Shown here: one piece after another, positions 1-64,000 of the stretch
Layout: every line of letters begins with the position of its first letter
Numbering within the stretch: the stretch's first letter is position 1
Source: Bacteroidales bacterium
Lineage (GTDB): Bacteria; Bacteroidota; Bacteroidia; Bacteroidales; F082
Reading direction: 5' to 3'
Length of the DNA stretch: 64,000 nucleotides
NCBI GenBank assembly: GCA_024710405.1
Contig: JANJUV010000018.1
Span: 1-64,000, forward strand
Position numbers and translations under genes: made by a program
Notes under the pieces: model-generated
What the model saw: the letters and a program-made list of their open reading frames with translations, nothing else
What the model was told of the DNA's origin: nothing
The model's database searches: none

Positions 1-65
1 TAAGGGTAACAGCACAAGGCAGGGTTTACACAACTAAGTTATTCATCCAATAATACGATACGACC

Positions 66-296
66 ATGAAAAAGCATTTAAGAAACATATTGTTGGTCAG
101 TGCCATGATGGTAGCCAGTCAGGTTTTGTTAGCCCAGCCACCCGATCCGCCGGTTGACCCGAGTGCGGGCGGCGGCCCCATTGGCGGCGGCGCACCCATC
201 GGCACCGGCATCGGCATACTGCTCACCCTTGGAGCCGCCTATGGCGCCAAAAAGGTGTACACCGCCTGGAAGAACCGCGAAGACCTCGAGGAGTAG
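66..296 (+). CDS. Small exported Gly/Pro-rich protein with hydrophobic C-terminal tail
   Basis: A 76-residue protein. Residues 1-23 form a clear signal peptide ending in LLAQ. A short Pro/Asp/Gly stretch (PPDPPVDPSAGGG) follows, then a segment with PIGGG and PIGTGIGILL, a hydrophobic run (about 49-60), and a basic tail with KK and RE residues. Small proteins of this layout (signal peptide, Gly/Pro linker, Pro-Ile-containing hydrophobic tail, basic end) are common in Bacteroidota and resemble short C-terminal protein-sorting signals such as the PID-CTERM type. That family match is from memory and unverified. It stands alone before a repeat field, so neighbours give no functional hint. The start is the only ATG giving a full signal peptide. 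Confidence 0.75.
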   Translation: MKKHLRNILLVSAMMVASQVLLAQPPDPPVDPSAGGGPIGGGAPIGTGIGILLTLGAAYGAKKVYTAWKNREDLEE

Positions 297-302
297 GTTC
301 TA

Positions 303-1282
303 GTTACTGGTTACTGGTTACTGGTTGCTGGTTGCTGGTTGCTGGTTTGTCAATGCCTAAATAACGTTGGCCGGTTTCATCTTCAAAGATCTTTTCAGTT
401 TAAGTTGTTTGTCTCTGTTTTGCCCGTAGGGCATATACTAATGTAAAGTACTGTAAAAGAAGATCCTTACCCTGTAGGGGTTATACATACACTTCGTGAC
501 CTGCCGGAATGTTTGTTCATCATGTCAGCCGCTAAAAAACTTATTCGAAAGGAAAGGTTTCATTTCGCACATAAGCTTGTTTTAGGTTTAATTTTGCTGT
601 AAACCTATTTCAGGACAAGACAATGTTCCGTGTTGCGTGTTGCGTGTTGCGTGTTGCGGGTTGCGGGTTGCGGGTTTGCCAATGCCTATATAACGTTGAC
701 CGGTTTCATCATCAAAGATCTTTTCAGTTTAAGTTGTTTGTCTCTGTTTTGCCCGTAGGGCATATACTAATGTAAAGTCCTGTAAAAGAAGATCCTTACC
801 CTGTAGGGGTTATACATACACTTCGTGACCTGCCGGAATGTTTGTTCATCATGTCAGCCGCTAAAAAACTTATTCGAAAGGAAAGGTTTCTTTTCGCACA
901 TAAGCTTGTTTTAGGTTTAATTTTGCTGCAAACCTATTTCAGGACAGGACAATGTTCCGTGTTGCGTGTTGCGTGTTGCGTGTTGCGTGTTGCGGGTTGC
1001 GGGTTTGCCAATGCCTATATAACGTTGGCCGTTTTCATCTTCAATGATCTTTTCAGGTTAAGTTGTTTGTCTCTGTTTTGCCCGTAGGGCATATACTAAT
1101 GTAAAGTCCTGTAAAAGAAGATCCTTACCCTGTAGGGGTTATACATACACTTCGTGATCTGCCGGAATGTTTGTTCATCATGTCAGCCGCTAAAAAACTT
1201 ATTCGAAAGGAAAGGTTTCATTTCGCACACAAGCTTGTTTTAGGTTTAATTTTGCTGTAAACCTATTTCAGGACAGGACACT
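303..1282. repeat. Three 329-bp direct repeats, each headed by a heptamer array
   Basis: Three near-identical units begin at 303, 632 and 961, so the period is exactly 329 bases twice; the last copy loses similarity near 1280. Each unit opens with six 7-bp repeats and then a GTTTGYC junction. Copy 1 has GTTACTG x3 and GTTGCTG x3, copy 2 has GTTGCGT x3 and GTTGCGG x3, and copy 3 has GTTGCGT x4 and GTTGCGG x2. The remaining ~280 bases are almost unchanged and contain two small hairpins, GCCC-GTA-GGGC and CCCT-GTA-GGGG. Open frames inside the field are inconsistent between copies, so I treat it as non-coding. Confidence 0.9.
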
Positions 1283-1294
1283 CTCCAATCCTCC

Positions 1295-1382
1295 AAACCT
1301 TGAAACCTTTAAACCTTGAAACCTTCAAACCTTCAAACCTTCAAACCTTCAAACTTTCAAACTTTCAAACTTTCAAACCTTC
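1295..1382. repeat. Octamer tandem array (AAACCTTC-type, 11 units)
   Basis: Eleven head-to-tail 8-bp units directly follow the last long repeat: AAACCTTG, AAACCTTT, AAACCTTG, then AAACCTTC x4, AAACTTTC x3 and AAACCTTC. Variant units sit in blocks, which suggests growth by slippage or unequal exchange. It is not in a coding frame. Confidence 0.9.
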
Positions 1383-1595
1383 TTCTTTGCGAATAATAAA
1401 AAAACAGAGGCATTTAGACAAAATATTGAGTTAAAAAATTGCAGTTTTAAAAAATATTTTTGTAACATTGTGCTGGAAAGAGGATTTACAGAATCACGAA
1501 ACCTTCAAAAGTCAATGCTGATGGAGGGTGTAGTAATTTGTGTATCCACATTCTGAACAGGTTATGTACTTAGTATTAACAAACAACTTTTCAAC
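1383..1595 (+). other. Leader region before the 2115-residue exported protein
   Basis: AT-rich intergenic stretch. It holds one good Bacteroidota -7 box, TATTTTTG at 1455-1462, but no TTG at the usual 19-base distance upstream, so the promoter call is weak. If it is used, the leader is about 125 bases long. I see no clear riboswitch or terminator. Confidence 0.4.
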
Positions 1596-4500
1596 ATGAG
1601 AAAATTTGTACTTGCATTGCTTGCGCTGATGCTGACGGCATCAATTAGTATGGCGCAACTGACAGGGGTGAAAAGCATCCCGGGGGATTACCCCAACATT
1701 GAGGCGGCTATTGCTGCCCTTAACTCGGTTGGCGTTGGCGCCGGCGGGGTTACTTTTAACGTGGCAGCCGGCCACACGGAAACAATATCCAACCCTGCAG
1801 CCGGAACGATCACCACACTCACCAGCAGCGCTGCCAACCCGATTATATTTCAGAAAAGCGGGGTGGGTGCCAACCCGCTGATCACGGCCTCCGCAGCCGG
1901 AACTATTGCGGCTTCCACAACTCTTGGTGCTGACGGTGATGCCATCATCACCATTGCCGGTGGTAATGGAATAACCTTTGACGGTATTGACCTTCAGGAA
2001 AATGCAACCGCTACCGGTAATGCCATGATGGAGTATGGCTATATCCTGAAAAAGGCTTCAGGTGATGATGCCTGCAAAAACATCACCATTAAAAATTGTA
2101 ACATCTCGTTAGACAAAGCCACCCGTTATTCCTGGGGGGTTTATGTCTCCAACCTGGTTGGATCTTCCGCTGCAACAGTAACATCCACCGGAGGACGCCA
2201 TGAAAACATTAAGATATTCAACAATAACTTCTCGAACCTTTATGGTGGAGTTCAGGTGCGTGGCTTTTTGGCTGTGACGCCTTTTGATTTTTACGACCAG
2301 AATATAGAGATCGGCGTTGATGGTGGCAACACTTTTACAAACTTCGGAGGTGGAGCATCCACCGCGTACGCCATATATACTATTTATGCCAACAATGTGA
2401 AGATTGCAAATAACACCATCAATGGTGGTACGGGAACGACAACAACCCTTTACGGAATCTTTAATTCAACCGGCACCAACTCAAATGTGGATATATATGG
2501 CAACACCGTGACCATCCATGGCGGTGGTACAACTTCAACCATATATGCCATAAACAACGCCATGGGCTCAACCGGTACTGACAATACAGTTAACATTTAC
2601 GATAATATCGTTGAGAACTGCAGCTATCAGCCAGCTACTTCAGGTGCCTGGTATTTGCTGTATAACACAGCAAGCGCGTTCAATGTCAATGTATATGACA
2701 ACATTGTCCGAAACAACAATAAACCCGGCACGGGCAGTTCATACTTGTTGTATGTATCCTCAGGCGGAGCCAATGGATTCCAGAACATTTACAACAACCA
2801 GATTCATAACAACAGCTCTACTGGTACATCAGGTACTATGTACGGAATATATTCAAGCGGGGTAACTACTTCGACTAAAAGCATTTATGATAATTTAGTT
2901 TATTCAAATTCAACCGGTGCGACGAACTATGGTATTTATCATGCCAGCGCATTAACGGCTGATATTTACAGGAACAAAATATATGACATAGAATCGACAA
3001 CGACTTCGACATCATCGTCCTATGGAATATTCAATTCTTCAGGTACAACCGTAAATTATTACAACAATTATGTGTATAACATCAGAGCGGTGAACTCGAC
3101 CAACACTACAACCGGTTCATGTGGTATCTACCTCTCAGGTGGCACAAATATTAATGCTTATTACAATACAGTTTTGCTTGATTACACCAGTACGTTATCA
3201 ACAAACAACAGTGCCGCCCTGTATGTTGGCAGCACAACACCAACTCTGGTGGACATCCGGAACAACATTTTTGCTAATAAGGTTAATGTAACTGCAGGAG
3301 GCACAGCTATGGCTTTCCGAAAGGGAGGTACAGGTATTACCAATCTGTCAACGGACATGAATCACAACCTCTATTTTACAGGTACTCCCGGTGCAAACAA
3401 CCTTATTTATTATGACGGAACCAATGCAGACCAAACCCTGGCCGAATACAAGGCAAGAGTTTCGCCGGTGGATGCTGCTGCAATAACAGAAAATCCGCCA
3501 TTTGTGAGCGGAGTTTTTCCCTATGATCTCCACATCAATACGGCTGTTGCTACTCAGATTGAATCGGGAGGAGTTGTTGTTGCCACTCCTGTGAACATCA
3601 CCGAAGATTATGATGGTAATGCGCGGTTCCCGAATGCCGGTTATCCGGATAATGTGATGTCGCCTGCAACGGCACCTGATATCGGAGCTGATGAGTTTGG
3701 CGGAATGGGAGTTGACATCACACCACCGACAATTGCGTTTACTCCTCTGGGTAATACAGCACAAACCACAGACAGGATTCTGGTGACTACCATTACAGAC
3801 GCTTCAGGAGTTCCAACCAGTGGAATAGGTCTGCCAAGACTCTACTGGAGGGTGAATGGAGGTGCCTACACAGGTGTTACTTCTGTTTATGTGAGTGGCG
3901 ATGAATATACCTTTACCTTTGGTGCCGGTGTCGTATTGGGTGATGTGGTTGAATACTACGTAGTTGCTCAGGACCAGAATAATCCCAGAAACATTGGTGC
4001 CAATCCTTCAGGTGGTGCATCTGGATTTACTGCAAATCCGCCTGCCGCTTCAACCCCGCCAACAACACCGTATTCTTATACAGTTGTTGGTTCAATCGGT
4101 GGTAATGTGACCGTTGGAACGGGCGGAGATTATCCTAATCTGACAGGTTTAACCGGTCTTTTCCAGGCTATTAACAGCAATGTTGTATCAAATCATATCA
4201 ATGCCACCATTATATCTGACCTGACCGAAACAGGCGATGTTGCCCTGAATCAGTGGTCGGAGGATGGAGTTGGTGGATACTTTTTGAATATTATGCCTGA
4301 TGGTAGTGTTGTAAGAACCATTTCCGGTGATTTTGCCGGAGGGCTGATCAGGCTCAATGGTGCTGACCGCGTGAATTTTGATGGACGCTTTAACGACGAC
4401 GGACAGTATCTGATGTTTGTCAATAACTCCTCCAGTGCCAACTCTTCAGTGTTTCAGCTGATGAGCCTTGGTATCGGGCAGGGAGCTACCGACAATACCA

Positions 4501-7500
4501 TTCGTAATACCAAAATTATGGCCGGAGCTAATAACGTTACAACTACCTATGGAATTTTTGTGGCCGGAACAGCACATACCTCAAGTGGTACAGGTGCCGA
4601 CAACGACAACCTGAGCATTATCAACAACCATATTTCAAGGTGTTATTATGGGATCAATGCCAGAGGAATTGGTACAACTGGTGAACTGGAAGGCCTGGTT
4701 ATTTCAGGCAACATCATCGGTTCGGATGTAGTTACAGATTATGTAACCGGATATGGTATGTATCTCATTGCTGTCAATGGTGGTCTGATTGAAGATAATA
4801 AAATCTACAATATGATCTATAATGGCAGTAAGTATGGTATCTATATGAGCTCGAACATTTCTAATACCGCATTTGTAGGAAATGAGATCCATACCTTTAG
4901 TCAGGACAATACTTCTGCCTATTATGCCATCGGTATGTATTTTGCTTCATCAACCGGTGCTTCCAATAATGTAATCAAGAACAATGTAATCTATGACCTT
5001 TATTATCATGGAAGTACTTCAAACTTCTATAATGCCGGAATCAGAATAGTAGGAGGCTCAGATTATAAGATTTACAACAACACCATCAGCATTAGTGGAA
5101 CATTTGGGAACACAGCAACAGGCTTGTTCTCGCATTGTTTGTTTATATCCACCTCTTCTTCCAATATGGATATCAGAAACAATATCTTCAGCAACACCCG
5201 TCAGGGAACCGATCCCAAGAGCTACACTGTTTATGCTGTAACGGGAACCACTTTTGCCAACATTAACTACAATGACTACTATTCAACTGGTGCTGCGATA
5301 GGTTTCTTTGGCTCTGAGGTTGCTGATTTCGCTGCATGGCAGGCAGCTACTGGTCAGGATGGTAGTTCGAAGAATGTTGATCCCCTCTTTGTCAATCCGG
5401 TCAGTGACCTTACACCTGCGAATGCCGCACTGGACAACACCGGGATGTTTTTGGTTGATGTTCCCTATGACTTCAACAATGTGCTGCGCACCAACCCGCC
5501 GGATATTGGGGCTATTGAGTTTGGAAACAACCCAACCATCACCACTGGTGTAGCCGGACTCGACTGCCTTGATGCCACACTCAACGGAGTAGCCAATGCC
5601 AATGGTTTGGTAGTTGATCTGTTCTTTGATTATGGCCTGACAACTGGTTTTGGCAGTGTTGTTAATGCTGCACCTGCACAGGTAACAGGAAATACCGATA
5701 CTGACGTCACAGCCGGACTGGCAGGTTTAACTGCCAACACCACCTATTATTACCGCTTACGCGGAGTAACGACTGGTGGATTAACCGTATTTGGCGAAAC
5801 ACAAAGCTTCACCACAGGAACCCTGTCAGCGCCCACGGCAACTACTTTAGCAGCATCACCCATTGGCAACACCACGGCAACGATGAACGGAACCGTTAAT
5901 GCCGGATGTGATGCCACCACAGTAACCTTTGAATGGGGCGAAACACTTGCCTATGGCAATGTGATTGCAGCTTCACAGAGTCCAGTTTCCGGTGGAAATG
6001 ATGTTGCTGTAAGTGCCGATCTGATCGGATTGCAGATCAACACCACCTACAACTACCGCGTGGTGGCCACCAACACTCAAGGCACAACCTATGGAGCCAA
6101 TGTGAGCTTCCAGACAGGAGCCTCACCGCCCACAGTAGTTACCAATGCTGCCACTAACATCGGCAATTTCGCAGCCCGATTGAACAGCACCGTTAATGCC
6201 AACAACCAGACCACCACAACTTCTTTTGAATGGGGAGCCACACCGGCCTATGGAAATGTAATTGCCGGTGTTCCGCTCACGGTTGATGGGAACACCAATC
6301 AGGCCGTTTATGCCGACATCAGCGGATTGAACTACAACACCATGTATTACTTCAGAGCTGTTGGTCAGAATACCGCCGGAACCACCTATGGTGATCAGCT
6401 GACCTTTATGACCTTGTGTCCCACACCCGAGCCTGCCGGAACCATAGCAGGCCCCACCTCCGTATGTCAGGCCACCGATGGACATGTGTACACTGTTCCA
6501 GCCATCCTTTATGCAACCGGATACGACTGGACTTTACCTGCCGGAGGTACCATTGTTGCCGGAGCCAACACAAACAGTATCACCGTCAGTTATGACGCGA
6601 CCGCTGTTTCAGGCAACGTAACCGTTCAGGGCACCAATGTATGCGGCAGCGGCACAGCATCATCGCTTGCAGTTACCATCAACCCGATCCCGGTTCCGAC
6701 CATCACAGGAGATGATATGGTCTGTCTGAATGATACAGAAAGTTATGCCACACAGACCGGAATGACCGGTTATGTATGGACAGTTTCGGCCGGAGGCCAG
6801 ATACTATCGGGACAAGGCACCAGCCAGGTTTCGGTAAAATGGAACAATATGGGCGCTCAGTATGTAACAGTGACCTATACCAATGCAGCCGGATGTCCTG
6901 CAGCAGCACCCACCATGTTGGATGTTGAAGTCAGCAACAATCCCGTACCGACCATCGCTGGTAATACAGCAGCCTGCCAACTTTCGGACGAGAACCACGT
7001 GTTCACGACGGAAGAGGGTTTCAGCAACTATGTATGGACAGTAACCTCAGGAGGCACCATTGTCGAGGGACAGGGAACCTTCCAGATTCAGGTTTACTGG
7101 ACGGGATCAGGAAATCAAACAGTTACTGTTAATTACGAGAATGCATCAGGTTGTGAAGGCACAACACCAGGAAGCTTTGCTGTAAACGTACTTCCGTTGC
7201 CCGCTGCAGCGGGAAGCATCAGCGGAACCGCACTAGTTTGTCTGCCCTCAGAAAATTTGGTGTATAGCGTGGCTCCTGTTGCCAACGCAGAAATGTACTA
7301 TTGGGCAGTGCCCTTTGGTGTAACCATTGTTGATGGGATTGGCACAAATAGTATCACAGTAAGCTTTGCAGCAGATGCTGAAGACGGAGTGTTTAGTGTA
7401 TATGCAACCAATGGATGCGGTGAAGGTGTTCCCTCACCCAATTTAGCAGTAACAATTGGAACCAAACCGGCTAAACCAGTGGTCACACTCAACGAGTATG

Positions 7501-7943
7501 ATCTGACCAGCAACGCTCCGGAAGGCAATCAGTGGTATTTCGAAGGTGAACTGATCGAAGATGCAACCGACCAGACTTACACAGCTACTGAAACCGGAAA
7601 CTATTGGACAGTTGTAACCCTTGACGGTTGCAGTTCGGACGCTTCCGAACCGGTATATGTACTCATAACCGGATTGAATGAAAATGCTGATGGAAGGTTC
7701 ACCATACACCCGGTACCCAACGACGGTCAGTTTACTGTAACCTTGCGTTCCCTGAAAGAAGTAACATGGGATGTCACGGTTTACAACAACCTGGGTGTTG
7801 CTGTACATCAGATCAGAGACCTCAGGGTGAATGGCACGGTGAGCGAACAGATCACCCTGCAGAACCCTGCCAAAGGAACCTACACCGTTGTATTCAGCAA
7901 CAATAATGAGCAAGTGATCAGGAAGGTATTGGTGAGCAAATAA
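1596..7943 (+). CDS. Giant T9SS-exported double beta-helix / Fn3 / PKD-like protein
   Basis: 2115 residues. Residues 1-20 are a signal peptide (cut before QLTG). Residues ~22-560 are Asn/Gly/Tyr-rich repeats of the right-handed parallel beta-helix type (recurring YGIY, IYNN and NNxI). This block closes with DIGADEF near 700. A second beta-helix spans ~830-1300 and closes with DIGAIEF. Three Fn3-like repeats follow (~1310-1605), each with an NTTYYYR-type strand and an SFTTG-like end. Four PKD-like/Ig-like repeats (~1607-2027) follow, and the last ~80 residues form a type A T9SS sorting tail (IHPVPNDGQF, KGTYTVVF, KVLVSK). The protein should cross the outer membrane by T9SS and be surface-bound or released. 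No catalytic residues of a lyase are evident, so an adhesin or glycan-binding role is only an inference. Confidence 0.88.
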   Translation: MRKFVLALLALMLTASISMAQLTGVKSIPGDYPNIEAAIAALNSVGVGAGGVTFNVAAGHTETISNPAAGTITTLTSSAANPIIFQKSGVGANPLITASAAGTIAASTTLGADGDAIITIAGGNGITFDGIDLQENATATGNAMMEYGYILKKASGDDACKNITIKNCNISLDKATRYSWGVYVSNLVGSSAATVTSTGGRHENIKIFNNNFSNLYGGVQVRGFLAVTPFDFYDQNIEIGVDGGNTFTNFGGGASTAYAIYTIYANNVKIANNTINGGTGTTTTLYGIFNSTGTNSNVDIYGNTVTIHGGGTTSTIYAINNAMGSTGTDNTVNIYDNIVENCSYQPATSGAWYLLYNTASAFNVNVYDNIVRNNNKPGTGSSYLLYVSSGGANGFQNIYNNQIHNNSSTGTSGTMYGIYSSGVTTSTKSIYDNLVYSNSTGATNYGIYHASALTADIYRNKIYDIESTTTSTSSSYGIFNSSGTTVNYYNNYVYNIRAVNSTNTTTGSCGIYLSGGTNINAYYNTVLLDYTSTLSTNNSAALYVGSTTPTLVDIRNNIFANKVNVTAGGTAMAFRKGGTGITNLSTDMNHNLYFTGTPGANNLIYYDGTNADQTLAEYKARVSPVDAAAITENPPFVSGVFPYDLHINTAVATQIESGGVVVATPVNITEDYDGNARFPNAGYPDNVMSPATAPDIGADEFGGMGVDITPPTIAFTPLGNTAQTTDRILVTTITDASGVPTSGIGLPRLYWRVNGGAYTGVTSVYVSGDEYTFTFGAGVVLGDVVEYYVVAQDQNNPRNIGANPSGGASGFTANPPAASTPPTTPYSYTVVGSIGGNVTVGTGGDYPNLTGLTGLFQAINSNVVSNHINATIISDLTETGDVALNQWSEDGVGGYFLNIMPDGSVVRTISGDFAGGLIRLNGADRVNFDGRFNDDGQYLMFVNNSSSANSSVFQLMSLGIGQGATDNTIRNTKIMAGANNVTTTYGIFVAGTAHTSSGTGADNDNLSIINNHISRCYYGINARGIGTTGELEGLVISGNIIGSDVVTDYVTGYGMYLIAVNGGLIEDNKIYNMIYNGSKYGIYMSSNISNTAFVGNEIHTFSQDNTSAYYAIGMYFASSTGASNNVIKNNVIYDLYYHGSTSNFYNAGIRIVGGSDYKIYNNTISISGTFGNTATGLFSHCLFISTSSSNMDIRNNIFSNTRQGTDPKSYTVYAVTGTTFANINYNDYYSTGAAIGFFGSEVADFAAWQAATGQDGSSKNVDPLFVNPVSDLTPANAALDNTGMFLVDVPYDFNNVLRTNPPDIGAIEFGNNPTITTGVAGLDCLDATLNGVANANGLVVDLFFDYGLTTGFGSVVNAAPAQVTGNTDTDVTAGLAGLTANTTYYYRLRGVTTGGLTVFGETQSFTTGTLSAPTATTLAASPIGNTTATMNGTVNAGCDATTVTFEWGETLAYGNVIAASQSPVSGGNDVAVSADLIGLQINTTYNYRVVATNTQGTTYGANVSFQTGASPPTVVTNAATNIGNFAARLNSTVNANNQTTTTSFEWGATPAYGNVIAGVPLTVDGNTNQAVYADISGLNYNTMYYFRAVGQNTAGTTYGDQLTFMTLCPTPEPAGTIAGPTSVCQATDGHVYTVPAILYATGYDWTLPAGGTIVAGANTNSITVSYDATAVSGNVTVQGTNVCGSGTASSLAVTINPIPVPTITGDDMVCLNDTESYATQTGMTGYVWTVSAGGQILSGQGTSQVSVKWNNMGAQYVTVTYTNAAGCPAAAPTMLDVEVSNNPVPTIAGNTAACQLSDENHVFTTEEGFSNYVWTVTSGGTIVEGQGTFQIQVYWTGSGNQTVTVNYENASGCEGTTPGSFAVNVLPLPAAAGSISGTALVCLPSENLVYSVAPVANAEMYYWAVPFGVTIVDGIGTNSITVSFAADAEDGVFSVYATNGCGEGVPSPNLAVTIGTKPAKPVVTLNEYDLTSNAPEGNQWYFEGELIEDATDQTYTATETGNYWTVVTLDGCSSDASEPVYVLITGLNENADGRFTIHPVPNDGQFTVTLRSLKEVTWDVTVYNNLGVAVHQIRDLRVNGTVSEQITLQNPAKGTYTVVFSNNNEQVIRKVLVSK

Positions 7944-7976
7944 TCCAAATCCTGACCGCAACAATCGCTATAATAC

Positions 7977-8009
7977 CCGGCTGTCCATGAGAATGGGCAG
8001 CCGGTTTTT
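7977..8009 (+). terminator. Rho-independent terminator after the giant exported protein
   Basis: GC-rich stem CCGGCTG..CC / GG..CAGCCGG with loop ATGAGAAT, followed by TTTTT, 33 bases after the stop codon. Confidence 0.85.
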
Positions 8010-8042
8010 ATGTCTGTAAAATGCTCCGGAACGAGGAAAAGT

Positions 8043-8074
8043 TTTGACTCCGCCTCAGGTTTTTTATACATTTG
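8043..8074 (+). promoter_or_regulatory. Bacteroidota promoter of the 832-residue exported protein
   Basis: TTTG at 8043-8046, 20-base spacer, TACATTTG at 8067-8074, matching the TTTG / TAnnTTTG consensus of the primary sigma factor. It predicts a transcript start near 8081 and a leader of ~43 bases. Confidence 0.7.
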
Positions 8075-8123
8075 TAGGTTGTTTCGACACTAAAAGGGGA
8101 AAACCGATCAAAACCAAAAACTG

Positions 8124-10622
8124 ATGAAAAAAATCTCCATTCTCTTATTTGTAGCTGTCCTGATGTTTTGTTGCCGTTTTACAACTCAGGCACAGGTGCC
8201 GACAACTCAGGATTGTCTGGGTGCCATTCCGGTTTGCGATTATGTGTACACAGAATTGTTTACCGCAGCGGGTTCGGGTAATTATCCCAACGAAATCAAT
8301 CCCAACCAAAGTTGTCCCAACAGTTGTATGGATGGTGAGAAAAACAGCAGATGGTATCAATGGACGGTAGTTCAGACCGGCATGCTCAGACTTAGAATCA
8401 CACCTCAGGTGCAGACAGATGACTATGACTGGGCTGTTTTTAACCTTACAAATAATTATTGCAATGAGATTTATAACAATGCCATTGTAATGCAGAAAAG
8501 CTGCAATGCAGCCGGCGGGCCAAGTCATCAGGGTACTACAGGTATCAGTACAGCTGACGGAGGTGTAAGTCATTGCAATGGTGGCGGGCCTACCAACAAA
8601 TGGAATGCTGACCTGATGGTCTTTGAAGGAGAAACTTATGTGTTGTGCGTAAGTGACTGGACACAGACGCCGGGAGGTTACACGCTCGATTTCAGTCCCA
8701 GCACGGCGGTTATCTTTGATGATGTGCCTCCGGTAATCAGCGAGATCGGATACAATGATATTATCAACTGCGGAACCAATTCGCTGACCATCCGGTTTTC
8801 CGAGAATGTTAAATGTAATACTGTTAATGTAAGTGACTTTAAATTATCCGGCCCGGGCGGCCCCTATACAATAACCAGCATAACAGGTGACAATTGCCTG
8901 CTAGGAGGCGAAATGGAACGCGAATATAAGATATTTTTCACACCGGGATTGTTTCTAAGTGGCACTTATTCACTCGAACTAATGCCACTTAGTTTCGTAA
9001 AGGATGCCTGCGATAATTATGCCACCCCGAATGTGTTTTATTTTGATATTGAACTCGGTTCTCCGGTTGTTTATGCCGGAATGGATATTGACATTCCTTA
9101 TGCCGGCACCGCACAACTTAATGGAACTGCTTCCGGCGGATCAGGCAATTATGTTTATTCATGGACTCCTGCCGACCTGCTGAATAACCCGAGTATTCCT
9201 AATCCGACTACTGTTAGTCTGACCAGCAGCACTCTTTTCTATCTGCAGGTAACAGACCTGGGAACTTCATGTTATGGTCGCGATACAGTTTTGGTTAATG
9301 TAGTAGGTGGTCCTTTGGGGATACAAGTTTCGGCCAACCCGACAGAAATCTGCATAGGTGAACAGGTTGATCTTCTGGTAATGGCCGACGGCGGTTCAGG
9401 AAATTTTTCTATAGAATGGACATCTGATCCTGAAGGATTTACGTCTGATTTAACCAATCCCGTGGTGTTTCCTGAAGAAACAACGACATATATGGTTAGA
9501 GTTACCGATGTGGTTACCAATGAATTCAGAACGGATGAAATTGTTGTGACCGTAAAACCTATGCCTGTGGCCAATGCTGGTTCCGATCAGGTAATTAATG
9601 AAGGCACAACGGCACAGTTAAACGGTTCAGCCACAGGAGGCTCCGGAGTGTACACCTACTCATGGGAACCATCCGGACTGGTTAGTAATCCCAATATTCC
9701 AAATCCGGTAACGGTTATCCTGACGGAGCCTACCATTTTCACCCTGATGGTTTCGGATCAGAATGGTTGTGTTGGACAACCTGATGCCGTGTTGATCAAC
9801 CCTGCCGGTGACGGTCTTTCAGTATTTGCATTTGCCGACCCGGGGGCAATCTGCCTTGGTGGTACGGCAACCATATCCGCTCAGGCCACCGGAGGAGGAG
9901 GCAATTATACATATTCCTGGACTTCAGTGCCTCCGGGATTTACTTCAGATCTTGCTGTGATTCTTGTGTCACCCGGCATAAATACACGGTATAATGTAAC
10001 TGTTTATGACGGTTTTACTTCTGTTAACGATTTTACTACGGTAACTGTCAATCCGCTACCTGAAATAAATCTTATTCCGGAAAATGCAATACTGTACGGA
10101 CAAGACACCATTGTGGTATGTGTTCGCGATTCTGTTGTGATTGACGCCGGAAATGATGGTGACCCTCAGGGAACACAATACTACTGGTCGAACGGGCAAT
10201 TAGGCCGTACCATCACAACATCAACAAATGGAAACTGGATTGACATTCAAACCTATAGTGTGAATGTGACTACCGGGGGTACGGGCTGTCAGTCCCAAGG
10301 ACAAATCACAATTATCTTCGATTTTAACCAGTGTAATATCGATGTTGGTGAAATCAATACAACTGATATTAATCAGGTTATCCGTATCTTTCCAAATCCC
10401 AACAATGGTGAATTTCACCTGTCAGCTTCCGAAACAATCGAAATTGATCGTATCACTGTAGCGGATCAAAAAGGATCTGTTGTATTCCGTCAGGAAAAAC
10501 AAATCGCTCTTTCACCTGATAAGCCTTATATGCTCAGACTCCCGAATGCACCTAAAGGAGTATATACCTTAAGAATCCATTCAGGCGGATCTGCATCTTC
10601 CTATAAACTCATAGTTTTATAA
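8124..10622 (+). CDS. T9SS-sorted PKD-type exported protein (832 aa)
   Basis: Signal peptide 1-24 (ends TTQAQ). Residues ~28-200 form a Cys-rich beta domain common at the N-terminus of Bacteroidota surface proteins (QDCLGAIPVCD, RWYQWTV, YVLCVSDW). Residues ~205-310 look like an Ig/SbsA-like domain (RFSENVKC). Three PKD-like repeats follow, with SGNYVYSWTP-type motifs and NPSIPNPTTV-type linkers. Next comes a module with VCVRDSVVIDAGN and GNWIDIQT that is shared with the next gene. The last ~80 residues are a type A sorting tail (RIFPNPNNGEF, KGVYTLRI). It has its own promoter and an upstream terminator. The substrate or partner is unknown; a structural or adhesive surface protein is the best guess. 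Confidence 0.85.
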   Translation: MKKISILLFVAVLMFCCRFTTQAQVPTTQDCLGAIPVCDYVYTELFTAAGSGNYPNEINPNQSCPNSCMDGEKNSRWYQWTVVQTGMLRLRITPQVQTDDYDWAVFNLTNNYCNEIYNNAIVMQKSCNAAGGPSHQGTTGISTADGGVSHCNGGGPTNKWNADLMVFEGETYVLCVSDWTQTPGGYTLDFSPSTAVIFDDVPPVISEIGYNDIINCGTNSLTIRFSENVKCNTVNVSDFKLSGPGGPYTITSITGDNCLLGGEMEREYKIFFTPGLFLSGTYSLELMPLSFVKDACDNYATPNVFYFDIELGSPVVYAGMDIDIPYAGTAQLNGTASGGSGNYVYSWTPADLLNNPSIPNPTTVSLTSSTLFYLQVTDLGTSCYGRDTVLVNVVGGPLGIQVSANPTEICIGEQVDLLVMADGGSGNFSIEWTSDPEGFTSDLTNPVVFPEETTTYMVRVTDVVTNEFRTDEIVVTVKPMPVANAGSDQVINEGTTAQLNGSATGGSGVYTYSWEPSGLVSNPNIPNPVTVILTEPTIFTLMVSDQNGCVGQPDAVLINPAGDGLSVFAFADPGAICLGGTATISAQATGGGGNYTYSWTSVPPGFTSDLAVILVSPGINTRYNVTVYDGFTSVNDFTTVTVNPLPEINLIPENAILYGQDTIVVCVRDSVVIDAGNDGDPQGTQYYWSNGQLGRTITTSTNGNWIDIQTYSVNVTTGGTGCQSQGQITIIFDFNQCNIDVGEINTTDINQVIRIFPNPNNGEFHLSASETIEIDRITVADQKGSVVFRQEKQIALSPDKPYMLRLPNAPKGVYTLRIHSGGSASSYKLIVL

Positions 10623-10757
10623 GAATTTTATCCACTGAAGTTAATCATAAAACACAACATATCAATTAAATAGAAAGATATTGCGACTGTTATCCAAAAA
10701 TAATCTAACTTTCGGCCTTGAAAATCTTTCTTGAAGATGCAAAAAATTGCCAAAACC

Positions 10758-13679
10758 ATGAAAACCCGATTGTTTTTAATTACGCTCATGCTTGGACTTT
10801 TGTTCCCGTCCGGCTTAATCAATTCAGCCTTTTCCCAAGGTAATAGTGAGGAATGCGTTTTTGACAAAGAACTTGCCAGTCGCATGCTTGCCTTACGCGA
10901 TGGATGGATTGAAGTGAACCTTCTTGCATTTGAGGATTGGCAAACGAGGGTTATATTGTATCATTCCATCTTTTCTGATCCGGAATTGTGTGCGAAGCAG
11001 TCAGAGAAAGAAGGCCAGCTAAGTGTTGAATATTGTGAAGCGGGTAAACGGTTGGATGCCCTTCACCAAGACCTGATCTTGAAAATTTCGGAGACAAACA
11101 AGATTGCTACAGGATATGACAAGGAGATGATTGCCAATATTCTGGATGTTTACGACACAGACAACAGCGGCAAACTTTTAAACTTCCTGATGGGGTCTGA
11201 CAGAGGCATTAATAATGCACTTTGTGCCAATTCTGATCCGTTCTGTACAAGCGATATTTATACTTTTCCTGCCGGTGTCAATTCAGGGACTGCCGAAAAC
11301 GGGCCTTACTATGGGTGTCTGGGCACACAGCCCAATCCTGCCTGGTACCATTTGAAAATATCCGTTGGTGGATACCTGCAGATATATATGTTCAGTACTC
11401 CATTACGCGATATTGACTTTATCATGTGGGGGCCTTATGATGATCCTGTGAGCCCATGTCCGAATCAGCTGACTGCAAACAAGGTTATCGATTGCAGTTA
11501 CTCGCCTGCTCCAACCGAGTATTGCGATATTGCCAATGCCCAGGTGGGCAAATACTACATACTATTGATAACCAATTATTCAAATCAACCATGTGATATT
11601 ACCTTCCAGAAAAGTGCAGGTACGGGTGAAACGGACTGTTCTATTCTTCCTCCGCTTACGAGCAGCAACAGTCCATTGTGTGTAGGTCAGAATCTTGAAT
11701 TGTATGCAGAAACGATCAATAATGCCACTTACTATTGGTCAGGCCCGAATAATTTTATATCAACCCAACAAAACCCGATCATACAGGATGTTCAGCTGAA
11801 TCATGCCGGATCATACAATTGTGTGATCACTGTAAACAACAACAGTAGTGACCCAAGTACAGCCCACGTAGTCGTAAATCCGACGCCAACACCGAACTTT
11901 AGTTTCAATCCAACCTGTTTTGGCGACACAACATTTTTTGTGGATGAATCAACGGTGAATCCACCTGAAGCAGAAATAACCATGTGGGAGTGGAGTTTCG
12001 GTGACGGAACTACTGCTTATGGCCCCGATCAGGAGAAAGTATATGGCAACCCCGGAACTTACCTTGTCAGCATGACTACCTATACCGGGTTTATGCAGTG
12101 TCCGAGGACCAAGAACAAAGCAGTAGTTGTAGCACAGGCTGCCGGTGCCAATGCCGGACCTGATGAAGAAATTCCCAATGGTTGGACAGTACAGTTACAA
12201 GGCGAGATTGAAGGTGGCTCAGGAGATTTCACTATTCAGTGGGAACCGGCTCATTTGCTGGATAATCCTTCCATCATCAATCCTACTACTGTGCCTATGG
12301 GTGCAACTACAGTGTTTACAATGAATGTAACAGATAATGCGACCAGTTGCATCAACAGTGACCAAATGACAGTAAGTGTAACAGGAGGTGTACTTGGTGT
12401 AACTGCGGAAGCAAGTCCTTCCGTAATCTGTCTGGGCGAAACAGTTCAGCTCAATGCTTTGCCAAGCGGGGGTTCAGGTGGATATACCTATACTTGGACC
12501 TCCAACCATGGAGATTTTAATTCGACCGAGAAGGAACCAGTGGTTAATCCCATTCAGACCACAGTCTATCAGGTATCCGTTTCTGATGGGTTTAATGCCA
12601 CAAGTGCTACAGTTACAGTAACCGTGAAACCCATGCCGGCAGCCAGTGCCGGCTCAGACCAAACCATTAATGTTGGTACATCTACACAATTGACAGGTTA
12701 TGCTACAGGTGGTTCGGGCGGCAATTATTCCTATCGCTGGACTCCTGCTGACTCCCTTATCAGTGCGAATGTTCAGAATCCAACAACCAAACTTTTGCAC
12801 AACACAACAGAGTTCTCTCTGATTATTGATGATATGAATGGTTGCTCAAGCACGCCGGATCAGGTACTCGTGCTTGTGGCCGGCGACCAGCTCGCCGTAT
12901 TCCCCCAGGCCAGCCCGGCTGAGATTTGTGTGGGTGGAAGCACTTCCATCAATGCCAATGCAACAGGCGGCGGTGGAAGCTATACCTACACGTGGACGGC
13001 CAATAATTCGGGCTGGACATCGAATAGTCCGAACCCGACGGTAAGTCCTGCACAGACAACGGTTTATACCATATCCGTTGACGATAGTTATAAGATTGTA
13101 ACAGGACAAGTAACTGTTATCGTTAACCCTTTGCCTGTTGTTGATATCAAACCTGCTGATATACCTTACTTCAGCAACGACACCATTAAAGTCTGTGTTC
13201 GTGATTCAGTATGGCTCGATGCCGGCAATCCGGGATTTTCCTACTTGTGGTGGAACCAAACGAGCAACAGCAGACTGAGGGCCTCAACGAACGGTAACTG
13301 GATAGATTTCCAGACACATTGGGTCAGAGTTACCAACCCGGTAACCGGCTGCGTATCTTATGATACATTGACTGTGTTTTTCGATTTTAATGCCTGTAAT
13401 ATTGGCGTGCCCGAACAACCAAGTCTCGATCAGTATATCAATATTCACCCAAATCCATCCAATGGCCTGTTCAACATTGATTTCAAAGATCTGCACGAGG
13501 CTGTAACCATGCGGGTTACTAACATGCATGGCCAGATGGTGGTCAACGAAATATCCTTTAATCCAATGAAAGACGGAAAGTCGTATGTGCTCGATCTGGA
13601 ACAGTATCCTGATGCCACCTACCTGCTTACCGTGCAGAGTGCCCGTGGCATCCTGATGAAACGTCTGATCAAGAAATAG
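10758..13679 (+). CDS. T9SS-sorted PKD-type exported protein, paralogue of preceding gene (973 aa)
   Basis: I start at the ATG giving MKTRLFLIT, the proper signal peptide (ends NSAFSQ). Longer starts (TTG 27 bases and ATG 21 bases upstream) only add residues before it. Residues ~20-120 are helical and Cys-bearing. Next is a domain with CANSDPFCTSDIYTFPAG and a DIDFIMWGPYDDP motif, widespread at the front of Bacteroidota PKD proteins. Four PKD-type repeats follow (one with FGDGTTAYGP), then the VCVRDSVWLDAGN / GNWIDFQT module shared with the 832-residue protein. The C-terminus is a type A sorting tail (NIHPNPSNGLF). It lies 46 bases before the next gene with no terminator between, so co-transcription is likely. 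Confidence 0.84.
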   Translation: MKTRLFLITLMLGLLFPSGLINSAFSQGNSEECVFDKELASRMLALRDGWIEVNLLAFEDWQTRVILYHSIFSDPELCAKQSEKEGQLSVEYCEAGKRLDALHQDLILKISETNKIATGYDKEMIANILDVYDTDNSGKLLNFLMGSDRGINNALCANSDPFCTSDIYTFPAGVNSGTAENGPYYGCLGTQPNPAWYHLKISVGGYLQIYMFSTPLRDIDFIMWGPYDDPVSPCPNQLTANKVIDCSYSPAPTEYCDIANAQVGKYYILLITNYSNQPCDITFQKSAGTGETDCSILPPLTSSNSPLCVGQNLELYAETINNATYYWSGPNNFISTQQNPIIQDVQLNHAGSYNCVITVNNNSSDPSTAHVVVNPTPTPNFSFNPTCFGDTTFFVDESTVNPPEAEITMWEWSFGDGTTAYGPDQEKVYGNPGTYLVSMTTYTGFMQCPRTKNKAVVVAQAAGANAGPDEEIPNGWTVQLQGEIEGGSGDFTIQWEPAHLLDNPSIINPTTVPMGATTVFTMNVTDNATSCINSDQMTVSVTGGVLGVTAEASPSVICLGETVQLNALPSGGSGGYTYTWTSNHGDFNSTEKEPVVNPIQTTVYQVSVSDGFNATSATVTVTVKPMPAASAGSDQTINVGTSTQLTGYATGGSGGNYSYRWTPADSLISANVQNPTTKLLHNTTEFSLIIDDMNGCSSTPDQVLVLVAGDQLAVFPQASPAEICVGGSTSINANATGGGGSYTYTWTANNSGWTSNSPNPTVSPAQTTVYTISVDDSYKIVTGQVTVIVNPLPVVDIKPADIPYFSNDTIKVCVRDSVWLDAGNPGFSYLWWNQTSNSRLRASTNGNWIDFQTHWVRVTNPVTGCVSYDTLTVFFDFNACNIGVPEQPSLDQYINIHPNPSNGLFNIDFKDLHEAVTMRVTNMHGQMVVNEISFNPMKDGKSYVLDLEQYPDATYLLTVQSARGILMKRLIKK

Positions 13680-13724
13680 GGGAGAGAGTAACTTAGGAAT
13701 GAAGTAGAAAACCAGATTAACCGT

Positions 13725-15692
13725 ATGAATTTTGCCAAACAAATTTCGCGTTTCCTGATTGCAGGAGGAGTGTTGCTTGCATGTACCATGGACCTTAAGG
13801 CGCAGGAACCAACACCTTGTGATTATAAAAGACCCATGCAGGCCGACAATTGGAATTTTGGAGAGCGGGCACAATTAAACTTCAATGGTGGTGTTCCACA
13901 GGCTACCATTATGCCTGGTTCTATCAATCTGCCTAACGGAGTAGCATCCATCAGCGACGAAAATGGTCAGCTGCTGTTTTTTACTGATGGAATCAGGGTT
14001 TGGTCCGGAGGGTATTATTACCTGAATGATGCCACCGACCTGGCAGGAAATAACTTTTCCTCACAGTCGTCCATAATTGTTCCGCACCCCGGAAATCCCG
14101 ACCGATATTATGTTTTCACTGTTGATATGTATATCCCTCCTGTCTTTAATAAAGGTGTAAGATACTCCGTTGTGGAACGCGTTAATTTCACCTGGTCAAT
14201 CACACAGAAAAATGAAGTGTTGCTCAACAGTAATGCCCAAAAGATTACTGCTGTGGCCACGGATGATCAAAATGCCTTCTGGGTTATTGTTCATGGCTAT
14301 GCTGATCAAAGCAACAATCGTTTTTTTGCCTATAAAATTGATGCTGCAGGACTGAATATCACACCCACCATCAGCATTGCCGGTACACCTCATGCAGGTA
14401 ACGAGAACAACAATGCCGGCTATATGAAGGCATCTCCCGATGGAAACCGGATTGCTCTGGTTATACCGCATGATGGTATTGTTGAACTGTTCAACTTTGA
14501 TAAAGTAACCGGCAATGTAGCCCTGTCTGACGGAAGCGGCCCAGCAGCTTTTAACTATCCTTTTGGTCTGGAGTTTTCTCCTGATAATTCAAAACTTTAT
14601 ATGACAACTTCTCCGCTGGGCGATAACGTTAATTACCTGTATCAGTTTGACCTTAATACGACCAACTTTTTCTCCAATCCTTATATTGTTCACCAATACA
14701 CTGTTAACCAGCTCGAGGGTGCTGACAGCCTTATGGGCGCATTGCAACTTGCTCCTGACGGGAAAATCTATATGGCGAAATTCCGTAAAGGTGTTTTGGG
14801 CAAACAGGCTTTAGGCGTAATCTATAACCCAAACCGGCCAGGTGCTGCATGCAACTACAACTCGCTGAACAGCATTCCGAACAACGGTCTGAATCTGAAC
14901 GGTGCTTCCAGTTTGATAGGTATGCCCAATTTCGTGACGAGTTTTCTCGATATTCCACACTTCAACTGGATCAATGAGTGCCATACAGAAATTACTTATT
15001 TCGAACTGCGTAACGAAGCCAATATCAGCCAGATTACATGGGAATTCAACGATAATGGAGCAACTTCCAACCAGATTCTTACTCAGCACACTTTCAGTCA
15101 GCCAGGAACTTATGTTGTTGATGTTACCGAACGGTTCAACGACCTTGATTACAGCACAAGCCGTTCAATAACCATACATCCACTACCTGTTACAGATATC
15201 GGACAGGGTTCGGATACAATTTACCTGTTGCCTAATTCTTCCATAAGACTCGATGCCGGTGAGTTTGATCAGTATCTCTGGGAACCGTCAGGTGCTGTTG
15301 ATCGTTATTTCGATGTAACAGAAGAAGGTTGGGTAAAAGTTACGGTAACTGATGTGAATTGCTGCAAAAACAGCGACTCGGTTTATATTGTTTTTGCAAG
15401 CATTTATCTTCCCAATGCCTTCCATCCTAACAGTACAGTGCAACAGAACCGTACATTTAAGGTGATGGGTGCCACCAGTGCACTGGCTGAATTTGATTTC
15501 TATGTTTATAACCGCTGGGGCCAGTTGGTGTTCACCAGCTCCGATCCTTTACAGGGCTGGGATGGCGAAATAAAGGGCGAGCTGGCACCGGCAGGAACTT
15601 ATGCATGGGTTGTGATTTATAAAAGCTATGAAAGCGGACTTCAGTCAGCTAAGGAAATTGTACAAAGAGGCACCGTGAACCTGATACGATAA
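13725..15692 (+). CDS. Exported PKD protein with gliding-motility-type (type B) T9SS tail
   Basis: 655 residues. The N-terminal signal has LLAC followed by MDLKAQ, so either lipoprotein or ordinary cleavage is possible; the AQ-E cleavage is more typical. Residues ~30-420 form a beta-propeller-like region with repeated KITAVATDDQN- and MKASPDGNRIAL-type blades. A PKD domain lies at ~423-475 (TWEFNDNGATS, FSQPGTYVVDVTE). The last ~95 residues match the CHU_C / type B sorting domain: IYLPNAFHPN, FYVYNRWGQLVF, GWDGEIKG, APAGTYAW. Type B cargo generally stays on the surface and often goes with PorP/SprF partners; a porP-like gene lies at the far right of this window. The specific function is unknown. 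Confidence 0.87.
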   Translation: MNFAKQISRFLIAGGVLLACTMDLKAQEPTPCDYKRPMQADNWNFGERAQLNFNGGVPQATIMPGSINLPNGVASISDENGQLLFFTDGIRVWSGGYYYLNDATDLAGNNFSSQSSIIVPHPGNPDRYYVFTVDMYIPPVFNKGVRYSVVERVNFTWSITQKNEVLLNSNAQKITAVATDDQNAFWVIVHGYADQSNNRFFAYKIDAAGLNITPTISIAGTPHAGNENNNAGYMKASPDGNRIALVIPHDGIVELFNFDKVTGNVALSDGSGPAAFNYPFGLEFSPDNSKLYMTTSPLGDNVNYLYQFDLNTTNFFSNPYIVHQYTVNQLEGADSLMGALQLAPDGKIYMAKFRKGVLGKQALGVIYNPNRPGAACNYNSLNSIPNNGLNLNGASSLIGMPNFVTSFLDIPHFNWINECHTEITYFELRNEANISQITWEFNDNGATSNQILTQHTFSQPGTYVVDVTERFNDLDYSTSRSITIHPLPVTDIGQGSDTIYLLPNSSIRLDAGEFDQYLWEPSGAVDRYFDVTEEGWVKVTVTDVNCCKNSDSVYIVFASIYLPNAFHPNSTVQQNRTFKVMGATSALAEFDFYVYNRWGQLVFTSSDPLQGWDGEIKGELAPAGTYAWVVIYKSYESGLQSAKEIVQRGTVNLIR

Positions 15693-15711
15693 TTAATTCA
15701 GATAATATCTG

Positions 15712-15742
15712 AAAGGGATGTTGCTGTCAATGTCCCTTTTTT
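15712..15742 (+). terminator. Terminator between exported-protein cassette and tex
   Basis: AAAGGGA stem pairs with TCCCTTT around a 13-base loop and runs into a T tract. A TTG that could be read as the tex start lies inside the T tract, which argues for the later ATG. Confidence 0.75.
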
Positions 15743-15758
15743 GTTTACCGACATTACC

Positions 15759-17906
15759 ATGCAGGAAACAGCACAATACGCCAGTTTGCTGGCAAAGGAA
15801 TTTAATCTTGATTATCAGCACATCAGAAATGTGCTCAGTTTGCTCGAAGGTGGAGCCACGGTTCCTTTCATAGCCCGTTACCGCAAAGAAATGACTGGAT
15901 CTATGAACGAAGAGATCATTATCGCTCTTCAGAAAAGATATCAGCAATTGATCATCCTGGATAAAAGAAAGGCTGCTGTTTTAGAGTCAATACAGGAGCA
16001 GGACAAATTAACTGAAGATCTCAGAAACCGTATACAGAAAGCGATGACATTGCAGGAAGTGGAGGATATCTACCTGCCCTACAAACCCAAAAGAAGAACA
16101 AGAGCCCTAATTGCCCGTGAGAAAGGCCTCGAGCCATTGGCTGCAATGATATTTAGCCAGAAAATAACCGATGTACGGAAAGCTGCGGTTAACTATTTGT
16201 CGGAAGTAAAGGAAGTAGGTGATGTTGAAGACGCGCTTACCGGGGCACGCGATATCATTGCCGAATGGATTTCGGAGGATGTGCAGGCAAGGTCATCGCT
16301 CAGAAGACTCTATCACCGATCGGCCGGGGTAAGGTCAAAGGTTGTAAAAGGAAAAGAAGGAGATGCTTCCGTTTTCAGACAATACTTCGATTGGCAGGAA
16401 CCTTTGTCCCAGGCACCTTCGCATCGTCTTCTGGCGATGTTCAGAGGCGAGAACGAAGAAAAACTCCGTATTCAGATTGCTGTTGATGATGACAAGGCCT
16501 TTGAGCTTATACACCGCAAATTCGTGCGCTCGAGAACCCAGGCCGGGGAACAGGTTCAAATGGCAGCTTCTGATGCCTGGAAAAGACTGCTTTCGCCTTC
16601 TCTCGAAAACGAAATCAGGGCTGAATACAAGGCTAAAGCCGATGAAGTTGCTGTGAAAATTTTTGCCGAAAACCTGCGCCAATTGCTTATGTCACCACCG
16701 GCCGGGCAGAAACGTACACTGGCAATTGATCCCGGTTTCAGAACAGGATGTAAGGTGGTGGTGCTCGACAGGTATGGTACACTCATGCACAACGAAACAA
16801 TTTTTCCCCATCCGCCCGAACACAAAGTTAAAGAAGCTGTCCAAAAGCTCAAGAACTGGGTTGAATCCTACAAGATAGAACTCATTGCCATCGGAAACGG
16901 AACTGCCGGCCGCGAAACGGAAGATCTGGTGCGTACCATTAGTTTCGGACGCGAAGTAACAACGATAATGGTCAATGAAAGTGGTGCGTCAATCTATTCG
17001 GCTTCTAAAGTGGCCCGCGATGAATTTCCCGACCACGATATAACTGTTAGAGGTGCTGTGAGCATTGGCCGGAGATTGATGGACCCGCTCGCCGAACTGG
17101 TTAAGATTGACCCTAAGTCCATCGGTGTTGGCCAATACCAGCACGATGTGGATCAGAAAATGCTGCAGGAGAGTCTCGTGACAACTGTTGAAAGTTGTGT
17201 TAATGCAGTCGGCGTTGAACTAAACACAGCCAGCGAACAGCTGCTGTCCTATGTTTCGGGACTGGGGCCACAGCTGGCATCCAACATAATTAAACACCGT
17301 GATGAAATCAAAGGATTTAGCAGCCGGAATGAATTGCTCAAGGTGCCGCGTTTGGGAGCAAAGGCTTTTGAACAATGTGCCGGTTTTCTTCGGATAAGAG
17401 AAGGTGAAAATCCGCTTGATGCAAGTGCTGTCCATCCCGAAAGTTATCCGATCGTGCATGAAATGGCAAAGAAGAACGGGCTGGCTCCCGAACAGCTGAT
17501 TGGTCACAAAGACCTGCGGAACTTGATCCGGCCTGATGACTACATCACTGAAACAGCTGGTTTAGAAACCATAAACGACATCATTGCCGAGCTCGAGAAA
17601 CCGGGTCGTGACCCAAGGAAACAATTTGAAAACGTGGCATTTGCTAAAGACATCAGAACGATCAATGATCTCAAAAACGGTATGGTGCTCAATGGTATTG
17701 TGACAAACATAACGGCTTTTGGCGCATTTGTTGACATTGGTGTGCATCAGGATGGACTTGTACATGTGAGCCAGATGGCCGATCGTTTTGTGCGTGATCC
17801 CAATCAGTTGGTCAGACTAAACCAGACCGTCAGAGTAATTGTGCTTGAAGTGGACATAGAACGAAACCGAATCAACCTGAGTATGAAATTGCCAAAGGAA
17901 ACGTAA
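15759..17906 (+). CDS. tex: Tex-family RNA-binding transcription accessory protein
   Basis: 715 residues from the ATG giving MQETAQYASLLAKEF; an upstream TTG lies in the terminator tail and is rejected. Domain order fits Tex: N-terminal helical Tex_N region with FIARYRKEMTGSMNEE and VEDIYLPYKPKRRT, YqgF-like RNase-H fold near 320 (LAIDPGFRTG), helix-hairpin-helix region (~460-560), and a C-terminal S1 domain at ~640-711 (GIVTNITAFGAFVDIG, GLVHVSQM). Tex proteins bind RNA and affect transcription; in some species they are needed for toxin expression or RNA decay. The length is typical and the acidic/glycine motifs look intact. Confidence 0.96.
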   Translation: MQETAQYASLLAKEFNLDYQHIRNVLSLLEGGATVPFIARYRKEMTGSMNEEIIIALQKRYQQLIILDKRKAAVLESIQEQDKLTEDLRNRIQKAMTLQEVEDIYLPYKPKRRTRALIAREKGLEPLAAMIFSQKITDVRKAAVNYLSEVKEVGDVEDALTGARDIIAEWISEDVQARSSLRRLYHRSAGVRSKVVKGKEGDASVFRQYFDWQEPLSQAPSHRLLAMFRGENEEKLRIQIAVDDDKAFELIHRKFVRSRTQAGEQVQMAASDAWKRLLSPSLENEIRAEYKAKADEVAVKIFAENLRQLLMSPPAGQKRTLAIDPGFRTGCKVVVLDRYGTLMHNETIFPHPPEHKVKEAVQKLKNWVESYKIELIAIGNGTAGRETEDLVRTISFGREVTTIMVNESGASIYSASKVARDEFPDHDITVRGAVSIGRRLMDPLAELVKIDPKSIGVGQYQHDVDQKMLQESLVTTVESCVNAVGVELNTASEQLLSYVSGLGPQLASNIIKHRDEIKGFSSRNELLKVPRLGAKAFEQCAGFLRIREGENPLDASAVHPESYPIVHEMAKKNGLAPEQLIGHKDLRNLIRPDDYITETAGLETINDIIAELEKPGRDPRKQFENVAFAKDIRTINDLKNGMVLNGIVTNITAFGAFVDIGVHQDGLVHVSQMADRFVRDPNQLVRLNQTVRVIVLEVDIERNRINLSMKLPKET

Positions 17907-17935
17907 TTTATCCGCGCTTTTAACGTTATAAAAAT

Positions 17936-18610
17936 ATGAACATACGCGTAAGGATTTCTGTACTGACGATCCTGCTGATGACTTGCTTTCCTGTTGTTCT
18001 GCATGCGCAGATGATCAAAGGGTATGTAGCCGGTGGTTTCAATTTATCTCAGGTAGATGGTGACGAAGTTTATGGTTATAAAAGAATAGGCGCAAATATT
18101 GGTGTCGCAGCCATGATCCCGTTAGGGAAAAACTTCGATATTTCTCTCGAAACTTCATTTACCCAAAAAGGTGCCTTTCAGAAACCACAATATAATTCTG
18201 ATTCATTAAACGGTGCTTACGAACTCAGGTTGAACTATGTGGAAGTGCCTGTTCTGTTGCACTATACGGATAAAGACTTTATCTCTGCAGGCCTGGGTTT
18301 TTCATGGGGAAGACTAGTGGGTGCAGAAGAATTGGAGCACGGGTTTCAAACACCTACAAGAGCCAATAACGGAGTTTATTCACTGAATGATTATTCCGTG
18401 CTGATCGATCTTCGCATGCGGATGTCAGACAATCTCAAACTGAATTTCCGCTATCAATATTCAATTGCTGCCATCAGAACTCGTGAATTTACCAATCTTG
18501 CCAACAATACCTGGACACGGGATCAGTTTAATAATCTCATTACTTTAAGGTTGATTTATATGTTCAACGAGCCGCGTGCTGACTTTAAAACAAGGGAAGT
18601 CAAAGAATGA
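17936..18610 (+). CDS. Small outer-membrane beta-barrel protein (PorT-like fold)
   Basis: 224 residues with signal peptide 1-25 (ends VLHAQ). The rest alternates polar and hydrophobic residues in strands typical of an eight-to-ten-stranded barrel (VAGGFNLSQVDGD, FDISLETSFTQKG, NYVEVPVLLHYTD, FISAGLGFSWG) and ends with a strand LRLIYMF plus a charged tail. The YVEVPVLL-type motif is common in the Bacteroidota 'outer membrane beta-barrel' family related to PorT. It lies 29 bases after tex and overlaps the cupin gene by 4 bases (ATGA), so it is translationally coupled to it. The role is unknown. Confidence 0.85.
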   Translation: MNIRVRISVLTILLMTCFPVVLHAQMIKGYVAGGFNLSQVDGDEVYGYKRIGANIGVAAMIPLGKNFDISLETSFTQKGAFQKPQYNSDSLNGAYELRLNYVEVPVLLHYTDKDFISAGLGFSWGRLVGAEELEHGFQTPTRANNGVYSLNDYSVLIDLRMRMSDNLKLNFRYQYSIAAIRTREFTNLANNTWTRDQFNNLITLRLIYMFNEPRADFKTREVKE

Positions 18611-19110
18611 TCTCTGCACAGCAATGGGTTGAAAAAATGCAACTTAAGCCTCATCCTGAAGGAGGTTTCTATAGCGAAGTGTATCGATCCGCACTTGTAT
18701 TGTCCCATCAGTCTCTTCCACAGGCATATAGTGGTAGCCGCCATGCATCCACTGCGATATATTATCTGCTTCAGGAAGGCGATTTTTCGGCTTTTCACCG
18801 GATTGTATCCGACGAAATATGGCACCATTACGACGGGGGTGTACTCGAATTGTACTCCATTGACAAACAAGGTGTGTTACACGTTCAGTATCTTGGTAAA
18901 TCACTGTCTGCGAATGTGTTTCCGTTTCTGGTTATTCCCGGAGACACCTGGTTCGCAGCTCAGCCGCAGCAAGATTCTGTATTTGTGCTGGCAGGATGTA
19001 CCGTTGCACCTGGATTCGATTTTGTGGACTTTGAAATGGGCAGCAGGGAACAACTGTTGACCCAGTTTCCGCAGCATACTGAGAAAATCAATCTGCTCAC
19101 CAGAGGGTAA
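18607..19110 (+). CDS. Cupin domain protein, DUF985 type
   Basis: 167 residues. It opens with the DUF985 signature LKPHPEGGFYSEVYRS and carries the cupin beta-strands (TAIYYLLQEGDFSAFHRI, DEIWHHYDGG, LVIPGDTWFAA, VLAGCTVAPGFDF). Family members form dimers with a small jelly-roll pocket that may bind a sugar-like or carbonyl ligand; no reaction is established. The full length is present. The start codon overlaps the stop of the upstream barrel gene. Confidence 0.9.
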   Translation: MISAQQWVEKMQLKPHPEGGFYSEVYRSALVLSHQSLPQAYSGSRHASTAIYYLLQEGDFSAFHRIVSDEIWHHYDGGVLELYSIDKQGVLHVQYLGKSLSANVFPFLVIPGDTWFAAQPQQDSVFVLAGCTVAPGFDFVDFEMGSREQLLTQFPQHTEKINLLTRG

Positions 19111-19139
19111 CTCAACTTGTCCGGCAAGCCAAAATAGGT

Positions 19140-19934
19140 TTACTGTTTTTTATGTATACGGAATAGTCCGGCCTCTTTAAGAAAAATTTGAGCAATTCCT
19201 GATGACAGAGTATCTGAAGTTTCGTTCCATTCAGGATGCCACTGAACTGCAAGCAAAAAGCCTCTGTTTCCAGGATCACTCCAGGTAATTGCTTCAGGCA
19301 GGCTGTCATTCAGGCTGTATGCTATAATCTGCAATGAATCTGCAAGCCGCTCAATACCCTGATGATGGTTGCTGGCTACTACAGGCATGTTCTCTTTCAT
19401 CAATCCGCTGAGCAAGCTGGTATTACGGATTGCAATTTTATGATTTGTCCAGCCCTCATCACCTTGTCGATGTATGTCGCCACTTCCATAATCCTCCGGA
19501 AGGTCGATGAACAGGCTTCCTCCCATGGCAACATTAATCAGTTGCATGCCACGGCAAATGCCAAGCACAGGGATTTTGTCATCTAAAGCTGCCTGAAGCA
19601 ACAGAAATTCAAGACTGTCGCGACGATGGTCGAATACTCCGCATCGGGCTGTATCGTATCCTTTTTGATAATATGCCGGATAAATATCATTGCCGCCTGT
19701 GAGCAGAAGTGCATCACATGAATCCAGCGAAGCGAGTGCATCAGCAGACAATGAAAGGTCGATAAAATCAAAAGGTATTCCCTGATGTTTTAACCAGTCG
19801 CTGTAAAGTTTTTCGGTTTTTCGTTCCTTTGAAATGCCGATGATAAGATTTTCCGGTACAGCTTTCTTTTGGGAACAATGCGTCAAAGACATGCTGATCA
19901 GAAGCAGACAAACAGGGAGGAAATAGCGTTTCAT
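19140..19934 (-). CDS. Class I glutamine amidotransferase, gamma-glutamyl-GABA hydrolase type
   Basis: 264 residues. The N-terminus is a signal peptide with a Cys (SLTHCSQ), possibly a lipoprotein although the -1 His is not usual for a lipobox. The body has the peptidase C26 features: LLLTGGNDIYPAYY, nucleophile Cys in GICRGMQLINVAMGG, NHHQGIERL, and His-Glu in AVQWHPEW. Relatives cleave gamma-glutamyl bonds (PuuD type), but export would place this one in the periplasm, so the substrate is uncertain. Last gene of the rimM-trmN6 group, 16 bases behind trmN6. Confidence 0.9.
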   Translation of the reverse strand: MKRYFLPVCLLLISMSLTHCSQKKAVPENLIIGISKERKTEKLYSDWLKHQGIPFDFIDLSLSADALASLDSCDALLLTGGNDIYPAYYQKGYDTARCGVFDHRRDSLEFLLLQAALDDKIPVLGICRGMQLINVAMGGSLFIDLPEDYGSGDIHRQGDEGWTNHKIAIRNTSLLSGLMKENMPVVASNHHQGIERLADSLQIIAYSLNDSLPEAITWSDPGNRGFLLAVQWHPEWNETSDTLSSGIAQIFLKEAGLFRIHKKQ

Positions 19935-19950
19935 GGCTGAAGGTATATAT

Positions 19951-20673
19951 TTAAAGTCCTAAGTAATAATCTTTCAAGAGTTCTTCGTATTGAGTAGTGA
20001 AAGAGCCATTGCTTTCTCTGATAACAAATTCCCCTGACCATTCCTCAATTGGGGCTTGCCTGCCAATTTCGAAATTTATCCGGTTGGGCATTCTTCCCCG
20101 AACAGGTATAATGTTTAATAATCGGTGTAACCTTAAACCCGAAACAAAAGCCTGCTTCAGGAACAACTCGCCCTCTTTGTGTGGCATGACCATACCCAGT
20201 CTTCCGTTGTTTTGCAGCAATGTGACTGCAGCTTCAAGCAACATTTCATAGCTCATGCTGTCATTATGCCGCGCAAGGTTACGGCGATGATGTTTCGTTT
20301 TAACCGAATCGGCAAAAAACGGAGGGTTGCTGACAATCAGGTCGTAACTGACATTGGCGGTTTGAATGTATTGCTTCAGGTCGATATGGCTGACAAATAA
20401 TCGCTTGTTCCAGTGCGAACGACTGAAATTGAATGATGCCTCTTCGCACGAATCTTTGTCAATATCAATGGCGTCAATGATTGCCTGCGTACGTTGGGCA
20501 AGCATTAGTGCAATGATGCCGCAGCCTGTTCCCGCATCGAGAATACGGTGGGTGTTTTCGGTATTCAACCAGGCTCCGAGCAATACTGCATCGGTGCCGG
20601 TCTTCATGGTCGAGCGGTGGTGAAACAGACTGAAACGCTTGAAATGAAATGGCCGTTGGCTGAACAGTTCCAT
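19951..20673 (-). CDS. tRNA1(Val) adenine-37 N6-methyltransferase (TrmN6/YfiC family)
   Basis: 240 residues with a Rossmann SAM-binding fold: DAVLLGAW, motif I ILDAGTGCGIIALMLAQR, motif II-like DAIDID, and the N6-adenine methyltransferase catalytic motif NPPFF. It also has the family's N-terminal FHFKRFSLFHHRSTMKTGTD. E. coli YfiC methylates A37 of tRNA-Val; the same role is inferred here. One base separates it from rimM, consistent with a shared transcript for RNA maturation functions. Confidence 0.9.
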   Translation of the reverse strand: MELFSQRPFHFKRFSLFHHRSTMKTGTDAVLLGAWLNTENTHRILDAGTGCGIIALMLAQRTQAIIDAIDIDKDSCEEASFNFSRSHWNKRLFVSHIDLKQYIQTANVSYDLIVSNPPFFADSVKTKHHRRNLARHNDSMSYEMLLEAAVTLLQNNGRLGMVMPHKEGELFLKQAFVSGLRLHRLLNIIPVRGRMPNRINFEIGRQAPIEEWSGEFVIRESNGSFTTQYEELLKDYYLGL

Positions 20674-20674
20674 A

Positions 20675-21196
20675 TCAGATGTAAAGTTCGATCAAACCTT
20701 CAGGGGCTTCGATCTGCATCGTTTTTTGTTTCATGTCAATGGCAACAATAATCTCGTCTCTGAGCGGAACGAGCACCTCCTTTCCGTTACTGTCGATGTG
20801 CATCAGGTTATGTCCGCGTAATTCAACTATGTGCTCAATCGTTCCAATATAGCCATAATGGAGATCGGTAACGCCAAATCCTATCAGATGGTCAGGTCTG
20901 AAGCCCTCATCATCGCGTTCAGGCAACATTTTCTCATCGGCATAAACATCTTTGCCGCACAGCCATGAAGCTTTCTCAACCGACGGAATATCGCGAAGGG
21001 CAACAATGGCTTTTTGTCCGCCGATCCTCATGTTTTCAACAAAATATGGAATTAGTCCCTTATTGATTTCAATAAAGACTACCTTAAGTTCCTGAAGATC
21101 TTCGGGATTGTCAACATCAAGGCCTAATTGCAATTCTCCTTTGATGCCATGTGTTTTGAGAAGTTTCCCTACGTAAAAATAACCTTGTTTCGCCAT
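20675..21196 (-). CDS. rimM: 16S rRNA processing protein RimM
   Basis: 173 residues. It starts with FYVGKLLKTHGIKGELQL, the RimM N-terminal signature, and ends with the PRC-barrel domain (LIGFGVTDLHYGYIGTIEHI, LVPLRDEIIVAIDMKQKTM). RimM helps 30S subunit head assembly and binds S19. It follows rpsP by ~180 bases across a terminator, so it is probably partly uncoupled from rpsP, but keeps the conserved rpsP-rimM order. Confidence 0.95.
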   Translation of the reverse strand: MAKQGYFYVGKLLKTHGIKGELQLGLDVDNPEDLQELKVVFIEINKGLIPYFVENMRIGGQKAIVALRDIPSVEKASWLCGKDVYADEKMLPERDDEGFRPDHLIGFGVTDLHYGYIGTIEHIVELRGHNLMHIDSNGKEVLVPLRDEIIVAIDMKQKTMQIEAPEGLIELYI

Positions 21197-21334
21197 TGTC
21201 AGCCTAGGTTAATGGTGCGTTATCCATATAATGGCAACTGCTTTGGATAAATGTTGACCATTTGGAAACGCAAAGATAATGAATTGATTGACCGGGAGGG
21301 TGTATGCGTGGAAGTTTGGTCTTACAGAGACAAA

Positions 21335-21357
21335 AAAAGCTGCCCTGGAGCAGCTTT
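21335..21357 (-). terminator. Terminator after rpsP
   Basis: Read on the minus strand: AAAGCTGC / GCAGCTTT stem with a 6-base loop, followed by T residues, ~20 bases after the rpsP stop. It could reduce read-through into rimM. Confidence 0.8.
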
Positions 21358-21378
21358 ATATGACTAAACGGAATAAAA

Positions 21379-21924
21379 TTACTCCTGTGTGTTTTCTGTT
21401 TCTTCAGCCTGAACCTCTTCAGCGGCTGCTTCTGCTTCGGCTTCTTTGATCTCAGCTTTCAGTTCGGCGGCACGTTTTTTGGCCAAATCGACAGCCCTTG
21501 CTTCCTTAACTTTTGCTTCTGCTTCGAGTTGCTTTTTCAGGTTGCCGCGCTTTCCTTCTTCAAGGCTTTTGCGCTTAGCTTCAATTTTAGCCTCTTTTTC
21601 CTTCATCCAGACCTGAAATTTGGCTTCTGCCTGCTCAGGTGTCATCGCGCCTTTATTCACCCCTTTCTGGAGATGTGCTTTATACAGTACTCCTTTATAG
21701 GAAAGAATTGCCCTTACGGTGTCGGAGGGCTGTGCGCCGTCCTGCAACCAGGTAACGGCTTTGTCGAAATCAATATTGATCTCTGCAGGGTTTGCAATTG
21801 GGTTGTAGGTGCCAATCTTCTCGATAAATCTTCCGTCACGTGGTGCACGACCATCCGCAATTACAATGTGGTAAAAAGGCTTGCCTTTTTTACCAAAACG
21901 TTGTAATCTGATTCTTGCTGGCAT
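21379..21924 (-). CDS. rpsP: 30S ribosomal protein S16 with long charged C-terminal extension
   Basis: 181 residues. The first ~85 are S16 ([58 protein letters not shown]). The rest is a Lys/Glu/Ala-rich, probably helical tail (~90-181) ending in an acidic stretch. Bacteroidota S16 proteins are often longer than the ~80-residue E. coli protein, and this one is strongly so. It has its own promoter and a terminator. Confidence 0.96.
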
Positions 21925-21969
21925 AATTGATTAATTTTTAATGAATAAAATATTTATGATTTTGGGGTG

Positions 21970-22000
21970 CAAAATTAGGAATTTATTTCTAACAAACGAA
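21970..22000 (-). promoter_or_regulatory. rpsP promoter
   Basis: On the minus strand: TTCG, 19-base spacer, TAATTTTG (perfect TAnnTTTG). Predicted transcript start near 21963, leader of about 39 bases. Confidence 0.65.
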
Positions 22001-22073
22001 GAATCTGAAGGATAATTTTTCCTTTAAACCGTCGAATTGCTGAAACCCGGCTGAATAGATGAACAAAAATGAC

Positions 22074-22081
22074 TAATTTTG
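22074..22081 (+). promoter_or_regulatory. Possible porT -7 box
   Basis: TAATTTTG matches the -7 consensus, but no TTG lies at the usual distance. It would give a leader of ~78 bases to the GTG start. Confidence 0.45.
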
Positions 22082-22166
22082 CCCGAAATTCCTTTGATAC
22101 TGTTTATCATTTAATAATAAAGGAGTCCTGCATTTCGTTGTTGTATCAGTTTTTAAAACCAATTCT

Positions 22167-22940
22167 GTGGCGAACACATTTCTCAGAACATCTGTATTGC
22201 TCATTTTGCTCGTTTTTTTGGGCATTCAAAACCTTTATGCACAGCGACAGAAGGTTATTAACCTTCAGAAATATGATTTGGAACCCTATCATTTTGGGTT
22301 TATTCTGGCAGCCAACCAGATGCTGTTTACGGTGAAACCGGTCGCTAACCATCAGTTCATTGTGTACGGTTCTGATGCAGCCCCTGATTTTGCCAGTGAT
22401 TCGCTTTCGTTGTACGATGTAACATCAACACCCACCCCGGGTTTCACCATTGGTATTGTAGGTAATCTGAGGCTTGGGAATAATGCCGATCTTCGTTTTA
22501 TCCCGTCTCTTTCGTTTGGTGAGCGTTTTATCGATTATTCAATCTTGCGCTACCGCAACGGTACGCCAGAACTCATTGACATCCGCAAAACTGTTGCTTC
22601 CACCTATGTTGAGTTTCCGCTGCATGTCAAATACCGCTCAAAACGATTGAATAATTTTGCAGCTTACGTTCTGGGGGGAGCAAAATATAGTATTGATCTG
22701 GCTTCGAATAAAAGAAACGAACGCGAAAACAACAACATTGCCATCAAACTAAACAACCAGGACCTCGCTCTTGAGGTTGGTACAGGAGTTGATTTCTACA
22801 CCAATTATTTCAAGTTTGGCATCGAACTTAAGATGGGTTATGGCATCACCAACATCATGGTTGACGATGGCAGCGTGTACAGCGCCTCCATTGACAAGCT
22901 CAACAGCAAAATTTTCCAGCTGAGTTTTACTTTCGAATAA
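22167..22940 (+). CDS. porT: T9SS outer-membrane protein PorT (SprT)
   Basis: 257 residues. The start is GTG; it gives a complete signal peptide ending NLYAQ, and no in-frame ATG serves as well. The mature protein is a beta-barrel with PorT-like strands: LEPYHFGFILAANQMLFTVKP, GFTIGIVGNLRLG, YVEFPLHVKYRSKR, AYVLGGAKYSIDLAS, and a closing FQLSFTFE ending in an aromatic residue. PorT is an essential accessory part of the type IX secretion machine in gliding and gingipain-secreting species. In many Bacteroidota it sits next to ubiE/menG; here that gene is about 5 kb away on the other strand. The downstream gene starts directly after the stop codon. Confidence 0.9.
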   Translation: MANTFLRTSVLLILLVFLGIQNLYAQRQKVINLQKYDLEPYHFGFILAANQMLFTVKPVANHQFIVYGSDAAPDFASDSLSLYDVTSTPTPGFTIGIVGNLRLGNNADLRFIPSLSFGERFIDYSILRYRNGTPELIDIRKTVASTYVEFPLHVKYRSKRLNNFAAYVLGGAKYSIDLASNKRNERENNNIAIKLNNQDLALEVGTGVDFYTNYFKFGIELKMGYGITNIMVDDGSVYSASIDKLNSKIFQLSFTFE

Positions 22941-23648
22941 ATGATAGTTATGGACGAACAGCAATTCGACGGTTTGTTAAAGGCATTGGTTGCCAAGGCC
23001 ACGCTCAAACAGGATATTTATCACAATACCCTGGAAGTAATGAGTTTGTTTCAGTCAGTGATCGGTGAATTAGGCAATGGCTTTGCGTCTTCGGGCAATA
23101 AATATGCAACCCATAGGAATGTAGCTTTCGAATATCGGTTTAAAAGTGACTTTGAGATTGAATTGAAGTTTGGGGGTGATATTTTGCTTTTTCTGATGCA
23201 CACCAACATCTTCGACTTCTCGCGCGACCACGAAGTAATGCGTACACCATATATCCGCGAAGACAAAACACGGTCTTACTGTGGCATCATAAATATCTAT
23301 AATTTTCTGGCCGACTCTTTCAAATACAACCGCTACAACGATATTGGTTACCTCATCGGACGCATTTTCATCAACCACGAGAAACATTATTTTATCGAAG
23401 GCAAGCGTGAACTTGGTATTTTGTACAACGACTTTGGTCGTCATGTTCTCGATAAGGAATCAGCCGCAAAAATCATAGAGGCAGCCATGATGTACACGAT
23501 CAATTTTGATCTGCTTACACCTCCATACGAAGCTGTTAAAATGGTGACCGTAAACGAGATGAAGAACACCCTTGATGCCATCTCAGTGAAAACCGGAAAA
23601 AGATTAGGATTTCATTTCCAGGAAGATAAGCCCGAAAACGGCATTTAA
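22941..23648 (+). CDS. Conserved Bacteroidota protein of unknown function, coupled to porT
   Basis: 235 residues, no signal peptide and no membrane segment. I do not recognise a domain. The sequence has a helical N-terminus (FDGLLKALVAKATLKQDIYHNTLEVMSLF) and a mixed alpha/beta core with GGDILLFLMHTNIFDFSRDH, YIREDKTRSYCGIINIYNFLADSF, YNDIGYLIGRIFINHEKHYFIEGKRELG. Met1 directly abuts the porT stop; a second ATG three codons on is also possible. Placement suggests a shared transcript with porT, so a link to envelope biogenesis is possible, but this is context only. Confidence 0.85.
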   Translation: MIVMDEQQFDGLLKALVAKATLKQDIYHNTLEVMSLFQSVIGELGNGFASSGNKYATHRNVAFEYRFKSDFEIELKFGGDILLFLMHTNIFDFSRDHEVMRTPYIREDKTRSYCGIINIYNFLADSFKYNRYNDIGYLIGRIFINHEKHYFIEGKRELGILYNDFGRHVLDKESAAKIIEAAMMYTINFDLLTPPYEAVKMVTVNEMKNTLDAISVKTGKRLGFHFQEDKPENGI

Positions 23649-23668
23649 TGTTTTTTCTTCTGAAAAAT

Positions 23669-23699
23669 CTTGCCGGTTACAAAAATTTGTTTAATTTTG
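23669..23699 (+). promoter_or_regulatory. tRNA-Glu promoter
   Basis: CTTG, exactly 19 bases, TAATTTTG: a near-perfect Bacteroidota promoter ending 18 bases before the mature tRNA. Confidence 0.85.
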
Positions 23700-23717
23700 C
23701 AGCCTCAAAAGTTCTTT

Positions 23718-23792
23718 GCTCCCTTCGTCTAGTCAGGCCCAGGACGCCAGGTTTTCATCCTGGTAACAGGGGTTCGAATCCCCTAGGGAGTA
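23718..23792 (+). tRNA. tRNA-Glu (anticodon TTC)
   Basis: Cloverleaf with acceptor GCTCCCT / AGGGAGT (one G-T pair), anticodon stem CCAGG / CCTGG around loop TTTTCAT (anticodon TTC), and T-arm with GGTTCGAATCC. CCA is not encoded. Confidence 0.96.
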
Positions 23793-23797
23793 CGCAG

Positions 23798-23825
23798 ACC
23801 GCCACATATTGGCGGTTTTTTTTTG
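23798..23825 (+). terminator. tRNA-Glu terminator
   Basis: ACCGCC / GGCGGT stem with a 7-base loop and a long T run, a few bases after the tRNA. Confidence 0.88.
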
Positions 23826-24005
23826 CTGTTTTGCTGGTTAAATCAAATGAACAACATGGCTGATCCAGCATTTGTTTGTTTTACGGGTTGCAATAAAGTG
23901 TGTTATGAACATGCTGGTCGCCGGCATAGTTGAGTTTAAAATGCATACTTTTGCAGCCCAAAATCACAGGGTAAAACAATTAATTAACAACCAGTTAATA
24001 CTTTT
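23826..24005 (+). promoter_or_regulatory. Intergenic region with -7 box for the flavin reductase gene
   Basis: TACTTTTG at 23946-23953 is a perfect -7 box; the -33 element is not convincing. It predicts a leader of ~46 bases. I see nothing else in the stretch. Confidence 0.5.
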
Positions 24006-24659
24006 ATGACATCAGACAATCTTCATCCGCTGATTGAAATCAGACACCTGACCGATAAAACATATGTGCTGCGGTTGGGCCGAAGAGGACTGGCATTCAG
24101 GGCGGGGCAACATATTCTACTCGGTAAGGCCGGAAGCATACACAACCGCGAGTATTCGATCTACAGCGCCGAATCGGATGATTTTTTTGAAGTGCTGATC
24201 AAAGAAGTTGACGAAGGACTGGTAAGCAAACAACTCAGAAACCTGAAACCGGGCGACCAACTGCAACTTGAAGGGCCACTTGGCTTTTTTACTATTGAAC
24301 CCGAATTAATTGAATCGGCTAAGTTTCTTTTCATGGCTACCGGAACCGGAATCGCTCCCTTCCACAGTTTTGTGCGCAGCTATCCCGGCATGGATTACAC
24401 TTTGTTACATGGTGTCAGGTTTGCCTATGAAGCATACGAAAGACATGACTATGATCCTCAGCGGTATATTCTGTGTACTTCAGGTGACAGTAAAGGGCAC
24501 TTTCAGGGCAGGGTTACAGATTACCTGCGGCAGAATCAAACCGGAAAAGAACTGCATTGCTACCTTTGTGGAAACTTCAACATGATCAAGGAAGCCTTTG
24601 ACCTGCTGGAACAACAGGGTGTACCACCAGGGCAGGTACACGCAGAGGTGTATTTTTAG
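24006..24659 (+). CDS. Ferredoxin/flavodoxin-NADP+ reductase-like FAD oxidoreductase
   Basis: 217 residues, short for the family but complete. The FAD-binding barrel has FRAGQHILLG and NREYSIYSAE (the RxYS flavin motif) followed by GLVSKQLRNLKPGDQL and GPLGFF. The NAD(P) lobe has ATGTGIAPFHSF, the typical pyrophosphate motif, CTSGD, and YLCGNFNMIKEAFDLL. The C-terminus ends HAEVYF, so the flavin is likely stacked near an aromatic end residue as in plant-type reductases. It would transfer electrons between NAD(P)H and a ferredoxin or flavodoxin; the partner is not encoded nearby. Confidence 0.9.
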   Translation: MTSDNLHPLIEIRHLTDKTYVLRLGRRGLAFRAGQHILLGKAGSIHNREYSIYSAESDDFFEVLIKEVDEGLVSKQLRNLKPGDQLQLEGPLGFFTIEPELIESAKFLFMATGTGIAPFHSFVRSYPGMDYTLLHGVRFAYEAYERHDYDPQRYILCTSGDSKGHFQGRVTDYLRQNQTGKELHCYLCGNFNMIKEAFDLLEQQGVPPGQVHAEVYF

Positions 24660-24689
24660 TTGATTGTTTGATGAACATATTTATTTTTG
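24659..24689 (+). promoter_or_regulatory. Promoter of the miaB-like/mtaB operon
   Basis: GTTG, 19 bases, TATTTTTG (perfect -7). Transcript start expected near 24696, leader ~84 bases. Confidence 0.7.
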
Positions 24690-24779
24690 GAGCGGTTTAT
24701 GATTGTGGTATGCCTGATCCGTCATGAAGTGCAGGTGCCAACTCCTTTCAGTAAACTACAATTAATATCAGTGAGTTAG

Positions 24780-26237
24780 ATGAAATATCATATAATTTCT
24801 TTGGGTTGTCAGATGAATCAATCCGATACCGAGCGTGTGAAAACAGTGCTCGGGTCGATGGGTTTTTCGGAAACGGACAATGAGGATGAAGCTTCGGTGC
24901 TTGGCGTTATTGCCTGTTCGGTGCGTCAGAAGGCTATTGACAAGGTGTATTCGAGGATTGCGAAATGGAACAGGTTGAAAAACCGGAAAAGCCTGATTAC
25001 TTTTGTGTCTGGCTGTATTCTTCCTGCCGATCGGGAGAAATTTCTGAAACTTTTCGATATGGTATTCCCCATGAGTGAATTGCCCGAGTTTCCGCGTATG
25101 ATGAGTCAGTATGGTGTTGTTACTCCTGCCGGTTTACAGCAACAGGATTCCATAAGGATTGAGGTGAAGCAGACGACTTCTCAAGCTGTAAAACCTCACG
25201 CATCTGTGCTTACGGCCGTTCCTCCAATTCAACATCTGAAATCTGTTAACCTCAATCCTGCGCGGGATATCGACAGCTTTTGGGAGGTTGAGCCTACCTA
25301 TACCAGTGATTTTGAGGCGTTCATTCCCATTCAGAATGGATGTGACAAGTTTTGTACTTTTTGTGCCGTACCCTATACACGTGGACGGGAGGTGTCGCGA
25401 CCATCATCAGAGATTTTGAATGAACTCAAAAACCTGGTTCAGCGTGGTTTCAAGTCAATAACACTCCTGGGTCAGAACGTGAATTCATATGGGCTGGATA
25501 AAAAAGGCGAAGAGTTGACTTTTACCGGCTTGCTGCACGAAATTGGCAGGTTTGGCAATGATTCCGGAAAAGAGTTCTGGGTTTATTTCACCTCGCCTCA
25601 TCCACGAGACATGTCCGACGATGTGATTGAAGCCGTTGCCCTGTATCCCTGCCTTGCCAAACAAATACACCTTCCGGTGCAGTCGGGCGACGATCATGTG
25701 CTGTTGCGCATGAACCGCAAGCATTCCATGGAAAAGTACCGACATATCGTGCACACCATCAGACGTCTCATTCCGGAGGCCACATTGTTTACCGATATTA
25801 TAGTTGGTTTTACGGGGGAAACGGACGAGCAGTTTGAGAACACGAGAAAAGCCATGGAGGAGTTCAGATATAATATGGCTTATATCGCTCAGTACAGTGT
25901 CCGGCCGGGTGCTGCAAGTTCTCGTTGGGACGACGATGTCCCGCATGAAGTCAAAAAGGTTAGATATCATATCCTCACCGAAGAGTTGATGAAGCACAGT
26001 ATGGCTTACAACAAAACGCTGATAGGTAAGCGGCTTCGGGTGTTGGTAAGGGGTTTTGACCGTAAGGATGGCTATCTTTCGGCCCTGACAGAAGGTCGTA
26101 TCGTTGTTCGTTTTCCTTCGGATGATCGTTCCTTTATCGGTACATTCGTTGATGTTGAAATCAATGCGGTAACCTCATTGTCCATCGAAGGCATTAGGGT
26201 GAGCACACAAATCCCCGTACTCAATCAGGCCATATGA
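24780..26237 (+). CDS. MiaB-like radical SAM tRNA methylthiotransferase
   Basis: 485 residues. The N-terminal UPF0004 domain has its three Cys (SLGCQMNQSD, IACSVRQK, SGCILP) for the auxiliary iron-sulfur cluster. The radical SAM core has NGCDKFCTFCAVPYTRGREVSRP with CxxxCxxC. A C-terminal TRAM domain ends in GTFVDVEI. The family adds a methylthio group to tRNA, and MiaB acts on i6A37. Oddities: a stretch of ~55 residues between the auxiliary cluster and the radical SAM domain (around VKQTTSQAVKPHAS) is unusual, and VLGVIACSVR replaces the common VNTCSVR. Whether this is the cell's true MiaB or a relative cannot be decided here. It overlaps mtaB by 4 bases. Confidence 0.87.
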   Translation: MKYHIISLGCQMNQSDTERVKTVLGSMGFSETDNEDEASVLGVIACSVRQKAIDKVYSRIAKWNRLKNRKSLITFVSGCILPADREKFLKLFDMVFPMSELPEFPRMMSQYGVVTPAGLQQQDSIRIEVKQTTSQAVKPHASVLTAVPPIQHLKSVNLNPARDIDSFWEVEPTYTSDFEAFIPIQNGCDKFCTFCAVPYTRGREVSRPSSEILNELKNLVQRGFKSITLLGQNVNSYGLDKKGEELTFTGLLHEIGRFGNDSGKEFWVYFTSPHPRDMSDDVIEAVALYPCLAKQIHLPVQSGDDHVLLRMNRKHSMEKYRHIVHTIRRLIPEATLFTDIIVGFTGETDEQFENTRKAMEEFRYNMAYIAQYSVRPGAASSRWDDDVPHEVKKVRYHILTEELMKHSMAYNKTLIGKRLRVLVRGFDRKDGYLSALTEGRIVVRFPSDDRSFIGTFVDVEINAVTSLSIEGIRVSTQIPVLNQAI

Positions 26238-27523
26238 CCAAAAAAATTGCATTCAAAACATTGGGCTGCAGACTCAATCAGTACGAAACTGATGCCCTTG
26301 CCTCCCGGTTTCATTCAGGCAGCTATAAAATTGTTGATTTTGATGATCAGGCCGATGTTTATGTGGTGAACACCTGCACGGTGACACACCAAAGCGACCA
26401 AAAATCAAGACAAAACATACACGCTGCCCGCAAAACCGGAAAAGATTCCATCGTCGTTGTGACAGGATGTATGGCCAATCATTACAAAGAATCACTATTA
26501 GAGAATCCTGCCATAACCTATGTGGTTGACAACGAGCGTAAGACATCCATCTACAGCATCATCGAGTCACATTTCAGGGGTGAAGCCGCAGATCCTGAAG
26601 GATTTGACAAGGATTTGTTCAGCTATGAATCGGCCAGCAGGACGTTTCACACACGCAGCATGATCAAAATTCAGGATGGCTGCGATAATTTCTGCACATT
26701 TTGCATCATACCCAAAGTGCGCGGAAGGGCTGGAAGCAGGCCAGCCACAGAGATTCTGAACAACATTGCAGAAGTCTTGCGATATGGGTTTCGCGAGATT
26801 GTCCTCACAGGCGTTAACATCGGCAGATATGACGACAACGGCCTGAAGTTTGAACAACTGGTTTCCAAAATACTTGATTTGCCCGGCGATTTCAGACTGC
26901 GTATCTCATCCATTGAACCTGACGGGTTTACTGACAGGTTTTTCGAATTGTTTCATCATCCCAAATTGACACCACACCTGCATCTGTGTCTGCAAAGCGG
27001 CTCGGAGGATATCCTGCTCAGGATGCGCAGGATGTACACTGCAAAACAATTCAGGGAGATGGCCGAAAAACTTAGGAAACTATATCCAAATTTTAATCTG
27101 ACCACCGATATCATCGTCGGTTTCCCCGGGGAAACTGAGGAGGACTTCAATAAAACCGTTGAGATGGCCAGGATGCTGGAGTTTAGTCATATTCATACTT
27201 TTAAGTATTCTGTCCGCGAAGGTACCCGTGCAAGCAGAATGACCGAACATATTCCCGAAAAAGTTAAAAACCACAGAAGCGAGCTTATAAGAAACATCTC
27301 TGATGAAAACAAACGTGCCTACTATAGTAGGATGATCGGAAAAAGGCAGAGGTTGCTCATTGAACGCGTTGGTAGCGATCATATTTCCAGGGGTTATGGT
27401 GAGAATTATATTCCTGTAAGGCTAAAAGCAAAGGGTCAGGAGAAGAATACTTTTGTTGATGTTGTCCTCACGGGCATACACGAGGGTCGTGAACCTTCGG
27501 TTGACGCAGTTCTGTTGCCCTGA
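26234..27523 (+). CDS. mtaB: tRNA t6A37 methylthiotransferase MtaB
   Basis: 429 residues. FKTLGCRLNQYETDAL is the MtaB signature; NTCTVTHQSDQKSR and TGCMANHY give the other two cluster Cys. The radical SAM motif is CDNFCTFCIIPKVRGRAGSRP, followed by FSHIHTFKYSVREGTRA and a TRAM domain. MtaB converts t6A37 to ms2t6A37 in tRNAs reading ANN codons. Its start overlaps the stop of the MiaB-like gene (ATGA), so both tRNA 2-methylthiolation enzymes are made from one message. Confidence 0.94.
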   Translation: MTKKIAFKTLGCRLNQYETDALASRFHSGSYKIVDFDDQADVYVVNTCTVTHQSDQKSRQNIHAARKTGKDSIVVVTGCMANHYKESLLENPAITYVVDNERKTSIYSIIESHFRGEAADPEGFDKDLFSYESASRTFHTRSMIKIQDGCDNFCTFCIIPKVRGRAGSRPATEILNNIAEVLRYGFREIVLTGVNIGRYDDNGLKFEQLVSKILDLPGDFRLRISSIEPDGFTDRFFELFHHPKLTPHLHLCLQSGSEDILLRMRRMYTAKQFREMAEKLRKLYPNFNLTTDIIVGFPGETEEDFNKTVEMARMLEFSHIHTFKYSVREGTRASRMTEHIPEKVKNHRSELIRNISDENKRAYYSRMIGKRQRLLIERVGSDHISRGYGENYIPVRLKAKGQEKNTFVDVVLTGIHEGREPSVDAVLLP

Positions 27524-27554
27524 TGGATTGAATTTTAGCATTAATTAGCATATT

Positions 27555-27863
27555 ATGAGATTATTAGCCATTGAAAAAGACAATGATAGCGGCACAGGTC
27601 AGGCCGACAGAGATCTGCTGGAGCAGGAATCCCGTGAAGTGTACGCCTTGTATCAAAAGGGTATCATACGCGAGATGTATTTCAATCAGAACCATGAGGC
27701 TGTTTTGCTGCTCGAGTGTGAAAACGTTGCCTATGCAGAAGAAATACTCTCCCGCTTGCCATTAGTTGCAGATGGCGTGATCAGGTTTGAAATCAGTGAA
27801 TTGCGACCTTATACCGGTTTTGAACGATTGTTTAAGGCTGACCGGAATTATCACTGCTGTTGA
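27555..27863 (+). CDS. Small dimeric alpha-beta barrel protein (YciI/muconolactone isomerase-like)
   Basis: 102 residues. The pattern MRLLAIEKD, a helix (ADRDLLEQESREVYALYQKG), IIREMYFNQNHEAVLLLECEN, a helix (YAEEILSRLPLV), and VIRFEISELRPYTGFERLF fits a ferredoxin-like dimeric barrel. Relatives carry misleading names; no catalytic residue can be assigned. It ends in an odd HCC. It lies 31 bases after mtaB and could be on the same transcript. Confidence 0.75.
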   Translation: MRLLAIEKDNDSGTGQADRDLLEQESREVYALYQKGIIREMYFNQNHEAVLLLECENVAYAEEILSRLPLVADGVIRFEISELRPYTGFERLFKADRNYHCC

Positions 27864-27875
27864 AATAAGCTATGG

Positions 27876-28589
27876 TCAGTTATTTTTTCTGCCCGTGTAT
27901 ATCGATGCGATTCCAAATGTAAGACGCCGTTCGGTAACCTGAGTAAAACCTGATCTTTCAAGTTCATTTAAAAAGTGTCTGCCATCAGGAAACTGGCCTA
28001 CCGAATCAGGCAGATAGGTGTAAGCACCCCGGTCTTTTGAAATCAGCCTTCCGAGGGTTGGCAATATATTCCTGAAATAAAACAAGTACAATTGTTTGAC
28101 AGGAAACTTACGTGGTTTCGAGAATTCAAGAACTACGATCAGTCCACCTTGACGGGTCACGCGGTGCATCTCGCTGAGTCCTTCGTGCAGGTCTTCAAAA
28201 TTGCGCACGCCGAAAGCAACCATGCTCACATCGAACGAATTTGTTTCAAAAGGGATTCGCTCCGAATCAGCCTGAATGAGACTGATCTGATGTTGCAGTG
28301 TTTTTTGCTCCAGTTTTCTGTTGCCTACCTGAAGCATTCCTGCCGAGATGTCAATACCAGTTATTTTCGCCTTGGTCCGTCTGGAAACAGCAATAGCCAG
28401 ATCAGCAGTGCCTGTAGCTACATCAAGCACGGATGCGGGTTTCTCATGTGCAACAATTTTGGCTACTTTCTTCCTCCAGGAATGATCAATCCCGGCTGAT
28501 AAAAAATGATTCAGGAAATCATATTTTCCGGCGATAGCGTCGAACATGGACTGTACGGCCTCTTTTTTTCCTTGTTTACTTTGGTGCAT
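27876..28589 (-). CDS. menG: Demethylmenaquinone methyltransferase (UbiE/MenG)
   Basis: 237 residues with all family motifs: FLSAGIDHSWRKK, SAM motif I VLDVATGTADLAI, GIDISAGML, DVSMVAFGVRNFEDLHEGL, and GGLIVVLEFSKP. It makes menaquinone from demethylmenaquinone, as expected for an anaerobic or microaerophilic Bacteroidota member. Last gene of a three-gene minus-strand operon, three bases after the heptose kinase stop. Confidence 0.95.
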   Translation of the reverse strand: MHQSKQGKKEAVQSMFDAIAGKYDFLNHFLSAGIDHSWRKKVAKIVAHEKPASVLDVATGTADLAIAVSRRTKAKITGIDISAGMLQVGNRKLEQKTLQHQISLIQADSERIPFETNSFDVSMVAFGVRNFEDLHEGLSEMHRVTRQGGLIVVLEFSKPRKFPVKQLYLFYFRNILPTLGRLISKDRGAYTYLPDSVGQFPDGRHFLNELERSGFTQVTERRLTFGIASIYTGRKNN

Positions 28590-28592
28590 GAG

Positions 28593-29618
28593 TTATGATT
28601 TAACCGACAGTGTTTTTAACACTTCAGATGCCAGTTTGTTTTTGTCGATGGGCACAACGCCCACTTCTTCGCATACCAGGCCACCGGCCAGATTCGAAAG
28701 GCCGGCAATATCTTCAGGTCCCATCTTCAGTGCCAGACATAAAGAAGCAACACTGATTACTGTGTCACCTGCCCCCGAAACATCTGCAATATTGCGCAGA
28801 TGAGCCGGAATGTGATAAACAGTATGTTCTTTTCCTGAACCATGCGAACCGATCAGAACACCTTTTTCCGATAGTGTGACCATCACCATATCAGCCTGTA
28901 GTTTCTCCATCAGAAAAGCAAGAGCTTTTCCGGTTTCAGGTATTGACCGGGCATCAAAAGTCGCCTCTATTCCCTCTTTAAGTTCCTTCAGGTTTGGCTT
29001 GAACAGGTTAACATTCTTGTAGGCCATGAAATTCTTTTTCTTTGGATCCACCGCAACCGGGATGCCTTTGACACGCGCCAGTTTTATAGTTTGGGAGATG
29101 ATGTTTTTAGTCAACACACCCTTATTGTAATCCTGAAACAGCACAACATCAATCTTTTCCTGTTCAAGGATATTTTTTATCTGTGCCCACAATGCTCTTT
29201 GTTCTGAATGGTTCAGGTCTTCAGTAACCTCTTCATCCACACGCAGCATCTGGGTTTTGTTTCCGATAATCCTGAACTTGGTTGTTGTGATTCTGCTGTT
29301 GCTGTGCACTAATCCGTGTGATGGTAGCCCATGCTGATCAAGGATTTCTGTAAATTCGCGTCCCTTTTGATCGTTGCCGATCACCGAACAAAGAATGGCG
29401 GTTGCCCCCATAGATTTTATGTTTAGCGCAACATTGGCAGCACCTCCGGGTCTGTTCTGGCGTTGTTCAACTGCTACTACCGGAACCGGGGCTTCTGGCG
29501 AAATCCGATCCACCTTACCAAAGATGTATGCGTCGATCATGACATCTCCGATCACCATCACCCTCAGTTTGGTGAATGAGGCAAACAATTGTTCGGTACT
29601 TTCCTCTGTGTGCATCAT
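28593..29618 (-). CDS. rfaE1: D-glycero-beta-D-manno-heptose-7-phosphate kinase, PfkB fold (RfaE1/HldE N-domain type)
   Basis: 341 residues from the ATG giving MMHTEESTE (two ATGs in a row). Features: VIGDVMIDAYIFGKVDRISPEAPVPVV, PGGAANVALNIKSMG, and the PfkB anion hole motif DVSGAGDTVISVASL. The RISPEAPVPV element is characteristic of the heptose kinase. No cytidylyl- or adenylyltransferase domain follows, so the partner RfaE2 must be encoded elsewhere. An earlier TTG 42 bases upstream is less likely. It works in ADP-heptose synthesis for LPS core. Confidence 0.9.
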   Translation of the reverse strand: MMHTEESTEQLFASFTKLRVMVIGDVMIDAYIFGKVDRISPEAPVPVVAVEQRQNRPGGAANVALNIKSMGATAILCSVIGNDQKGREFTEILDQHGLPSHGLVHSNSRITTTKFRIIGNKTQMLRVDEEVTEDLNHSEQRALWAQIKNILEQEKIDVVLFQDYNKGVLTKNIISQTIKLARVKGIPVAVDPKKKNFMAYKNVNLFKPNLKELKEGIEATFDARSIPETGKALAFLMEKLQADMVMVTLSEKGVLIGSHGSGKEHTVYHIPAHLRNIADVSGAGDTVISVASLCLALKMGPEDIAGLSNLAGGLVCEEVGVVPIDKNKLASEVLKTLSVKS

Positions 29619-29681
29619 GACATTATGTATTCTGCCTGCAAAGGTAGGACAATTCAACAAGCAGCAATAAATGGCAAATTT

Positions 29682-30896
29682 CTAGTGTAGTTGTTCCAGT
29701 GCCAGCTTTACCCTCTTAACGGCTTCAACAATGAGCTGGGTTGATGTGGCGTAGGAAAACCGGATGCATTGATCGCAGCCGAAAGCGTCACCGCTCACCA
29801 GAGCCACATGGGCCTTATCAAGCAGATACAGGCATAGGTCATAGCTGTTATTGATCTGAGTGTTGCCGTCACTTTTCCCAAAATAATAACTGATATCAGG
29901 AAACATATAAAATGCCCCCTCTGGTTTGTTCGGCACAACTCCTTTGATTTCTGAAAGGAGGTTGAAGAGCAGGTCGCGGCGTTCCCTGAATGCTTCGACC
30001 ATATTTTTCAGGTCAGCGCATTCAGCAGGATTGGTGTTGATGGCTGTTATCGCAGCCGCCTGGGAAATGGTACAACTACCCGAGGTATATTGACCCTGAA
30101 TGGTGTTACATGCATCGGCAATAACCTGCGCTGCCGCCATATATCCGACACGCCAGCCAGTCATGGCAAAACCTTTGGAAAGTCCGTTGATAATGATCAC
30201 TCTGTCACGAACCGATTCAAACTGGCTGATACTTTGGTGTTCGCCTTCGAAACGGATGTATTCGTATATCTCGTCTGAAATCACAAAAATTCTGGGGTGA
30301 CGGGCAATGACCTCTGCAAATGATTCTAATTCAGCTTTGCTGAAAACTGAACCAGAGGGATTGCAGGGAGAACTGAAAATAAGGGCTTTTGTTCGGGAGG
30401 TGATGGAGGCTTCGAGTTGTTCTGCGCTGATTTTGAAATCAGATTCGACCGAGCTAGGAATAATAACGGGTGTGCCACCGGCCATTTTCACCATCTCAGG
30501 ATAGGAAACCCAGAAGGGTGCGGGAATAATTACCTCATCACCTTCATCAATCAGAGCAAAAAAGGCATTGGATATGGATTGTTTCGCTCCGGTTGAGACG
30601 ATTATCTGAGAAGGTTTAAAGGCGATGTTATTGTCGCGAAGTAGTTTTTCGGTAATGGCCTTCCTGAGTTCGGGAAAACCGGGCACCGGGGGATAATGCG
30701 TCAGGTTATTGTCAATAGCTGCCTTTGCTGCAAGTTTAACAGGCTCAGGGGTGTCGAAGTCAGGTTCGCCAATGCTCAGGGTGATCACATCAATTCCCTT
30801 ATCTTTCAGTTCACGGCTGAGGCGTGTCATTTCGAGTGTGGCTGACTCACTAAGTGATTTTACACGGGCCGATAAAACATCTCTTCCAATGGACAT
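29682..30896 (-). CDS. Aspartate aminotransferase, class I PLP enzyme
   Basis: 404 residues, the usual length. TLSIGEPDFDTPEPV, the Y/NP substrate region SPCNPSGSVFSKAEL, DEIYEYIRFEG, and the PLP lysine in INGLSKGFAMTGWRVGYM are all present; the C-terminal Arg-containing stretch is FSYATSTQ. It transfers amino groups between aspartate and 2-oxoglutarate. It leads the minus-strand operon; the gap to the heptose kinase ATG is 63 bases. Confidence 0.93.
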   Translation of the reverse strand: MSIGRDVLSARVKSLSESATLEMTRLSRELKDKGIDVITLSIGEPDFDTPEPVKLAAKAAIDNNLTHYPPVPGFPELRKAITEKLLRDNNIAFKPSQIIVSTGAKQSISNAFFALIDEGDEVIIPAPFWVSYPEMVKMAGGTPVIIPSSVESDFKISAEQLEASITSRTKALIFSSPCNPSGSVFSKAELESFAEVIARHPRIFVISDEIYEYIRFEGEHQSISQFESVRDRVIIINGLSKGFAMTGWRVGYMAAAQVIADACNTIQGQYTSGSCTISQAAAITAINTNPAECADLKNMVEAFRERRDLLFNLLSEIKGVVPNKPEGAFYMFPDISYYFGKSDGNTQINNSYDLCLYLLDKAHVALVSGDAFGCDQCIRFSYATSTQLIVEAVKRVKLALEQLH

Positions 30897-30919
30897 AACG
30901 GAATTTTTAAAAAGAAAGG

Positions 30920-30927
30920 CAAATGTA
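30920..30927 (-). promoter_or_regulatory. -7 box of the aspartate aminotransferase operon
   Basis: TACATTTG on the minus strand, 23 bases upstream of the start codon. The -33 element is poor. Confidence 0.5.
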
Positions 30928-31053
30928 AGGATTTAGTTGTGAAGCATTGAACAGTATACCTATTTTAGAATGTTTTTAAGTAGACTGCTGCTTGCCCTAA
31001 TATCATACACTTTTGAATGAGCAGTAATGGAGGATGAAAGATATATTTCACTG

Positions 31054-31061
31054 TATATTTG
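31054..31061 (+). promoter_or_regulatory. -7 box of the DUF7935-like gene
   Basis: TATATTTG, perfect TAnnTTTG, giving a ~12-base leader; the -33 element is not evident. Confidence 0.5.
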
Positions 31062-31079
31062 CACACAAATTGAACAATA

Positions 31080-31631
31080 ATGGATGTGCTCATGGGTATA
31101 TTGCAGATAACCATCCCCGCACTTATTGTGGGAGGACTGGCTTACTTAATGATCAGGATTATGTTGCGAAACAACAGAGATCATCTGGCGCTTGTGCTGG
31201 AACAGTTTAAAATGGAGCAACAAAGGCAATTAAATGAAAGAAAATCACAGGCCCAAAAACTGTTGTTGCCCGTGCGTCTTCAGGCATATGAGCGTCTGGT
31301 ATTGTTTCTCGAACGTATTCAGCCTTCCGGTTTGGTAACCAGAATGATTGGGCAGGCCGATACTGCTGCCCGATTCCAGATATTGCTGGTACGTACCATC
31401 CGTGAAGAATTTGAACATAATTTATCTCAGCAATTGTATGTTTCCGATGCGGCCTGGCAAATGGTAAAGGCAGCACGGGAGGAGGTTGTTCAGTTGGTCA
31501 ATCGCTCTGCCACCGGACTGAGTGAGGACGCCGGAGCAGCTGATTTGGCCAGGGAGGTAATTGTGGGCCGGATTGTGATGATTGATGAAGCCATTGCCAA
31601 ACTCAAGGATGAAATTGCTTCGTTCGCATAG
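31080..31631 (+). CDS. Membrane-anchored coiled-coil protein, DUF7935-like
   Basis: 183 residues. A single transmembrane helix (about 4-26, ILQITIPALIVGGLAYLMIRIML) is followed by a long Gln/Lys/Arg-rich coiled coil (KMEQQRQLNERKSQAQKLLLPVRLQAYERLVLFLERI) and a helical C-terminus with AWQMVKAAREEVVQLVNR and GRIVMIDEAIAKLKDEI. This layout matches a Bacteroidota family of unknown function (DUF7935, from memory). It probably sits in the inner membrane with a cytoplasmic helical domain. Isolated; it ends at a shared bidirectional terminator. Confidence 0.8.
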   Translation: MDVLMGILQITIPALIVGGLAYLMIRIMLRNNRDHLALVLEQFKMEQQRQLNERKSQAQKLLLPVRLQAYERLVLFLERIQPSGLVTRMIGQADTAARFQILLVRTIREEFEHNLSQQLYVSDAAWQMVKAAREEVVQLVNRSATGLSEDAGAADLAREVIVGRIVMIDEAIAKLKDEIASFA

Positions 31632-31654
31632 TCATTTCCGTTTATGAATTGAAT

Positions 31655-31687
31655 AAAAAGGCCGATTCGTTAACGAACCGGCCTTTT
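31655..31687. terminator. Bidirectional terminator between convergent genes
   Basis: AAAAGGCCG / CGGCCTTTT stem around an inner palindrome TTCGTTAACGAA, with A and T runs on both flanks. It serves the DUF7935-like gene (+) and the DUF4397 gene (-). Confidence 0.88.
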
Positions 31688-31716
31688 GTTTATTTAGTAG
31701 TTATAGTGACACTAAC

Positions 31717-33432
31717 CTATTTAGCTATCTTGATCTTTGTGGTTAGTGAGGAGTTCGCTGAATTGACGCGCATGAGATAAATTCCATCCGCAAGGTCAGA
31801 AATGCTGATACTTTTGTTTTGGTTGCCTGAATTGACATGTCCCATTTCTTCTCTGTAAACTACTTTTCCGAGAAGGTTGATAATTTCAATGCTGGTGTTG
31901 GTGGCGCTTTCAAGGTTGTAATTTACATTGATCACATCGCGGGCAGGTACCGGATAAACGTTGAAATCGTTTATGCTGCTGGATTCATTGACCGATGTAA
32001 CCACCGGAAGAGGAATCATGTCACCACCTCCTGCAAGTACAACAAACAAACCAAAAGAAGGGCCGTTGCTGTTGTTTTCAGGATTGAGAAATCCGGAGGC
32101 GATTACAGACGCAGATGCACCATCAAGACCCAGTGTCTGAAGGGGAGCGCTGTAGGTAGCCACGGTGACGGTTCCTGATTCATCCCTGATGTCGATTACA
32201 TAATCTTCTGTAGGAAGTTCAAGGTAACCAGAGAATTCACTGTAGGCAAGATTGTCTACAATGGTTCCTGCACCGACACCCACCTCAACGACATCCACTA
32301 CAGGTGCATCAGTTGAACCATGAAAAACAAGCAGGTCAGTATTTGTGTTGCTGGTTGCAATTTCGCGCGACATGGGGTAGACATAGATGTCAAAGGGTAC
32401 GAAAGGATCGTAATTGGCTTCAACTACTAGTCCGTTGGCAACTAATGTGTACTTTCCGTTGCCTTCAAGAGTATATGTGTTCGACCAGATCGGATTTTCG
32501 GGGCTGGTGCTGTTTGGAGGAAGTATGGCAATTGTAAACTCTTCACCTGCAGGAGCATCTATGAAGGGAGTTGCTGTTCTGAAACCGAAGTTGTCAATCA
32601 ACAGTGCATCATTAAGCCAAACGTCAACTTCGATGGCAGCCAGATCTGCTGAGTTGTGAATTACCTGAACGCGTGCTGTGGTAATGTCTACCTGAGGCAG
32701 TGCCACAAGATCACCACCGGTTGACAGAGCAACAAATAAGCCGAAAGCCGGACCGTCGTTGTTATTTGCAGGATTGAGAAAACCTGAGGCAATCACTGAA
32801 ATCGCTTCACCGTCGAGGCCTAATGTTGCCAACGGGGCATCATACTGAGCAACAACGTCTGTTCCGGCCTCATTGCGTATCTGAAGTGAAAAGTCGAGTG
32901 TGGGTAATTCCAGATAACCTGCAAAAGCAGCATAACCCAGATTATCAACAATGGTTCCTGCGCCTACACCTACTTCTACTACATCCACAACAGGTGCGTC
33001 TGTTGAACCATGATAAACCAATACATCAGTATTGGTGCTCACAGTGGCTGACTCACGACCTTGCGCAAAAACAGATATGTCGAACGGAACAAAAGGATCG
33101 TAATTCTCCTCGACAACTAGTCCGCTTGCAACCAAAAGGTACGTTTCATTGTTTTCAAGGGTATATGACTTGGACCAGATGGGATTATCAGGACTTGTGC
33201 TGTTAGGAGGAAGAATAGCGATGGTAAATTCCACACCTGCCGGAGCATCAATGAATGGAGTTGCTGTACGGAATTCGAAATCATCGATCAGAAGAGTGTT
33301 ATCGAGCCAAACATCGACTACAGCTGCTGCTGCATCGGCTGAATTGTGCACTACCTGCACACGGGCTTGTGAAAATGCGCTGAACTGAGCCAGAAGCATG
33401 ATCGAACTTAAAACTAAAGTGTAAATTTTCAT
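31717..33432 (-). CDS. T9SS-sorted protein with two DUF4397 domains
   Basis: 571 residues: signal peptide 1-22, then two DUF4397 copies (~24-250 and ~255-480). Each has the RVQVVHNSADAAAAVVDVWL-type start and a second half beginning VYHGSTDAPVVDVVEVG. Long stretches are identical between copies (FRTATPFIDAPAG, FTIAILPPNSTSP, NYDPFVPFDI, TIVDNL), so the duplication looks fairly recent. A type A sorting tail (~492-571: NVYPVPARDVINVNY, ADGIYLMRV, KIKIAK) ends it. DUF4397 domains are extracellular beta domains without known enzyme activity. It lies downstream of the ECF sigma gene and shares an upstream 27-nt block with it, suggesting regulation by the neighbouring regulators. Confidence 0.9.
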   Translation of the reverse strand: MKIYTLVLSSIMLLAQFSAFSQARVQVVHNSADAAAAVVDVWLDNTLLIDDFEFRTATPFIDAPAGVEFTIAILPPNSTSPDNPIWSKSYTLENNETYLLVASGLVVEENYDPFVPFDISVFAQGRESATVSTNTDVLVYHGSTDAPVVDVVEVGVGAGTIVDNLGYAAFAGYLELPTLDFSLQIRNEAGTDVVAQYDAPLATLGLDGEAISVIASGFLNPANNNDGPAFGLFVALSTGGDLVALPQVDITTARVQVIHNSADLAAIEVDVWLNDALLIDNFGFRTATPFIDAPAGEEFTIAILPPNSTSPENPIWSNTYTLEGNGKYTLVANGLVVEANYDPFVPFDIYVYPMSREIATSNTNTDLLVFHGSTDAPVVDVVEVGVGAGTIVDNLAYSEFSGYLELPTEDYVIDIRDESGTVTVATYSAPLQTLGLDGASASVIASGFLNPENNSNGPSFGLFVVLAGGGDMIPLPVVTSVNESSSINDFNVYPVPARDVINVNYNLESATNTSIEIINLLGKVVYREEMGHVNSGNQNKSISISDLADGIYLMRVNSANSSLTTKIKIAK

Positions 33433-33498
33433 AACGTAAGTGTTTATTTAATGATTAAATGGGTTACTTAATATCCTAAACAAAGAAAAGTGTTTAAT

Positions 33499-33525
33499 GT
33501 TTTATAAAAAAAGTTAAACAAAATG
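33499..33525 (-). promoter_or_regulatory. Shared 27-nt upstream block, copy before the DUF4397 gene
   Basis: On the minus strand it begins CATTTTGTTTAA and ends ATAAAAC. It agrees at 21 of 27 ungapped positions with the block before the sigma gene and lies 67-93 bases upstream of the start codon, exactly the same distance. No standard TAnnTTTG promoter with correct spacing is seen here. Confidence 0.55.
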
Positions 33526-33542
33526 AAAAAATGCAAAAAATT

Positions 33543-34052
33543 TTAATTTGGGTTGTATTCACTGAGGTTTTCCATCAGTTTTTTTCTGCTGTAAAAGATG
33601 CGGCTTTTAACAGTCCCAATAGTAAGGTTAAGGTCATCAGCAATTTCCTTGTACTTAAAACCTTCGTTGTACATATCAAATGCTTTGCGAAATTCCTGAT
33701 CCATCGCATCAATTCCTGCCTGAAGTTCTTTGGCTGCCAAAATTGACTCTGGATTTGTCCTGCGGTCAACAGCACTGCTGTTTAAAAAATACAGGTCATC
33801 GGTTTGATCAATGATTGTTCTGGCTTTTTTGTTTCTGCGATAATTGTTGATGAAGATGTTTTTCATGATTGTGTACACCCATGCTTTGAAATTGCTGTTG
33901 TTCACAAATTTATCACGATAAATCAATGCTTTAAGATTGGTCTCCTGCATCAGGTCCTTTGCATCATCTTCGTTTCCGGTTAATTGTCTTGCAAAAGATT
34001 CCAGATATTTCTGAATTCCGGTAAGCTGATAATTGAACTCAATTGCTGTCAT
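33543..34052 (-). CDS. ECF-type RNA polymerase sigma factor
   Basis: 169 residues. Region 2 (~8-80) has YLESFARQLTGNEDDAKDLMQET, LIYRDKFVNNSNFKAWVYTIMKNIFINNYRRN. Region 4 (~105-160) has the helix-turn-helix FKYKEIADDLNLTIGTVKSRIFYSRKKLME. There is a long linker and no C-terminal extension. No anti-sigma factor gene lies next to it; the closest regulator is the MerR/B12 protein upstream on the same strand. Similar sigma factors in Bacteroidota are often paired with light or stress regulators. Its own promoter lies inside a perfect inverted repeat. Confidence 0.93.
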   Translation of the reverse strand: MTAIEFNYQLTGIQKYLESFARQLTGNEDDAKDLMQETNLKALIYRDKFVNNSNFKAWVYTIMKNIFINNYRRNKKARTIIDQTDDLYFLNSSAVDRRTNPESILAAKELQAGIDAMDQEFRKAFDMYNEGFKYKEIADDLNLTIGTVKSRIFYSRKKLMENLSEYNPN

Positions 34053-34084
34053 GTTATAATGGGTATTATGTTTAACGAATTTTC

Positions 34085-34117
34085 GACAAAGTTAAACAAA
34101 AAAATAACTTTGTCAAG
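34085..34117 (-). promoter_or_regulatory. Sigma-gene promoter within a perfect 10-bp inverted repeat
   Basis: GACAAAGTTA (34085-34094) and TAACTTTGTC (34105-34114) are perfect inverted repeats with a 10-base spacer, so half-site centres are 20 bp apart. On the minus strand CTTG (34117-34114), a 19-base spacer and TAACTTTG (34094-34087) form a consensus promoter, giving a ~28-base leader. The operator-like symmetry overlaps both promoter boxes, so a dimeric repressor could block it. Confidence 0.7.
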
Positions 34118-34118
34118 C

Positions 34119-34145
34119 GTTTTTATGAAAAGATTAAACAAAATG
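34119..34145 (-). promoter_or_regulatory. Shared 27-nt upstream block, copy before the sigma gene
   Basis: On the minus strand it begins CATTTTGTTTAA and ends ATAAAAAC. It is the partner of the block upstream of the DUF4397 gene, at the same 67-93 base distance from the start codon, and lies just upstream of the sigma promoter. Confidence 0.55.
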
Positions 34146-34338
34146 TGATTAGGGTGTTGTTAATCAAGCAATTGATAATGTGTTAAATTTTTGTTAAGCA
34201 CTAATTGGCTGGACTTTTCAGGGTTAATGTGGATGGTTGACTTTGTTTTTAGGTTCAACGTATACTTCAATCTGCAGCAATAGTGTGTTGTATCAGATGA
34301 ATTCAGCCAATTAATGGAATGCAACGACAGTATCGGGT
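34146..34338. other. Intergenic stretch between sigma and MerR genes
   Basis: AT-rich and without an open frame of note. Apart from the promoter blocks on its left edge and the MerR terminator on its right edge I see no RNA gene or repeat here. Confidence 0.5.
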
Positions 34339-34363
34339 AAAAAAAAAACCGGCTGAGGCCGGT
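34339..34363 (-). terminator. Terminator after the MerR/B12 regulator
   Basis: Minus-strand ACCGGC / GCCGGT stem with a 4-base loop followed by a T run of about nine, ~20 bases after the MerR stop. Confidence 0.88.
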
Positions 34364-34384
34364 CATTTAACGGGAAGGCAATAA

Positions 34385-35266
34385 TCAGATGCCTGTTACA
34401 AACTGCTTGAAAACTTTGGCGGATGGAATGAGTTTTACATTGTCGGGAACCCTGAACTCAATATTGGAGGCCTGCATGCCTGAGACCATGATGTAAGTTG
34501 AACTGAAGTGCTCTGAAAGCATTCCGATGTATTCCCTGATTTCGTCCTGCGTTACGGCAGATATGAAATAGGTAGCCAGTGCATGCGGTTTTACTGTTTC
34601 GGCAACGGAGAACAAATCGTTTATAGGTACATTTTGACCAAGATAATAACACTTGATCCCATGTTTCTTGGCAAGATAATAATACGTAAGCAGGCCTATT
34701 TCATGCAATTCCCATTCTGGAAGGAACAGTATTATTTTTTTTGCTTCCGGATTGGTAATTGCAGGAAGGCTGTCGATGGCCACACAGAGTTTCATGCGGA
34801 TCAGGTTCGAAATAAAATGTTCCTGGGCAGGATTGATCGTGCCTGTCTGCCAAAGTATGCCTATTTTTTCGAAAAACGGATAAACAGCAAAATACAAGGT
34901 GTCTTCAAAACCTATTTTGATGATCAGGCTGTTCAGGATTTTATCAAATCTGTCTTCATTGAGCTCGATCATAGCGACAACAAGACTTTCAATCTGGCTC
35001 AAATAGTCTGATTCGGGCCTGACCACCTCCAGTATTTTTTGGTTAAGCTGGCTGAGGCTCATATCGGCAATTCGTGAAATTTTGATGCCGTGCCTGTTCA
35101 GTATCGAAATGTTGAGCAGTTTTTTCAGGTCTTCATCATCGTACGACCTTATGTTGGAATCGGAGCGGTCAGGATCGACAATGCCATAGCGCTTCTCCCA
35201 GATTCTGATGGTGTGTGCTTTAATTCCCGTAAGTCGCTCAAGATCTTTGATGGAATAAGATGACAT
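34385..35266 (-). CDS. MerR-type regulator with cobalamin-binding domain (CarH/LitR-like)
   Basis: 293 residues. MerR winged HTH at 1-70 (YSIKDLERLTGIKAHTIRIWEKRYGI, SNIRSYDDEDL). A helical B12-cap-like region (~80-165) includes an acidic stretch (VVAMIELNEDRFDKIL). The C-terminal Rossmann-like domain (~170-293) contains WELHEIG, that is [DE]xHxxG with His188 as the expected lower cobalt ligand, then NVPINDL. In CarH, adenosylcobalamin makes a light-sensitive repressor; the same principle is likely but not proven here. The cap's Trp/Glu light-sensing pair cannot be verified by eye. It lies upstream of the ECF sigma gene on the same strand and ends in its own terminator. Confidence 0.9.
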   Translation of the reverse strand: MSSYSIKDLERLTGIKAHTIRIWEKRYGIVDPDRSDSNIRSYDDEDLKKLLNISILNRHGIKISRIADMSLSQLNQKILEVVRPESDYLSQIESLVVAMIELNEDRFDKILNSLIIKIGFEDTLYFAVYPFFEKIGILWQTGTINPAQEHFISNLIRMKLCVAIDSLPAITNPEAKKIILFLPEWELHEIGLLTYYYLAKKHGIKCYYLGQNVPINDLFSVAETVKPHALATYFISAVTQDEIREYIGMLSEHFSSTYIMVSGMQASNIEFRVPDNVKLIPSAKVFKQFVTGI

Positions 35267-35303
35267 GTATGCGCAATATATTAGTTACCGGACATCTAAC
35301 AAA

Positions 35304-35336
35304 CAAACCTAATGATTGTTTCATGATAACTACAAT
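35304..35336 (-). promoter_or_regulatory. MerR/B12 regulator promoter
   Basis: On the minus strand: ATTG, 21-base spacer, TAGGTTTG (perfect -7). Expected leader ~31 bases. Confidence 0.6.
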
Positions 35337-35367
35337 TTTCATCATACTGCCTAAATGATTACTTTCG
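35337..35367 (+). promoter_or_regulatory. Possible promoter of the DUF2520-ComEC operon
   Basis: TTTC, about 19 bases, TACTTTCG (one mismatch in each box). The leader to the TTG start would be only about 9 bases, so this call is tentative. Confidence 0.4.
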
Positions 35368-35382
35368 TGCAAAAATAGCATT

Positions 35383-36183
35383 TTGACTTTTTCGGGTTTC
35401 AGACGGTTAACCATCATAGGGACAGGCAATGTTGCCTGGACGCTCGGGGATGCATTTCGGCAGGCAGGATACGTTATTTGTGAAGTTTTTGGACGGGATA
35501 AATCAAAAGCTGCTGAACTTGCTCAATGGCTTGGCGCGAATGTCGCAAACAGTTTGACAGGGCTTTCAGCCGATTCGGATCTTTATATACTGGCTGTATC
35601 TGATGATGCCATTCAGCTTATTTCATCAGGTATGCCAGATGTTTCCGGTATGGTCGTGCATACATCAGCAACTGTTCCGCTTGAGGTGCTCAGCAGGCGG
35701 TTCATAAGAAGCGGGGTATTGTATCCACTTCAGACCCTCAGCCGGTACAGAAAGATTGACCTCTCCGATGTGCCATTTCTCCTTGAAGCTGCTAATGAGG
35801 GTCAATTGCTTTTGCTTTCAGATTTCGCAGGAAGCATTTCTTCACAGCTTATTCATGCCAACACCGAAACACGAATTAAATATCATTTAGCTGCCGTCTT
35901 TGCCTGCAACTTTGTGAATCACTTATACACTGTGGCTTCATCATATCTTATGGATCAAGGCTTGCAGTCCGCACTTCTCGAGCCGCTGATGCGTGAAACT
36001 ACAGCCAAAGCACTCGAAAAGGGTTCAATCAATTCGCAAACGGGACCAGCTTTGCGGGGTGATCAACAAACCATCAAAAAACATTTGGATATGCTTCAAA
36101 TGCTGCCGGAGCAACAAAAACTTTATGAACAAATCAGTTTAATGATTCAGAATTTTCATATTAAAACCAATGAGCAACTATAA
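35383..36183 (+). CDS. Rossmann-fold DUF2520 protein
   Basis: 266 residues from a TTG start; no ATG fits before the Rossmann strand. The NAD(P)-binding motif is LTIIGTGNVAWTLGDAF, followed by GRDKSKAAELAQWLG and SDLYILAVSDDAI. The C-terminal helical half (AVFACNFVNHLYTVASSYLMDQG, TGPALRGDQQTIKKHLDML) is typical of the DUF2520 family, which resembles ketopantoate/proline reductases. The substrate is unknown. First gene of a long operon; it overlaps the KdsC-like gene by 14 bases. Confidence 0.87.
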   Translation: MTFSGFRRLTIIGTGNVAWTLGDAFRQAGYVICEVFGRDKSKAAELAQWLGANVANSLTGLSADSDLYILAVSDDAIQLISSGMPDVSGMVVHTSATVPLEVLSRRFIRSGVLYPLQTLSRYRKIDLSDVPFLLEAANEGQLLLLSDFAGSISSQLIHANTETRIKYHLAAVFACNFVNHLYTVASSYLMDQGLQSALLEPLMRETTAKALEKGSINSQTGPALRGDQQTIKKHLDMLQMLPEQQKLYEQISLMIQNFHIKTNEQL

Positions 36184-36691
36184 AGCATTTCTTTCACAGG
36201 TAAATACTTTTGTTTTTGATTACGATGGAGTGATGACTAATGGTGTCATTGTGCTGAACAACGACGGAGAGCCGTTGCGGACAGCTAATGTCAAAGATGG
36301 CTATGCTCTGCAATTGATCATGAAACTTGGTTACAATGTTGCGATCATTTCAGGAGGATATTCTCCCAGTATGAAGAGCCGTTTCGATGCACTTAATATT
36401 AAAGATGTATTTCTGGGGGTGTCCGATAAACTGGAAGTGTTAAGGGATTTCATGAATAAGAAAGGATTAAAGCGCGAAAATATAGTGTATATGGGTGATG
36501 ACATCCCTGATTACAAAGCTATGCTCGAAGTTGGTGTTCCGGTATGCCCTTCTGACGCTGCCGAAGAGATCAAGTCAATCAGTGTTTACATTTCCCATTT
36601 TGGTGGTGGTGAAGGCTGTGTGCGTGATATCATTGAACAAGTGCTTAAAGTTCAGGGAAAGTGGATGAATGATCATGCGCACCATTGGTAA
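36170..36691 (+). CDS. HAD-IIIA phosphatase, KdsC-like (KDO-8-phosphate phosphatase)
   Basis: 173 residues. HAD motif 1 is VFDYDGVMTNG (nucleophile Asp and acid/base Asp), then NVKDGYALQLIMKLGYNVAIISG with the second-motif Ser, and motif 4 YMGDDIPDY. Small C1-type HAD phosphatases of this layout release Pi from KDO-8-P in LPS synthesis, which fits LpxB further along the operon. Bacteroidota KdsC-like proteins may accept other acids, so the substrate is inferred. Confidence 0.9.
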   Translation: MSNYKAFLSQVNTFVFDYDGVMTNGVIVLNNDGEPLRTANVKDGYALQLIMKLGYNVAIISGGYSPSMKSRFDALNIKDVFLGVSDKLEVLRDFMNKKGLKRENIVYMGDDIPDYKAMLEVGVPVCPSDAAEEIKSISVYISHFGGGEGCVRDIIEQVLKVQGKWMNDHAHHW

Positions 36692-36709
36692 TTTAATACA
36701 AAAACTATG

Positions 36710-37639
36710 ATGGCATATTTAAAACTTATACGTTCGAACAACCTCCTGATAATGGCCGTAACTATGTTTCTGGTACGGTACTATCTTATTATGCCTCCGC
36801 TTGGTATGGTTGAAGTTAATCTTCAGTCTTCACTGGCTGATTTCTCCCTGCTTGTGTTGGCAATGATACTTATGTCGGCCGGGGGATATATTATCAATGA
36901 TATTTTCGACATGGATATCGATAGTATTAACCGTGCCGGAGGCCCGATAGTAGGTAACCTTGTGTCTCTGAGACTTGCGAAAAATCTATATTGGTTTTCT
37001 AACCTGGCTGCTTTTCTGATTATGGTTTATCTGAGCATCAGGATGGCCAACTGGCAATTGCTCCTGATCATGGTGATGCTGGGCGGATTGTTGTGGTTTT
37101 ATTCTGAAAGATATAAACGTCAGATGCTTGTGGGTAATCTGGTTGTTGCATTTGTAACTTCAGCCGGAATAACAATGGTTTGGTTGTTTGAGTTCTTTCA
37201 ACTTCAGCAAGATGCGGCAGTTTTTGTGCAGGCAACCCGTGTAATGCCACTGATGTCGGGACTTGTTTTCGCTTATGTCTTGTTTTCTTTTCTGAGTACT
37301 ATTATTCGTGAGATCGTAAAGGATATTCAGGATATGGAGGGCGACCGAAGATTTGGATGTCGAACCTTTCCAATCGTCTATGGTGAAATTACGGGACGTA
37401 ATCTGGCGGCGGGCCTGCTCATTATTTTGATTATAATGATAGGTTTTTGGCAGTATATTTTGTTTTTGAAAGATATGAAAGCAGCATTCATGGTTTTGTT
37501 TTTGGCCTTGGGTGTTGGACTGGCTGCTTTGGTAAGGCTGTCGTTTGCCAACAAATCCGAGCATTATTCTACAGTTTCCGCCTTGCTCAAACTACTTATG
37601 CTGGCAGGAATTCTTTCCATCGTGTTTTTGAACTACTAA
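36710..37639 (+). CDS. UbiA-family prenyltransferase (geranylgeranylglycerol-phosphate type)
   Basis: 309 residues; two consecutive ATGs, and I use the second. Eight to nine membrane helices. The first Asp-rich motif is NDIFDMDIDSINR and the second is DIQDMEGD followed by CRTFPIVYG. Bacteroidota members near maf/surE are usually assigned to geranylgeranylglycerol-phosphate synthesis, while others make menaquinone; the exact polyprenyl acceptor is open. 15-18 bases after the KdsC-like gene. Confidence 0.88.
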   Translation: MAYLKLIRSNNLLIMAVTMFLVRYYLIMPPLGMVEVNLQSSLADFSLLVLAMILMSAGGYIINDIFDMDIDSINRAGGPIVGNLVSLRLAKNLYWFSNLAAFLIMVYLSIRMANWQLLLIMVMLGGLLWFYSERYKRQMLVGNLVVAFVTSAGITMVWLFEFFQLQQDAAVFVQATRVMPLMSGLVFAYVLFSFLSTIIREIVKDIQDMEGDRRFGCRTFPIVYGEITGRNLAAGLLIILIIMIGFWQYILFLKDMKAAFMVLFLALGVGLAALVRLSFANKSEHYSTVSALLKLLMLAGILSIVFLNY

Positions 37640-37648
37640 AAATAAACT

Positions 37649-38245
37649 ATGCTGAAACTCGATAAGTATCAGGTTTTTCTGGCAAGTAAATCACCCCGGA
37701 GGCAGGAATTGCTCAAAGGCATGGATATCAGTTTCAGTGTGCTTTCAAAGGAGGTTGATGAGTCGTTTCCAACAGAATGGAACGACTACCGTATAGCCTG
37801 TATGCTCGCTGAACGAAAAGCAATGGCTTTTTCAGCGAATGAACTTCCACAAGATTTCCTGCTTATCAGCGCCGACACCATAGTTATTGTTGGTTCCACG
37901 GTGCTCAATAAGCCCGAAAGCAGGAATGAGGCAGTGCAAATGATTCAGATGCTTTCGGGACGCGAACATACCGTTGTAACAGCTGTAAGTCTGAGAACAT
38001 CTGAAAAACTGATCACATTTCACGAATCATCCCAGGTAAGTTTTGGTACACTGACGGCAGAAGAAATTGAACAATATGTGGATCAGTACAAACCCTACGA
38101 CAAAGCAGGTGCCTATGGCATTCAGGAATGGATCGGGTATGTCGCCATAGCTTCTGTATCAGGATCTTTCTTCAATGTGATGGGATTACCAACACACAGA
38201 CTTTATCTTGAACTAAAAAAAATAACCCAATACCGGCAAACATGA
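37649..38245 (+). CDS. Maf-like nucleoside triphosphate pyrophosphatase
   Basis: 198 residues with the Maf signatures: FLASKSPRRQELLKGM, VDESFP, ISADTIVIV, and YDKAGAYGIQEWIGYVAI. Maf proteins hydrolyse non-canonical or canonical dTTP/UTP-type nucleotides to NMP and PPi and slow septum formation when overmade. Overlaps the next gene by 4 bases. Confidence 0.93.
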   Translation: MLKLDKYQVFLASKSPRRQELLKGMDISFSVLSKEVDESFPTEWNDYRIACMLAERKAMAFSANELPQDFLLISADTIVIVGSTVLNKPESRNEAVQMIQMLSGREHTVVTAVSLRTSEKLITFHESSQVSFGTLTAEEIEQYVDQYKPYDKAGAYGIQEWIGYVAIASVSGSFFNVMGLPTHRLYLELKKITQYRQT

Positions 38246-38856
38246 CAGAACAACCACCCAAAAAGGCTTTATTTAAACAATTACTGTTTTATTTCTTTCA
38301 GGGACTGCTGTTCATCGCCCCGATAACCATTACGATATGGTCTATATACATTACCTTTAATTATATTGATGGCTTGCTTATGGATTTGATTGACAGGCTT
38401 ATAGGAAGGCATATACCCGGACTTGGCATCGCTGTGCTGATCACATTTATAACAATCATTGGAATGCTTGGCACCAGTTTCTTTTTCAAACCTTTTCTGC
38501 TGTTGTTTGATCGTTTTTTTGTGAAAGCGCCGTTGATAAAAATCATTTACACTTCGGTGAAAGATCTTGTTTCGGCCTTTGTGGGACAGAAAAAGCGTTT
38601 TAATGAACCTGTGCTGGTTAAGGTAGGTAAGGGAGCCGACCTCGAGAAAATCGGTTTTATCACCAACAAGGATCTTTCTTTTCTTGGTATTCCGAATAGC
38701 AAAGTGGCCGTATATTTGCCCCATTCATACGCATGGTCCGGTAATTTGTTTATCGTTCCTGTGGAGAATATTAAACCCATTGATGCTTCGGCAACTGAAG
38801 TGATGAAGTTTATTATTTCGGCCGGAGTAACGAATTTAGAGCAACCAAATGACTAA
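38242..38856 (+). CDS. DUF502 membrane protein
   Basis: 204 residues, two transmembrane helices (~13-45: LFYFFQGLLFIAPITITIWSIYITF; ~57-80: GLGIAVLITFITIIGMLGTSFFF) then a soluble C-terminal beta region with KKRFNEPVLVKVG and VAVYLPHSYAWSGNLFIVPVENIKPID. This is the DUF502 layout. No catalytic role is known. Inside the operon between maf and surE. Confidence 0.88.
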   Translation: MTEQPPKKALFKQLLFYFFQGLLFIAPITITIWSIYITFNYIDGLLMDLIDRLIGRHIPGLGIAVLITFITIIGMLGTSFFFKPFLLLFDRFFVKAPLIKIIYTSVKDLVSAFVGQKKRFNEPVLVKVGKGADLEKIGFITNKDLSFLGIPNSKVAVYLPHSYAWSGNLFIVPVENIKPIDASATEVMKFIISAGVTNLEQPND

Positions 38857-39631
38857 TCAACCAAACATACGGCCCACAATTCTGGTAACAAATGACGATG
38901 GTTATTATGCCGGCGGGCTCAGAAAACTCATTTCCATTGTAAGAAAATTCGGCAAAGTTATCGTTGTTGCTGGTGAACAATCCATGTCAGGCATGGGACA
39001 TGCAATTACCATCAAGACGCCCCTAAGGGTGAAGACAGTTGCCAAAGAACCTGATTACGAAGAATATATTTGCAACGGAACTCCGGTCGATTGCGTGAAG
39101 CTGGGTGAGCAGGTTGTCATCGGGGGAAAACCTGACCTGGTGGTATCCGGCATCAATCATGGTTCCAATGCATCGATTAATGTTATTTATTCCGGAACAA
39201 TGGCAGCAGTTATTGAAGCCTGTATTGATGGCATACCCGCAGTAGGATTCAGTTTGTGCGACTACAGCCATAAAGCTGATTTCAGCCATGTGGACCGTTT
39301 TGTAGAACAGTTGGTTTCGGGTGTACTAAAAAACGGTCTTAAACAGGGTGTCTGCCTTAATGTGAATATCCCTCCGTTGCCGTCAGTCCCGATAAAGGGA
39401 ATCAGGGTCTGCAGGCAGGCCAATGCTCGCTGGGTTGAGGAGTTTGATTCACGTCAGGATCCAAGAGGTGTTGATTATCACTGGCTCACCGGTAGATTTG
39501 AAAATGACGATCTTTCCGAAGAAACTGATCAATGGGCGCTCGACAATGGCTATGTGTCAGTCGTGCCTGTGCATTATGACCTGACTGCTTATAGTATGAT
39601 TGATGAAATTAAGAAATGGAACCTGAAATGA
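38849..39631 (+). CDS. surE: 5'/3'-nucleotidase SurE
   Basis: 260 residues. SurE motifs: LVTNDDGYYAGGL with the metal-binding Asp pair, GMGHAITIKTPLR, CNGTPVDCVKLG, SGINHGSNASINVIYSGTMAAVIEA. It removes phosphate from 5'- and 3'-nucleoside monophosphates and may help in nucleotide repair. Overlaps both neighbours slightly, typical of a tight operon. Confidence 0.95.
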   Translation: MTNQPNIRPTILVTNDDGYYAGGLRKLISIVRKFGKVIVVAGEQSMSGMGHAITIKTPLRVKTVAKEPDYEEYICNGTPVDCVKLGEQVVIGGKPDLVVSGINHGSNASINVIYSGTMAAVIEACIDGIPAVGFSLCDYSHKADFSHVDRFVEQLVSGVLKNGLKQGVCLNVNIPPLPSVPIKGIRVCRQANARWVEEFDSRQDPRGVDYHWLTGRFENDDLSEETDQWALDNGYVSVVPVHYDLTAYSMIDEIKKWNLK

Positions 39632-39906
39632 AGCATCTATTTTTAAGAAACCATATACTTCTGGGCGTGACCTTTGGTCTCTTTCTTGCTGCAATTACTT
39701 ACGGATTTTTGACTCTTATATTCGGTTCTTTTACATCGGGTGTTCCACTTGTTTCCGATCCAAGAAACATGCTCCTTATTTCATGGGCTCCTAACCTGAT
39801 TCTCATGCGTTTTTATTTTGTGAGTTTTAAGCTCGAGAAAACCGGTATTGGCCTCCTGATCCTGACATTTGCCGGGGTACTCCTGACTTTCATTTTATTT
39901 AAATGA
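39628..39906 (+). CDS. Small two- to three-helix membrane protein of unknown function
   Basis: 92 residues from the ATG overlapping the surE stop as ATGA. An ATG 12 bases earlier (inside surE) is possible but less likely. Hydrophobic segments: HILLGVTFGLFLAAITYGFLTLIFG, a short central one (MLLISWAPNLILMRFYFVSF), and IGLLILTFAGVLLTFILF. No family recognised. Its position between surE and lpxB suggests an envelope role at most. Confidence 0.75.
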   Translation: MKHLFLRNHILLGVTFGLFLAAITYGFLTLIFGSFTSGVPLVSDPRNMLLISWAPNLILMRFYFVSFKLEKTGIGLLILTFAGVLLTFILFK

Positions 39907-39972
39907 TCTTTTTGTGAAGCAACCAACGATTTACTGCGAAGTCACAGGAAACCGGAGAATAATTGAAATTCA

Positions 39973-41082
39973 ATGAAGTATTACATCATAGCTGGTGAAG
40001 CATCGGGCGACCTGCACGCATCGAATCTCGTAAAGGAGCTGCGAAAGTCAGATCCCAAAGCATTGATCAGGGGATGGGGTGGCGATCTGATGTCTGCAGA
40101 GGGGGTGTTGATTGTAAAACACTACCGCGATCTGGCTTTCATGGGTTTTCTGGAGGTGCTGCTGAATATTTTTACGATCATTCAAAACCTTAGGTTCTGC
40201 CGGAAGGACATCCTTGAATTTGCGCCTGATGCAGTCATTCTGGTTGATTATCCGGGCTTCAATCTAAGAATAGCAAAATTTGCCCATAGTCAGGGCATCA
40301 AAGTAATATATTACATTTCCCCTCAGGTTTGGGCATGGAAGAAGGGAAGGGTGAACACCATCAAAGAAGTAGTTGACCGCATGCTGGTGATACTTCCTTT
40401 TGAAAAAGATTTTTACCGTGAAATGGGCATGGAAGTTGATTTCGTCGGTCATCCCCTTCTCGATGCCCTGAACGATTATCATAAGCCTGATTTTAAAGAA
40501 TTCATGAAAAAGAATGCGCTCCCAGACAAACCTGTTGTAGCCTTGTTGCCCGGCAGCAGAAAACAGGAAGTGAAGGTGATGCTGCATGAAATGATGAAAA
40601 TGTCAGGTCATTTTCCCGAATATTCTTTTGTTGTTGCCGGAGCACCATCTCTTGATGCGGCGTATTATGAAGGACTTATCGGCAATAAGGACATAAGAAT
40701 TGTTTTTGGCCAGACTTATGATCTATTGCACCATGCCAAAGCTGCTTTGGTAACATCAGGAACCGCTACTCTGGAAACTGCCCTGATAGGTACCCCTGAG
40801 GTGGTTTGTTACAAAGGAAACAGGATCTCTTACGAAATCGCCAGACGGCTGATTCACGTCCGGTTTATTTCGCTTGTTAACCTTGTGATGGATCGCGAAG
40901 TAGTTACAGAGCTGATACAGGACAAACTCAATGAGCGTAATCTGAAAAATGAACTCGATAAACTATTGCACGATCAGAAAACCATTGCCAATATCAAAGA
41001 AGAATATGTTCATCTGCGACAAAAATTAGGTGGTTCCGGTGCCTCAGAAAGGGCTGCTGCATTGATTTGTCGGGATAAATGA
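39973..41082 (+). CDS. lpxB: Lipid-A-disaccharide synthase LpxB
   Basis: 369 residues, normal length. AGEASGDLHASNLVKEL, GWGGDLMSAEG, DYPGFNLRIAK, YYISPQVWAWKKGR, and PGSRKQEVK are diagnostic. LpxB joins UDP-2,3-diacylglucosamine and lipid X into the lipid A disaccharide at the inner membrane. It follows the small membrane protein by 66 bases. Confidence 0.96.
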   Translation: MKYYIIAGEASGDLHASNLVKELRKSDPKALIRGWGGDLMSAEGVLIVKHYRDLAFMGFLEVLLNIFTIIQNLRFCRKDILEFAPDAVILVDYPGFNLRIAKFAHSQGIKVIYYISPQVWAWKKGRVNTIKEVVDRMLVILPFEKDFYREMGMEVDFVGHPLLDALNDYHKPDFKEFMKKNALPDKPVVALLPGSRKQEVKVMLHEMMKMSGHFPEYSFVVAGAPSLDAAYYEGLIGNKDIRIVFGQTYDLLHHAKAALVTSGTATLETALIGTPEVVCYKGNRISYEIARRLIHVRFISLVNLVMDREVVTELIQDKLNERNLKNELDKLLHDQKTIANIKEEYVHLRQKLGGSGASERAAALICRDK

Positions 41083-41097
41083 AATAATTTATATTTG
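41066..41097 (+). promoter_or_regulatory. comEC promoter within the lpxB 3' end
   Basis: TTTG at 41066-41069, 20-base spacer, TATATTTG at 41090-41097. It would let comEC be made independently of the upstream operon with a ~38-base leader. Confidence 0.6.
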
Positions 41098-41141
41098 CCT
41101 CAGCGTATCGTTTTCGGATATAGTCAATTATCCTAAATTCC

Positions 41142-43253
41142 ATGCAGGCAAACCTCCAGAAAGTTCCTTTTCTGCGACTTTTAATTCCCCTTGCAGGAGG
41201 GATTATCTGGCATGAGCAGTTGGTTTTGCAGCCGGATGAAGCCTTTATATGGATTGCCCTTTTTGTGATGCTGGGGCTGCAGATGTTGCGCTTTTTCCTG
41301 AGAATGCCCTATTCTTTCAGATGGGTTGACGGAGTGCTTGTAACTTTGTTTGCTTTTGCAACCGGATGGCTTAGTACGCATTTAAGTAATCCTGCGGCTG
41401 ACAAATATCATTTATTGCATTATCAGAGCGACATTTTGATGGCGAGGATATCTGATGCGCCTGAGAAAAGAGAGCTTACAACCCGGTTTACGCTCAAAGT
41501 TATTGCGGTAAAAGACAGTCTTGGTAGTGTTCACAAAGCTACAGGATCAATTATTACGTTTGCGTCCAATAACGAGAAAACCGACAGTCTGCAATATGGT
41601 CAAATTCTATACATCTTCAAAAATCCCACGAGGGTAGAAGGACCTGATAATCCGGGACAATTTGATTATCAGTCCCATTTACGTAAAAAAGGCATACTGC
41701 ATCAGGTTTTTCTCAAAGAAAATGACTGGATGGCTGCAGGAGCGTCGGACCCAAATCCGGTTTTTGCATTTTCCTACAGAATAAGGGATTATCTGCTTCA
41801 GACACTCAGGGATAACGGCCTCGACAAAGACGAATTTGCTGTGGCATCAGCAATTCTGCTGGGTTATGACGACAAGCTCCCCCAATATCTGCGGAAAGGA
41901 TACACAGCTGCTGGGGCGATGCACATTTTGTGTGTTTCGGGACTGCATGTCGGTATTGTATTTCTGATTGTAAATTTTTTACTCGGACTCGCCGGAAAAA
42001 GACGTTCGATGGTTGTTGGCCGGACAATAATACTATTAGTCTCGATCTGGATTTATGCATTGATTACCGGTCTTTCACCTTCAGTAATGAGGGCCACGGT
42101 TATGCTCAGTTTTGTGCTCATGGGAAGACTGATCAGCCGCAAAGGAAACGTTATCAATTCAATGTCTGCATCTGCTCTTATTCTGTTGCTTATTGACCCA
42201 ATGACTTTGTACCACATCGGATTTCAGCTGTCATATCTTGCAGTATTGGGAATCGTGCTGTTTCACAAACCCATTTTCGACCTTATTTATGTAAAGAACA
42301 AAGTATTAAGGTATGTTTGGGAGATAACGGTTGTTTCTATAGCAGCGCAGCTGACCACGACGCCCTTGTCTGTATATTATTTCGATCAGTTTCCGGTATA
42401 TTTCTGGTTGAGCAATCTTTTTCTGGTCCCATTGTCATTTCTGGTTATTGTTGTTGGTATGAGCGTATTGGTCCTTTCGTTTATTCCGTTAATATCAGGA
42501 CTGGTTGGCTCTTTAGCTTCGTTTCTTTTGTATTTATTAAATTATATTGTAATTACAGTTGAATCACTTCCGGGTTCAACCTGGCAGATGCTGCATATTA
42601 CTGCCCGAGAGACAGTTTTAATGTACGTCATACTGCTTCTGATGATTTGGCTCTTGCATTTTAACCTGCGCAAATCATTAATTCCTATGATGATGTGTTT
42701 TGTTGTTTTAATGATTTCATTCTCAGCACGATCATGGAATAATATGCAGAACAGCAAAATACTTGTTTACAGTGTTGGTAAAGGCACAGCTATCGGTTTT
42801 ATTCACGGTAAGCAGCATGTGCTGCTCGCAGACTCAATTGTTCTGAACTCAGAGAAGATTATAGATATGAATCTGAGAGGTTACTGGACGCAGGCCGGGC
42901 TGAGTGGTAAGCCGGAGCTGGCAGATTACGACAGTGCTTTTTTCAGTAATGGGTTTTTTCAGAGAGAGCATGGACTGATTGGTTTTCAAGGAGCACTGTT
43001 TTACCTTTGGACCAGAGATTCCAAAATCGGAGAGCATCCGGAAGGAAGTTTGATTCCGCTAAGGATACTGTTTGTTCGTGGAAACTGTCCTGAAAAAATT
43101 GATGAGATTACAAAGAGATTTGATGTGGAAATGATTGTGCTTGATGAAACGGTACCTCCCTGGCAGCGAAAGCGTTGGGCTGAGCAGTCACAACAGGTAG
43201 GAATCGCATTGCATGATGTGAAAGAGCAAGGGGCTTTGCTGGTTGAGTTGTAG
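41142..43253 (+). CDS. comEC: ComEC/Rec2-type competence membrane protein
   Basis: 703 residues. The N-terminus has two to three helices and an extracytoplasmic OB/DUF4131-like region (~50-210: FTLKVIAVKDSLGS, PDNPGQFDYQSHLRKKGI). The central competence domain has ILLGYDDKLPQYLRKGYTAAGAMHILCVSGLHVGIV, MRATVMLSFVLMGRLISRKGN and FQLSYLAVLGIVLF. The C-terminal ~170 residues lack the metallo-beta-lactamase signature HxHxDH, as is usual in Bacteroidota versions. It forms the inner-membrane channel for single-stranded DNA uptake; no com pilus genes are nearby. Confidence 0.92.
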   Translation: MQANLQKVPFLRLLIPLAGGIIWHEQLVLQPDEAFIWIALFVMLGLQMLRFFLRMPYSFRWVDGVLVTLFAFATGWLSTHLSNPAADKYHLLHYQSDILMARISDAPEKRELTTRFTLKVIAVKDSLGSVHKATGSIITFASNNEKTDSLQYGQILYIFKNPTRVEGPDNPGQFDYQSHLRKKGILHQVFLKENDWMAAGASDPNPVFAFSYRIRDYLLQTLRDNGLDKDEFAVASAILLGYDDKLPQYLRKGYTAAGAMHILCVSGLHVGIVFLIVNFLLGLAGKRRSMVVGRTIILLVSIWIYALITGLSPSVMRATVMLSFVLMGRLISRKGNVINSMSASALILLLIDPMTLYHIGFQLSYLAVLGIVLFHKPIFDLIYVKNKVLRYVWEITVVSIAAQLTTTPLSVYYFDQFPVYFWLSNLFLVPLSFLVIVVGMSVLVLSFIPLISGLVGSLASFLLYLLNYIVITVESLPGSTWQMLHITARETVLMYVILLLMIWLLHFNLRKSLIPMMMCFVVLMISFSARSWNNMQNSKILVYSVGKGTAIGFIHGKQHVLLADSIVLNSEKIIDMNLRGYWTQAGLSGKPELADYDSAFFSNGFFQREHGLIGFQGALFYLWTRDSKIGEHPEGSLIPLRILFVRGNCPEKIDEITKRFDVEMIVLDETVPPWQRKRWAEQSQQVGIALHDVKEQGALLVEL

Positions 43254-43272
43254 TTTTGAATCCGTTTGTGTT

Positions 43273-43349
43273 TGAGAAAAAATGTTTTCTCAGAGCCATT
43301 TACATTAGTCATTGATTAGCCGTGATGAAAAGGTCTGTTTTTTTCATCA
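43273..43349. other. Two perfect hairpins after comEC
   Basis: TGAGAAAA-AATG-TTTTCTCA at 43273-43292 and TGATGAAAA / TTTTCATCA at 43323-43349 with a 9-base loop. Neither is a standard terminator (no GC-rich stem plus T tract), but the pair lies where comEC transcription should end. Confidence 0.4.
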
Positions 43350-43399
43350 AAAAGCACCATTACGTTTGAATTGCAGGCAAATATTCTGAGCAATAAAGA

Positions 43400-43428
43400 A
43401 AAAGCCCCCAGTTAACTGAGGGCTTTTT
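43400..43428 (-). terminator. tRNA-Asp terminator
   Basis: Minus-strand GCCCTCAGTTAACTGGGGGC hairpin followed by TTTTT, directly behind the tRNA. The A-run on its other side may also end comEC transcription. Confidence 0.85.
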
Positions 43429-43429
43429 G

Positions 43430-43504
43430 CGGTCCGGACGGGACTCGAACCCGCGACCCCGTGCGTGACAGGCACGTATTCTAACCAAACTGAACTACCG
43501 AACC
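43430..43504 (-). tRNA. tRNA-Asp (anticodon GTC)
   Basis: Minus-strand cloverleaf with acceptor GGTTCGG / CCGGACC, anticodon stem CGTGC / GCACG around CTGTCAC (anticodon GTC), T-arm GCGGGTTCGAGTCCCGT, discriminator G as expected for Asp. Confidence 0.95.
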
Positions 43505-43546
43505 ATTTTTTAAAGAACAAACTCTCAAGTAGCCTCAAAAGCGGGG

Positions 43547-43577
43547 CAAAAATACAACATTTTTTCCATTTTGCAAG
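43547..43577 (-). promoter_or_regulatory. tRNA-Asp promoter
   Basis: CTTG, exactly 19 bases, TATTTTTG on the minus strand: a consensus Bacteroidota promoter ~43 bases upstream of the tRNA. Confidence 0.8.
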
Positions 43578-43610
43578 AAAAAACTTACTGGAAATTTAAA
43601 ACGGCAAATA

Positions 43611-45008
43611 TTATTTGACTCCGTTTCTTTTTCTCGAACGGACGAGCATTACCATCAAACCAATGCAAATGATGGAAAGTGTTACGGTTGCAGCCAGAAA
43701 GGTTCTGTGTGCTGTCGATTTGTTTTGAATCTCCTGATTGAGTTTTTCGTTTTCCGTTTCCAGCTCTCCGATGCGTTTAACAGACGTGGATTCTTTGAAT
43801 TCCAATTCTGCCAGCACTTTTCTGGTTGAATCATAACCTGATGAGAATACCTTATATTCCTTGAGAAATGAGTCGTAATCCTGCAGATTAAAATAATTTA
43901 TCATTTTACCCTCATTGATCAGGTTAAAATATACCTTCAGATTATGTTGGACAGCAACAGTCATGCAGCTATCAAAATAGATGTTGGAAATTTTATACTT
44001 ATGGTTTTGTTTGAATGCAAGTCCGAGATAATAATAGGCAAGCGCTTCACCCTCTTTGTATCCGATTGCTTTGCTGATACTCAGCGATCGGGTGAAATAG
44101 TCAAATGCTTTAGGGAAAACATTTTTATCACGATAGATGTTGCCGATATTGGCCAGCACGACCGACATGCCGAGCTGGTTTCCGATCAGTTCACGCATGG
44201 CAAGTGATTTTTCATAGAATTCGAGTGCCTTCACCGTGTCTTTGAAATCCTGGTAATAAATCCGGCCAATGTTGTTGTATGCTTTTCCCAGCTCAACATA
44301 TTGTTTTTTTTTCTCAAATACTTCTTTGGCTTCAAGAAGCATCTCAAGTGCGAGGTCACTTTTGTTCCATTGCCAGTAAACCAGTCCAAGATTCATCGTG
44401 AGCGCAGCATACCTTACCGAGTCGTTTAGTTCTTTATACGCCTCCATTGCCTGACGGTAGTTTTCGGCTGCATTGTTGTAATCGCCTTTGGAGAAATAGA
44501 TGGATGCCCTGTTATTGATAGCAGAAGCCAGTTGGTCTTTAAGATTCATTTTCTTTGCCAGATCGGTTGCTTTGTTAAAGAAATGAATTGCGTTTTCGTA
44601 GTCAGCCATGTTTTTATACACCAGACCAATATTCACAAAAGCACGACACAGGTCAGTATGGTTTCCGGTCTGTTCCAACGATACAACAGCCTCATTCAGG
44701 TATTTCAAAGCCAACGGAAAATCACCCGATAAGCTTGCTGTTTTGCCCATGGATACTAAAACAATGCCCTTCATGTTTTCAAGGCCCTCTTTTTTAGCAT
44801 AATCTATGGCCATAGTGTCCGTTTGCAAGCTTTTTTCAGGCGAAGCTTCGCGATATAGTTCTGAAAGGTATATCAGTGTTTCTATTCGTTCACGGCCTGT
44901 CTGGTTAGAGATTATTCGATTCAGGCTGTCAATCTTTTTTATGTTGTTTTCAGCCGATAGATATATTGATGTCAGCAAAAAAGTTAACAGCAAAACTGAA
45001 TTTTTCAA
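43611..45008 (-). CDS. TPR protein with coiled coil and C-terminal membrane anchor
   Basis: 465 residues. Signal peptide 1-18 (ends YLSAE), then seven to eight TPR units over ~45-370 (AFVNIGLVYKNMADYENAIHFFNKA, AYNNIGRIYYQDFKDTVKALEFYEKS, VLANIGNIYRDKNVFPKAFDYFTRS). A Glu-rich coiled coil (~405-430) and one transmembrane helix (~436-457) follow, with a short basic tail (RSRKRNGVK). This is the sensor half of the Bacteroidota TPR-sensor kinase/LuxR layout, but it stops right after the membrane helix with no output domain. No frameshift remnant is seen downstream, so it may be a genuine short form. Confidence 0.85.
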   Translation of the reverse strand: MKNSVLLLTFLLTSIYLSAENNIKKIDSLNRIISNQTGRERIETLIYLSELYREASPEKSLQTDTMAIDYAKKEGLENMKGIVLVSMGKTASLSGDFPLALKYLNEAVVSLEQTGNHTDLCRAFVNIGLVYKNMADYENAIHFFNKATDLAKKMNLKDQLASAINNRASIYFSKGDYNNAAENYRQAMEAYKELNDSVRYAALTMNLGLVYWQWNKSDLALEMLLEAKEVFEKKKQYVELGKAYNNIGRIYYQDFKDTVKALEFYEKSLAMRELIGNQLGMSVVLANIGNIYRDKNVFPKAFDYFTRSLSISKAIGYKEGEALAYYYLGLAFKQNHKYKISNIYFDSCMTVAVQHNLKVYFNLINEGKMINYFNLQDYDSFLKEYKVFSSGYDSTRKVLAELEFKESTSVKRIGELETENEKLNQEIQNKSTAHRTFLAATVTLSIICIGLMVMLVRSRKRNGVK

Positions 45009-45227
45009 TTTGGTTTATTTTTGATTAAGTAAGATGAACTCCAATTCTCTTTCAAAGTTAATGAAAATTGAATTGAAAATGCTTTTATTACCCAATAACC
45101 GAAAATTATTACGGCCGACATTGTAGAGGATTTCACTTGAATTGAATGAGTTGTCCGTTATATCAACTGTTCAACTGATGAAAATTCAGACTACTTGTCA
45201 AAAAGGTTTCACAAACCTAAATTTCTG

Positions 45228-45300
45228 AGCGGGAAACGGGATTCGAACCCGCGACCCTCAGCTTGGGAAGCTGATGCTCTGCCAACTGAGCTACTCCCGC
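45228..45300 (-). tRNA. tRNA-Gly (anticodon CCC)
   Basis: Minus-strand cloverleaf with acceptor GCGGGAG / TTCCCGC, anticodon stem TCAGC / GCTGA around TTCCCAA (anticodon CCC), T-arm GCGGGTTCGAATCCCGT. No CCA encoded. Confidence 0.93.
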
Positions 45301-45311
45301 ATTTAGAGCGA

Positions 45312-45319
45312 CAAAGTTA
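45312..45319 (-). promoter_or_regulatory. tRNA-Gly -7 box
   Basis: TAACTTTG on the minus strand, ending 12 bases before the mature tRNA; the -33 element is weak. Confidence 0.55.
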
Positions 45320-45497
45320 TATTAATTCTGAATGAATCTTTTCTGTGTTTCCTGAAAAATATTGTTTTTGATTTCAGACTTTGCTGTTCATAATCATGAT
45401 CCCCACCTGCTGAATAAAATCTTACGCGGGTCAAAAAGTGATCATGCATGAATTGATTACATTTATTAAATTTGCTGGGTCTTCAATCTTCATGTAA
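45320..45497 (+). other. Intergenic region before the Omp85-type gene
   Basis: Contains TAAATTTG at 45467-45474, a -7 box without a clear -33 element, ~24 bases before the TTG start. An ATG-TAA mini-frame sits six bases before the TTG. I see nothing else. Confidence 0.4.
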
Positions 45498-47867
45498 TTG
45501 AATATCGGCCGGTTTTTCAGAATTTCCTTAATGCTTGCTGTGATGGCATTTCTGGCATCATGCTCTGCAAAACGTCTTGTCCCCGAAGGAAGATATTTAC
45601 TCCACAAATCAGAAGTGAATCTGGCAGGGAAACCAGGCGAACTAAACCGTTCTGATTTATCAGGACTGATTTCCCAGAAACCAAACAGACATTTTCTGGG
45701 AACAAGACCGCAGCTTTGGGTGTACTACAAAACCATCAACAAAACCAACCGGAGATTCTGGAGGTGGATGAATGAACAAATTGGCAAACCTCCTGTGTAT
45801 TTTGACGAACAGATAACAAGGAATTCATCGGAGCAGATGACACGCTATCTGGCCAATGTTGGTTATTATCATGCCCGGGTTGACTATGATGTGTCTGCTA
45901 AAAAGAAACTGGCGATCGTCCGTTTTAATGTTGATCCCTCCTGGCCTTACATAATTAACACAATCAGCTTCTCTATATCTGATTCTGCACTTGCAACTGT
46001 TATCCGTTCCATTAATAATCATTCGCTCATCAGGGAGGGTGCTGTTTTTAATGTTTACACGCTTGATAACGAGCGGGAAAGAATAACGGAGTTTTTAAGA
46101 AATTCAGGATATTACTTTTTTAGCCGCGATTATATCATTTTCGAGGCAGATACAAATCTGAGCAAGCGGAGTGTGAATGTTTCATTACGCATTAATAATA
46201 TGCCGGTATCAAAGCGTGTCGGAACGGATTCGCTAAAAACCGTGCCGCACAGGAGGTATTTCATCAGGAAAGTGAACCTTTTTCCTGCTACACAGCCATT
46301 ATCTTATTCAAATGCAGGTGTTACTGATACAGTTTTGATACATTTCCGACAGCCTAAGAATGGTGAATCTCATACTTTACGGCTTTTTTTTCAGGGCAAT
46401 CCCAGAATTCGCCCTTCAATTTTTTCGCAACTGGTTCAATTGAAGGATAATGAATTGTATAGTGTCAATAAAGTCCGCCAGACTTATCGTGCCCTCTCCA
46501 ACCTTAAAATTTATCAGGCAACCCGAATAACTTTCGACACTGTGTCAGGAGATGTTCCAAATGGCTTCCCGGAGGCCGGATGGATCGATTGCAACATAAA
46601 CCTTCAGCGGACTCAGGCTATGTCGTACGGTATTGACGTTGAAGGAACCAACAGCGGAGGTGATCTTGGGATCAGGGGCAGTCTGAATCTGACACATAAA
46701 AACCTGTTCAATGGAGCTGAAGTGTTTCGCTTCAGGGTCAATGGGGGTATAGAAGCTCAGGAACTTTCTGCAGGGTTAGGAAGTATCGATGAGGATAAAA
46801 TCATCAATATTTTTAATACAACTGAGTTAGGTGCTGATGTTAACCTAAGTATTCCAAGGTTCTTAAGCCCAATAAGGTTGCGTAAGTTCAGACAGGAATA
46901 TCAGCCAAAAACGAACCTCAACATTGGCTACAGTGCCCAGAACCGGGTGAATTACAGCCGTACACTTACCCGCGCAGCCTTCGGTTACGACTGGATGGCA
47001 AGCAGTACCATAAGCCACATCCTTACACCCGTAAGCCTGAACAGTGTTAAAGTTAATCCATCTCCTGAATTTCAGGAAATACTCAATAACGAAAGCAACC
47101 AACGCATCAGGGAACAGTATTCCAATCACCTCATTTTTGGATTGAAGTACAGCTTTGTTTATAACAACCAGAATATTAATAAAAACAACGACTTCTTCTA
47201 TTTCAGGTTCAATGTTGAATCTTCCGGAGGCCTGGTTAGTTTATTTAATAAAACCTCTTTAATACAGAATCAAGGAGACTATAACGAATTGTTTGGTATA
47301 CGGTATGCTCAATTTTTGCGATCTGATTTCGATTTCAGGTATTATCGTCTGTTTGGCAAAGTTAACCGACTGGTATTCAGGTCTATAATGGGCATTGGTG
47401 TGCCTTATGGTAATTCAAGGGATATGCCGTTTGAGCGTAGTTTTTATGCCGGAGGTGCAAATGGTATGAGGGGTTGGTCGTTCAGAGAGCTTGGTCCAGG
47501 AACTTATTCAGGTGAAACCGATAATATTGAAAAAATTGGTGATGTACAACTTGAGGCAAGTATAGAATACCGGTTTCCTGTATATAGTTTTCTGAATGGT
47601 GCATTTTTCGCTGATATAGGAAATATCTGGACGATGAAAGAAATCGATTATTTGCCCGGAGGTCAGTTCAGGCTCAAAAGCTTCTACAAACAGCTTGGCT
47701 TTGATGCAGGTGTTGGGTTTCGTTTTGATTTTTCGTTTTTTATATTCAGGATTGATGTTGCAGTGCCCTTGCATGATCCCTCCAAAGCCAGTGGTGAACG
47801 TTGGGTGGCGAATAAACTCCAATTTGCTGACTCTAGGTGGCAGATCGGGATCGGATATCCTTTCTGA
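45498..47867 (+). CDS. Omp85-family outer-membrane assembly protein, TamA/BamA-like lipoprotein
   Basis: 789 residues from a TTG start that gives a full lipoprotein signal (RISLMLAVMAFLASC). The first downstream ATG would leave a signal without basic residues. The periplasmic part (~25-400) carries POTRA-like modules; the barrel (~410-789) ends in GIGYPF with terminal Phe. The L6-type motif is in ERSFYAGGANGMRGWSFRELGPG, matching the conserved RGW/(V)RG element. A lipidated Omp85 of this kind in Bacteroidota is usually grouped with TamA/TamL, and it may place barrel or surface lipoproteins. It is followed by a helicase gene after a one-base gap. Confidence 0.87.
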   Translation: MNIGRFFRISLMLAVMAFLASCSAKRLVPEGRYLLHKSEVNLAGKPGELNRSDLSGLISQKPNRHFLGTRPQLWVYYKTINKTNRRFWRWMNEQIGKPPVYFDEQITRNSSEQMTRYLANVGYYHARVDYDVSAKKKLAIVRFNVDPSWPYIINTISFSISDSALATVIRSINNHSLIREGAVFNVYTLDNERERITEFLRNSGYYFFSRDYIIFEADTNLSKRSVNVSLRINNMPVSKRVGTDSLKTVPHRRYFIRKVNLFPATQPLSYSNAGVTDTVLIHFRQPKNGESHTLRLFFQGNPRIRPSIFSQLVQLKDNELYSVNKVRQTYRALSNLKIYQATRITFDTVSGDVPNGFPEAGWIDCNINLQRTQAMSYGIDVEGTNSGGDLGIRGSLNLTHKNLFNGAEVFRFRVNGGIEAQELSAGLGSIDEDKIINIFNTTELGADVNLSIPRFLSPIRLRKFRQEYQPKTNLNIGYSAQNRVNYSRTLTRAAFGYDWMASSTISHILTPVSLNSVKVNPSPEFQEILNNESNQRIREQYSNHLIFGLKYSFVYNNQNINKNNDFFYFRFNVESSGGLVSLFNKTSLIQNQGDYNELFGIRYAQFLRSDFDFRYYRLFGKVNRLVFRSIMGIGVPYGNSRDMPFERSFYAGGANGMRGWSFRELGPGTYSGETDNIEKIGDVQLEASIEYRFPVYSFLNGAFFADIGNIWTMKEIDYLPGGQFRLKSFYKQLGFDAGVGFRFDFSFFIFRIDVAVPLHDPSKASGERWVANKLQFADSRWQIGIGYPF

Positions 47868-47868
47868 G

Positions 47869-49296
47869 ATGGAAAGGGAACGTGTGCTTGAATTATTGCT
47901 GCGCGAATTTGGTCATGATCCCACAACAGGCCAGTTGCAGGTAATGAAACACCTGACGGCTTTTTTGCTCAGCCGCAAAACAAATCCTTTCTATCTGCTG
48001 AAGGGTTATGCAGGAACCGGGAAGACCAGCCTTATTGGTGCTTTGGTCAGGGTGATGCACGAAACCGGGAGGAATTTTGTACTTCTGGCACCAACCGGAA
48101 GGGCCTCAAAAGTTTTGGCTTCTTACAGCGGATTCGCTTCCAGTACTATTCACCGCAAGATTTACCGCAGAATGGTGGATGCTGATGGCAGGTACAGGAT
48201 GCAACGTGTGATCAGCAAGCATCGGAATACTGTTTTTATCGTTGATGAAGCATCAATGATAGGAGAAACATTATCGGACAGTGCTACATTCGGTGCGCAG
48301 AATCTGCTCGACGATTTGGTCTCATATGTTTACGAGGGGGTAAACTGCAGTATGATACTTATTGGCGACAGCGCTCAGTTGCCTCCAGTAGGGGTTGATG
48401 AAAGTCCGGCATTGGATATTGAGTTCTTGAAAAACTCTTATCCACTGACTGCTTATGGATATGAATTAAATGAAGTTATGAGACAGTCACTCGGGTCAGG
48501 AATACTATATCAGTCAACCCAGATCAGGCTTGGGCTTGAGCGCGAGCAAATAAGTTTCCCTTTATTTGCACCAGTATTTTTTTCGGATGTTGTAAAGGTT
48601 GAGAATGAAAACCTTGAAGACCTGTTATATCAGGCATTCGGCAGTCGCGATCCCGAAGAAGCTGTTGTGGTTTGCCGCTCGAACCGTACAGCCAATATGT
48701 TTAATCAGGCAATACGTAAACGTATTTTAGGCTTTGAAGATGAGATCAATGCGGGTGACCTACTTATGATCGTAAGGAATAATTACTACTGGCTTGATCA
48801 GGTGGAGCAGGAAACCGGATTTCTGGCTAATGGTGACATCATCAGCCTGAACAGAATAAACAAAACAGAGGAGTTATACGGTTTCCGGTTTGTCGATGCA
48901 GAAATCACTCTTATCGATGACCCCGCTTGTCCACCCTTACAGGTTAAGTTGCTGATTGAAACCTTGACGGTGAATGGCCCTTCACTGGGATGGGACGAAA
49001 TGAATAAACTTGCAGCAGCCATTGAAGAAGATTTAACACACATACCTGACCGGAGAAAACGCCTGTCGATGATCCGAACCAATCCTTATTACAACGCCCT
49101 TCAGGTAAAATTCAGTTATGCGCTCACTTGTCACAAAACACAGGGCGGTCAATGGCCACAGGTGTTTGTTGAGTCGGGACTGAAGAGTGATTCGGAAGTT
49201 GACCACGGATACCTGCGCTGGCTTTATACGGCTTGCACGCGTGCCACCAGCAGGCTTTTCCTGATAGGATTTCCGGAACAGATTATATCTGGATAA
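47869..49296 (+). CDS. AAA/UvrD-like ATP-dependent helicase, RecD-type
   Basis: 475 residues from the ATG one base after the previous stop; longer readings run back into the Omp85 gene and are rejected. Walker A is LKGYAGTGKTSLIG, then APTGRASKVL, Walker B IVDEASMI, motif III LIGDSAQLPPV, and the C-terminal UvrD_C_2 motif YALTCHKTQGGQWPQVFVE. RecD2-type short helicases of this form unwind DNA 5'-3'. Translation is probably coupled to the Omp85 gene, though the two functions seem unrelated. Confidence 0.9.
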   Translation: MERERVLELLLREFGHDPTTGQLQVMKHLTAFLLSRKTNPFYLLKGYAGTGKTSLIGALVRVMHETGRNFVLLAPTGRASKVLASYSGFASSTIHRKIYRRMVDADGRYRMQRVISKHRNTVFIVDEASMIGETLSDSATFGAQNLLDDLVSYVYEGVNCSMILIGDSAQLPPVGVDESPALDIEFLKNSYPLTAYGYELNEVMRQSLGSGILYQSTQIRLGLEREQISFPLFAPVFFSDVVKVENENLEDLLYQAFGSRDPEEAVVVCRSNRTANMFNQAIRKRILGFEDEINAGDLLMIVRNNYYWLDQVEQETGFLANGDIISLNRINKTEELYGFRFVDAEITLIDDPACPPLQVKLLIETLTVNGPSLGWDEMNKLAAAIEEDLTHIPDRRKRLSMIRTNPYYNALQVKFSYALTCHKTQGGQWPQVFVESGLKSDSEVDHGYLRWLYTACTRATSRLFLIGFPEQIISG

Positions 49297-49342
49297 TTAT
49301 GATAGTAAGAGCGAGATATGGTGCCTGTATTAATTCCCGAAA

Positions 49343-50758
49343 TTATTTAAGATTATTGATCCAATCTGAAATAGTATTCATCACCTGAGGTGCCATCGTC
49401 TCTTCTATTGTAGCATATTCGGCAGGCGAACCTGTTTCAGCTGTCTGAAACAAATGGTTAAGTCCCTCAAACAACACAATTTTAACCTGATCATTGCCCG
49501 AGGATCTCAGAATTTTTTCTATGGCATCAAGGTTTTCGGCTGCTGCCACTTGTCGGTCTTTTGAGCCATTGACGGCCAGCACAGGACATTTCATCCCTGC
49601 AAGAAATTCTTCGGGGGTAAAGCGGATAAATGTCAGAAACCAGGGCGAAAACAACTGATCGACTGATTGTAAAAGTTGCTGCTGCATAGCTGACTCAAGT
49701 TCTGAACCATCAGGCGTTAGACTATCAGACAGGCTAATCAGTTCTGTACGTATAATTTCACGGGCTTTATCCTGATCTTGTTCGTTTTTCAGGACGCTAA
49801 ATATATATTTATTGCTTTCACCGGTTAATCTGATTTCACGTTCAGAGGCTCCCTGAGCTTCTGATATCAATCGGGCCTGTTTTAGCAGCAGTTGATCGCT
49901 GGGAACTCCTGGCGCGGCCATCATTACTACAAATTTAATGTCGTTATTACGTGATGCTGCCACCTGAGTGATCATGCCTCCTTCGCTGTGGCCGATCATT
50001 CCGCAGACGTTGGCATCGGCCAAGCTGTGGTTTTTCATGAAGTCAAAAGCAACAAGGGCATCATCAGTGAAGTCGAAAGTAGTTGCAGTCGCAAAATCTC
50101 CCTCTGAGGAACCGATTCCCCTGTCATCGTAACGGAGCGTCATGATGCCGTTTCGGGCAAGAAAATCGGCCAAAACCAGAAAAGGTTTATGTCCCATGAT
50201 CTCTTCGTCCCTGTTTTGAGGTCCTGAACCACTGATCAGAACGGCAGCAGGAAATGGCCCCTTGCCCTCCGGTATGACTAATGTTCCGGCAAGATAAAAA
50301 TTACCGGCAGGCTGATGGATTATAACCTCTTGAGTGGAGTAGGGCTTTTCCCCTTTTGGCTCCTGGGGTCTTGACTGACGCGCTGTTTTGCCTTCCCCGC
50401 GGCCCAAAATCAGATCGAATGCCAGGCCAGCCTGTTTCCAACTGCCAACTATGGTATCCTGATGTGTCATAACTCCTTCGAAAGATGCCATCAGATTTGG
50501 AAGTTTTAGTGTAATACTGTTGCTGTCGATCAGACATTGCTGCACGGGAAGCCCGAAGGCACCCTGGTCCGGACTGTCGATTTTGGCTTTGTGCCTACCT
50601 TCCTCATCAATATTGATATGAAAAACCATACGAAGGCTCTGGCCCTGAAAACTCAGTTTTCCCGACCAACTGCCGACAAAAGGATCTGTTCCCTGAGAAA
50701 AGGCAGCATTAGAGAACAGATATACATAAAAAACCAAAATAATTTGAATCTTTTTCAT
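49343..50758 (-). CDS. Exported alpha/beta hydrolase with N-terminal lipocalin-like domain
   Basis: 471 residues from the ATG giving MKKIQIILVF, a proper signal peptide (ends AAFSQ). Residues ~22-125 are a beta domain (FVGSWSGKL, GRHKAKIDSPDQGAFGL). The hydrolase domain has the nucleophile elbow MIGHSEGGM, an acid in NGSKDRQVA and a catalytic His in EGLNHLFQ; the oxyanion segment is LISGSGPQNRDEE. The substrate is unknown; similar proteins are called acyl hydrolases or dipeptidyl-like. Final gene of a four-gene operon, overlapping the upstream gene by 4 bases. Confidence 0.88.
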   Translation of the reverse strand: MKKIQIILVFYVYLFSNAAFSQGTDPFVGSWSGKLSFQGQSLRMVFHINIDEEGRHKAKIDSPDQGAFGLPVQQCLIDSNSITLKLPNLMASFEGVMTHQDTIVGSWKQAGLAFDLILGRGEGKTARQSRPQEPKGEKPYSTQEVIIHQPAGNFYLAGTLVIPEGKGPFPAAVLISGSGPQNRDEEIMGHKPFLVLADFLARNGIMTLRYDDRGIGSSEGDFATATTFDFTDDALVAFDFMKNHSLADANVCGMIGHSEGGMITQVAASRNNDIKFVVMMAAPGVPSDQLLLKQARLISEAQGASEREIRLTGESNKYIFSVLKNEQDQDKAREIIRTELISLSDSLTPDGSELESAMQQQLLQSVDQLFSPWFLTFIRFTPEEFLAGMKCPVLAVNGSKDRQVAAAENLDAIEKILRSSGNDQVKIVLFEGLNHLFQTAETGSPAEYATIEETMAPQVMNTISDWINNLK

Positions 50759-51198
50759 TGCTTTATTCTTTTTTCGATGAAACGACACAGTTCTTCAGGT
50801 CTGCTGGTTCCCAAACGTACAACTGATTTGCGGTCCTTGAATTTTAATTCGATCGCCTGAAATCCTGTAACATTATATAGAATACCTCCGGGGAAATATC
50901 TGATGCCCCAGCCATACCACCATTTGTTTCTCACAACTGTGCACGAATCAATGTTTGCCATCGGATATGATTTCGTCAACCAGCCGATGCCCATGCTGAA
51001 CCTGATTTCTTTTTCATCAGCCTCAATAACAATACGATAAAAAAACAGAAGAGTAACAATCAAAATGGGTAAAACAACCAGAACAGGTAAAAGGCTGCTG
51101 TTTTCCCTGATGGTAAAATGCATGATGACGATAAATACTATGGCGGCTATAAGTGCATAAAGTACTAACCCGCCTGTTTGAGTGGCTCGAATTTTCAT
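50755..51198 (-). CDS. Membrane protein with PH-like domain, unknown
   Basis: 147 residues: two helices (~13-30 and ~36-54) and then a PH-like beta region (VIEADEKEIRFSMGIGWLTKSYPMANIDSCTVVRNKWWYGWGIRYFPGGI) ending AIELKFKDRKSVVRLGTSRPEEL. This fits bacterial PH-domain membrane proteins. It overlaps the hydrolase by 4 bases (ATGA) and follows the Yip1-like gene by four bases. Confidence 0.8.
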   Translation of the reverse strand: MKIRATQTGGLVLYALIAAIVFIVIMHFTIRENSSLLPVLVVLPILIVTLLFFYRIVIEADEKEIRFSMGIGWLTKSYPMANIDSCTVVRNKWWYGWGIRYFPGGILYNVTGFQAIELKFKDRKSVVRLGTSRPEELCRFIEKRIKQ

Positions 51199-51202
51199 TG
51201 TA

Positions 51203-51808
51203 TTAAAATATTGGGTGAATAAAATTGTGAATCAAAATCTTTGAAACAACTTCTGAAACCAGAATGCCCATGATAAAGATCAGGACAGCTCTGTTGCCTT
51301 TCAGATTTACAGAGATGCTGAATGCTCTGTAGGAAAGTATTATAACATAAATGGTAAGGGCGATTATTATGAGTGTGCTCAAACCAAACAATGCACTTTG
51401 CCAGAATTCGGGCGGGGCAATTTCATCACCTGCGAGCATTCCCAACATGTATTCGGATATTGCTTCCGAATGGCTGAATGTATTTGCAAGTGGTGCAAGC
51501 AGCAAAGGTGCTCTTGCCAAAGCTACAGTACCGGCAACATCAATCATTCTGATACCTGATCTTGAAAATATAAGTCCTGCTAAATAAAGGACAAGAGCCA
51601 AAGTCACATAACTGATAACCAAATCGAACAGATAGATATGATAAGGATGCTGTATTCCGAAATGAATATCTAATACTCCGTCGAACCTTGTTTGCCAGAA
51701 GTATCCTGTTATTGAGGTCAGTACCAAGGCCGCAAGTCCGTATATTAGTGCTTTAGCTCCGGCAATGGTAACAAATGGGTTGGTTAAAAGTTGTCTGGTC
51801 TTGTTCAT
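51203..51808 (-). CDS. Yip1-type polytopic membrane protein, unknown
   Basis: 201 residues with five predicted helices (ALIYGLAALVLTSITGYFW, LFDLVISYVTLALVLYLAGLIF, TVALARAPLLLAPLANTF, SALFGLSTLIIIALTIYVIILSY, VLIFIMGILVSEVVSKILI). The DVAGTVALARAPLLLAP stretch resembles Yip1-family proteins. It overlaps the DUF2089 gene by 4 bases. Confidence 0.82.
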   Translation of the reverse strand: MNKTRQLLTNPFVTIAGAKALIYGLAALVLTSITGYFWQTRFDGVLDIHFGIQHPYHIYLFDLVISYVTLALVLYLAGLIFSRSGIRMIDVAGTVALARAPLLLAPLANTFSHSEAISEYMLGMLAGDEIAPPEFWQSALFGLSTLIIIALTIYVIILSYRAFSISVNLKGNRAVLIFIMGILVSEVVSKILIHNFIHPIF

Positions 51809-52095
51809 GGTTGTAGAGTGTGTGATTTTTCTGCAACTGTAATTCTTTTAATCAGATCATCAAGCATGTTTCTGACAGTAGGATAACTAAGGTTGAGGTG
51901 TTTTGCCATTTCCTTAAGACTGCCGCTTGCTTTGACGAAGTCCAGAATAAATTGTTGTTCATCTGCCGATAGCCGGGTGATAGCCGGTAATGTAAACAAC
52001 CCTTCGATAGTTGTGGAGCAACGCTCACAAATCAAACTTTTTACTGCTAGTCCATGACTGCAGCTGGGACAAATCAGTGGGAGTTGTTTGATCAT
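51805..52095 (-). CDS. DUF2089 zinc-ribbon/HTH transcriptional regulator
   Basis: 96 residues. A four-Cys zinc ribbon (CPSCSHG, ICERCST) is followed by a HTH with LSADEQQFILDFVKASGSLKEMAKHLNLSYPTVRNMLDDLI. DUF2089 proteins are small DNA-binding regulators. It leads an operon with two membrane proteins and an exported hydrolase, so it may control them in response to an envelope signal (inference). Confidence 0.88.
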   Translation of the reverse strand: MIKQLPLICPSCSHGLAVKSLICERCSTTIEGLFTLPAITRLSADEQQFILDFVKASGSLKEMAKHLNLSYPTVRNMLDDLIKRITVAEKSHTLQP

Positions 52096-52116
52096 TATCT
52101 GTGTTAATTATTTTTG

Positions 52117-52147
52117 CAAAGATACAGAAATAATAAATTAAGTCAAG
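52117..52147 (-). promoter_or_regulatory. Promoter of the DUF2089 operon
   Basis: On the minus strand: CTTG, exactly 19 bases, TATCTTTG. Leader ~15 bases. Confidence 0.8.
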
Positions 52148-52308
52148 TAGAATATTAAATAAGTTTAAAAAAAGTTTAATAAAATTAATTTCTTTAGTAA
52201 TTATGTTGGCTCAACAATGAATAGCAACCCTTCAGACGAGCATGTAAGATGATCGAGTACCCGGAGATAGACGGAAAGAAGCTATTATTGGCTGAACGTT
52301 ACTGTATT

Positions 52309-52974
52309 TCAGATGGAATGAAAGAAATTAATTGCAATCCAGATACGGTTTCTGGTGTTGTTGTCCAGAAAAGAGTCTACTCTGTATTCTATCCCCAACT
52401 CGATTTTTCCGTTGGAGCCAACAGCATAACCTGAGTAGCTGGCAAGTCTGATTTCCAGGTCCTGGTCGCTGACAGTCCATGAGTAGAGGTACTCATTGTT
52501 TGCTTTAAGGTAGAACTCTCCCGGATCGATGGCCTGACCTTGAAGCGGGAAATCTGCTGATGCCCTGTAACGAAATCTGAATTCAGAGTCCTCGGCTGTT
52601 TCAAAGGTTTGATCTGCCGCAAGCCTGTGCGATAGCCTCATGCCGCTGTAACGCCGCACAAGGGAAATTTGCTGAATGGCACGGTGACTTATGCTTCCCG
52701 GCTCTGATCTGAGCTGGTAACCGGCTCCGATGGTGGTATTCAGACTCACTTTGCGGGCAGCTATAAGTGAAAGGTCAGTAAGCAGGTATTCAAAGGCAGA
52801 TGCTTCATGATATATTTTTTGTCTGCTTTCTGCTTTGGCATGAATCGACCAGTCGCGTGGAAGCTTTTTTGTGATATTCAAAGCAGGAAGCAGTCCAATC
52901 TGAACCTGATTTTGCGCCATACCGTTAAAGAACAGCAATACGATTGCGAAGAAGGATAAAACCGCTGCTTTCAT
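52309..52974 (-). CDS. DUF2490-like exported outer-membrane protein
   Basis: 221 residues from the ATG giving MKAAVLSFFAIVLLFFNGMAQ, a good signal peptide; a longer reading runs through the upstream gene. The mature part is barrel-like with aromatic/basic strands (WSIHAKAESRQKIYHEASAFEYLLTDLSLIAARK, LNTTIGAGYQLR, IELGIEYRVD) as in DUF2490. It is one base from the stop of the upstream gene, so they are co-translated. Confidence 0.85.
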   Translation of the reverse strand: MKAAVLSFFAIVLLFFNGMAQNQVQIGLLPALNITKKLPRDWSIHAKAESRQKIYHEASAFEYLLTDLSLIAARKVSLNTTIGAGYQLRSEPGSISHRAIQQISLVRRYSGMRLSHRLAADQTFETAEDSEFRFRYRASADFPLQGQAIDPGEFYLKANNEYLYSWTVSDQDLEIRLASYSGYAVGSNGKIELGIEYRVDSFLDNNTRNRIWIAINFFHSI

Positions 52975-52975
52975 C

Positions 52976-53548
52976 TCAGAATTCGATGTTGTCGGAGTTT
53001 TGCATGACAATCCCTGCACTTTTAATAAAGGAGCCATGATCAGTAAACAGGTATTCAACCATTTCATATTCTCCTTCAGATCTGGTCGATACAACAACCT
53101 CATAGCGCACTGTAATTCCTTTAACGATAGTATTGTTTTTTACCGATTCAATTACCAGGCTTTCGTTTCCCGAATATTGAACCTGTAATTTTAAAACTTT
53201 TTGCTTTTCATGCTTTTCGTGCAGGTATTGAACAATATTTTCATAAACTTCTACAGGAACTTCCTCGTCTTTAATGACTATTTCGACATCCTCGAATGAG
53301 CCGTCAGCAGCAAATTCAATGCTGTGAAGCTTTTTGTTTATTTTGGTCTTTGCTTCGAAAGAAATCTGATTGAAACCGGTTTCGCGGTACCACTTCACAC
53401 GGGAGTCCGGCTCAAGTTGTCTCACAAAATTCCGGGCTTGTTCTGGCACGAATTTTTCCTGAACACGAACCTCTTTTTCAAATTTGCTTTGACCGTTCAG
53501 GTGAATCGCCAGATTGGTCAGAACAATGACAATCAGTAAATTTTTCAT
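52976..53548 (-). CDS. Exported protein of unknown function, pairs with DUF2490
   Basis: 190 residues with signal peptide 1-19 (ends HLNGQ). The mature region is rich in Lys/Glu/Val with beta and helix alternation (VRWYRETGF-type RVKWYRETG, KLHSIEFAADGSFEDVEIVIKDEE, VYENIVQYLHEKHEKQ). It has a loose PepSY-like look, but I do not claim it. It sits directly upstream of the DUF2490 gene, so both likely act together in the envelope. Confidence 0.8.
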   Translation of the reverse strand: MKNLLIVIVLTNLAIHLNGQSKFEKEVRVQEKFVPEQARNFVRQLEPDSRVKWYRETGFNQISFEAKTKINKKLHSIEFAADGSFEDVEIVIKDEEVPVEVYENIVQYLHEKHEKQKVLKLQVQYSGNESLVIESVKNNTIVKGITVRYEVVVSTRSEGEYEMVEYLFTDHGSFIKSAGIVMQNSDNIEF

Positions 53549-53704
53549 ACGACGAACATTGTTGTTGCCTTAAACAAATTGTAATTGCACAAAGTTCATG
53601 AGAATCACTATATGCTGTTATGGTTATGCTGTTAAAAATGCAAAAATTCTTTGACTATCAAAGATAAGAACACCATATCCGGACGGAATCTTTTCTTTAA
53701 TTGC

Positions 53705-53734
53705 AAAAAAAAAGCTGAATCTTTCTGATTCAGC
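53705..53734 (-). terminator. porV terminator
   Basis: Minus-strand GCTGAATC / GATTCAGC stem with a 5-base loop followed by a run of nine T, ~25 bases after the porV stop. Confidence 0.88.
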
Positions 53735-53758
53735 CTTTGGTATTGAATAGTTTATAAA

Positions 53759-54976
53759 CTATTTTTTATTTGCTGAAGCATAGGCATCGAAATCAAAGGT
53801 AAGGGCAAATCTGAGTGTATTTTGAAGAGGATTGTTACGGCTGTCGACAGGGATAAGGTAGGAAAAGTCGAGACCGAAAACACTATACTTCAAACCGGCT
53901 CCAAGTGTAAAGAATTTACGGTTTCCTTTGGTTTGATCCTCATAAAAAAATCCTCCTCTGAGTGCAAAAACATCGTTATACCAATATTCGGTGCCTACGC
54001 TAAAACTAAGTTCACGCATTTCCTCACCAAAGCCATCAGGCGCATCGTAGAATGACTGAAGCATGCCTCCTACAACCGAGACCTCGTTTGATTTACCATC
54101 CTGGATGATGAAGTTTCCTGAGTTATCAAGAATGGGTCTGGCATTGCTGTCGAGCAATATCCGCGGGGGAGAGGGGACGAGCAGTTTGTTGATATCAATT
54201 GAAAAAGCCATTTTGTTATAGTCGTCGAGCTCAAGTGTTAGCGTTGGTCCCATTTTGAGGTTGGTAGGGATAAAATCCTTTTTGATGCTCGATTTGCTGT
54301 AGCCCATTTTGTTTCCGATATTGGAAATGTTGATACCCCAGGCAAAATTGGATCCGATATCGCTGAACCAATTAACATTCTTTTGCCAGTAGACTGCCAC
54401 GTCGGCCGCAACCGAAATGCCGGCAGTTGTTTCTGCACCCTGAACATTCTGTCCGAGGGTTAAGTTTGAGTATATAAACCTACCGGCAACAGCACCTGAG
54501 AGGTTGTCGGTGAGTTTTCTTGCATAGGTGGCGTCAAATGCCCACTCACTTGGTCTGTAGTAGACTCCTGTGATACCATCATTGGTAAAGAAAATATCGC
54601 CAAGTGTAAAAAACCTCAATGAAGCAGCAACGGTAGACATGTCATCGATTCTTTTGGCTCCTGCTACATAAGCCAGATTGATATCCGGAACAAGGTTTCT
54701 GAGCCAGGGGCTATAGGCCAGCCCGATGCTTAAGTCACTTTTGATTTCGGCAAATTTAGCGGGATTCCAGTGCATGGAGTATACATCGGGCTCACTTGAA
54801 ACACCGGCATCGCCCATTGAACCTGCGCGGGCATCTGGTGCAATCATCAAAAAGGGTACAGCGGTGGTGATCACATTCAGCCCGGAGTTCCTGCCTGAAA
54901 GATTCCCGTAATTCTGGGCCTGCATCATTGATCCTGAAATGATCAGTAAGGCTGCGATAAAGAATTTAAACTTCAT
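53759..54976 (-). CDS. porV: T9SS outer-membrane shuttle protein PorV (LptO)
   Basis: 405 residues, signal peptide 1-20 (ends MMQAQ). The FadL-like barrel starts with the PorV block VITTAVPFLMIAPDARAGSMGDAGVSSEPDVYSMHWNPAKFA, which is highly diagnostic, and continues with YSPWLRNLVPDINLAYVAGAKR. PorV takes T9SS cargo from the SprA translocon to the PorU sortase. It is the last gene of the porU-porU-porV run and also has its own -7 box. Confidence 0.95.
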   Translation of the reverse strand: MKFKFFIAALLIISGSMMQAQNYGNLSGRNSGLNVITTAVPFLMIAPDARAGSMGDAGVSSEPDVYSMHWNPAKFAEIKSDLSIGLAYSPWLRNLVPDINLAYVAGAKRIDDMSTVAASLRFFTLGDIFFTNDGITGVYYRPSEWAFDATYARKLTDNLSGAVAGRFIYSNLTLGQNVQGAETTAGISVAADVAVYWQKNVNWFSDIGSNFAWGINISNIGNKMGYSKSSIKKDFIPTNLKMGPTLTLELDDYNKMAFSIDINKLLVPSPPRILLDSNARPILDNSGNFIIQDGKSNEVSVVGGMLQSFYDAPDGFGEEMRELSFSVGTEYWYNDVFALRGGFFYEDQTKGNRKFFTLGAGLKYSVFGLDFSYLIPVDSRNNPLQNTLRFALTFDFDAYASANKK

Positions 54977-55008
54977 ATTTTAATTTTGATATTACTTTTT
55001 TGGGTGCG

Positions 55009-55016
55009 CAAAACTA
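55009..55016 (-). promoter_or_regulatory. porV -7 box
   Basis: TAGTTTTG on the minus strand in the gap before porV; expected leader ~27 bases. The -33 element is poor, so porV may have a separate promoter in addition to read-through. Confidence 0.5.
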
Positions 55017-55062
55017 ACGAATAATCATGAAATATATTGTTGCCTGAATATGAACATTTTGT

Positions 55063-58000
55063 TTAGCGGCTGATGATTAATTTACTGTTGAGGATTCCTG
55101 ACACCCCATTTTTATCTTTAGCTGTCAACCTGTAAATGTACAATCCTCCGGGAAGCAAATTGCCTTTGTGGTCTCTGCCATTCCAAAATAACTGATCCGA
55201 TTGTCCGCCGGCACTGTTCACGCGCCCTTCGAGGCTGGCAACCCATTGCCCGTCAATCCTGAAAATATCGATGATTATGTCAAACTGTCCATTCAGTTTG
55301 TTGTGGTTAAACCTGAAGGATGTTTCATCAGTAAATGGATTGGGAATATTCATTAAACCCGAAAGATTTAAAGGAGCCAGTTCATCCAAAACAAACCAGG
55401 TTTCTGCTTCTGTGGAATTATTATGCAGATCCCAGGCTTTCAAACGGACAGTATGTTTCCCCTGAGGAAGTCCGTTCATTGGGAATAGTACTGTGCCATC
55501 CGTATAGCTATCTTTATCAGGGAAATAGTATTCGTTGAGAATATACTTGTTATTTGCTTCGTCATTTATTGTGAGTGTAATGTCGCGGCCGATGATATTT
55601 CCCAAATGGTTTATTCCCTGCGGATCGGCCAGTCGGGCGATTAAAACAGGATTGTCGCTGATTAAACCTCCTGTTTTAAAAGAAAAATCATTGATATAAA
55701 GTCCAACATTTGGCCCGTTTTGGTCGGGAACAATTTCTTCATCGGTGCCACCGACAATCAGGTTTTGATAAACACCAGAAGCATCGGTGAAACGAACTGT
55801 ATCAACCGCATAATAGCTTATCCGGCCTGATCCGTATTGAAAGCTGATATCTTTAGGCAACATGAATTCAAAACTAAACTCACCGTTAACAATACTTATT
55901 TGTCCCTGATACAATAATTTGTCAAAGTAGGAAATGTTCACTGGCTGACTGTTGTTGTCGTTTCCGAGAGTACGGTAGATCGATTTCTTGTCAAATACCT
56001 TTGGATACAGGTATCCGTTGAAGCCAACATCTGTCTGGCCGTTAGTTAGCACAATCTTACCGCTTATTTTTACATGTGACATGGCATTTATGGTGTCGGG
56101 CTCGAGACCGGCCTGTATTGAATTGAATGTTGTTGTAACAACTCTTTTGACAGGAGATACAAGGCGAAGAGCCGGGTCACCAAGCAAAACAAAATTATAG
56201 ACGGAAGAACTTGGCGGGTTTTTGCTTGCACGCATCACATCACCCAAACGGGGCAGTTGCGGATTGTTGCTGCTAAACATGGCTTCATACAGTTTCTTGT
56301 TCAGCGCAAAGTTTGAATGTGCCCAGGCTAAACGGGTTGTGGTCATCAGGGCAACAGCACCGCCTCTGGGGTTAAGGATGAGTTTTTCACCTGCTGATTC
56401 GAAATGTGGGTCGTCGAAACGACTGAATTCGCAGGTTGCTGTTATGAATAGCGGCAATTGATTATAATTTGAAAGCCCGATAATGTCATTCACCGGGAAT
56501 ACGCGCTCATCTGTAAGCCCGTTTACTCCGCCGTGACCAGTATAGTTAACAATAAGTTGTCCTTTGCTGATCAGGTCAATCAATTTGGTATTGGCTTGAG
56601 GATAGCGGTGACCTCCAGGCACTGATACCTGCTGGTAATTGTCGAGGTAGAGTTTTTTTATATTCAGTACGTTTCTGGCTGTATCAACTACTTTGGACAA
56701 CGACTCAGCCTGATCAAGGTGCAGGTTGTTGTCCTGATCGTCTGCAACGAACAGAATCTCGTTTCGCCATCCCTGCATTACTTCTTTGGTATTGCTCAGA
56801 TAGGAGCGTATTTTTCCGACCATTGAGGCGGCTTCTTCGGCTGTTCGCACAGGGAGTCTGCCGATGCCAAGATCAACAGCACCTGTCATATTAAAACCTT
56901 CATCGTATCCGAGCAATCCGAAGAAATCATCACTCACAAAACTTCCTGTTTGTGTCAGAGAATTTTTCGACTGGTATGTCGGAACAAAATTTGTGTTCTC
57001 GTCAAGGCGGTTTTTATAATCATAAGAAGCATCGCCAAACAGCAGCAGGTAGCGCATCCCTCCGTTGGTCCTCAAATGAAGCATCCGGGCAAAGTCGCGA
57101 ATAGCTGTTGCATCAGGCACACCAGATGCAAACTCATTGTATACATCCTTGAGGTTTACCACTCTGCTGATCAAACCTTCATCCAGAAAATGTATTTCTG
57201 ATAATTCAATCGCCTGCTCAAGAAAGTCGGGATGACAGATGATCAGCATATCACAGTCGGTAATTCCGTGCAGATTTTGATTGGGAATCTGCTGTGCTCC
57301 GAGAATGCTATGATATGCATCCGGTTCATGAATGATATAAGTCCGCAAACTGTCGGTGTGTGCAACAAACTCAAAACCACCCTGATATTTAGTAAAAGTA
57401 TGTTTGACAGGCCTGAGGGGATCAGTGATCTCCCATAAATCATAGTTGTTCGATGTTGCATTTGCTGTGAACCGGGTGATGTTTCCATCGCCGATAACAG
57501 TGTAGTCCCTGAACTCGAGCTGCCCGCCTCTGAAGGTAATGTTTCTCCAGGCATTCAACCTGATATAGTTCAGCCATCCTCTGGACCCTATATCGTTGGC
57601 ATGGAACCTGACCTTTATTTCGATGTCAGGGCTTTGTGGGAAAAATGTCAATGTTTTGGTGCTTTCGCGGGCAAAGGTCGACTGATTGACAAGCAGTTTC
57701 GTCATTACATCCTGATCGATAACCAGACTGTCGTTGATCCACACACTGTAAGCTACATCTTCTGTGACGGATCTGCCGATATATTGTATTTGAAAGTAGA
57801 CAGGCTCAGAGAACAGTATATCCGGAAAACTGAACAAGAAGGTTTTCTCACTGTCTGTATTATCGAAGCTTTCACCAAACCATTCTTTTCCGCTGAGCAA
57901 TAGGTTTTCCAATTCCTGCTCATGGTGTGCCATATCAACAAATTTTTCTGTTTCGCGGGTGACCTGACCTGTTGCCTGGTTTTTTTGTTGCAACCTTAGT

Positions 58001-58899
58001 CCGGGTGTGTCAGCTACAGTAAGAAAATAATAAAGGGTGTCGCTAAAAAGGTTTACCTGATGCTCGAAACGTCCGTTAAAAATATTGTATGGCCATTCAA
58101 CGGGTCCTTCAGCATAGAAAAGGATATAATCTGTTGGGTCGAAAACGTTGTCTTCCTGCCCGTGTACATAAATTGCATTTTCTTTCAAGTCATCAATACG
58201 GTCACGTGTGTTTGACTCAGGTAGCATTCCATTGCCGTTTCCGTAGATGCGGATGTTTCGCGGATCAATTGAGGCAGGTAAAATCCCTATTGCAGTTAAC
58301 TGATCATAGCTTATTCGATGGATTCCTTGTTGGTTTACGGCCATTTTGTACCAGATACCCTTGTTCAGCACCGACTCGGAAGCGTAAGCAGGAGTTGGTT
58401 CTTCAGCTTTTAACTCAAAAACAGGTAAGGTGCGAAAATGTATCAGAAAGTGTCGAAGCCGTTCAAGGTTATGTCCGTTTTTGCGCATTGGAACAATGAG
58501 CAGTGAATGAATTCCGGTTTCACCCGGCAGATAAACCCGGAATTCGTTTCCAATAAGGTCTTCATCAGCGTATGGGTTTGCTCTGTCAATCGGAATAAGG
58601 TCGGTTTCGAGAATATCCAGTTGAACATCAGTTATTTTCAATCCCGATCCGTTCGGCAAAATTGCCTCAAAAACGGGCAAACTACCTGTTTCAGCTATCA
58701 GAATGGAACCGGTGAACTCAGGTATTCTGAATGTTTGTCCATTATTTGATCGGATATATTGATCAGCAGACCAGTGAATAGTGAATTCCACAGGTTCAGG
58801 AGTCAGATTTTCGTGCTGGCCAATAACCCGATTACTGATTATGGTGAAAGCAACCAGTACGATCAGAAGGATTATGTTATGAAGGTTAAATGTTTTCAT
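55063..58899 (-). CDS. porU: T9SS sortase PorU, C25 gingipain-type (copy next to porV)
   Basis: 1278 residues, signal peptide 1-28 (ends RVIGQ). A large N-terminal region (~30-540) contains KMAVNQQGIHRISYDQL and FDPTDYILFYAEGPVEW. The C25 peptidase domain (~545-920) has the catalytic dyad: His789 in YTGHGGVNG and Cys823 in TATCEFSRFDDP, 34 residues apart. The C-terminal FlgD-Ig-like/sorting region is NIPNPFTDETSFRFNH and GGLYIYRLTAKD. PorU removes the CTD and transpeptidates cargo to anionic LPS. It begins 7 bases after the stop of its paralogue. Confidence 0.94.
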   Translation of the reverse strand: MKTFNLHNIILLIVLVAFTIISNRVIGQHENLTPEPVEFTIHWSADQYIRSNNGQTFRIPEFTGSILIAETGSLPVFEAILPNGSGLKITDVQLDILETDLIPIDRANPYADEDLIGNEFRVYLPGETGIHSLLIVPMRKNGHNLERLRHFLIHFRTLPVFELKAEEPTPAYASESVLNKGIWYKMAVNQQGIHRISYDQLTAIGILPASIDPRNIRIYGNGNGMLPESNTRDRIDDLKENAIYVHGQEDNVFDPTDYILFYAEGPVEWPYNIFNGRFEHQVNLFSDTLYYFLTVADTPGLRLQQKNQATGQVTRETEKFVDMAHHEQELENLLLSGKEWFGESFDNTDSEKTFLFSFPDILFSEPVYFQIQYIGRSVTEDVAYSVWINDSLVIDQDVMTKLLVNQSTFARESTKTLTFFPQSPDIEIKVRFHANDIGSRGWLNYIRLNAWRNITFRGGQLEFRDYTVIGDGNITRFTANATSNNYDLWEITDPLRPVKHTFTKYQGGFEFVAHTDSLRTYIIHEPDAYHSILGAQQIPNQNLHGITDCDMLIICHPDFLEQAIELSEIHFLDEGLISRVVNLKDVYNEFASGVPDATAIRDFARMLHLRTNGGMRYLLLFGDASYDYKNRLDENTNFVPTYQSKNSLTQTGSFVSDDFFGLLGYDEGFNMTGAVDLGIGRLPVRTAEEAASMVGKIRSYLSNTKEVMQGWRNEILFVADDQDNNLHLDQAESLSKVVDTARNVLNIKKLYLDNYQQVSVPGGHRYPQANTKLIDLISKGQLIVNYTGHGGVNGLTDERVFPVNDIIGLSNYNQLPLFITATCEFSRFDDPHFESAGEKLILNPRGGAVALMTTTRLAWAHSNFALNKKLYEAMFSSNNPQLPRLGDVMRASKNPPSSSVYNFVLLGDPALRLVSPVKRVVTTTFNSIQAGLEPDTINAMSHVKISGKIVLTNGQTDVGFNGYLYPKVFDKKSIYRTLGNDNNSQPVNISYFDKLLYQGQISIVNGEFSFEFMLPKDISFQYGSGRISYYAVDTVRFTDASGVYQNLIVGGTDEEIVPDQNGPNVGLYINDFSFKTGGLISDNPVLIARLADPQGINHLGNIIGRDITLTINDEANNKYILNEYYFPDKDSYTDGTVLFPMNGLPQGKHTVRLKAWDLHNNSTEAETWFVLDELAPLNLSGLMNIPNPFTDETSFRFNHNKLNGQFDIIIDIFRIDGQWVASLEGRVNSAGGQSDQLFWNGRDHKGNLLPGGLYIYRLTAKDKNGVSGILNSKLIISR

Positions 58900-58906
58900 G
58901 GCCAGA

Positions 58907-61900
58907 TTAATTAGGCATATAGATCAATTTTGATTGTATTTCACCCACCATACCATCTTCGGTAGTCACTTTCAGACGGTAAAGATACAAACCTTTGCCC
59001 AGTAAATCACCTTGTGCTGTGCGCCCATCCCAGTCAATGGGTTCAGAGCGGAAAGCAGATGGGGTGATATTGCGGGTTATTTTTGTAATGGTGCGCCCCG
59101 TAAGATCATAAACAATTAACTCAACTGATAGTTCCTTTCCTGTCTGGTTGTGGTTAAAAACAAAACTCGTTCGTTCACTGAAAGGATTCGGGAAGTTAAT
59201 CAGGTTTTCAAGCTTGATCGAATTGCCCGGTACAACAACAAAATCGATGGTGGCTTCGGATGAATTGTTAAATACGTCCCAAACCTTAAGTTTCAGGCTA
59301 TGATGACCTGGTTTCAGGTTTCTGAATGGGTAACGAATACTTCCGCTGGCCTGACGGTTTATTTCTCCCTCATAGAATTCGTTGATTACCGTAGTTGAAC
59401 TGGTGGCTCCTGAAAGGGTGGCAACAATGTCGTGTCCGATGCCCGTTCCTGTTGTGTTGATTCCGTTTTCATCATCAATATAAGCAAGTAGTATGGGGTT
59501 TTCGTTGGTCATGCCACCCGGGACAAAAGTAGTATCGTTGATAAACAAACGAATCAATGGTCCCTGATCATCAGATGTGCTGTTTTCGTTGAAGCCTCCG
59601 ATAACAATGTTTTCGTGGTATCCGGCTGCATCCGAATTCAGGTCTGTGGCATAATAACTGATTCTTCCGGGTCCGTATGTGTAGGCGATATCTTTGGGAA
59701 GCATAAATGAGAACTCAAAAGAGCCGTCAGTTATCTCAGCCTTACCGTTGTATATGATGCTGTTGAACAGATAGAATTCTTGTGGATATCCGTTTTCATC
59801 TCCTTTTGTGCTGATCTCTGAGGCTTTGTCAAAAACAGTGGTATAGAGGACTCCATTGTATTGTGACAGAGCAGTTCCGTTGTCATCAGCAACATACCCT
59901 TTGATCGTGACCACATCCAGAGCTTTCAGGGTGTCGGGTTGTTGTCCAATTGGGTTTCCATTGATATGTGTAGTTATCACTTTGTTATGTGGCAACGCCA
60001 GTTGCAGGGCAGGATCACCAAGCAGCACAAACTTTCTGTCGTTCGCATCGCCTCTGAGTTTTGATCGCCGGATTACATCACCAAAACGAGGATACTCTCC
60101 ATTGTTTTTCGAGAACAGGTTATCTTTGAAAATAGCAAGATTTAATATCCGGTTAGCAGACGCATAGGTTGCGCGGGCCGTTGTAAACATGGCAATTGCA
60201 CCGCCTTTGGGATTCAGTATTACCATTTCGCCTGCAGAGGTTCGCTGCGCATCGTCATAGCGGCTGAATTCACAGGTAGCTGTAATAAACACAGGCATAT
60301 TGTCATAATTAGTCCATCCATTGATATCAGCGATTTCCAGAAATCTCTCGTGCCCCCAGCCAACTTCTCCGCCATGTCCGGAATAGTTCATGATCAGCGT
60401 GCCTTTGTCCATCCTTTTGTTTATGGCATTATTTACATCAGGAGCTTTCTGGCCTGATGGTGTTGCAATTTGCTGGTAGGCGTCAAGATAAATTTTATCG
60501 AAATTTATTGCCCTGACAGTTGAATCTATTTGTCTGTAAAGATATTCGGCATCACTGAGGTGCAGGTTCCCATCACTGTCATCTGAAACAAAAGTGATCA
60601 TGTTTCGCCAGGGACCGTGCACTTTGTCTGATGAACTGGTATAGTGGAACACTTTGTCAACCATTTGTCGTGCCTCTTCAATACTGCTGACAGGTAGTCT
60701 GCCTATTCCAATATCAAGCAGGTCAGCCGTATTGCCTCCTTCACCGTCATCCAGATAGCCGTAGTAATCGTCAGAAGCAATTGAGCTTACAATATTCAAT
60801 GAGGGAAGCGACTGCCAGGTGGGTACGTAATTGCTGTTGCCGGGTAAAATATCCTTGTAATCAAATGAAGCGTCACCAAAAAGAAGCAAGTAACGGATTT
60901 GTTTTCCGGGGCTGCTGTCTTTGTAAAGCATACGCATGAAATCTCGAATGGCTGTGATGTCCTGAGCCCCGCTCGAAAATTCGTTATAGATGGGTTGAGG
61001 AGTGGTTACAAAAACATTCAGTCCGCTTCGGGTGCGGTGAAAATCTGCGAGCCTGTTCGCCTCTTCGATAAAGTCAGAATGACTGATAATTACATAATCA
61101 ATGTTACGCAGACCATGAAGGTTCTGATTGTCCACTTTTCCTAATGGTTCAACGGTCATAAATGAACTTCCGTCAAAAGCAATAAACTGCCTGATTGAGT
61201 CGGAAGGAGAGAGAAAACTAAGGTTGTTGTCTTGTACATTTGTTTGCACCTGAAAGGGATTAGTGGGTATGGTGATGTCCCATACACGCACTTGCTGACC
61301 AGCACCACTTATGGTAAACCTATTTGTGCCGCCTGTGAGCACAGCCTGTGGATTTCTGAATTGCAGCTGAGGACCGTCAAAATATAGCTGACGCCATAAA
61401 TTTATGCTGATATAGTCGAGCCATCCTCTTGATGATGAGACGCTTCGCTGATATCTGAGCTTTATCTCCTGATTTCCGGATAATGGAATAAACTTAAACT
61501 CGGTTCTTTTGTCTTTGGCGAAGCTGTATCCCGTTTGGGTTGTTGTCTCCATATTCAGTGAAGCTTTCTGTTCGCCATTGGCATCGAAAACAAAAACTGC
61601 CGGATTAAAGTTTCTTGATGCTACTTCACTTACAACAAATGCCTCTTTGGAGGAATTTACATTGGAAAAAGGAAAAGTAAAAGTTCGTTCGAGGGTAACA
61701 TCAAACAACTCACCATACCAGGTTCGTCCCGTGTTTGTGAGGTTATACAAGTCGTCCTGATGCAAGGCATAATCAAGAAAATCATTCACAACAGTTTCGG
61801 TGTTGCCCGTATGATTTTGAATCTGTATACGTTTGCCGGAGCCAAGGTCGGATGTTATGAAATAATAACTATAATCGTCATAATAGTTGTTCCTGTGGTA

Positions 61901-62713
61901 AAAGTATCCGTTAAAGGGATTGTATTTCCATGTCAATGGCCCTTCAGCAAACATAAGGACGTAATCATTCTGATCGAATTTTCCGTCTTCTTCGCCCACA
62001 ACCTGAATCGGGATCTCTGCGAGGTCATCAATTCTGGGTTCATTATTTTTTTCGGGCAAAGGAGCTCCACCATTGCCAAAAACACGGATGTTTCTGGGAT
62101 TGACCGTTGCCGGATTAATTCCCAGAGCCTGAAGTTCAGAGTATCCGATACGATACATGCCGGTTTTGCTGATCCTGAATTTATGCCAGTTACCTGTTGC
62201 CAGAATTGATTGTGTGGCATATTTTACGGCAGTTGTATTTTCTCTCTTATTATCCGGACTGAGTTTAATGTTGGCTGTAAATGAAATCAGCCTTTCGGTT
62301 TTGTTCTCCTTCTGGATAAACCTCAGTGGTGTGACAAATATGTTGAGGACAATACGGTCGCGTGTGCGGCTGATGTTGTACGTATATATAAAGGTGTTCC
62401 CCACAGAAATTTGTTTGGCGATTTCTTGTTCCCTCTCAGGGACTAATTCGGTTACCAGATCATCAAGTACTAATTCGGCTTTCAGATGTTCATCGTGAAC
62501 ATCAAGCTGGATATGGAACAAAGGAGTTCTTGAGTCGTACAGGTCAAATGAGGCACCAATAAAATTAAGCCTTGAAGTGGTTTCATAGCCATCCATCTTC
62601 AGGCTGTCCGGTTCTGACCATTCTATCTTGTACTTACCAGTATATAAAACTTCCTGTGCATGAGCGATGCCCGATAATAACAGTACAGAAAACAACAATA
62701 ATGATAATTTCAT
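58907..62713 (-). CDS. Second PorU-type T9SS sortase (tandem paralogue)
   Basis: 1268 residues from the ATG giving MKLSLLLFSVLLLSGIAHAQ, a clean signal peptide; a start 27 bases upstream adds non-signal residues. Same order as PorU: KFRISKTGMYRIGYSEL, FDQNDYVLMFAEGPLTW, and C25 domain with His780 in YSGHGGEVG and Cys814 in TATCEFSRYDDA, again 34 residues apart. The C-terminal sorting region is NFPNPFSERTSFVFNH and GKGLYLYRLKV. It keeps all visible catalytic residues, so it is probably active. Either gene could be the orthologue of the known PorU; PorZ is a different fold and is not this protein. Confidence 0.9.
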   Translation of the reverse strand: MKLSLLLFSVLLLSGIAHAQEVLYTGKYKIEWSEPDSLKMDGYETTSRLNFIGASFDLYDSRTPLFHIQLDVHDEHLKAELVLDDLVTELVPEREQEIAKQISVGNTFIYTYNISRTRDRIVLNIFVTPLRFIQKENKTERLISFTANIKLSPDNKRENTTAVKYATQSILATGNWHKFRISKTGMYRIGYSELQALGINPATVNPRNIRVFGNGGAPLPEKNNEPRIDDLAEIPIQVVGEEDGKFDQNDYVLMFAEGPLTWKYNPFNGYFYHRNNYYDDYSYYFITSDLGSGKRIQIQNHTGNTETVVNDFLDYALHQDDLYNLTNTGRTWYGELFDVTLERTFTFPFSNVNSSKEAFVVSEVASRNFNPAVFVFDANGEQKASLNMETTTQTGYSFAKDKRTEFKFIPLSGNQEIKLRYQRSVSSSRGWLDYISINLWRQLYFDGPQLQFRNPQAVLTGGTNRFTISGAGQQVRVWDITIPTNPFQVQTNVQDNNLSFLSPSDSIRQFIAFDGSSFMTVEPLGKVDNQNLHGLRNIDYVIISHSDFIEEANRLADFHRTRSGLNVFVTTPQPIYNEFSSGAQDITAIRDFMRMLYKDSSPGKQIRYLLLFGDASFDYKDILPGNSNYVPTWQSLPSLNIVSSIASDDYYGYLDDGEGGNTADLLDIGIGRLPVSSIEEARQMVDKVFHYTSSSDKVHGPWRNMITFVSDDSDGNLHLSDAEYLYRQIDSTVRAINFDKIYLDAYQQIATPSGQKAPDVNNAINKRMDKGTLIMNYSGHGGEVGWGHERFLEIADINGWTNYDNMPVFITATCEFSRYDDAQRTSAGEMVILNPKGGAIAMFTTARATYASANRILNLAIFKDNLFSKNNGEYPRFGDVIRRSKLRGDANDRKFVLLGDPALQLALPHNKVITTHINGNPIGQQPDTLKALDVVTIKGYVADDNGTALSQYNGVLYTTVFDKASEISTKGDENGYPQEFYLFNSIIYNGKAEITDGSFEFSFMLPKDIAYTYGPGRISYYATDLNSDAAGYHENIVIGGFNENSTSDDQGPLIRLFINDTTFVPGGMTNENPILLAYIDDENGINTTGTGIGHDIVATLSGATSSTTVINEFYEGEINRQASGSIRYPFRNLKPGHHSLKLKVWDVFNNSSEATIDFVVVPGNSIKLENLINFPNPFSERTSFVFNHNQTGKELSVELIVYDLTGRTITKITRNITPSAFRSEPIDWDGRTAQGDLLGKGLYLYRLKVTTEDGMVGEIQSKLIYMPN

Positions 62714-62794
62714 GGTGTGGTGGTTGTTATTTCTTGCCAATAATTCGATCCTCAGACCTGAATGAATAACTGGTTTTGTTTTAAGCTGGCTCTA

Positions 62795-62802
62795 CAAACG
62801 TA
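62795..62802 (-). promoter_or_regulatory. -7 box of the porU-porU-porV operon
   Basis: TACGTTTG on the minus strand, a perfect TAnnTTTG, leader ~75 bases. The -33 element is weak. The divergent porP-like gene shares this intergenic region. Confidence 0.5.
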
Positions 62803-62983
62803 GCAATTTTTGCTTAAACATAATTGCAACAAAAAAATGTTTCGACACCAACTGCTTTGAGTCTATCAACGAAATCCTCCGGAAAATATTGCTGTGAGAA
62901 GTTTTTCTTAAACAAATGTTATTTCGTAATGAAAATCGTTGTATCATTGTACGCCATTTCGCAACCAAAACTATAACAGATCA

Positions 62984-63991
62984 ATGTTGAAAAAGTTTGT
63001 TATTATCATCTTTTGCGTATTGATGGCCGGGGTTACAAACCGGCTATTTGCGCAAGACCCGGCCTTTTCTCAGTTTTATGCGAATCCTCTTTTTTTGAAT
63101 CCGGCGCTTACCGGGTCCACTGAATGCGGAAGGATTCATCTGAACTACAGGAATCAATGGCCTTCGCTAAGCAATGCATTCATAACTTATGCTGCAAGTT
63201 ACGATCAAAGTATTCCGGGAATCAACAGCGGTATCGGTCTAATGTTTATGAACGATCAGCAGGGTGACGGAGCCTACAACAGAACATCAGTCGGAGGCTA
63301 CTATGCCTACAATTTGAAAGTAAGTGAGCCTGTTGTGGTTAGCTTTGGCGTCAAAGGGGCCTACTATCAGGAGAAACTGGATTGGAACAAATTTATATTT
63401 GCCGACCAGATTAATCCTACTACAGGCCAGATTTCTGATATCAGCAGTGAGACACCACCTTCCAAGACAAACGTAACAGCAATAGATTTCGGTGCTGGTC
63501 TTATGATGGGATATCTTGACAAACTTTTTGTTGGTGTTGGTGTTGATCACCTGACCGAGCCCGATTTGTCATTTTATGATAACTCGGAAAACAAAATGCC
63601 GATGAAGATTACTGCGCATGCCGGTACCATGATCAATGCCACCGAAGGCACCTTCGGAGGCTATTATCAGGGCGACATAATGCTTCAGCCAAACATATTA
63701 TACCAGCAGCAGGGAAAATTTCAGCAGTTGAACTTCGGTTTATATGTGAACAAGTATCCATTTGTCATTGGCACCTGGTTCAGACATAATTTTGATAATG
63801 CTGATGCTGCAATCATTCTGGTTGGACTTCATTACGACAACTTCAGGTTTGGTTACAGCTATGATTACACCATGTCAAAACTAGGTGGCGCCAGCGGGGG
63901 TGCTCATGAAATTTCTTTTGCATGGGAGTTCTGTGTATATAAAGAACCGTCAAGAAGACGCATCAGGGCAATAAATTCACCCTCTTTTTAG
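62984..63991 (+). CDS. PorP/SprF family T9SS outer-membrane protein
   Basis: 335 residues from the ATG giving MLKKFVIIIF; signal peptide ends RLFAQ. The mature start DPAFSQFYANPLFLNPALTGS is the family signature; barrel motifs include HLNYRNQWPSLSNAF, YDQSIPGINSGIGLM, VSFGVKGAYYQEKLDW and a C-terminal FGYSYDYTMSKLGGASGGAHEISFAWEF. Proteins of this family work with type B (CHU_C) cargo, in several cases one specific partner each. The only type B cargo visible here is the 655-residue protein 47 kb away, so no pairing can be claimed. It is divergent from the porU genes. Confidence 0.92.
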   Translation: MLKKFVIIIFCVLMAGVTNRLFAQDPAFSQFYANPLFLNPALTGSTECGRIHLNYRNQWPSLSNAFITYAASYDQSIPGINSGIGLMFMNDQQGDGAYNRTSVGGYYAYNLKVSEPVVVSFGVKGAYYQEKLDWNKFIFADQINPTTGQISDISSETPPSKTNVTAIDFGAGLMMGYLDKLFVGVGVDHLTEPDLSFYDNSENKMPMKITAHAGTMINATEGTFGGYYQGDIMLQPNILYQQQGKFQQLNFGLYVNKYPFVIGTWFRHNFDNADAAIILVGLHYDNFRFGYSYDYTMSKLGGASGGAHEISFAWEFCVYKEPSRRRIRAINSPSF

Positions 63992-64000
63992 TTATTAAAA

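Follow-up and report, generated by a model that had tools for sequence, protein, structure and literature searches.

Why would a bacterium keep two complete PorU sortases side by side? The literature that we surveyed treats PorU as the sole peptidase/sortase of the T9SS. Among the papers listed by searches of the open PMC literature, which leaves subscription papers mostly outside its scope, no title or abstract opening concerns a two-PorU system, and the name PorU2 occurs in none. The available part of a T9SS phylogeny contains neither "duplication" nor "paralog" (PMC7323717), and the available part of a review lists as unsolved how PorU picks cargo to attach rather than release (PMC10202324).

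The window, by which we mean the whole 64,000-nucleotide stretch analyzed here, carries such a pair (Table 1). A sequence-only reading had reported two full C25 proteins, 7 bases apart and upstream of porV, and both the open reading frames and the scores against the NCBI PorU model bear this out. The mechanical open reading frame of PorU-A spans 58907-62740 on the minus strand, with a TTG start nine codons before the ATG at 62713, from which we count residues. The transcription order is PorU-A, PorU-B, porV, and the two sortase genes are presumably co-transcribed. The sequence-only reading gave the order as second sortase, PorU, PorV. The adjacency holds and the labels do not: by tree distance it is A, the copy further from porV in the locus, that lies nearer to single-copy PorUs.

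Table 1. Features of the tandem PorU locus, in window positions
Feature	Positions	Strand	Basis or remark
PorU-A, first PorU sortase of the tandem, 1268 aa	58907..62713	-	A clade; model m52370e92419f
PorU-B, second PorU sortase, 1278 aa	55063..58899	-	B clade; model mcde3f1f56570
Gap between PorU-A and PorU-B, 7 bases	58900..58906	-	
PorV, shuttle presumably common to both sortases	53759..54976	-	NF033710, 466 bits (cut-off 250)
PorU-A catalytic His780 codon (GHGG)	60374..60376	-	alignments
PorU-A catalytic Cys814 codon (TATCEFSR)	60272..60274	-	alignments
PorU-B catalytic His789 codon	56533..56535	-	alignments
PorU-B catalytic Cys823 codon	56431..56433	-	alignments
PorU-A discriminating pair after the invariant Arg, A-T here	60167..60172	-	aligns with gingipain R 281-282
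PorU-B discriminating pair L-A, residues 857-858	56326..56331	-	alignments

Both proteins match the PorU model NF033707 over its full length, with 1334 bits for PorU-A and 1222 for PorU-B (cut-off 420). Neither is a PorU2, because their scores against the PorU2 model NF052324, 174 and 189 bits respectively, fall under its cut-off of 450. The best solved relative by sequence is P. gingivalis PorU (6za2; 563 bits for PorU-A, 438 for PorU-B), while gingipain R reaches 20 bits with PorU-A and is absent for PorU-B at E 0.001. By sequence, both copies are thus far closer to PorU than to secreted C25 peptidases of the gingipain type. Gingipain-like genes occur separately in the genome: C22 carries two in tandem, and C2 has one near porZ. 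All three bear type A tails and score weakly against NF033707; for the one of the C22 genes that we compared, the best solved relative is gingipain R.

Structure models of PorU-A (residues 163-1268, pLDDT 86.7) and PorU-B (residues 170-1278, pLDDT 88) both show the PorU fold, with catalytic domain, Ig-like domains and CTD, and Foldseek places 6za2 at the top for each (E 7.7e-85 and 1.9e-74). Superposed as a whole on 6za2, both models reach a global TM of just 0.53, so their domains may be placed otherwise than in the solved structure. VIA-align, which covered the PorU-B model, ranks gingipain R first by catalytic domain (Z 38.4 over 321 residues); whole 6za2 gives Z 29.7 over 864 residues. The N-termini of both proteins are hydrophobic by eye. 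The tail that the sequence-only reading called FlgD-like is most plausibly the CTD of PorU itself: for Pfam FlgD_ig, PorU-A scores 19.7 against a cut-off of 27 and no match is listed for PorU-B. TIGR04183 is just over its cut-off in PorU-A (24 vs 23) and again not listed in PorU-B.

The catalytic residues are intact. The His (GHGG), the Cys (TATCEFSR) and the 34-residue spacing between them, described earlier for both copies, are confirmed in our alignments. His and Cys are kept in all 79 A rows, in 73 of 74 B rows (the remaining one is gapped) and in all 65 other rows, in keeping with the earlier view that both copies look active. Across six genome pairs, pN is 0.15-0.29 against a pS of 0.75-0.84 in both copies; as regards dN/dS, silent sites have reached saturation in every A and B comparison. 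We infer that both copies are catalytically competent and active at the surface. Their rates appear to differ, with B evolving faster than A: measured against ten single-copy PorUs, the second copy is the more distant one in all 23 pairs. This count is uncorrected for kinship; its pairs share stem branches, and one of them, L220, is an independent duplication.

A single PorU is indeed the usual state, as the sequence-only reading had held: 194 of the 196 PorU-bearing genomes in a phylum-wide sample have one. The A/B pair of the window recurs in 68 further loci, and 17 families of the order include genomes that carry it. The two genes lie on the same strand in all 69 pairs, with a median gap of 23 bp, and porV follows directly downstream of B in 55 of them, as it does in the window. 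Three f1 genomes (G004, G015 and G019) have A and then PorV, without B. Two further genomes carry fragmentary copies: G222 has two PorU pieces, and G030, counted below among genomes with other extra PorU matches, has two partial ones.

The phylogeny points to an old event. Trees were built from PorU rows of at least 800 aa; removing 12 rows with identical last 700 residues reduced 239 rows to 227, 72 of the 239 were chosen for a mixture-model tree and 24 for an AU test, and the L195 pair was left out of one tree. In the 227-row FastTree, one clade holds 69 of 74 second copies (B) and another 70 of 74 first copies (A). The mixture-model tree places 22 of 23 B copies in a B clade (SH-aLRT 99) and 21 of 23 A copies, together with two A-only singles, in an A clade (SH-aLRT 90); in the 24-row tree, support for the B clade is just 61. 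In 67 of 69 genomes, each copy is nearer to another genome's orthologue than to its partner. The tree that the sequence-only reading proposed as a check thus separates two deep clades, each represented by orthologues in many genomes, and because of this we regard the split as old and kept. On these sequences, the duplication appears to predate the divergence of families that now include at least 17 of those sampled in the order. A recent duplication or an assembly artefact, raised earlier as what might undo the case, has a negligible chance of being correct: PorU-A and PorU-B share 39% identity, the pair has its 68 further loci, and the AU test on 24 rows rejects an origin of the pair within the family to which this genome belongs (p-AU 2e-7). 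The singles L119 and L121 branch close to where the A/B clade is rooted, and the 24-row tree puts L119 on the B side (support 91), so an early loss of A in their lineage is conceivable. FastTree also recovers a third PorU-family branch of 11 rows as one clade, mostly Cys-less, in which a cargo-type tail replaces the PorU CTD. The second PorU match of G109 belongs to this pseudo-sortase family.

The copies differ beside the inferred wall of the substrate pocket. Only four positions separate A from B at 75% or more in each. In A, the motif after the invariant Arg is R-x-T, with T858 in all 79 rows; in B, it is R-L-A in 62 of 74 rows, and position 858 varies (A 64, S 6, T 2, V 1, gap 1). The motif aligns opposite residues 281-282 of gingipain R, beside the inferred S1 wall. 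Among singles near the root, L118, L122 and L103 have R-L-A, L104 has R-I-A, and L119 and L121 have R-L-S; all six have N at 902. At position 903, 73 of 79 A rows have K. Since B shares its motif with the single-copy PorUs nearest to it, the new pocket is not B's, and the derived pocket-side state would belong to A.

With respect to partners, each of the nine f1 genomes, with or without B, has one PorV (400-446 bits) and one PorZ above cut-off, and these nine yielded neither a second PorV with a full score nor a second PorZ. PorZ is the known A-LPS carrier. A division between lipid acceptors, suggested by the sequence-only reading, is conceivable but finds no support in this uniform PorZ complement. 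G014 has one additional PorZ match below cut-off. Other members of the PorV/PorQ family above the 90-bit cut-off number two in G000, G001, G009, G010, G013 and G015, three in G014, and one each in G004 and G019. A scan for named equivalogs in G000, G004 and G015 identified the 165-bit protein of G000 as PorQ (334 bits, cut-off 220) and the sole other family protein of G004 likewise as PorQ; the 142-bit protein of G000 and the 131-bit protein of G015 fit no named equivalog. A second shuttle serving B is conceivable, because an extra family protein of 129-146 bits occurs in the six pair genomes and G015; none is listed for G004 or G019.

To relate the pair to cargo, we compared tails across 148 genomes, leaving out 18 without PorU. 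Type A tail candidates reach a median of 45.6 per Mb in 19 A/B genomes and 23.0 in 94 single-copy genomes (p 1.3e-5; this and the following comparisons are uncorrected for kinship). The 17 genomes with other extra PorU matches, seven of which (G043, G044, G053, G125, G137, G148 and G163) are in no tree, have a median of 38.3, above the singles (p 0.003) and comparable with the A/B genomes (p 0.20). Within f1, six pair genomes have from 115 to at least 150 type A tail matches (a lower bound for five of them, among the best 150 candidates), and the three A-only genomes have 43, 51 and 93. The last figure belongs to G015, which at 2.4 Mb has as many per Mb as pair genomes. A large cargo load needs no second sortase, because 16 of the 94 single-copy genomes have at least 150 candidates, up to 448.

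We favor, with confidence that stands about evenly balanced, an explanation in which A and B both work as active sortases within one attachment complex and have a large type A cargo set in common, A being indispensable and B accessory. An old porU duplication would have given two catalytically competent tandem sortases, mostly upstream of porV. A would be the copy that cells keep, consistent with its slower evolution and with B alone being missing in A-only genomes, and B would be an accessory sortase of A's attachment complex. PorV and the supply of A-LPS through PorZ would be common to both, and the two would differ in the tails that they cut. With pocket walls that are not alike, A's being in the derived state, the pair could handle more type A tails, or a more diverse set of them, than a single enzyme could.

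The tail counts also fit dosage or backup, in which both copies do the same job under a high cargo load and their sequence differences are drift, because genomes with other extra copies are also tail-rich. The roughly twofold tail density of pair genomes, the small number of strict A/B differences and the few tails in two of three A-only genomes all agree with it. We nevertheless judge dosage rather unlikely, as the copies have remained separate clades, each closer to its orthologues than to its partner, and the Thr that is invariant in A varies in B. One copy per tail type, as the sequence-only reading had proposed, is far less probable. It was right that the window holds both tail types (type A at 31732-31959, type B at 15408-15629), as does the genome, and type B tail matches are fewer in A-only genomes, at 5, 4 and 2 against 6 to 17 in the six pair genomes. 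A-only genomes nonetheless retain type B tails, and they have fewer type A tails as well. According to the available parts of two sources, type B tails use PorP/SprF shuttles and not PorV, and one of the two describes them as probably uncleaved (PMC10202324, PMC12618676). It is because type B tails bypass PorV and occur without B that we consider a split by tail type so improbable.

P. gingivalis PorU goes through a latent dimer, with the active site of one monomer blocked by a beta-hairpin of its partner. An A-B heterodimer would divide these roles over two genes, with B keeping A latent during export or forming a lasting complex with it on PorV. The solved 6za2 is titled "dimeric latent PorU", and inhibition of PorU by dimerization through a beta-hairpin is described in the available part of PMC10202324. 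A and B are also linked at 8 loci where no porV was found, although the downstream sequence extends for 2.2 kb or more. A PNAS paper of 2021 on the PorU dimer is said to locate the hairpin in the first Ig-like domain, and the stretch assumed to align with it is kept in both copies (median length 38 residues for A and 39 for B); this alignment is an assumption that depends on that location. B does not look like a dead partner, given its conserved dyad, and A occurs without B in three genomes, which leaves the heterodimer a possibility of low likelihood.

Genomes with both copies beside A-only relatives offer a natural comparison for the question of cargo choice, and the motif that distinguishes A from B next to the inferred S1 wall provides named candidate residues for specificity. 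More tentatively, and with more doubt than belief, we propose that much of the order uses a two-sortase T9SS: A and B would act as one joint enzyme whose pocket walls differ, and each would either have its own class of type A tails or set the other's latency. Beside them would stand a third, pseudo-sortase branch of the family, mostly Cys-less, with a cargo-type tail and itself secreted. If true, PorU would be a family with core, accessory and dead members, not one housekeeping enzyme.

Among known systems, P. gingivalis PorU resembles both copies in its core of about 1100 residues, Cys-His dyad, PorU-type CTD and position upstream of porV. It differs in being a single copy where two diverged tandem copies stand here, and about 170 N-terminal residues of both copies lie outside the 6za2 alignment. 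The putative PorU2 proteins are related C25 proteins to whose model neither copy belongs by score; gingipains and other secreted C25 peptidases share the catalytic fold and are far more distant in sequence than PorU. Gram-positive bacteria encode several classes of sortase per genome, with an established division of labor. The likeness is that of several anchoring transpeptidases in one cell, although the enzyme family is unrelated, and the division of labor established there is one that we infer for PorU-A and PorU-B.

The sequence-only reading of two PorU-type sortases in tandem, 7 bases apart and with porV, is borne out by the open reading frames and by PorU model scores. Both copies, PorU-A and PorU-B in transcription order, cover the whole curated PorU model (1334 and 1222 bits; cut-off 420), and P. 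gingivalis PorU is the closest solved structure to each (563 and 438 bits). They share 39% identity across 1255 columns. Core models that omit the N-terminal 160-170 residues were predicted at pLDDT 86.7 (A) and 88.0 (B); for both, the top Foldseek hit was the P. gingivalis entry 6za2, 'dimeric latent PorU', and VIA-align, for the B model only, ranked gingipain R first through its catalytic domain. A PorP/SprF-family gene (window 62939-63991, + strand; 243 bits, cut-off 90.55) neighbours PorU-A in divergent orientation.

Coordinates of the sortase locus, of two PorV/PorQ-family proteins and of the third PorU-derived family (L, fetched loci; other positions, window)
Feature	Position	Strand	Remark
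PorU-A	62713-58907	-	transcribed first; whole-length match to curated PorU model
Gap between PorU-A and PorU-B	7 bases	-	
PorU-B	58899-55063	-	transcribed second; whole-length match to curated PorU model
PorV	54976-53759	-	transcribed third
PorV/PorQ-family protein	L281:671-1765		144 bits, subfamily cut-off 90; no named equivalog fits
PorV/PorQ-family protein	L283:848-1912		132 bits, subfamily cut-off 90; no named equivalog fits
Third-family member	L235:5083-8034		
Third-family member	L236:4213-7191		
Third-family member	L237:695-3607		
Third-family member	L238:4174-7161		
Third-family member	L239:603-3542		
Third-family member	L240:87-2714		
Third-family member	L274:4447-7407		
Third-family member	L275:4304-7255		
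Third-family member	L276:5737-8688		
Third-family member	L277:4695-7643		
Third-family member	L278:4600-7581		

The same reading had proposed a PorU tree, and in trees of 72 and 227 rows the copies form two separate clades with orthologues in other genomes. The 72-row mixture-model tree placed 22 of 23 B copies in a single clade (SH-aLRT 99), and 21 of 23 A copies in another with two single copies from the window's own family (SH-aLRT 90); the A copy of L094 was unplaced, and the L220 pair is an independent duplication. In the 227-row FastTree, the B clade holds 69/74 B rows (support 100) and the A clade 70/74 A rows (support 87), with both copies of L100, L101, L220 and L172, plus the B copy of L102, falling outside. 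Forcing the family's copies together in a 24-row tree cost 97.8 log units (p-AU 2e-7); there the B clade had support of just 61, and single copy L119 lay on the B side (support 91). Single copies such as L119 and L121 may be either pre-duplication branches or cases of early loss of one copy. Within one genome, A-B identity has a median of 39.4%, and in 67/69 genomes A and B are each nearer another genome's A or B than one another. Independent porU duplications produced tandem sister pairs (L100, L101, L220) and dispersed ones (L105/L106, L107/L108). Two extra PorV-like ORFs lie at L220:7459-9906, directly upstream of that pair.

Across the phylum (296 genomes at least 90% complete, best two candidates scored per genome), PorU was found in 196 at E 1e-150 or better; 194 carried one, the window's genome two, and G222 two pieces. 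In the order, PorU is present in 130/148 genomes, of which at least 19 have the A/B pair, on one contig in 18 and near the ends of two contigs in G068; the 19 carry 17 family codes. Hosts include Bacteroidales bacterium UBA6192, a Lentimicrobiaceae MAG (L189) and a Marinilabiliales MAG (L195). In the window's family, both copies are adjacent on one contig in 21/25 genomes and on two contigs in G024, while G004, G015 and G019 are single-copy.

A and B share a strand in 69/69 unique pairs; the gap between them ranges from -368 to 307 bp (median 23), and porV lies immediately 3' in 55/69. Eight of the 14 pairs without porV retain at least 2.2 kb downstream (L096, L097, L098, L099, L167, L180, L184, L206), so A-B linkage can outlast porV linkage. 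The copies of G004, G015, G019 and L185 cluster with A, lack a neighbouring B, and lie within about 430 bp of PorV. Lone B-clade rows without a full A (L114, L152, L154, L156, L159) are at or near contig ends. Each of nine genomes of the family (six pair, three A-only) has one PorV that scores 400-446 bits and one PorZ that passes its cut-off. An additional PorV/PorQ-family protein is listed at 129-146 bits for the six pair genomes and G015, but for neither G004 nor G019, both A-only; the two members scanned fit no named equivalog.

A third PorU-derived family (875-995 aa; PorU-model match ending at 852-916 of 1095) forms one clade of 11 rows on the tree's B side (FastTree 100), where long branches may mislead placement. 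The catalytic His is kept in 11/11; at the catalytic Cys position, 9/11 have S, T, G or a gap, and L275 and L277 have Cys. Nine of the 11 members scanned end in a type A tail that exceeds the cut-off of 23 (23.8-39.2 bits); L276 falls below (19.4), and none is listed for L240. Judged by sequence, the family is mostly one of predicted Cys-less pseudo-sortases, a cargo-type type A tail replacing PorU's CTD. It is present in the window's genus (G001); a search of the window's own genome at E 1e-150 showed none.

Six pair genomes of the family have 133, 150, 115, 150, 134 and 147 type A tail matches (at least, in five of the six, being among the best 150 candidates scored), and its three A-only genomes have 43, 51 and 93. 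In the order, first-look candidates per Mb had medians of 45.6 (19 A/B genomes), 38.3 (17 genomes whose extra matches are of other kinds, 'other-extra') and 23.0 (94 single-copy genomes; A/B vs single p 1.3e-5; other-extra vs single p 0.003; A/B vs other-extra p 0.20; kinship ignored). Fewer than 80 candidates were found in 0/19 A/B genomes vs 47/94 single-copy genomes, and 16/94 single-copy genomes have at least 150. Type B tails, which excerpts of two papers describe as using shuttles other than PorV, and one of the two as probably uncleaved (PMC10202324, PMC12618676), number 6-17 in the family's pair genomes and 2-5 in its A-only genomes.

We give roughly even chances to a prediction of two active sortases in one attachment complex, with an indispensable A bearing a derived pocket motif and an accessory B; A and B would most likely divide the large type A tail set between them. 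Plain dosage, one of the two strongest rivals, is fitted equally well by the type A cargo counts, and we consider it unlikely. The other is an A-B heterodimer, which we likewise hold to be improbable. The inhibitory beta-hairpin of P. gingivalis PorU reportedly sits in the first Ig-like domain. Inhibition of that enzyme by beta-hairpin dimerisation, as described in an excerpt of PMC10202324, speaks for the heterodimer.

Three more C25 proteins in the genome all carry type A tails and score at most about 85 bits as PorU. A secreted C25 peptidase tandem with type A tails lies on contig C22 (L233:3371-10662) beside a LolC/E-like permease gene, and contig C2 encodes a divergent C25 protein of 1354 aa, also with a type A tail, about 2.5 kb from porZ (L234:3275-7339 and 9849-12215).

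For the two predicted active sortases, catalytic His and Cys are kept in 79/79 A-clade rows, 73/74 B-clade rows (one gap) and 65/65 remaining rows, single or dispersed. Per site, both copies show far fewer replacement than silent changes (pN 0.15-0.29 vs pS 0.75-0.84 over six genome pairs, with silent sites saturated). Measured against ten single-copy PorUs, the second copy is the more distant one in 23/23 pairs, the independent L220 pair included (Wilcoxon p 2.4e-7, shared branches ignored). Glu follows GHGG in 97% of A and 52% of B. With 75% or more required in each clade, A and B are told apart at just four positions: 339/338, 858/858, 903/902 and 1153/1155 (A/B numbering, A counted from the start at 62740). 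With the invariant Arg856, the A clade (n=79) reads R-A-T in 57, R-P-T in 17, R-L-T in 4 and R-T-T in 1, the B clade R-L-A in 62/74, and other PorU rows most commonly R-L-V (27/65). The derived state falls on A, not B, because the single copies nearest to the two clades have N at 902 and read R-L-A, R-I-A or R-L-S. B would be an accessory copy with a motif like that of its nearest single-copy relatives, yet faster evolving overall. Gingipain R is the closest solved relative (354 bits) of the C22 protein compared, one of the tandem two, and a gapless local alignment through this protein sets residues 857-858 opposite gingipain R 281-282, adjoining Tyr283-Trp284, which we take to be its S1 wall.
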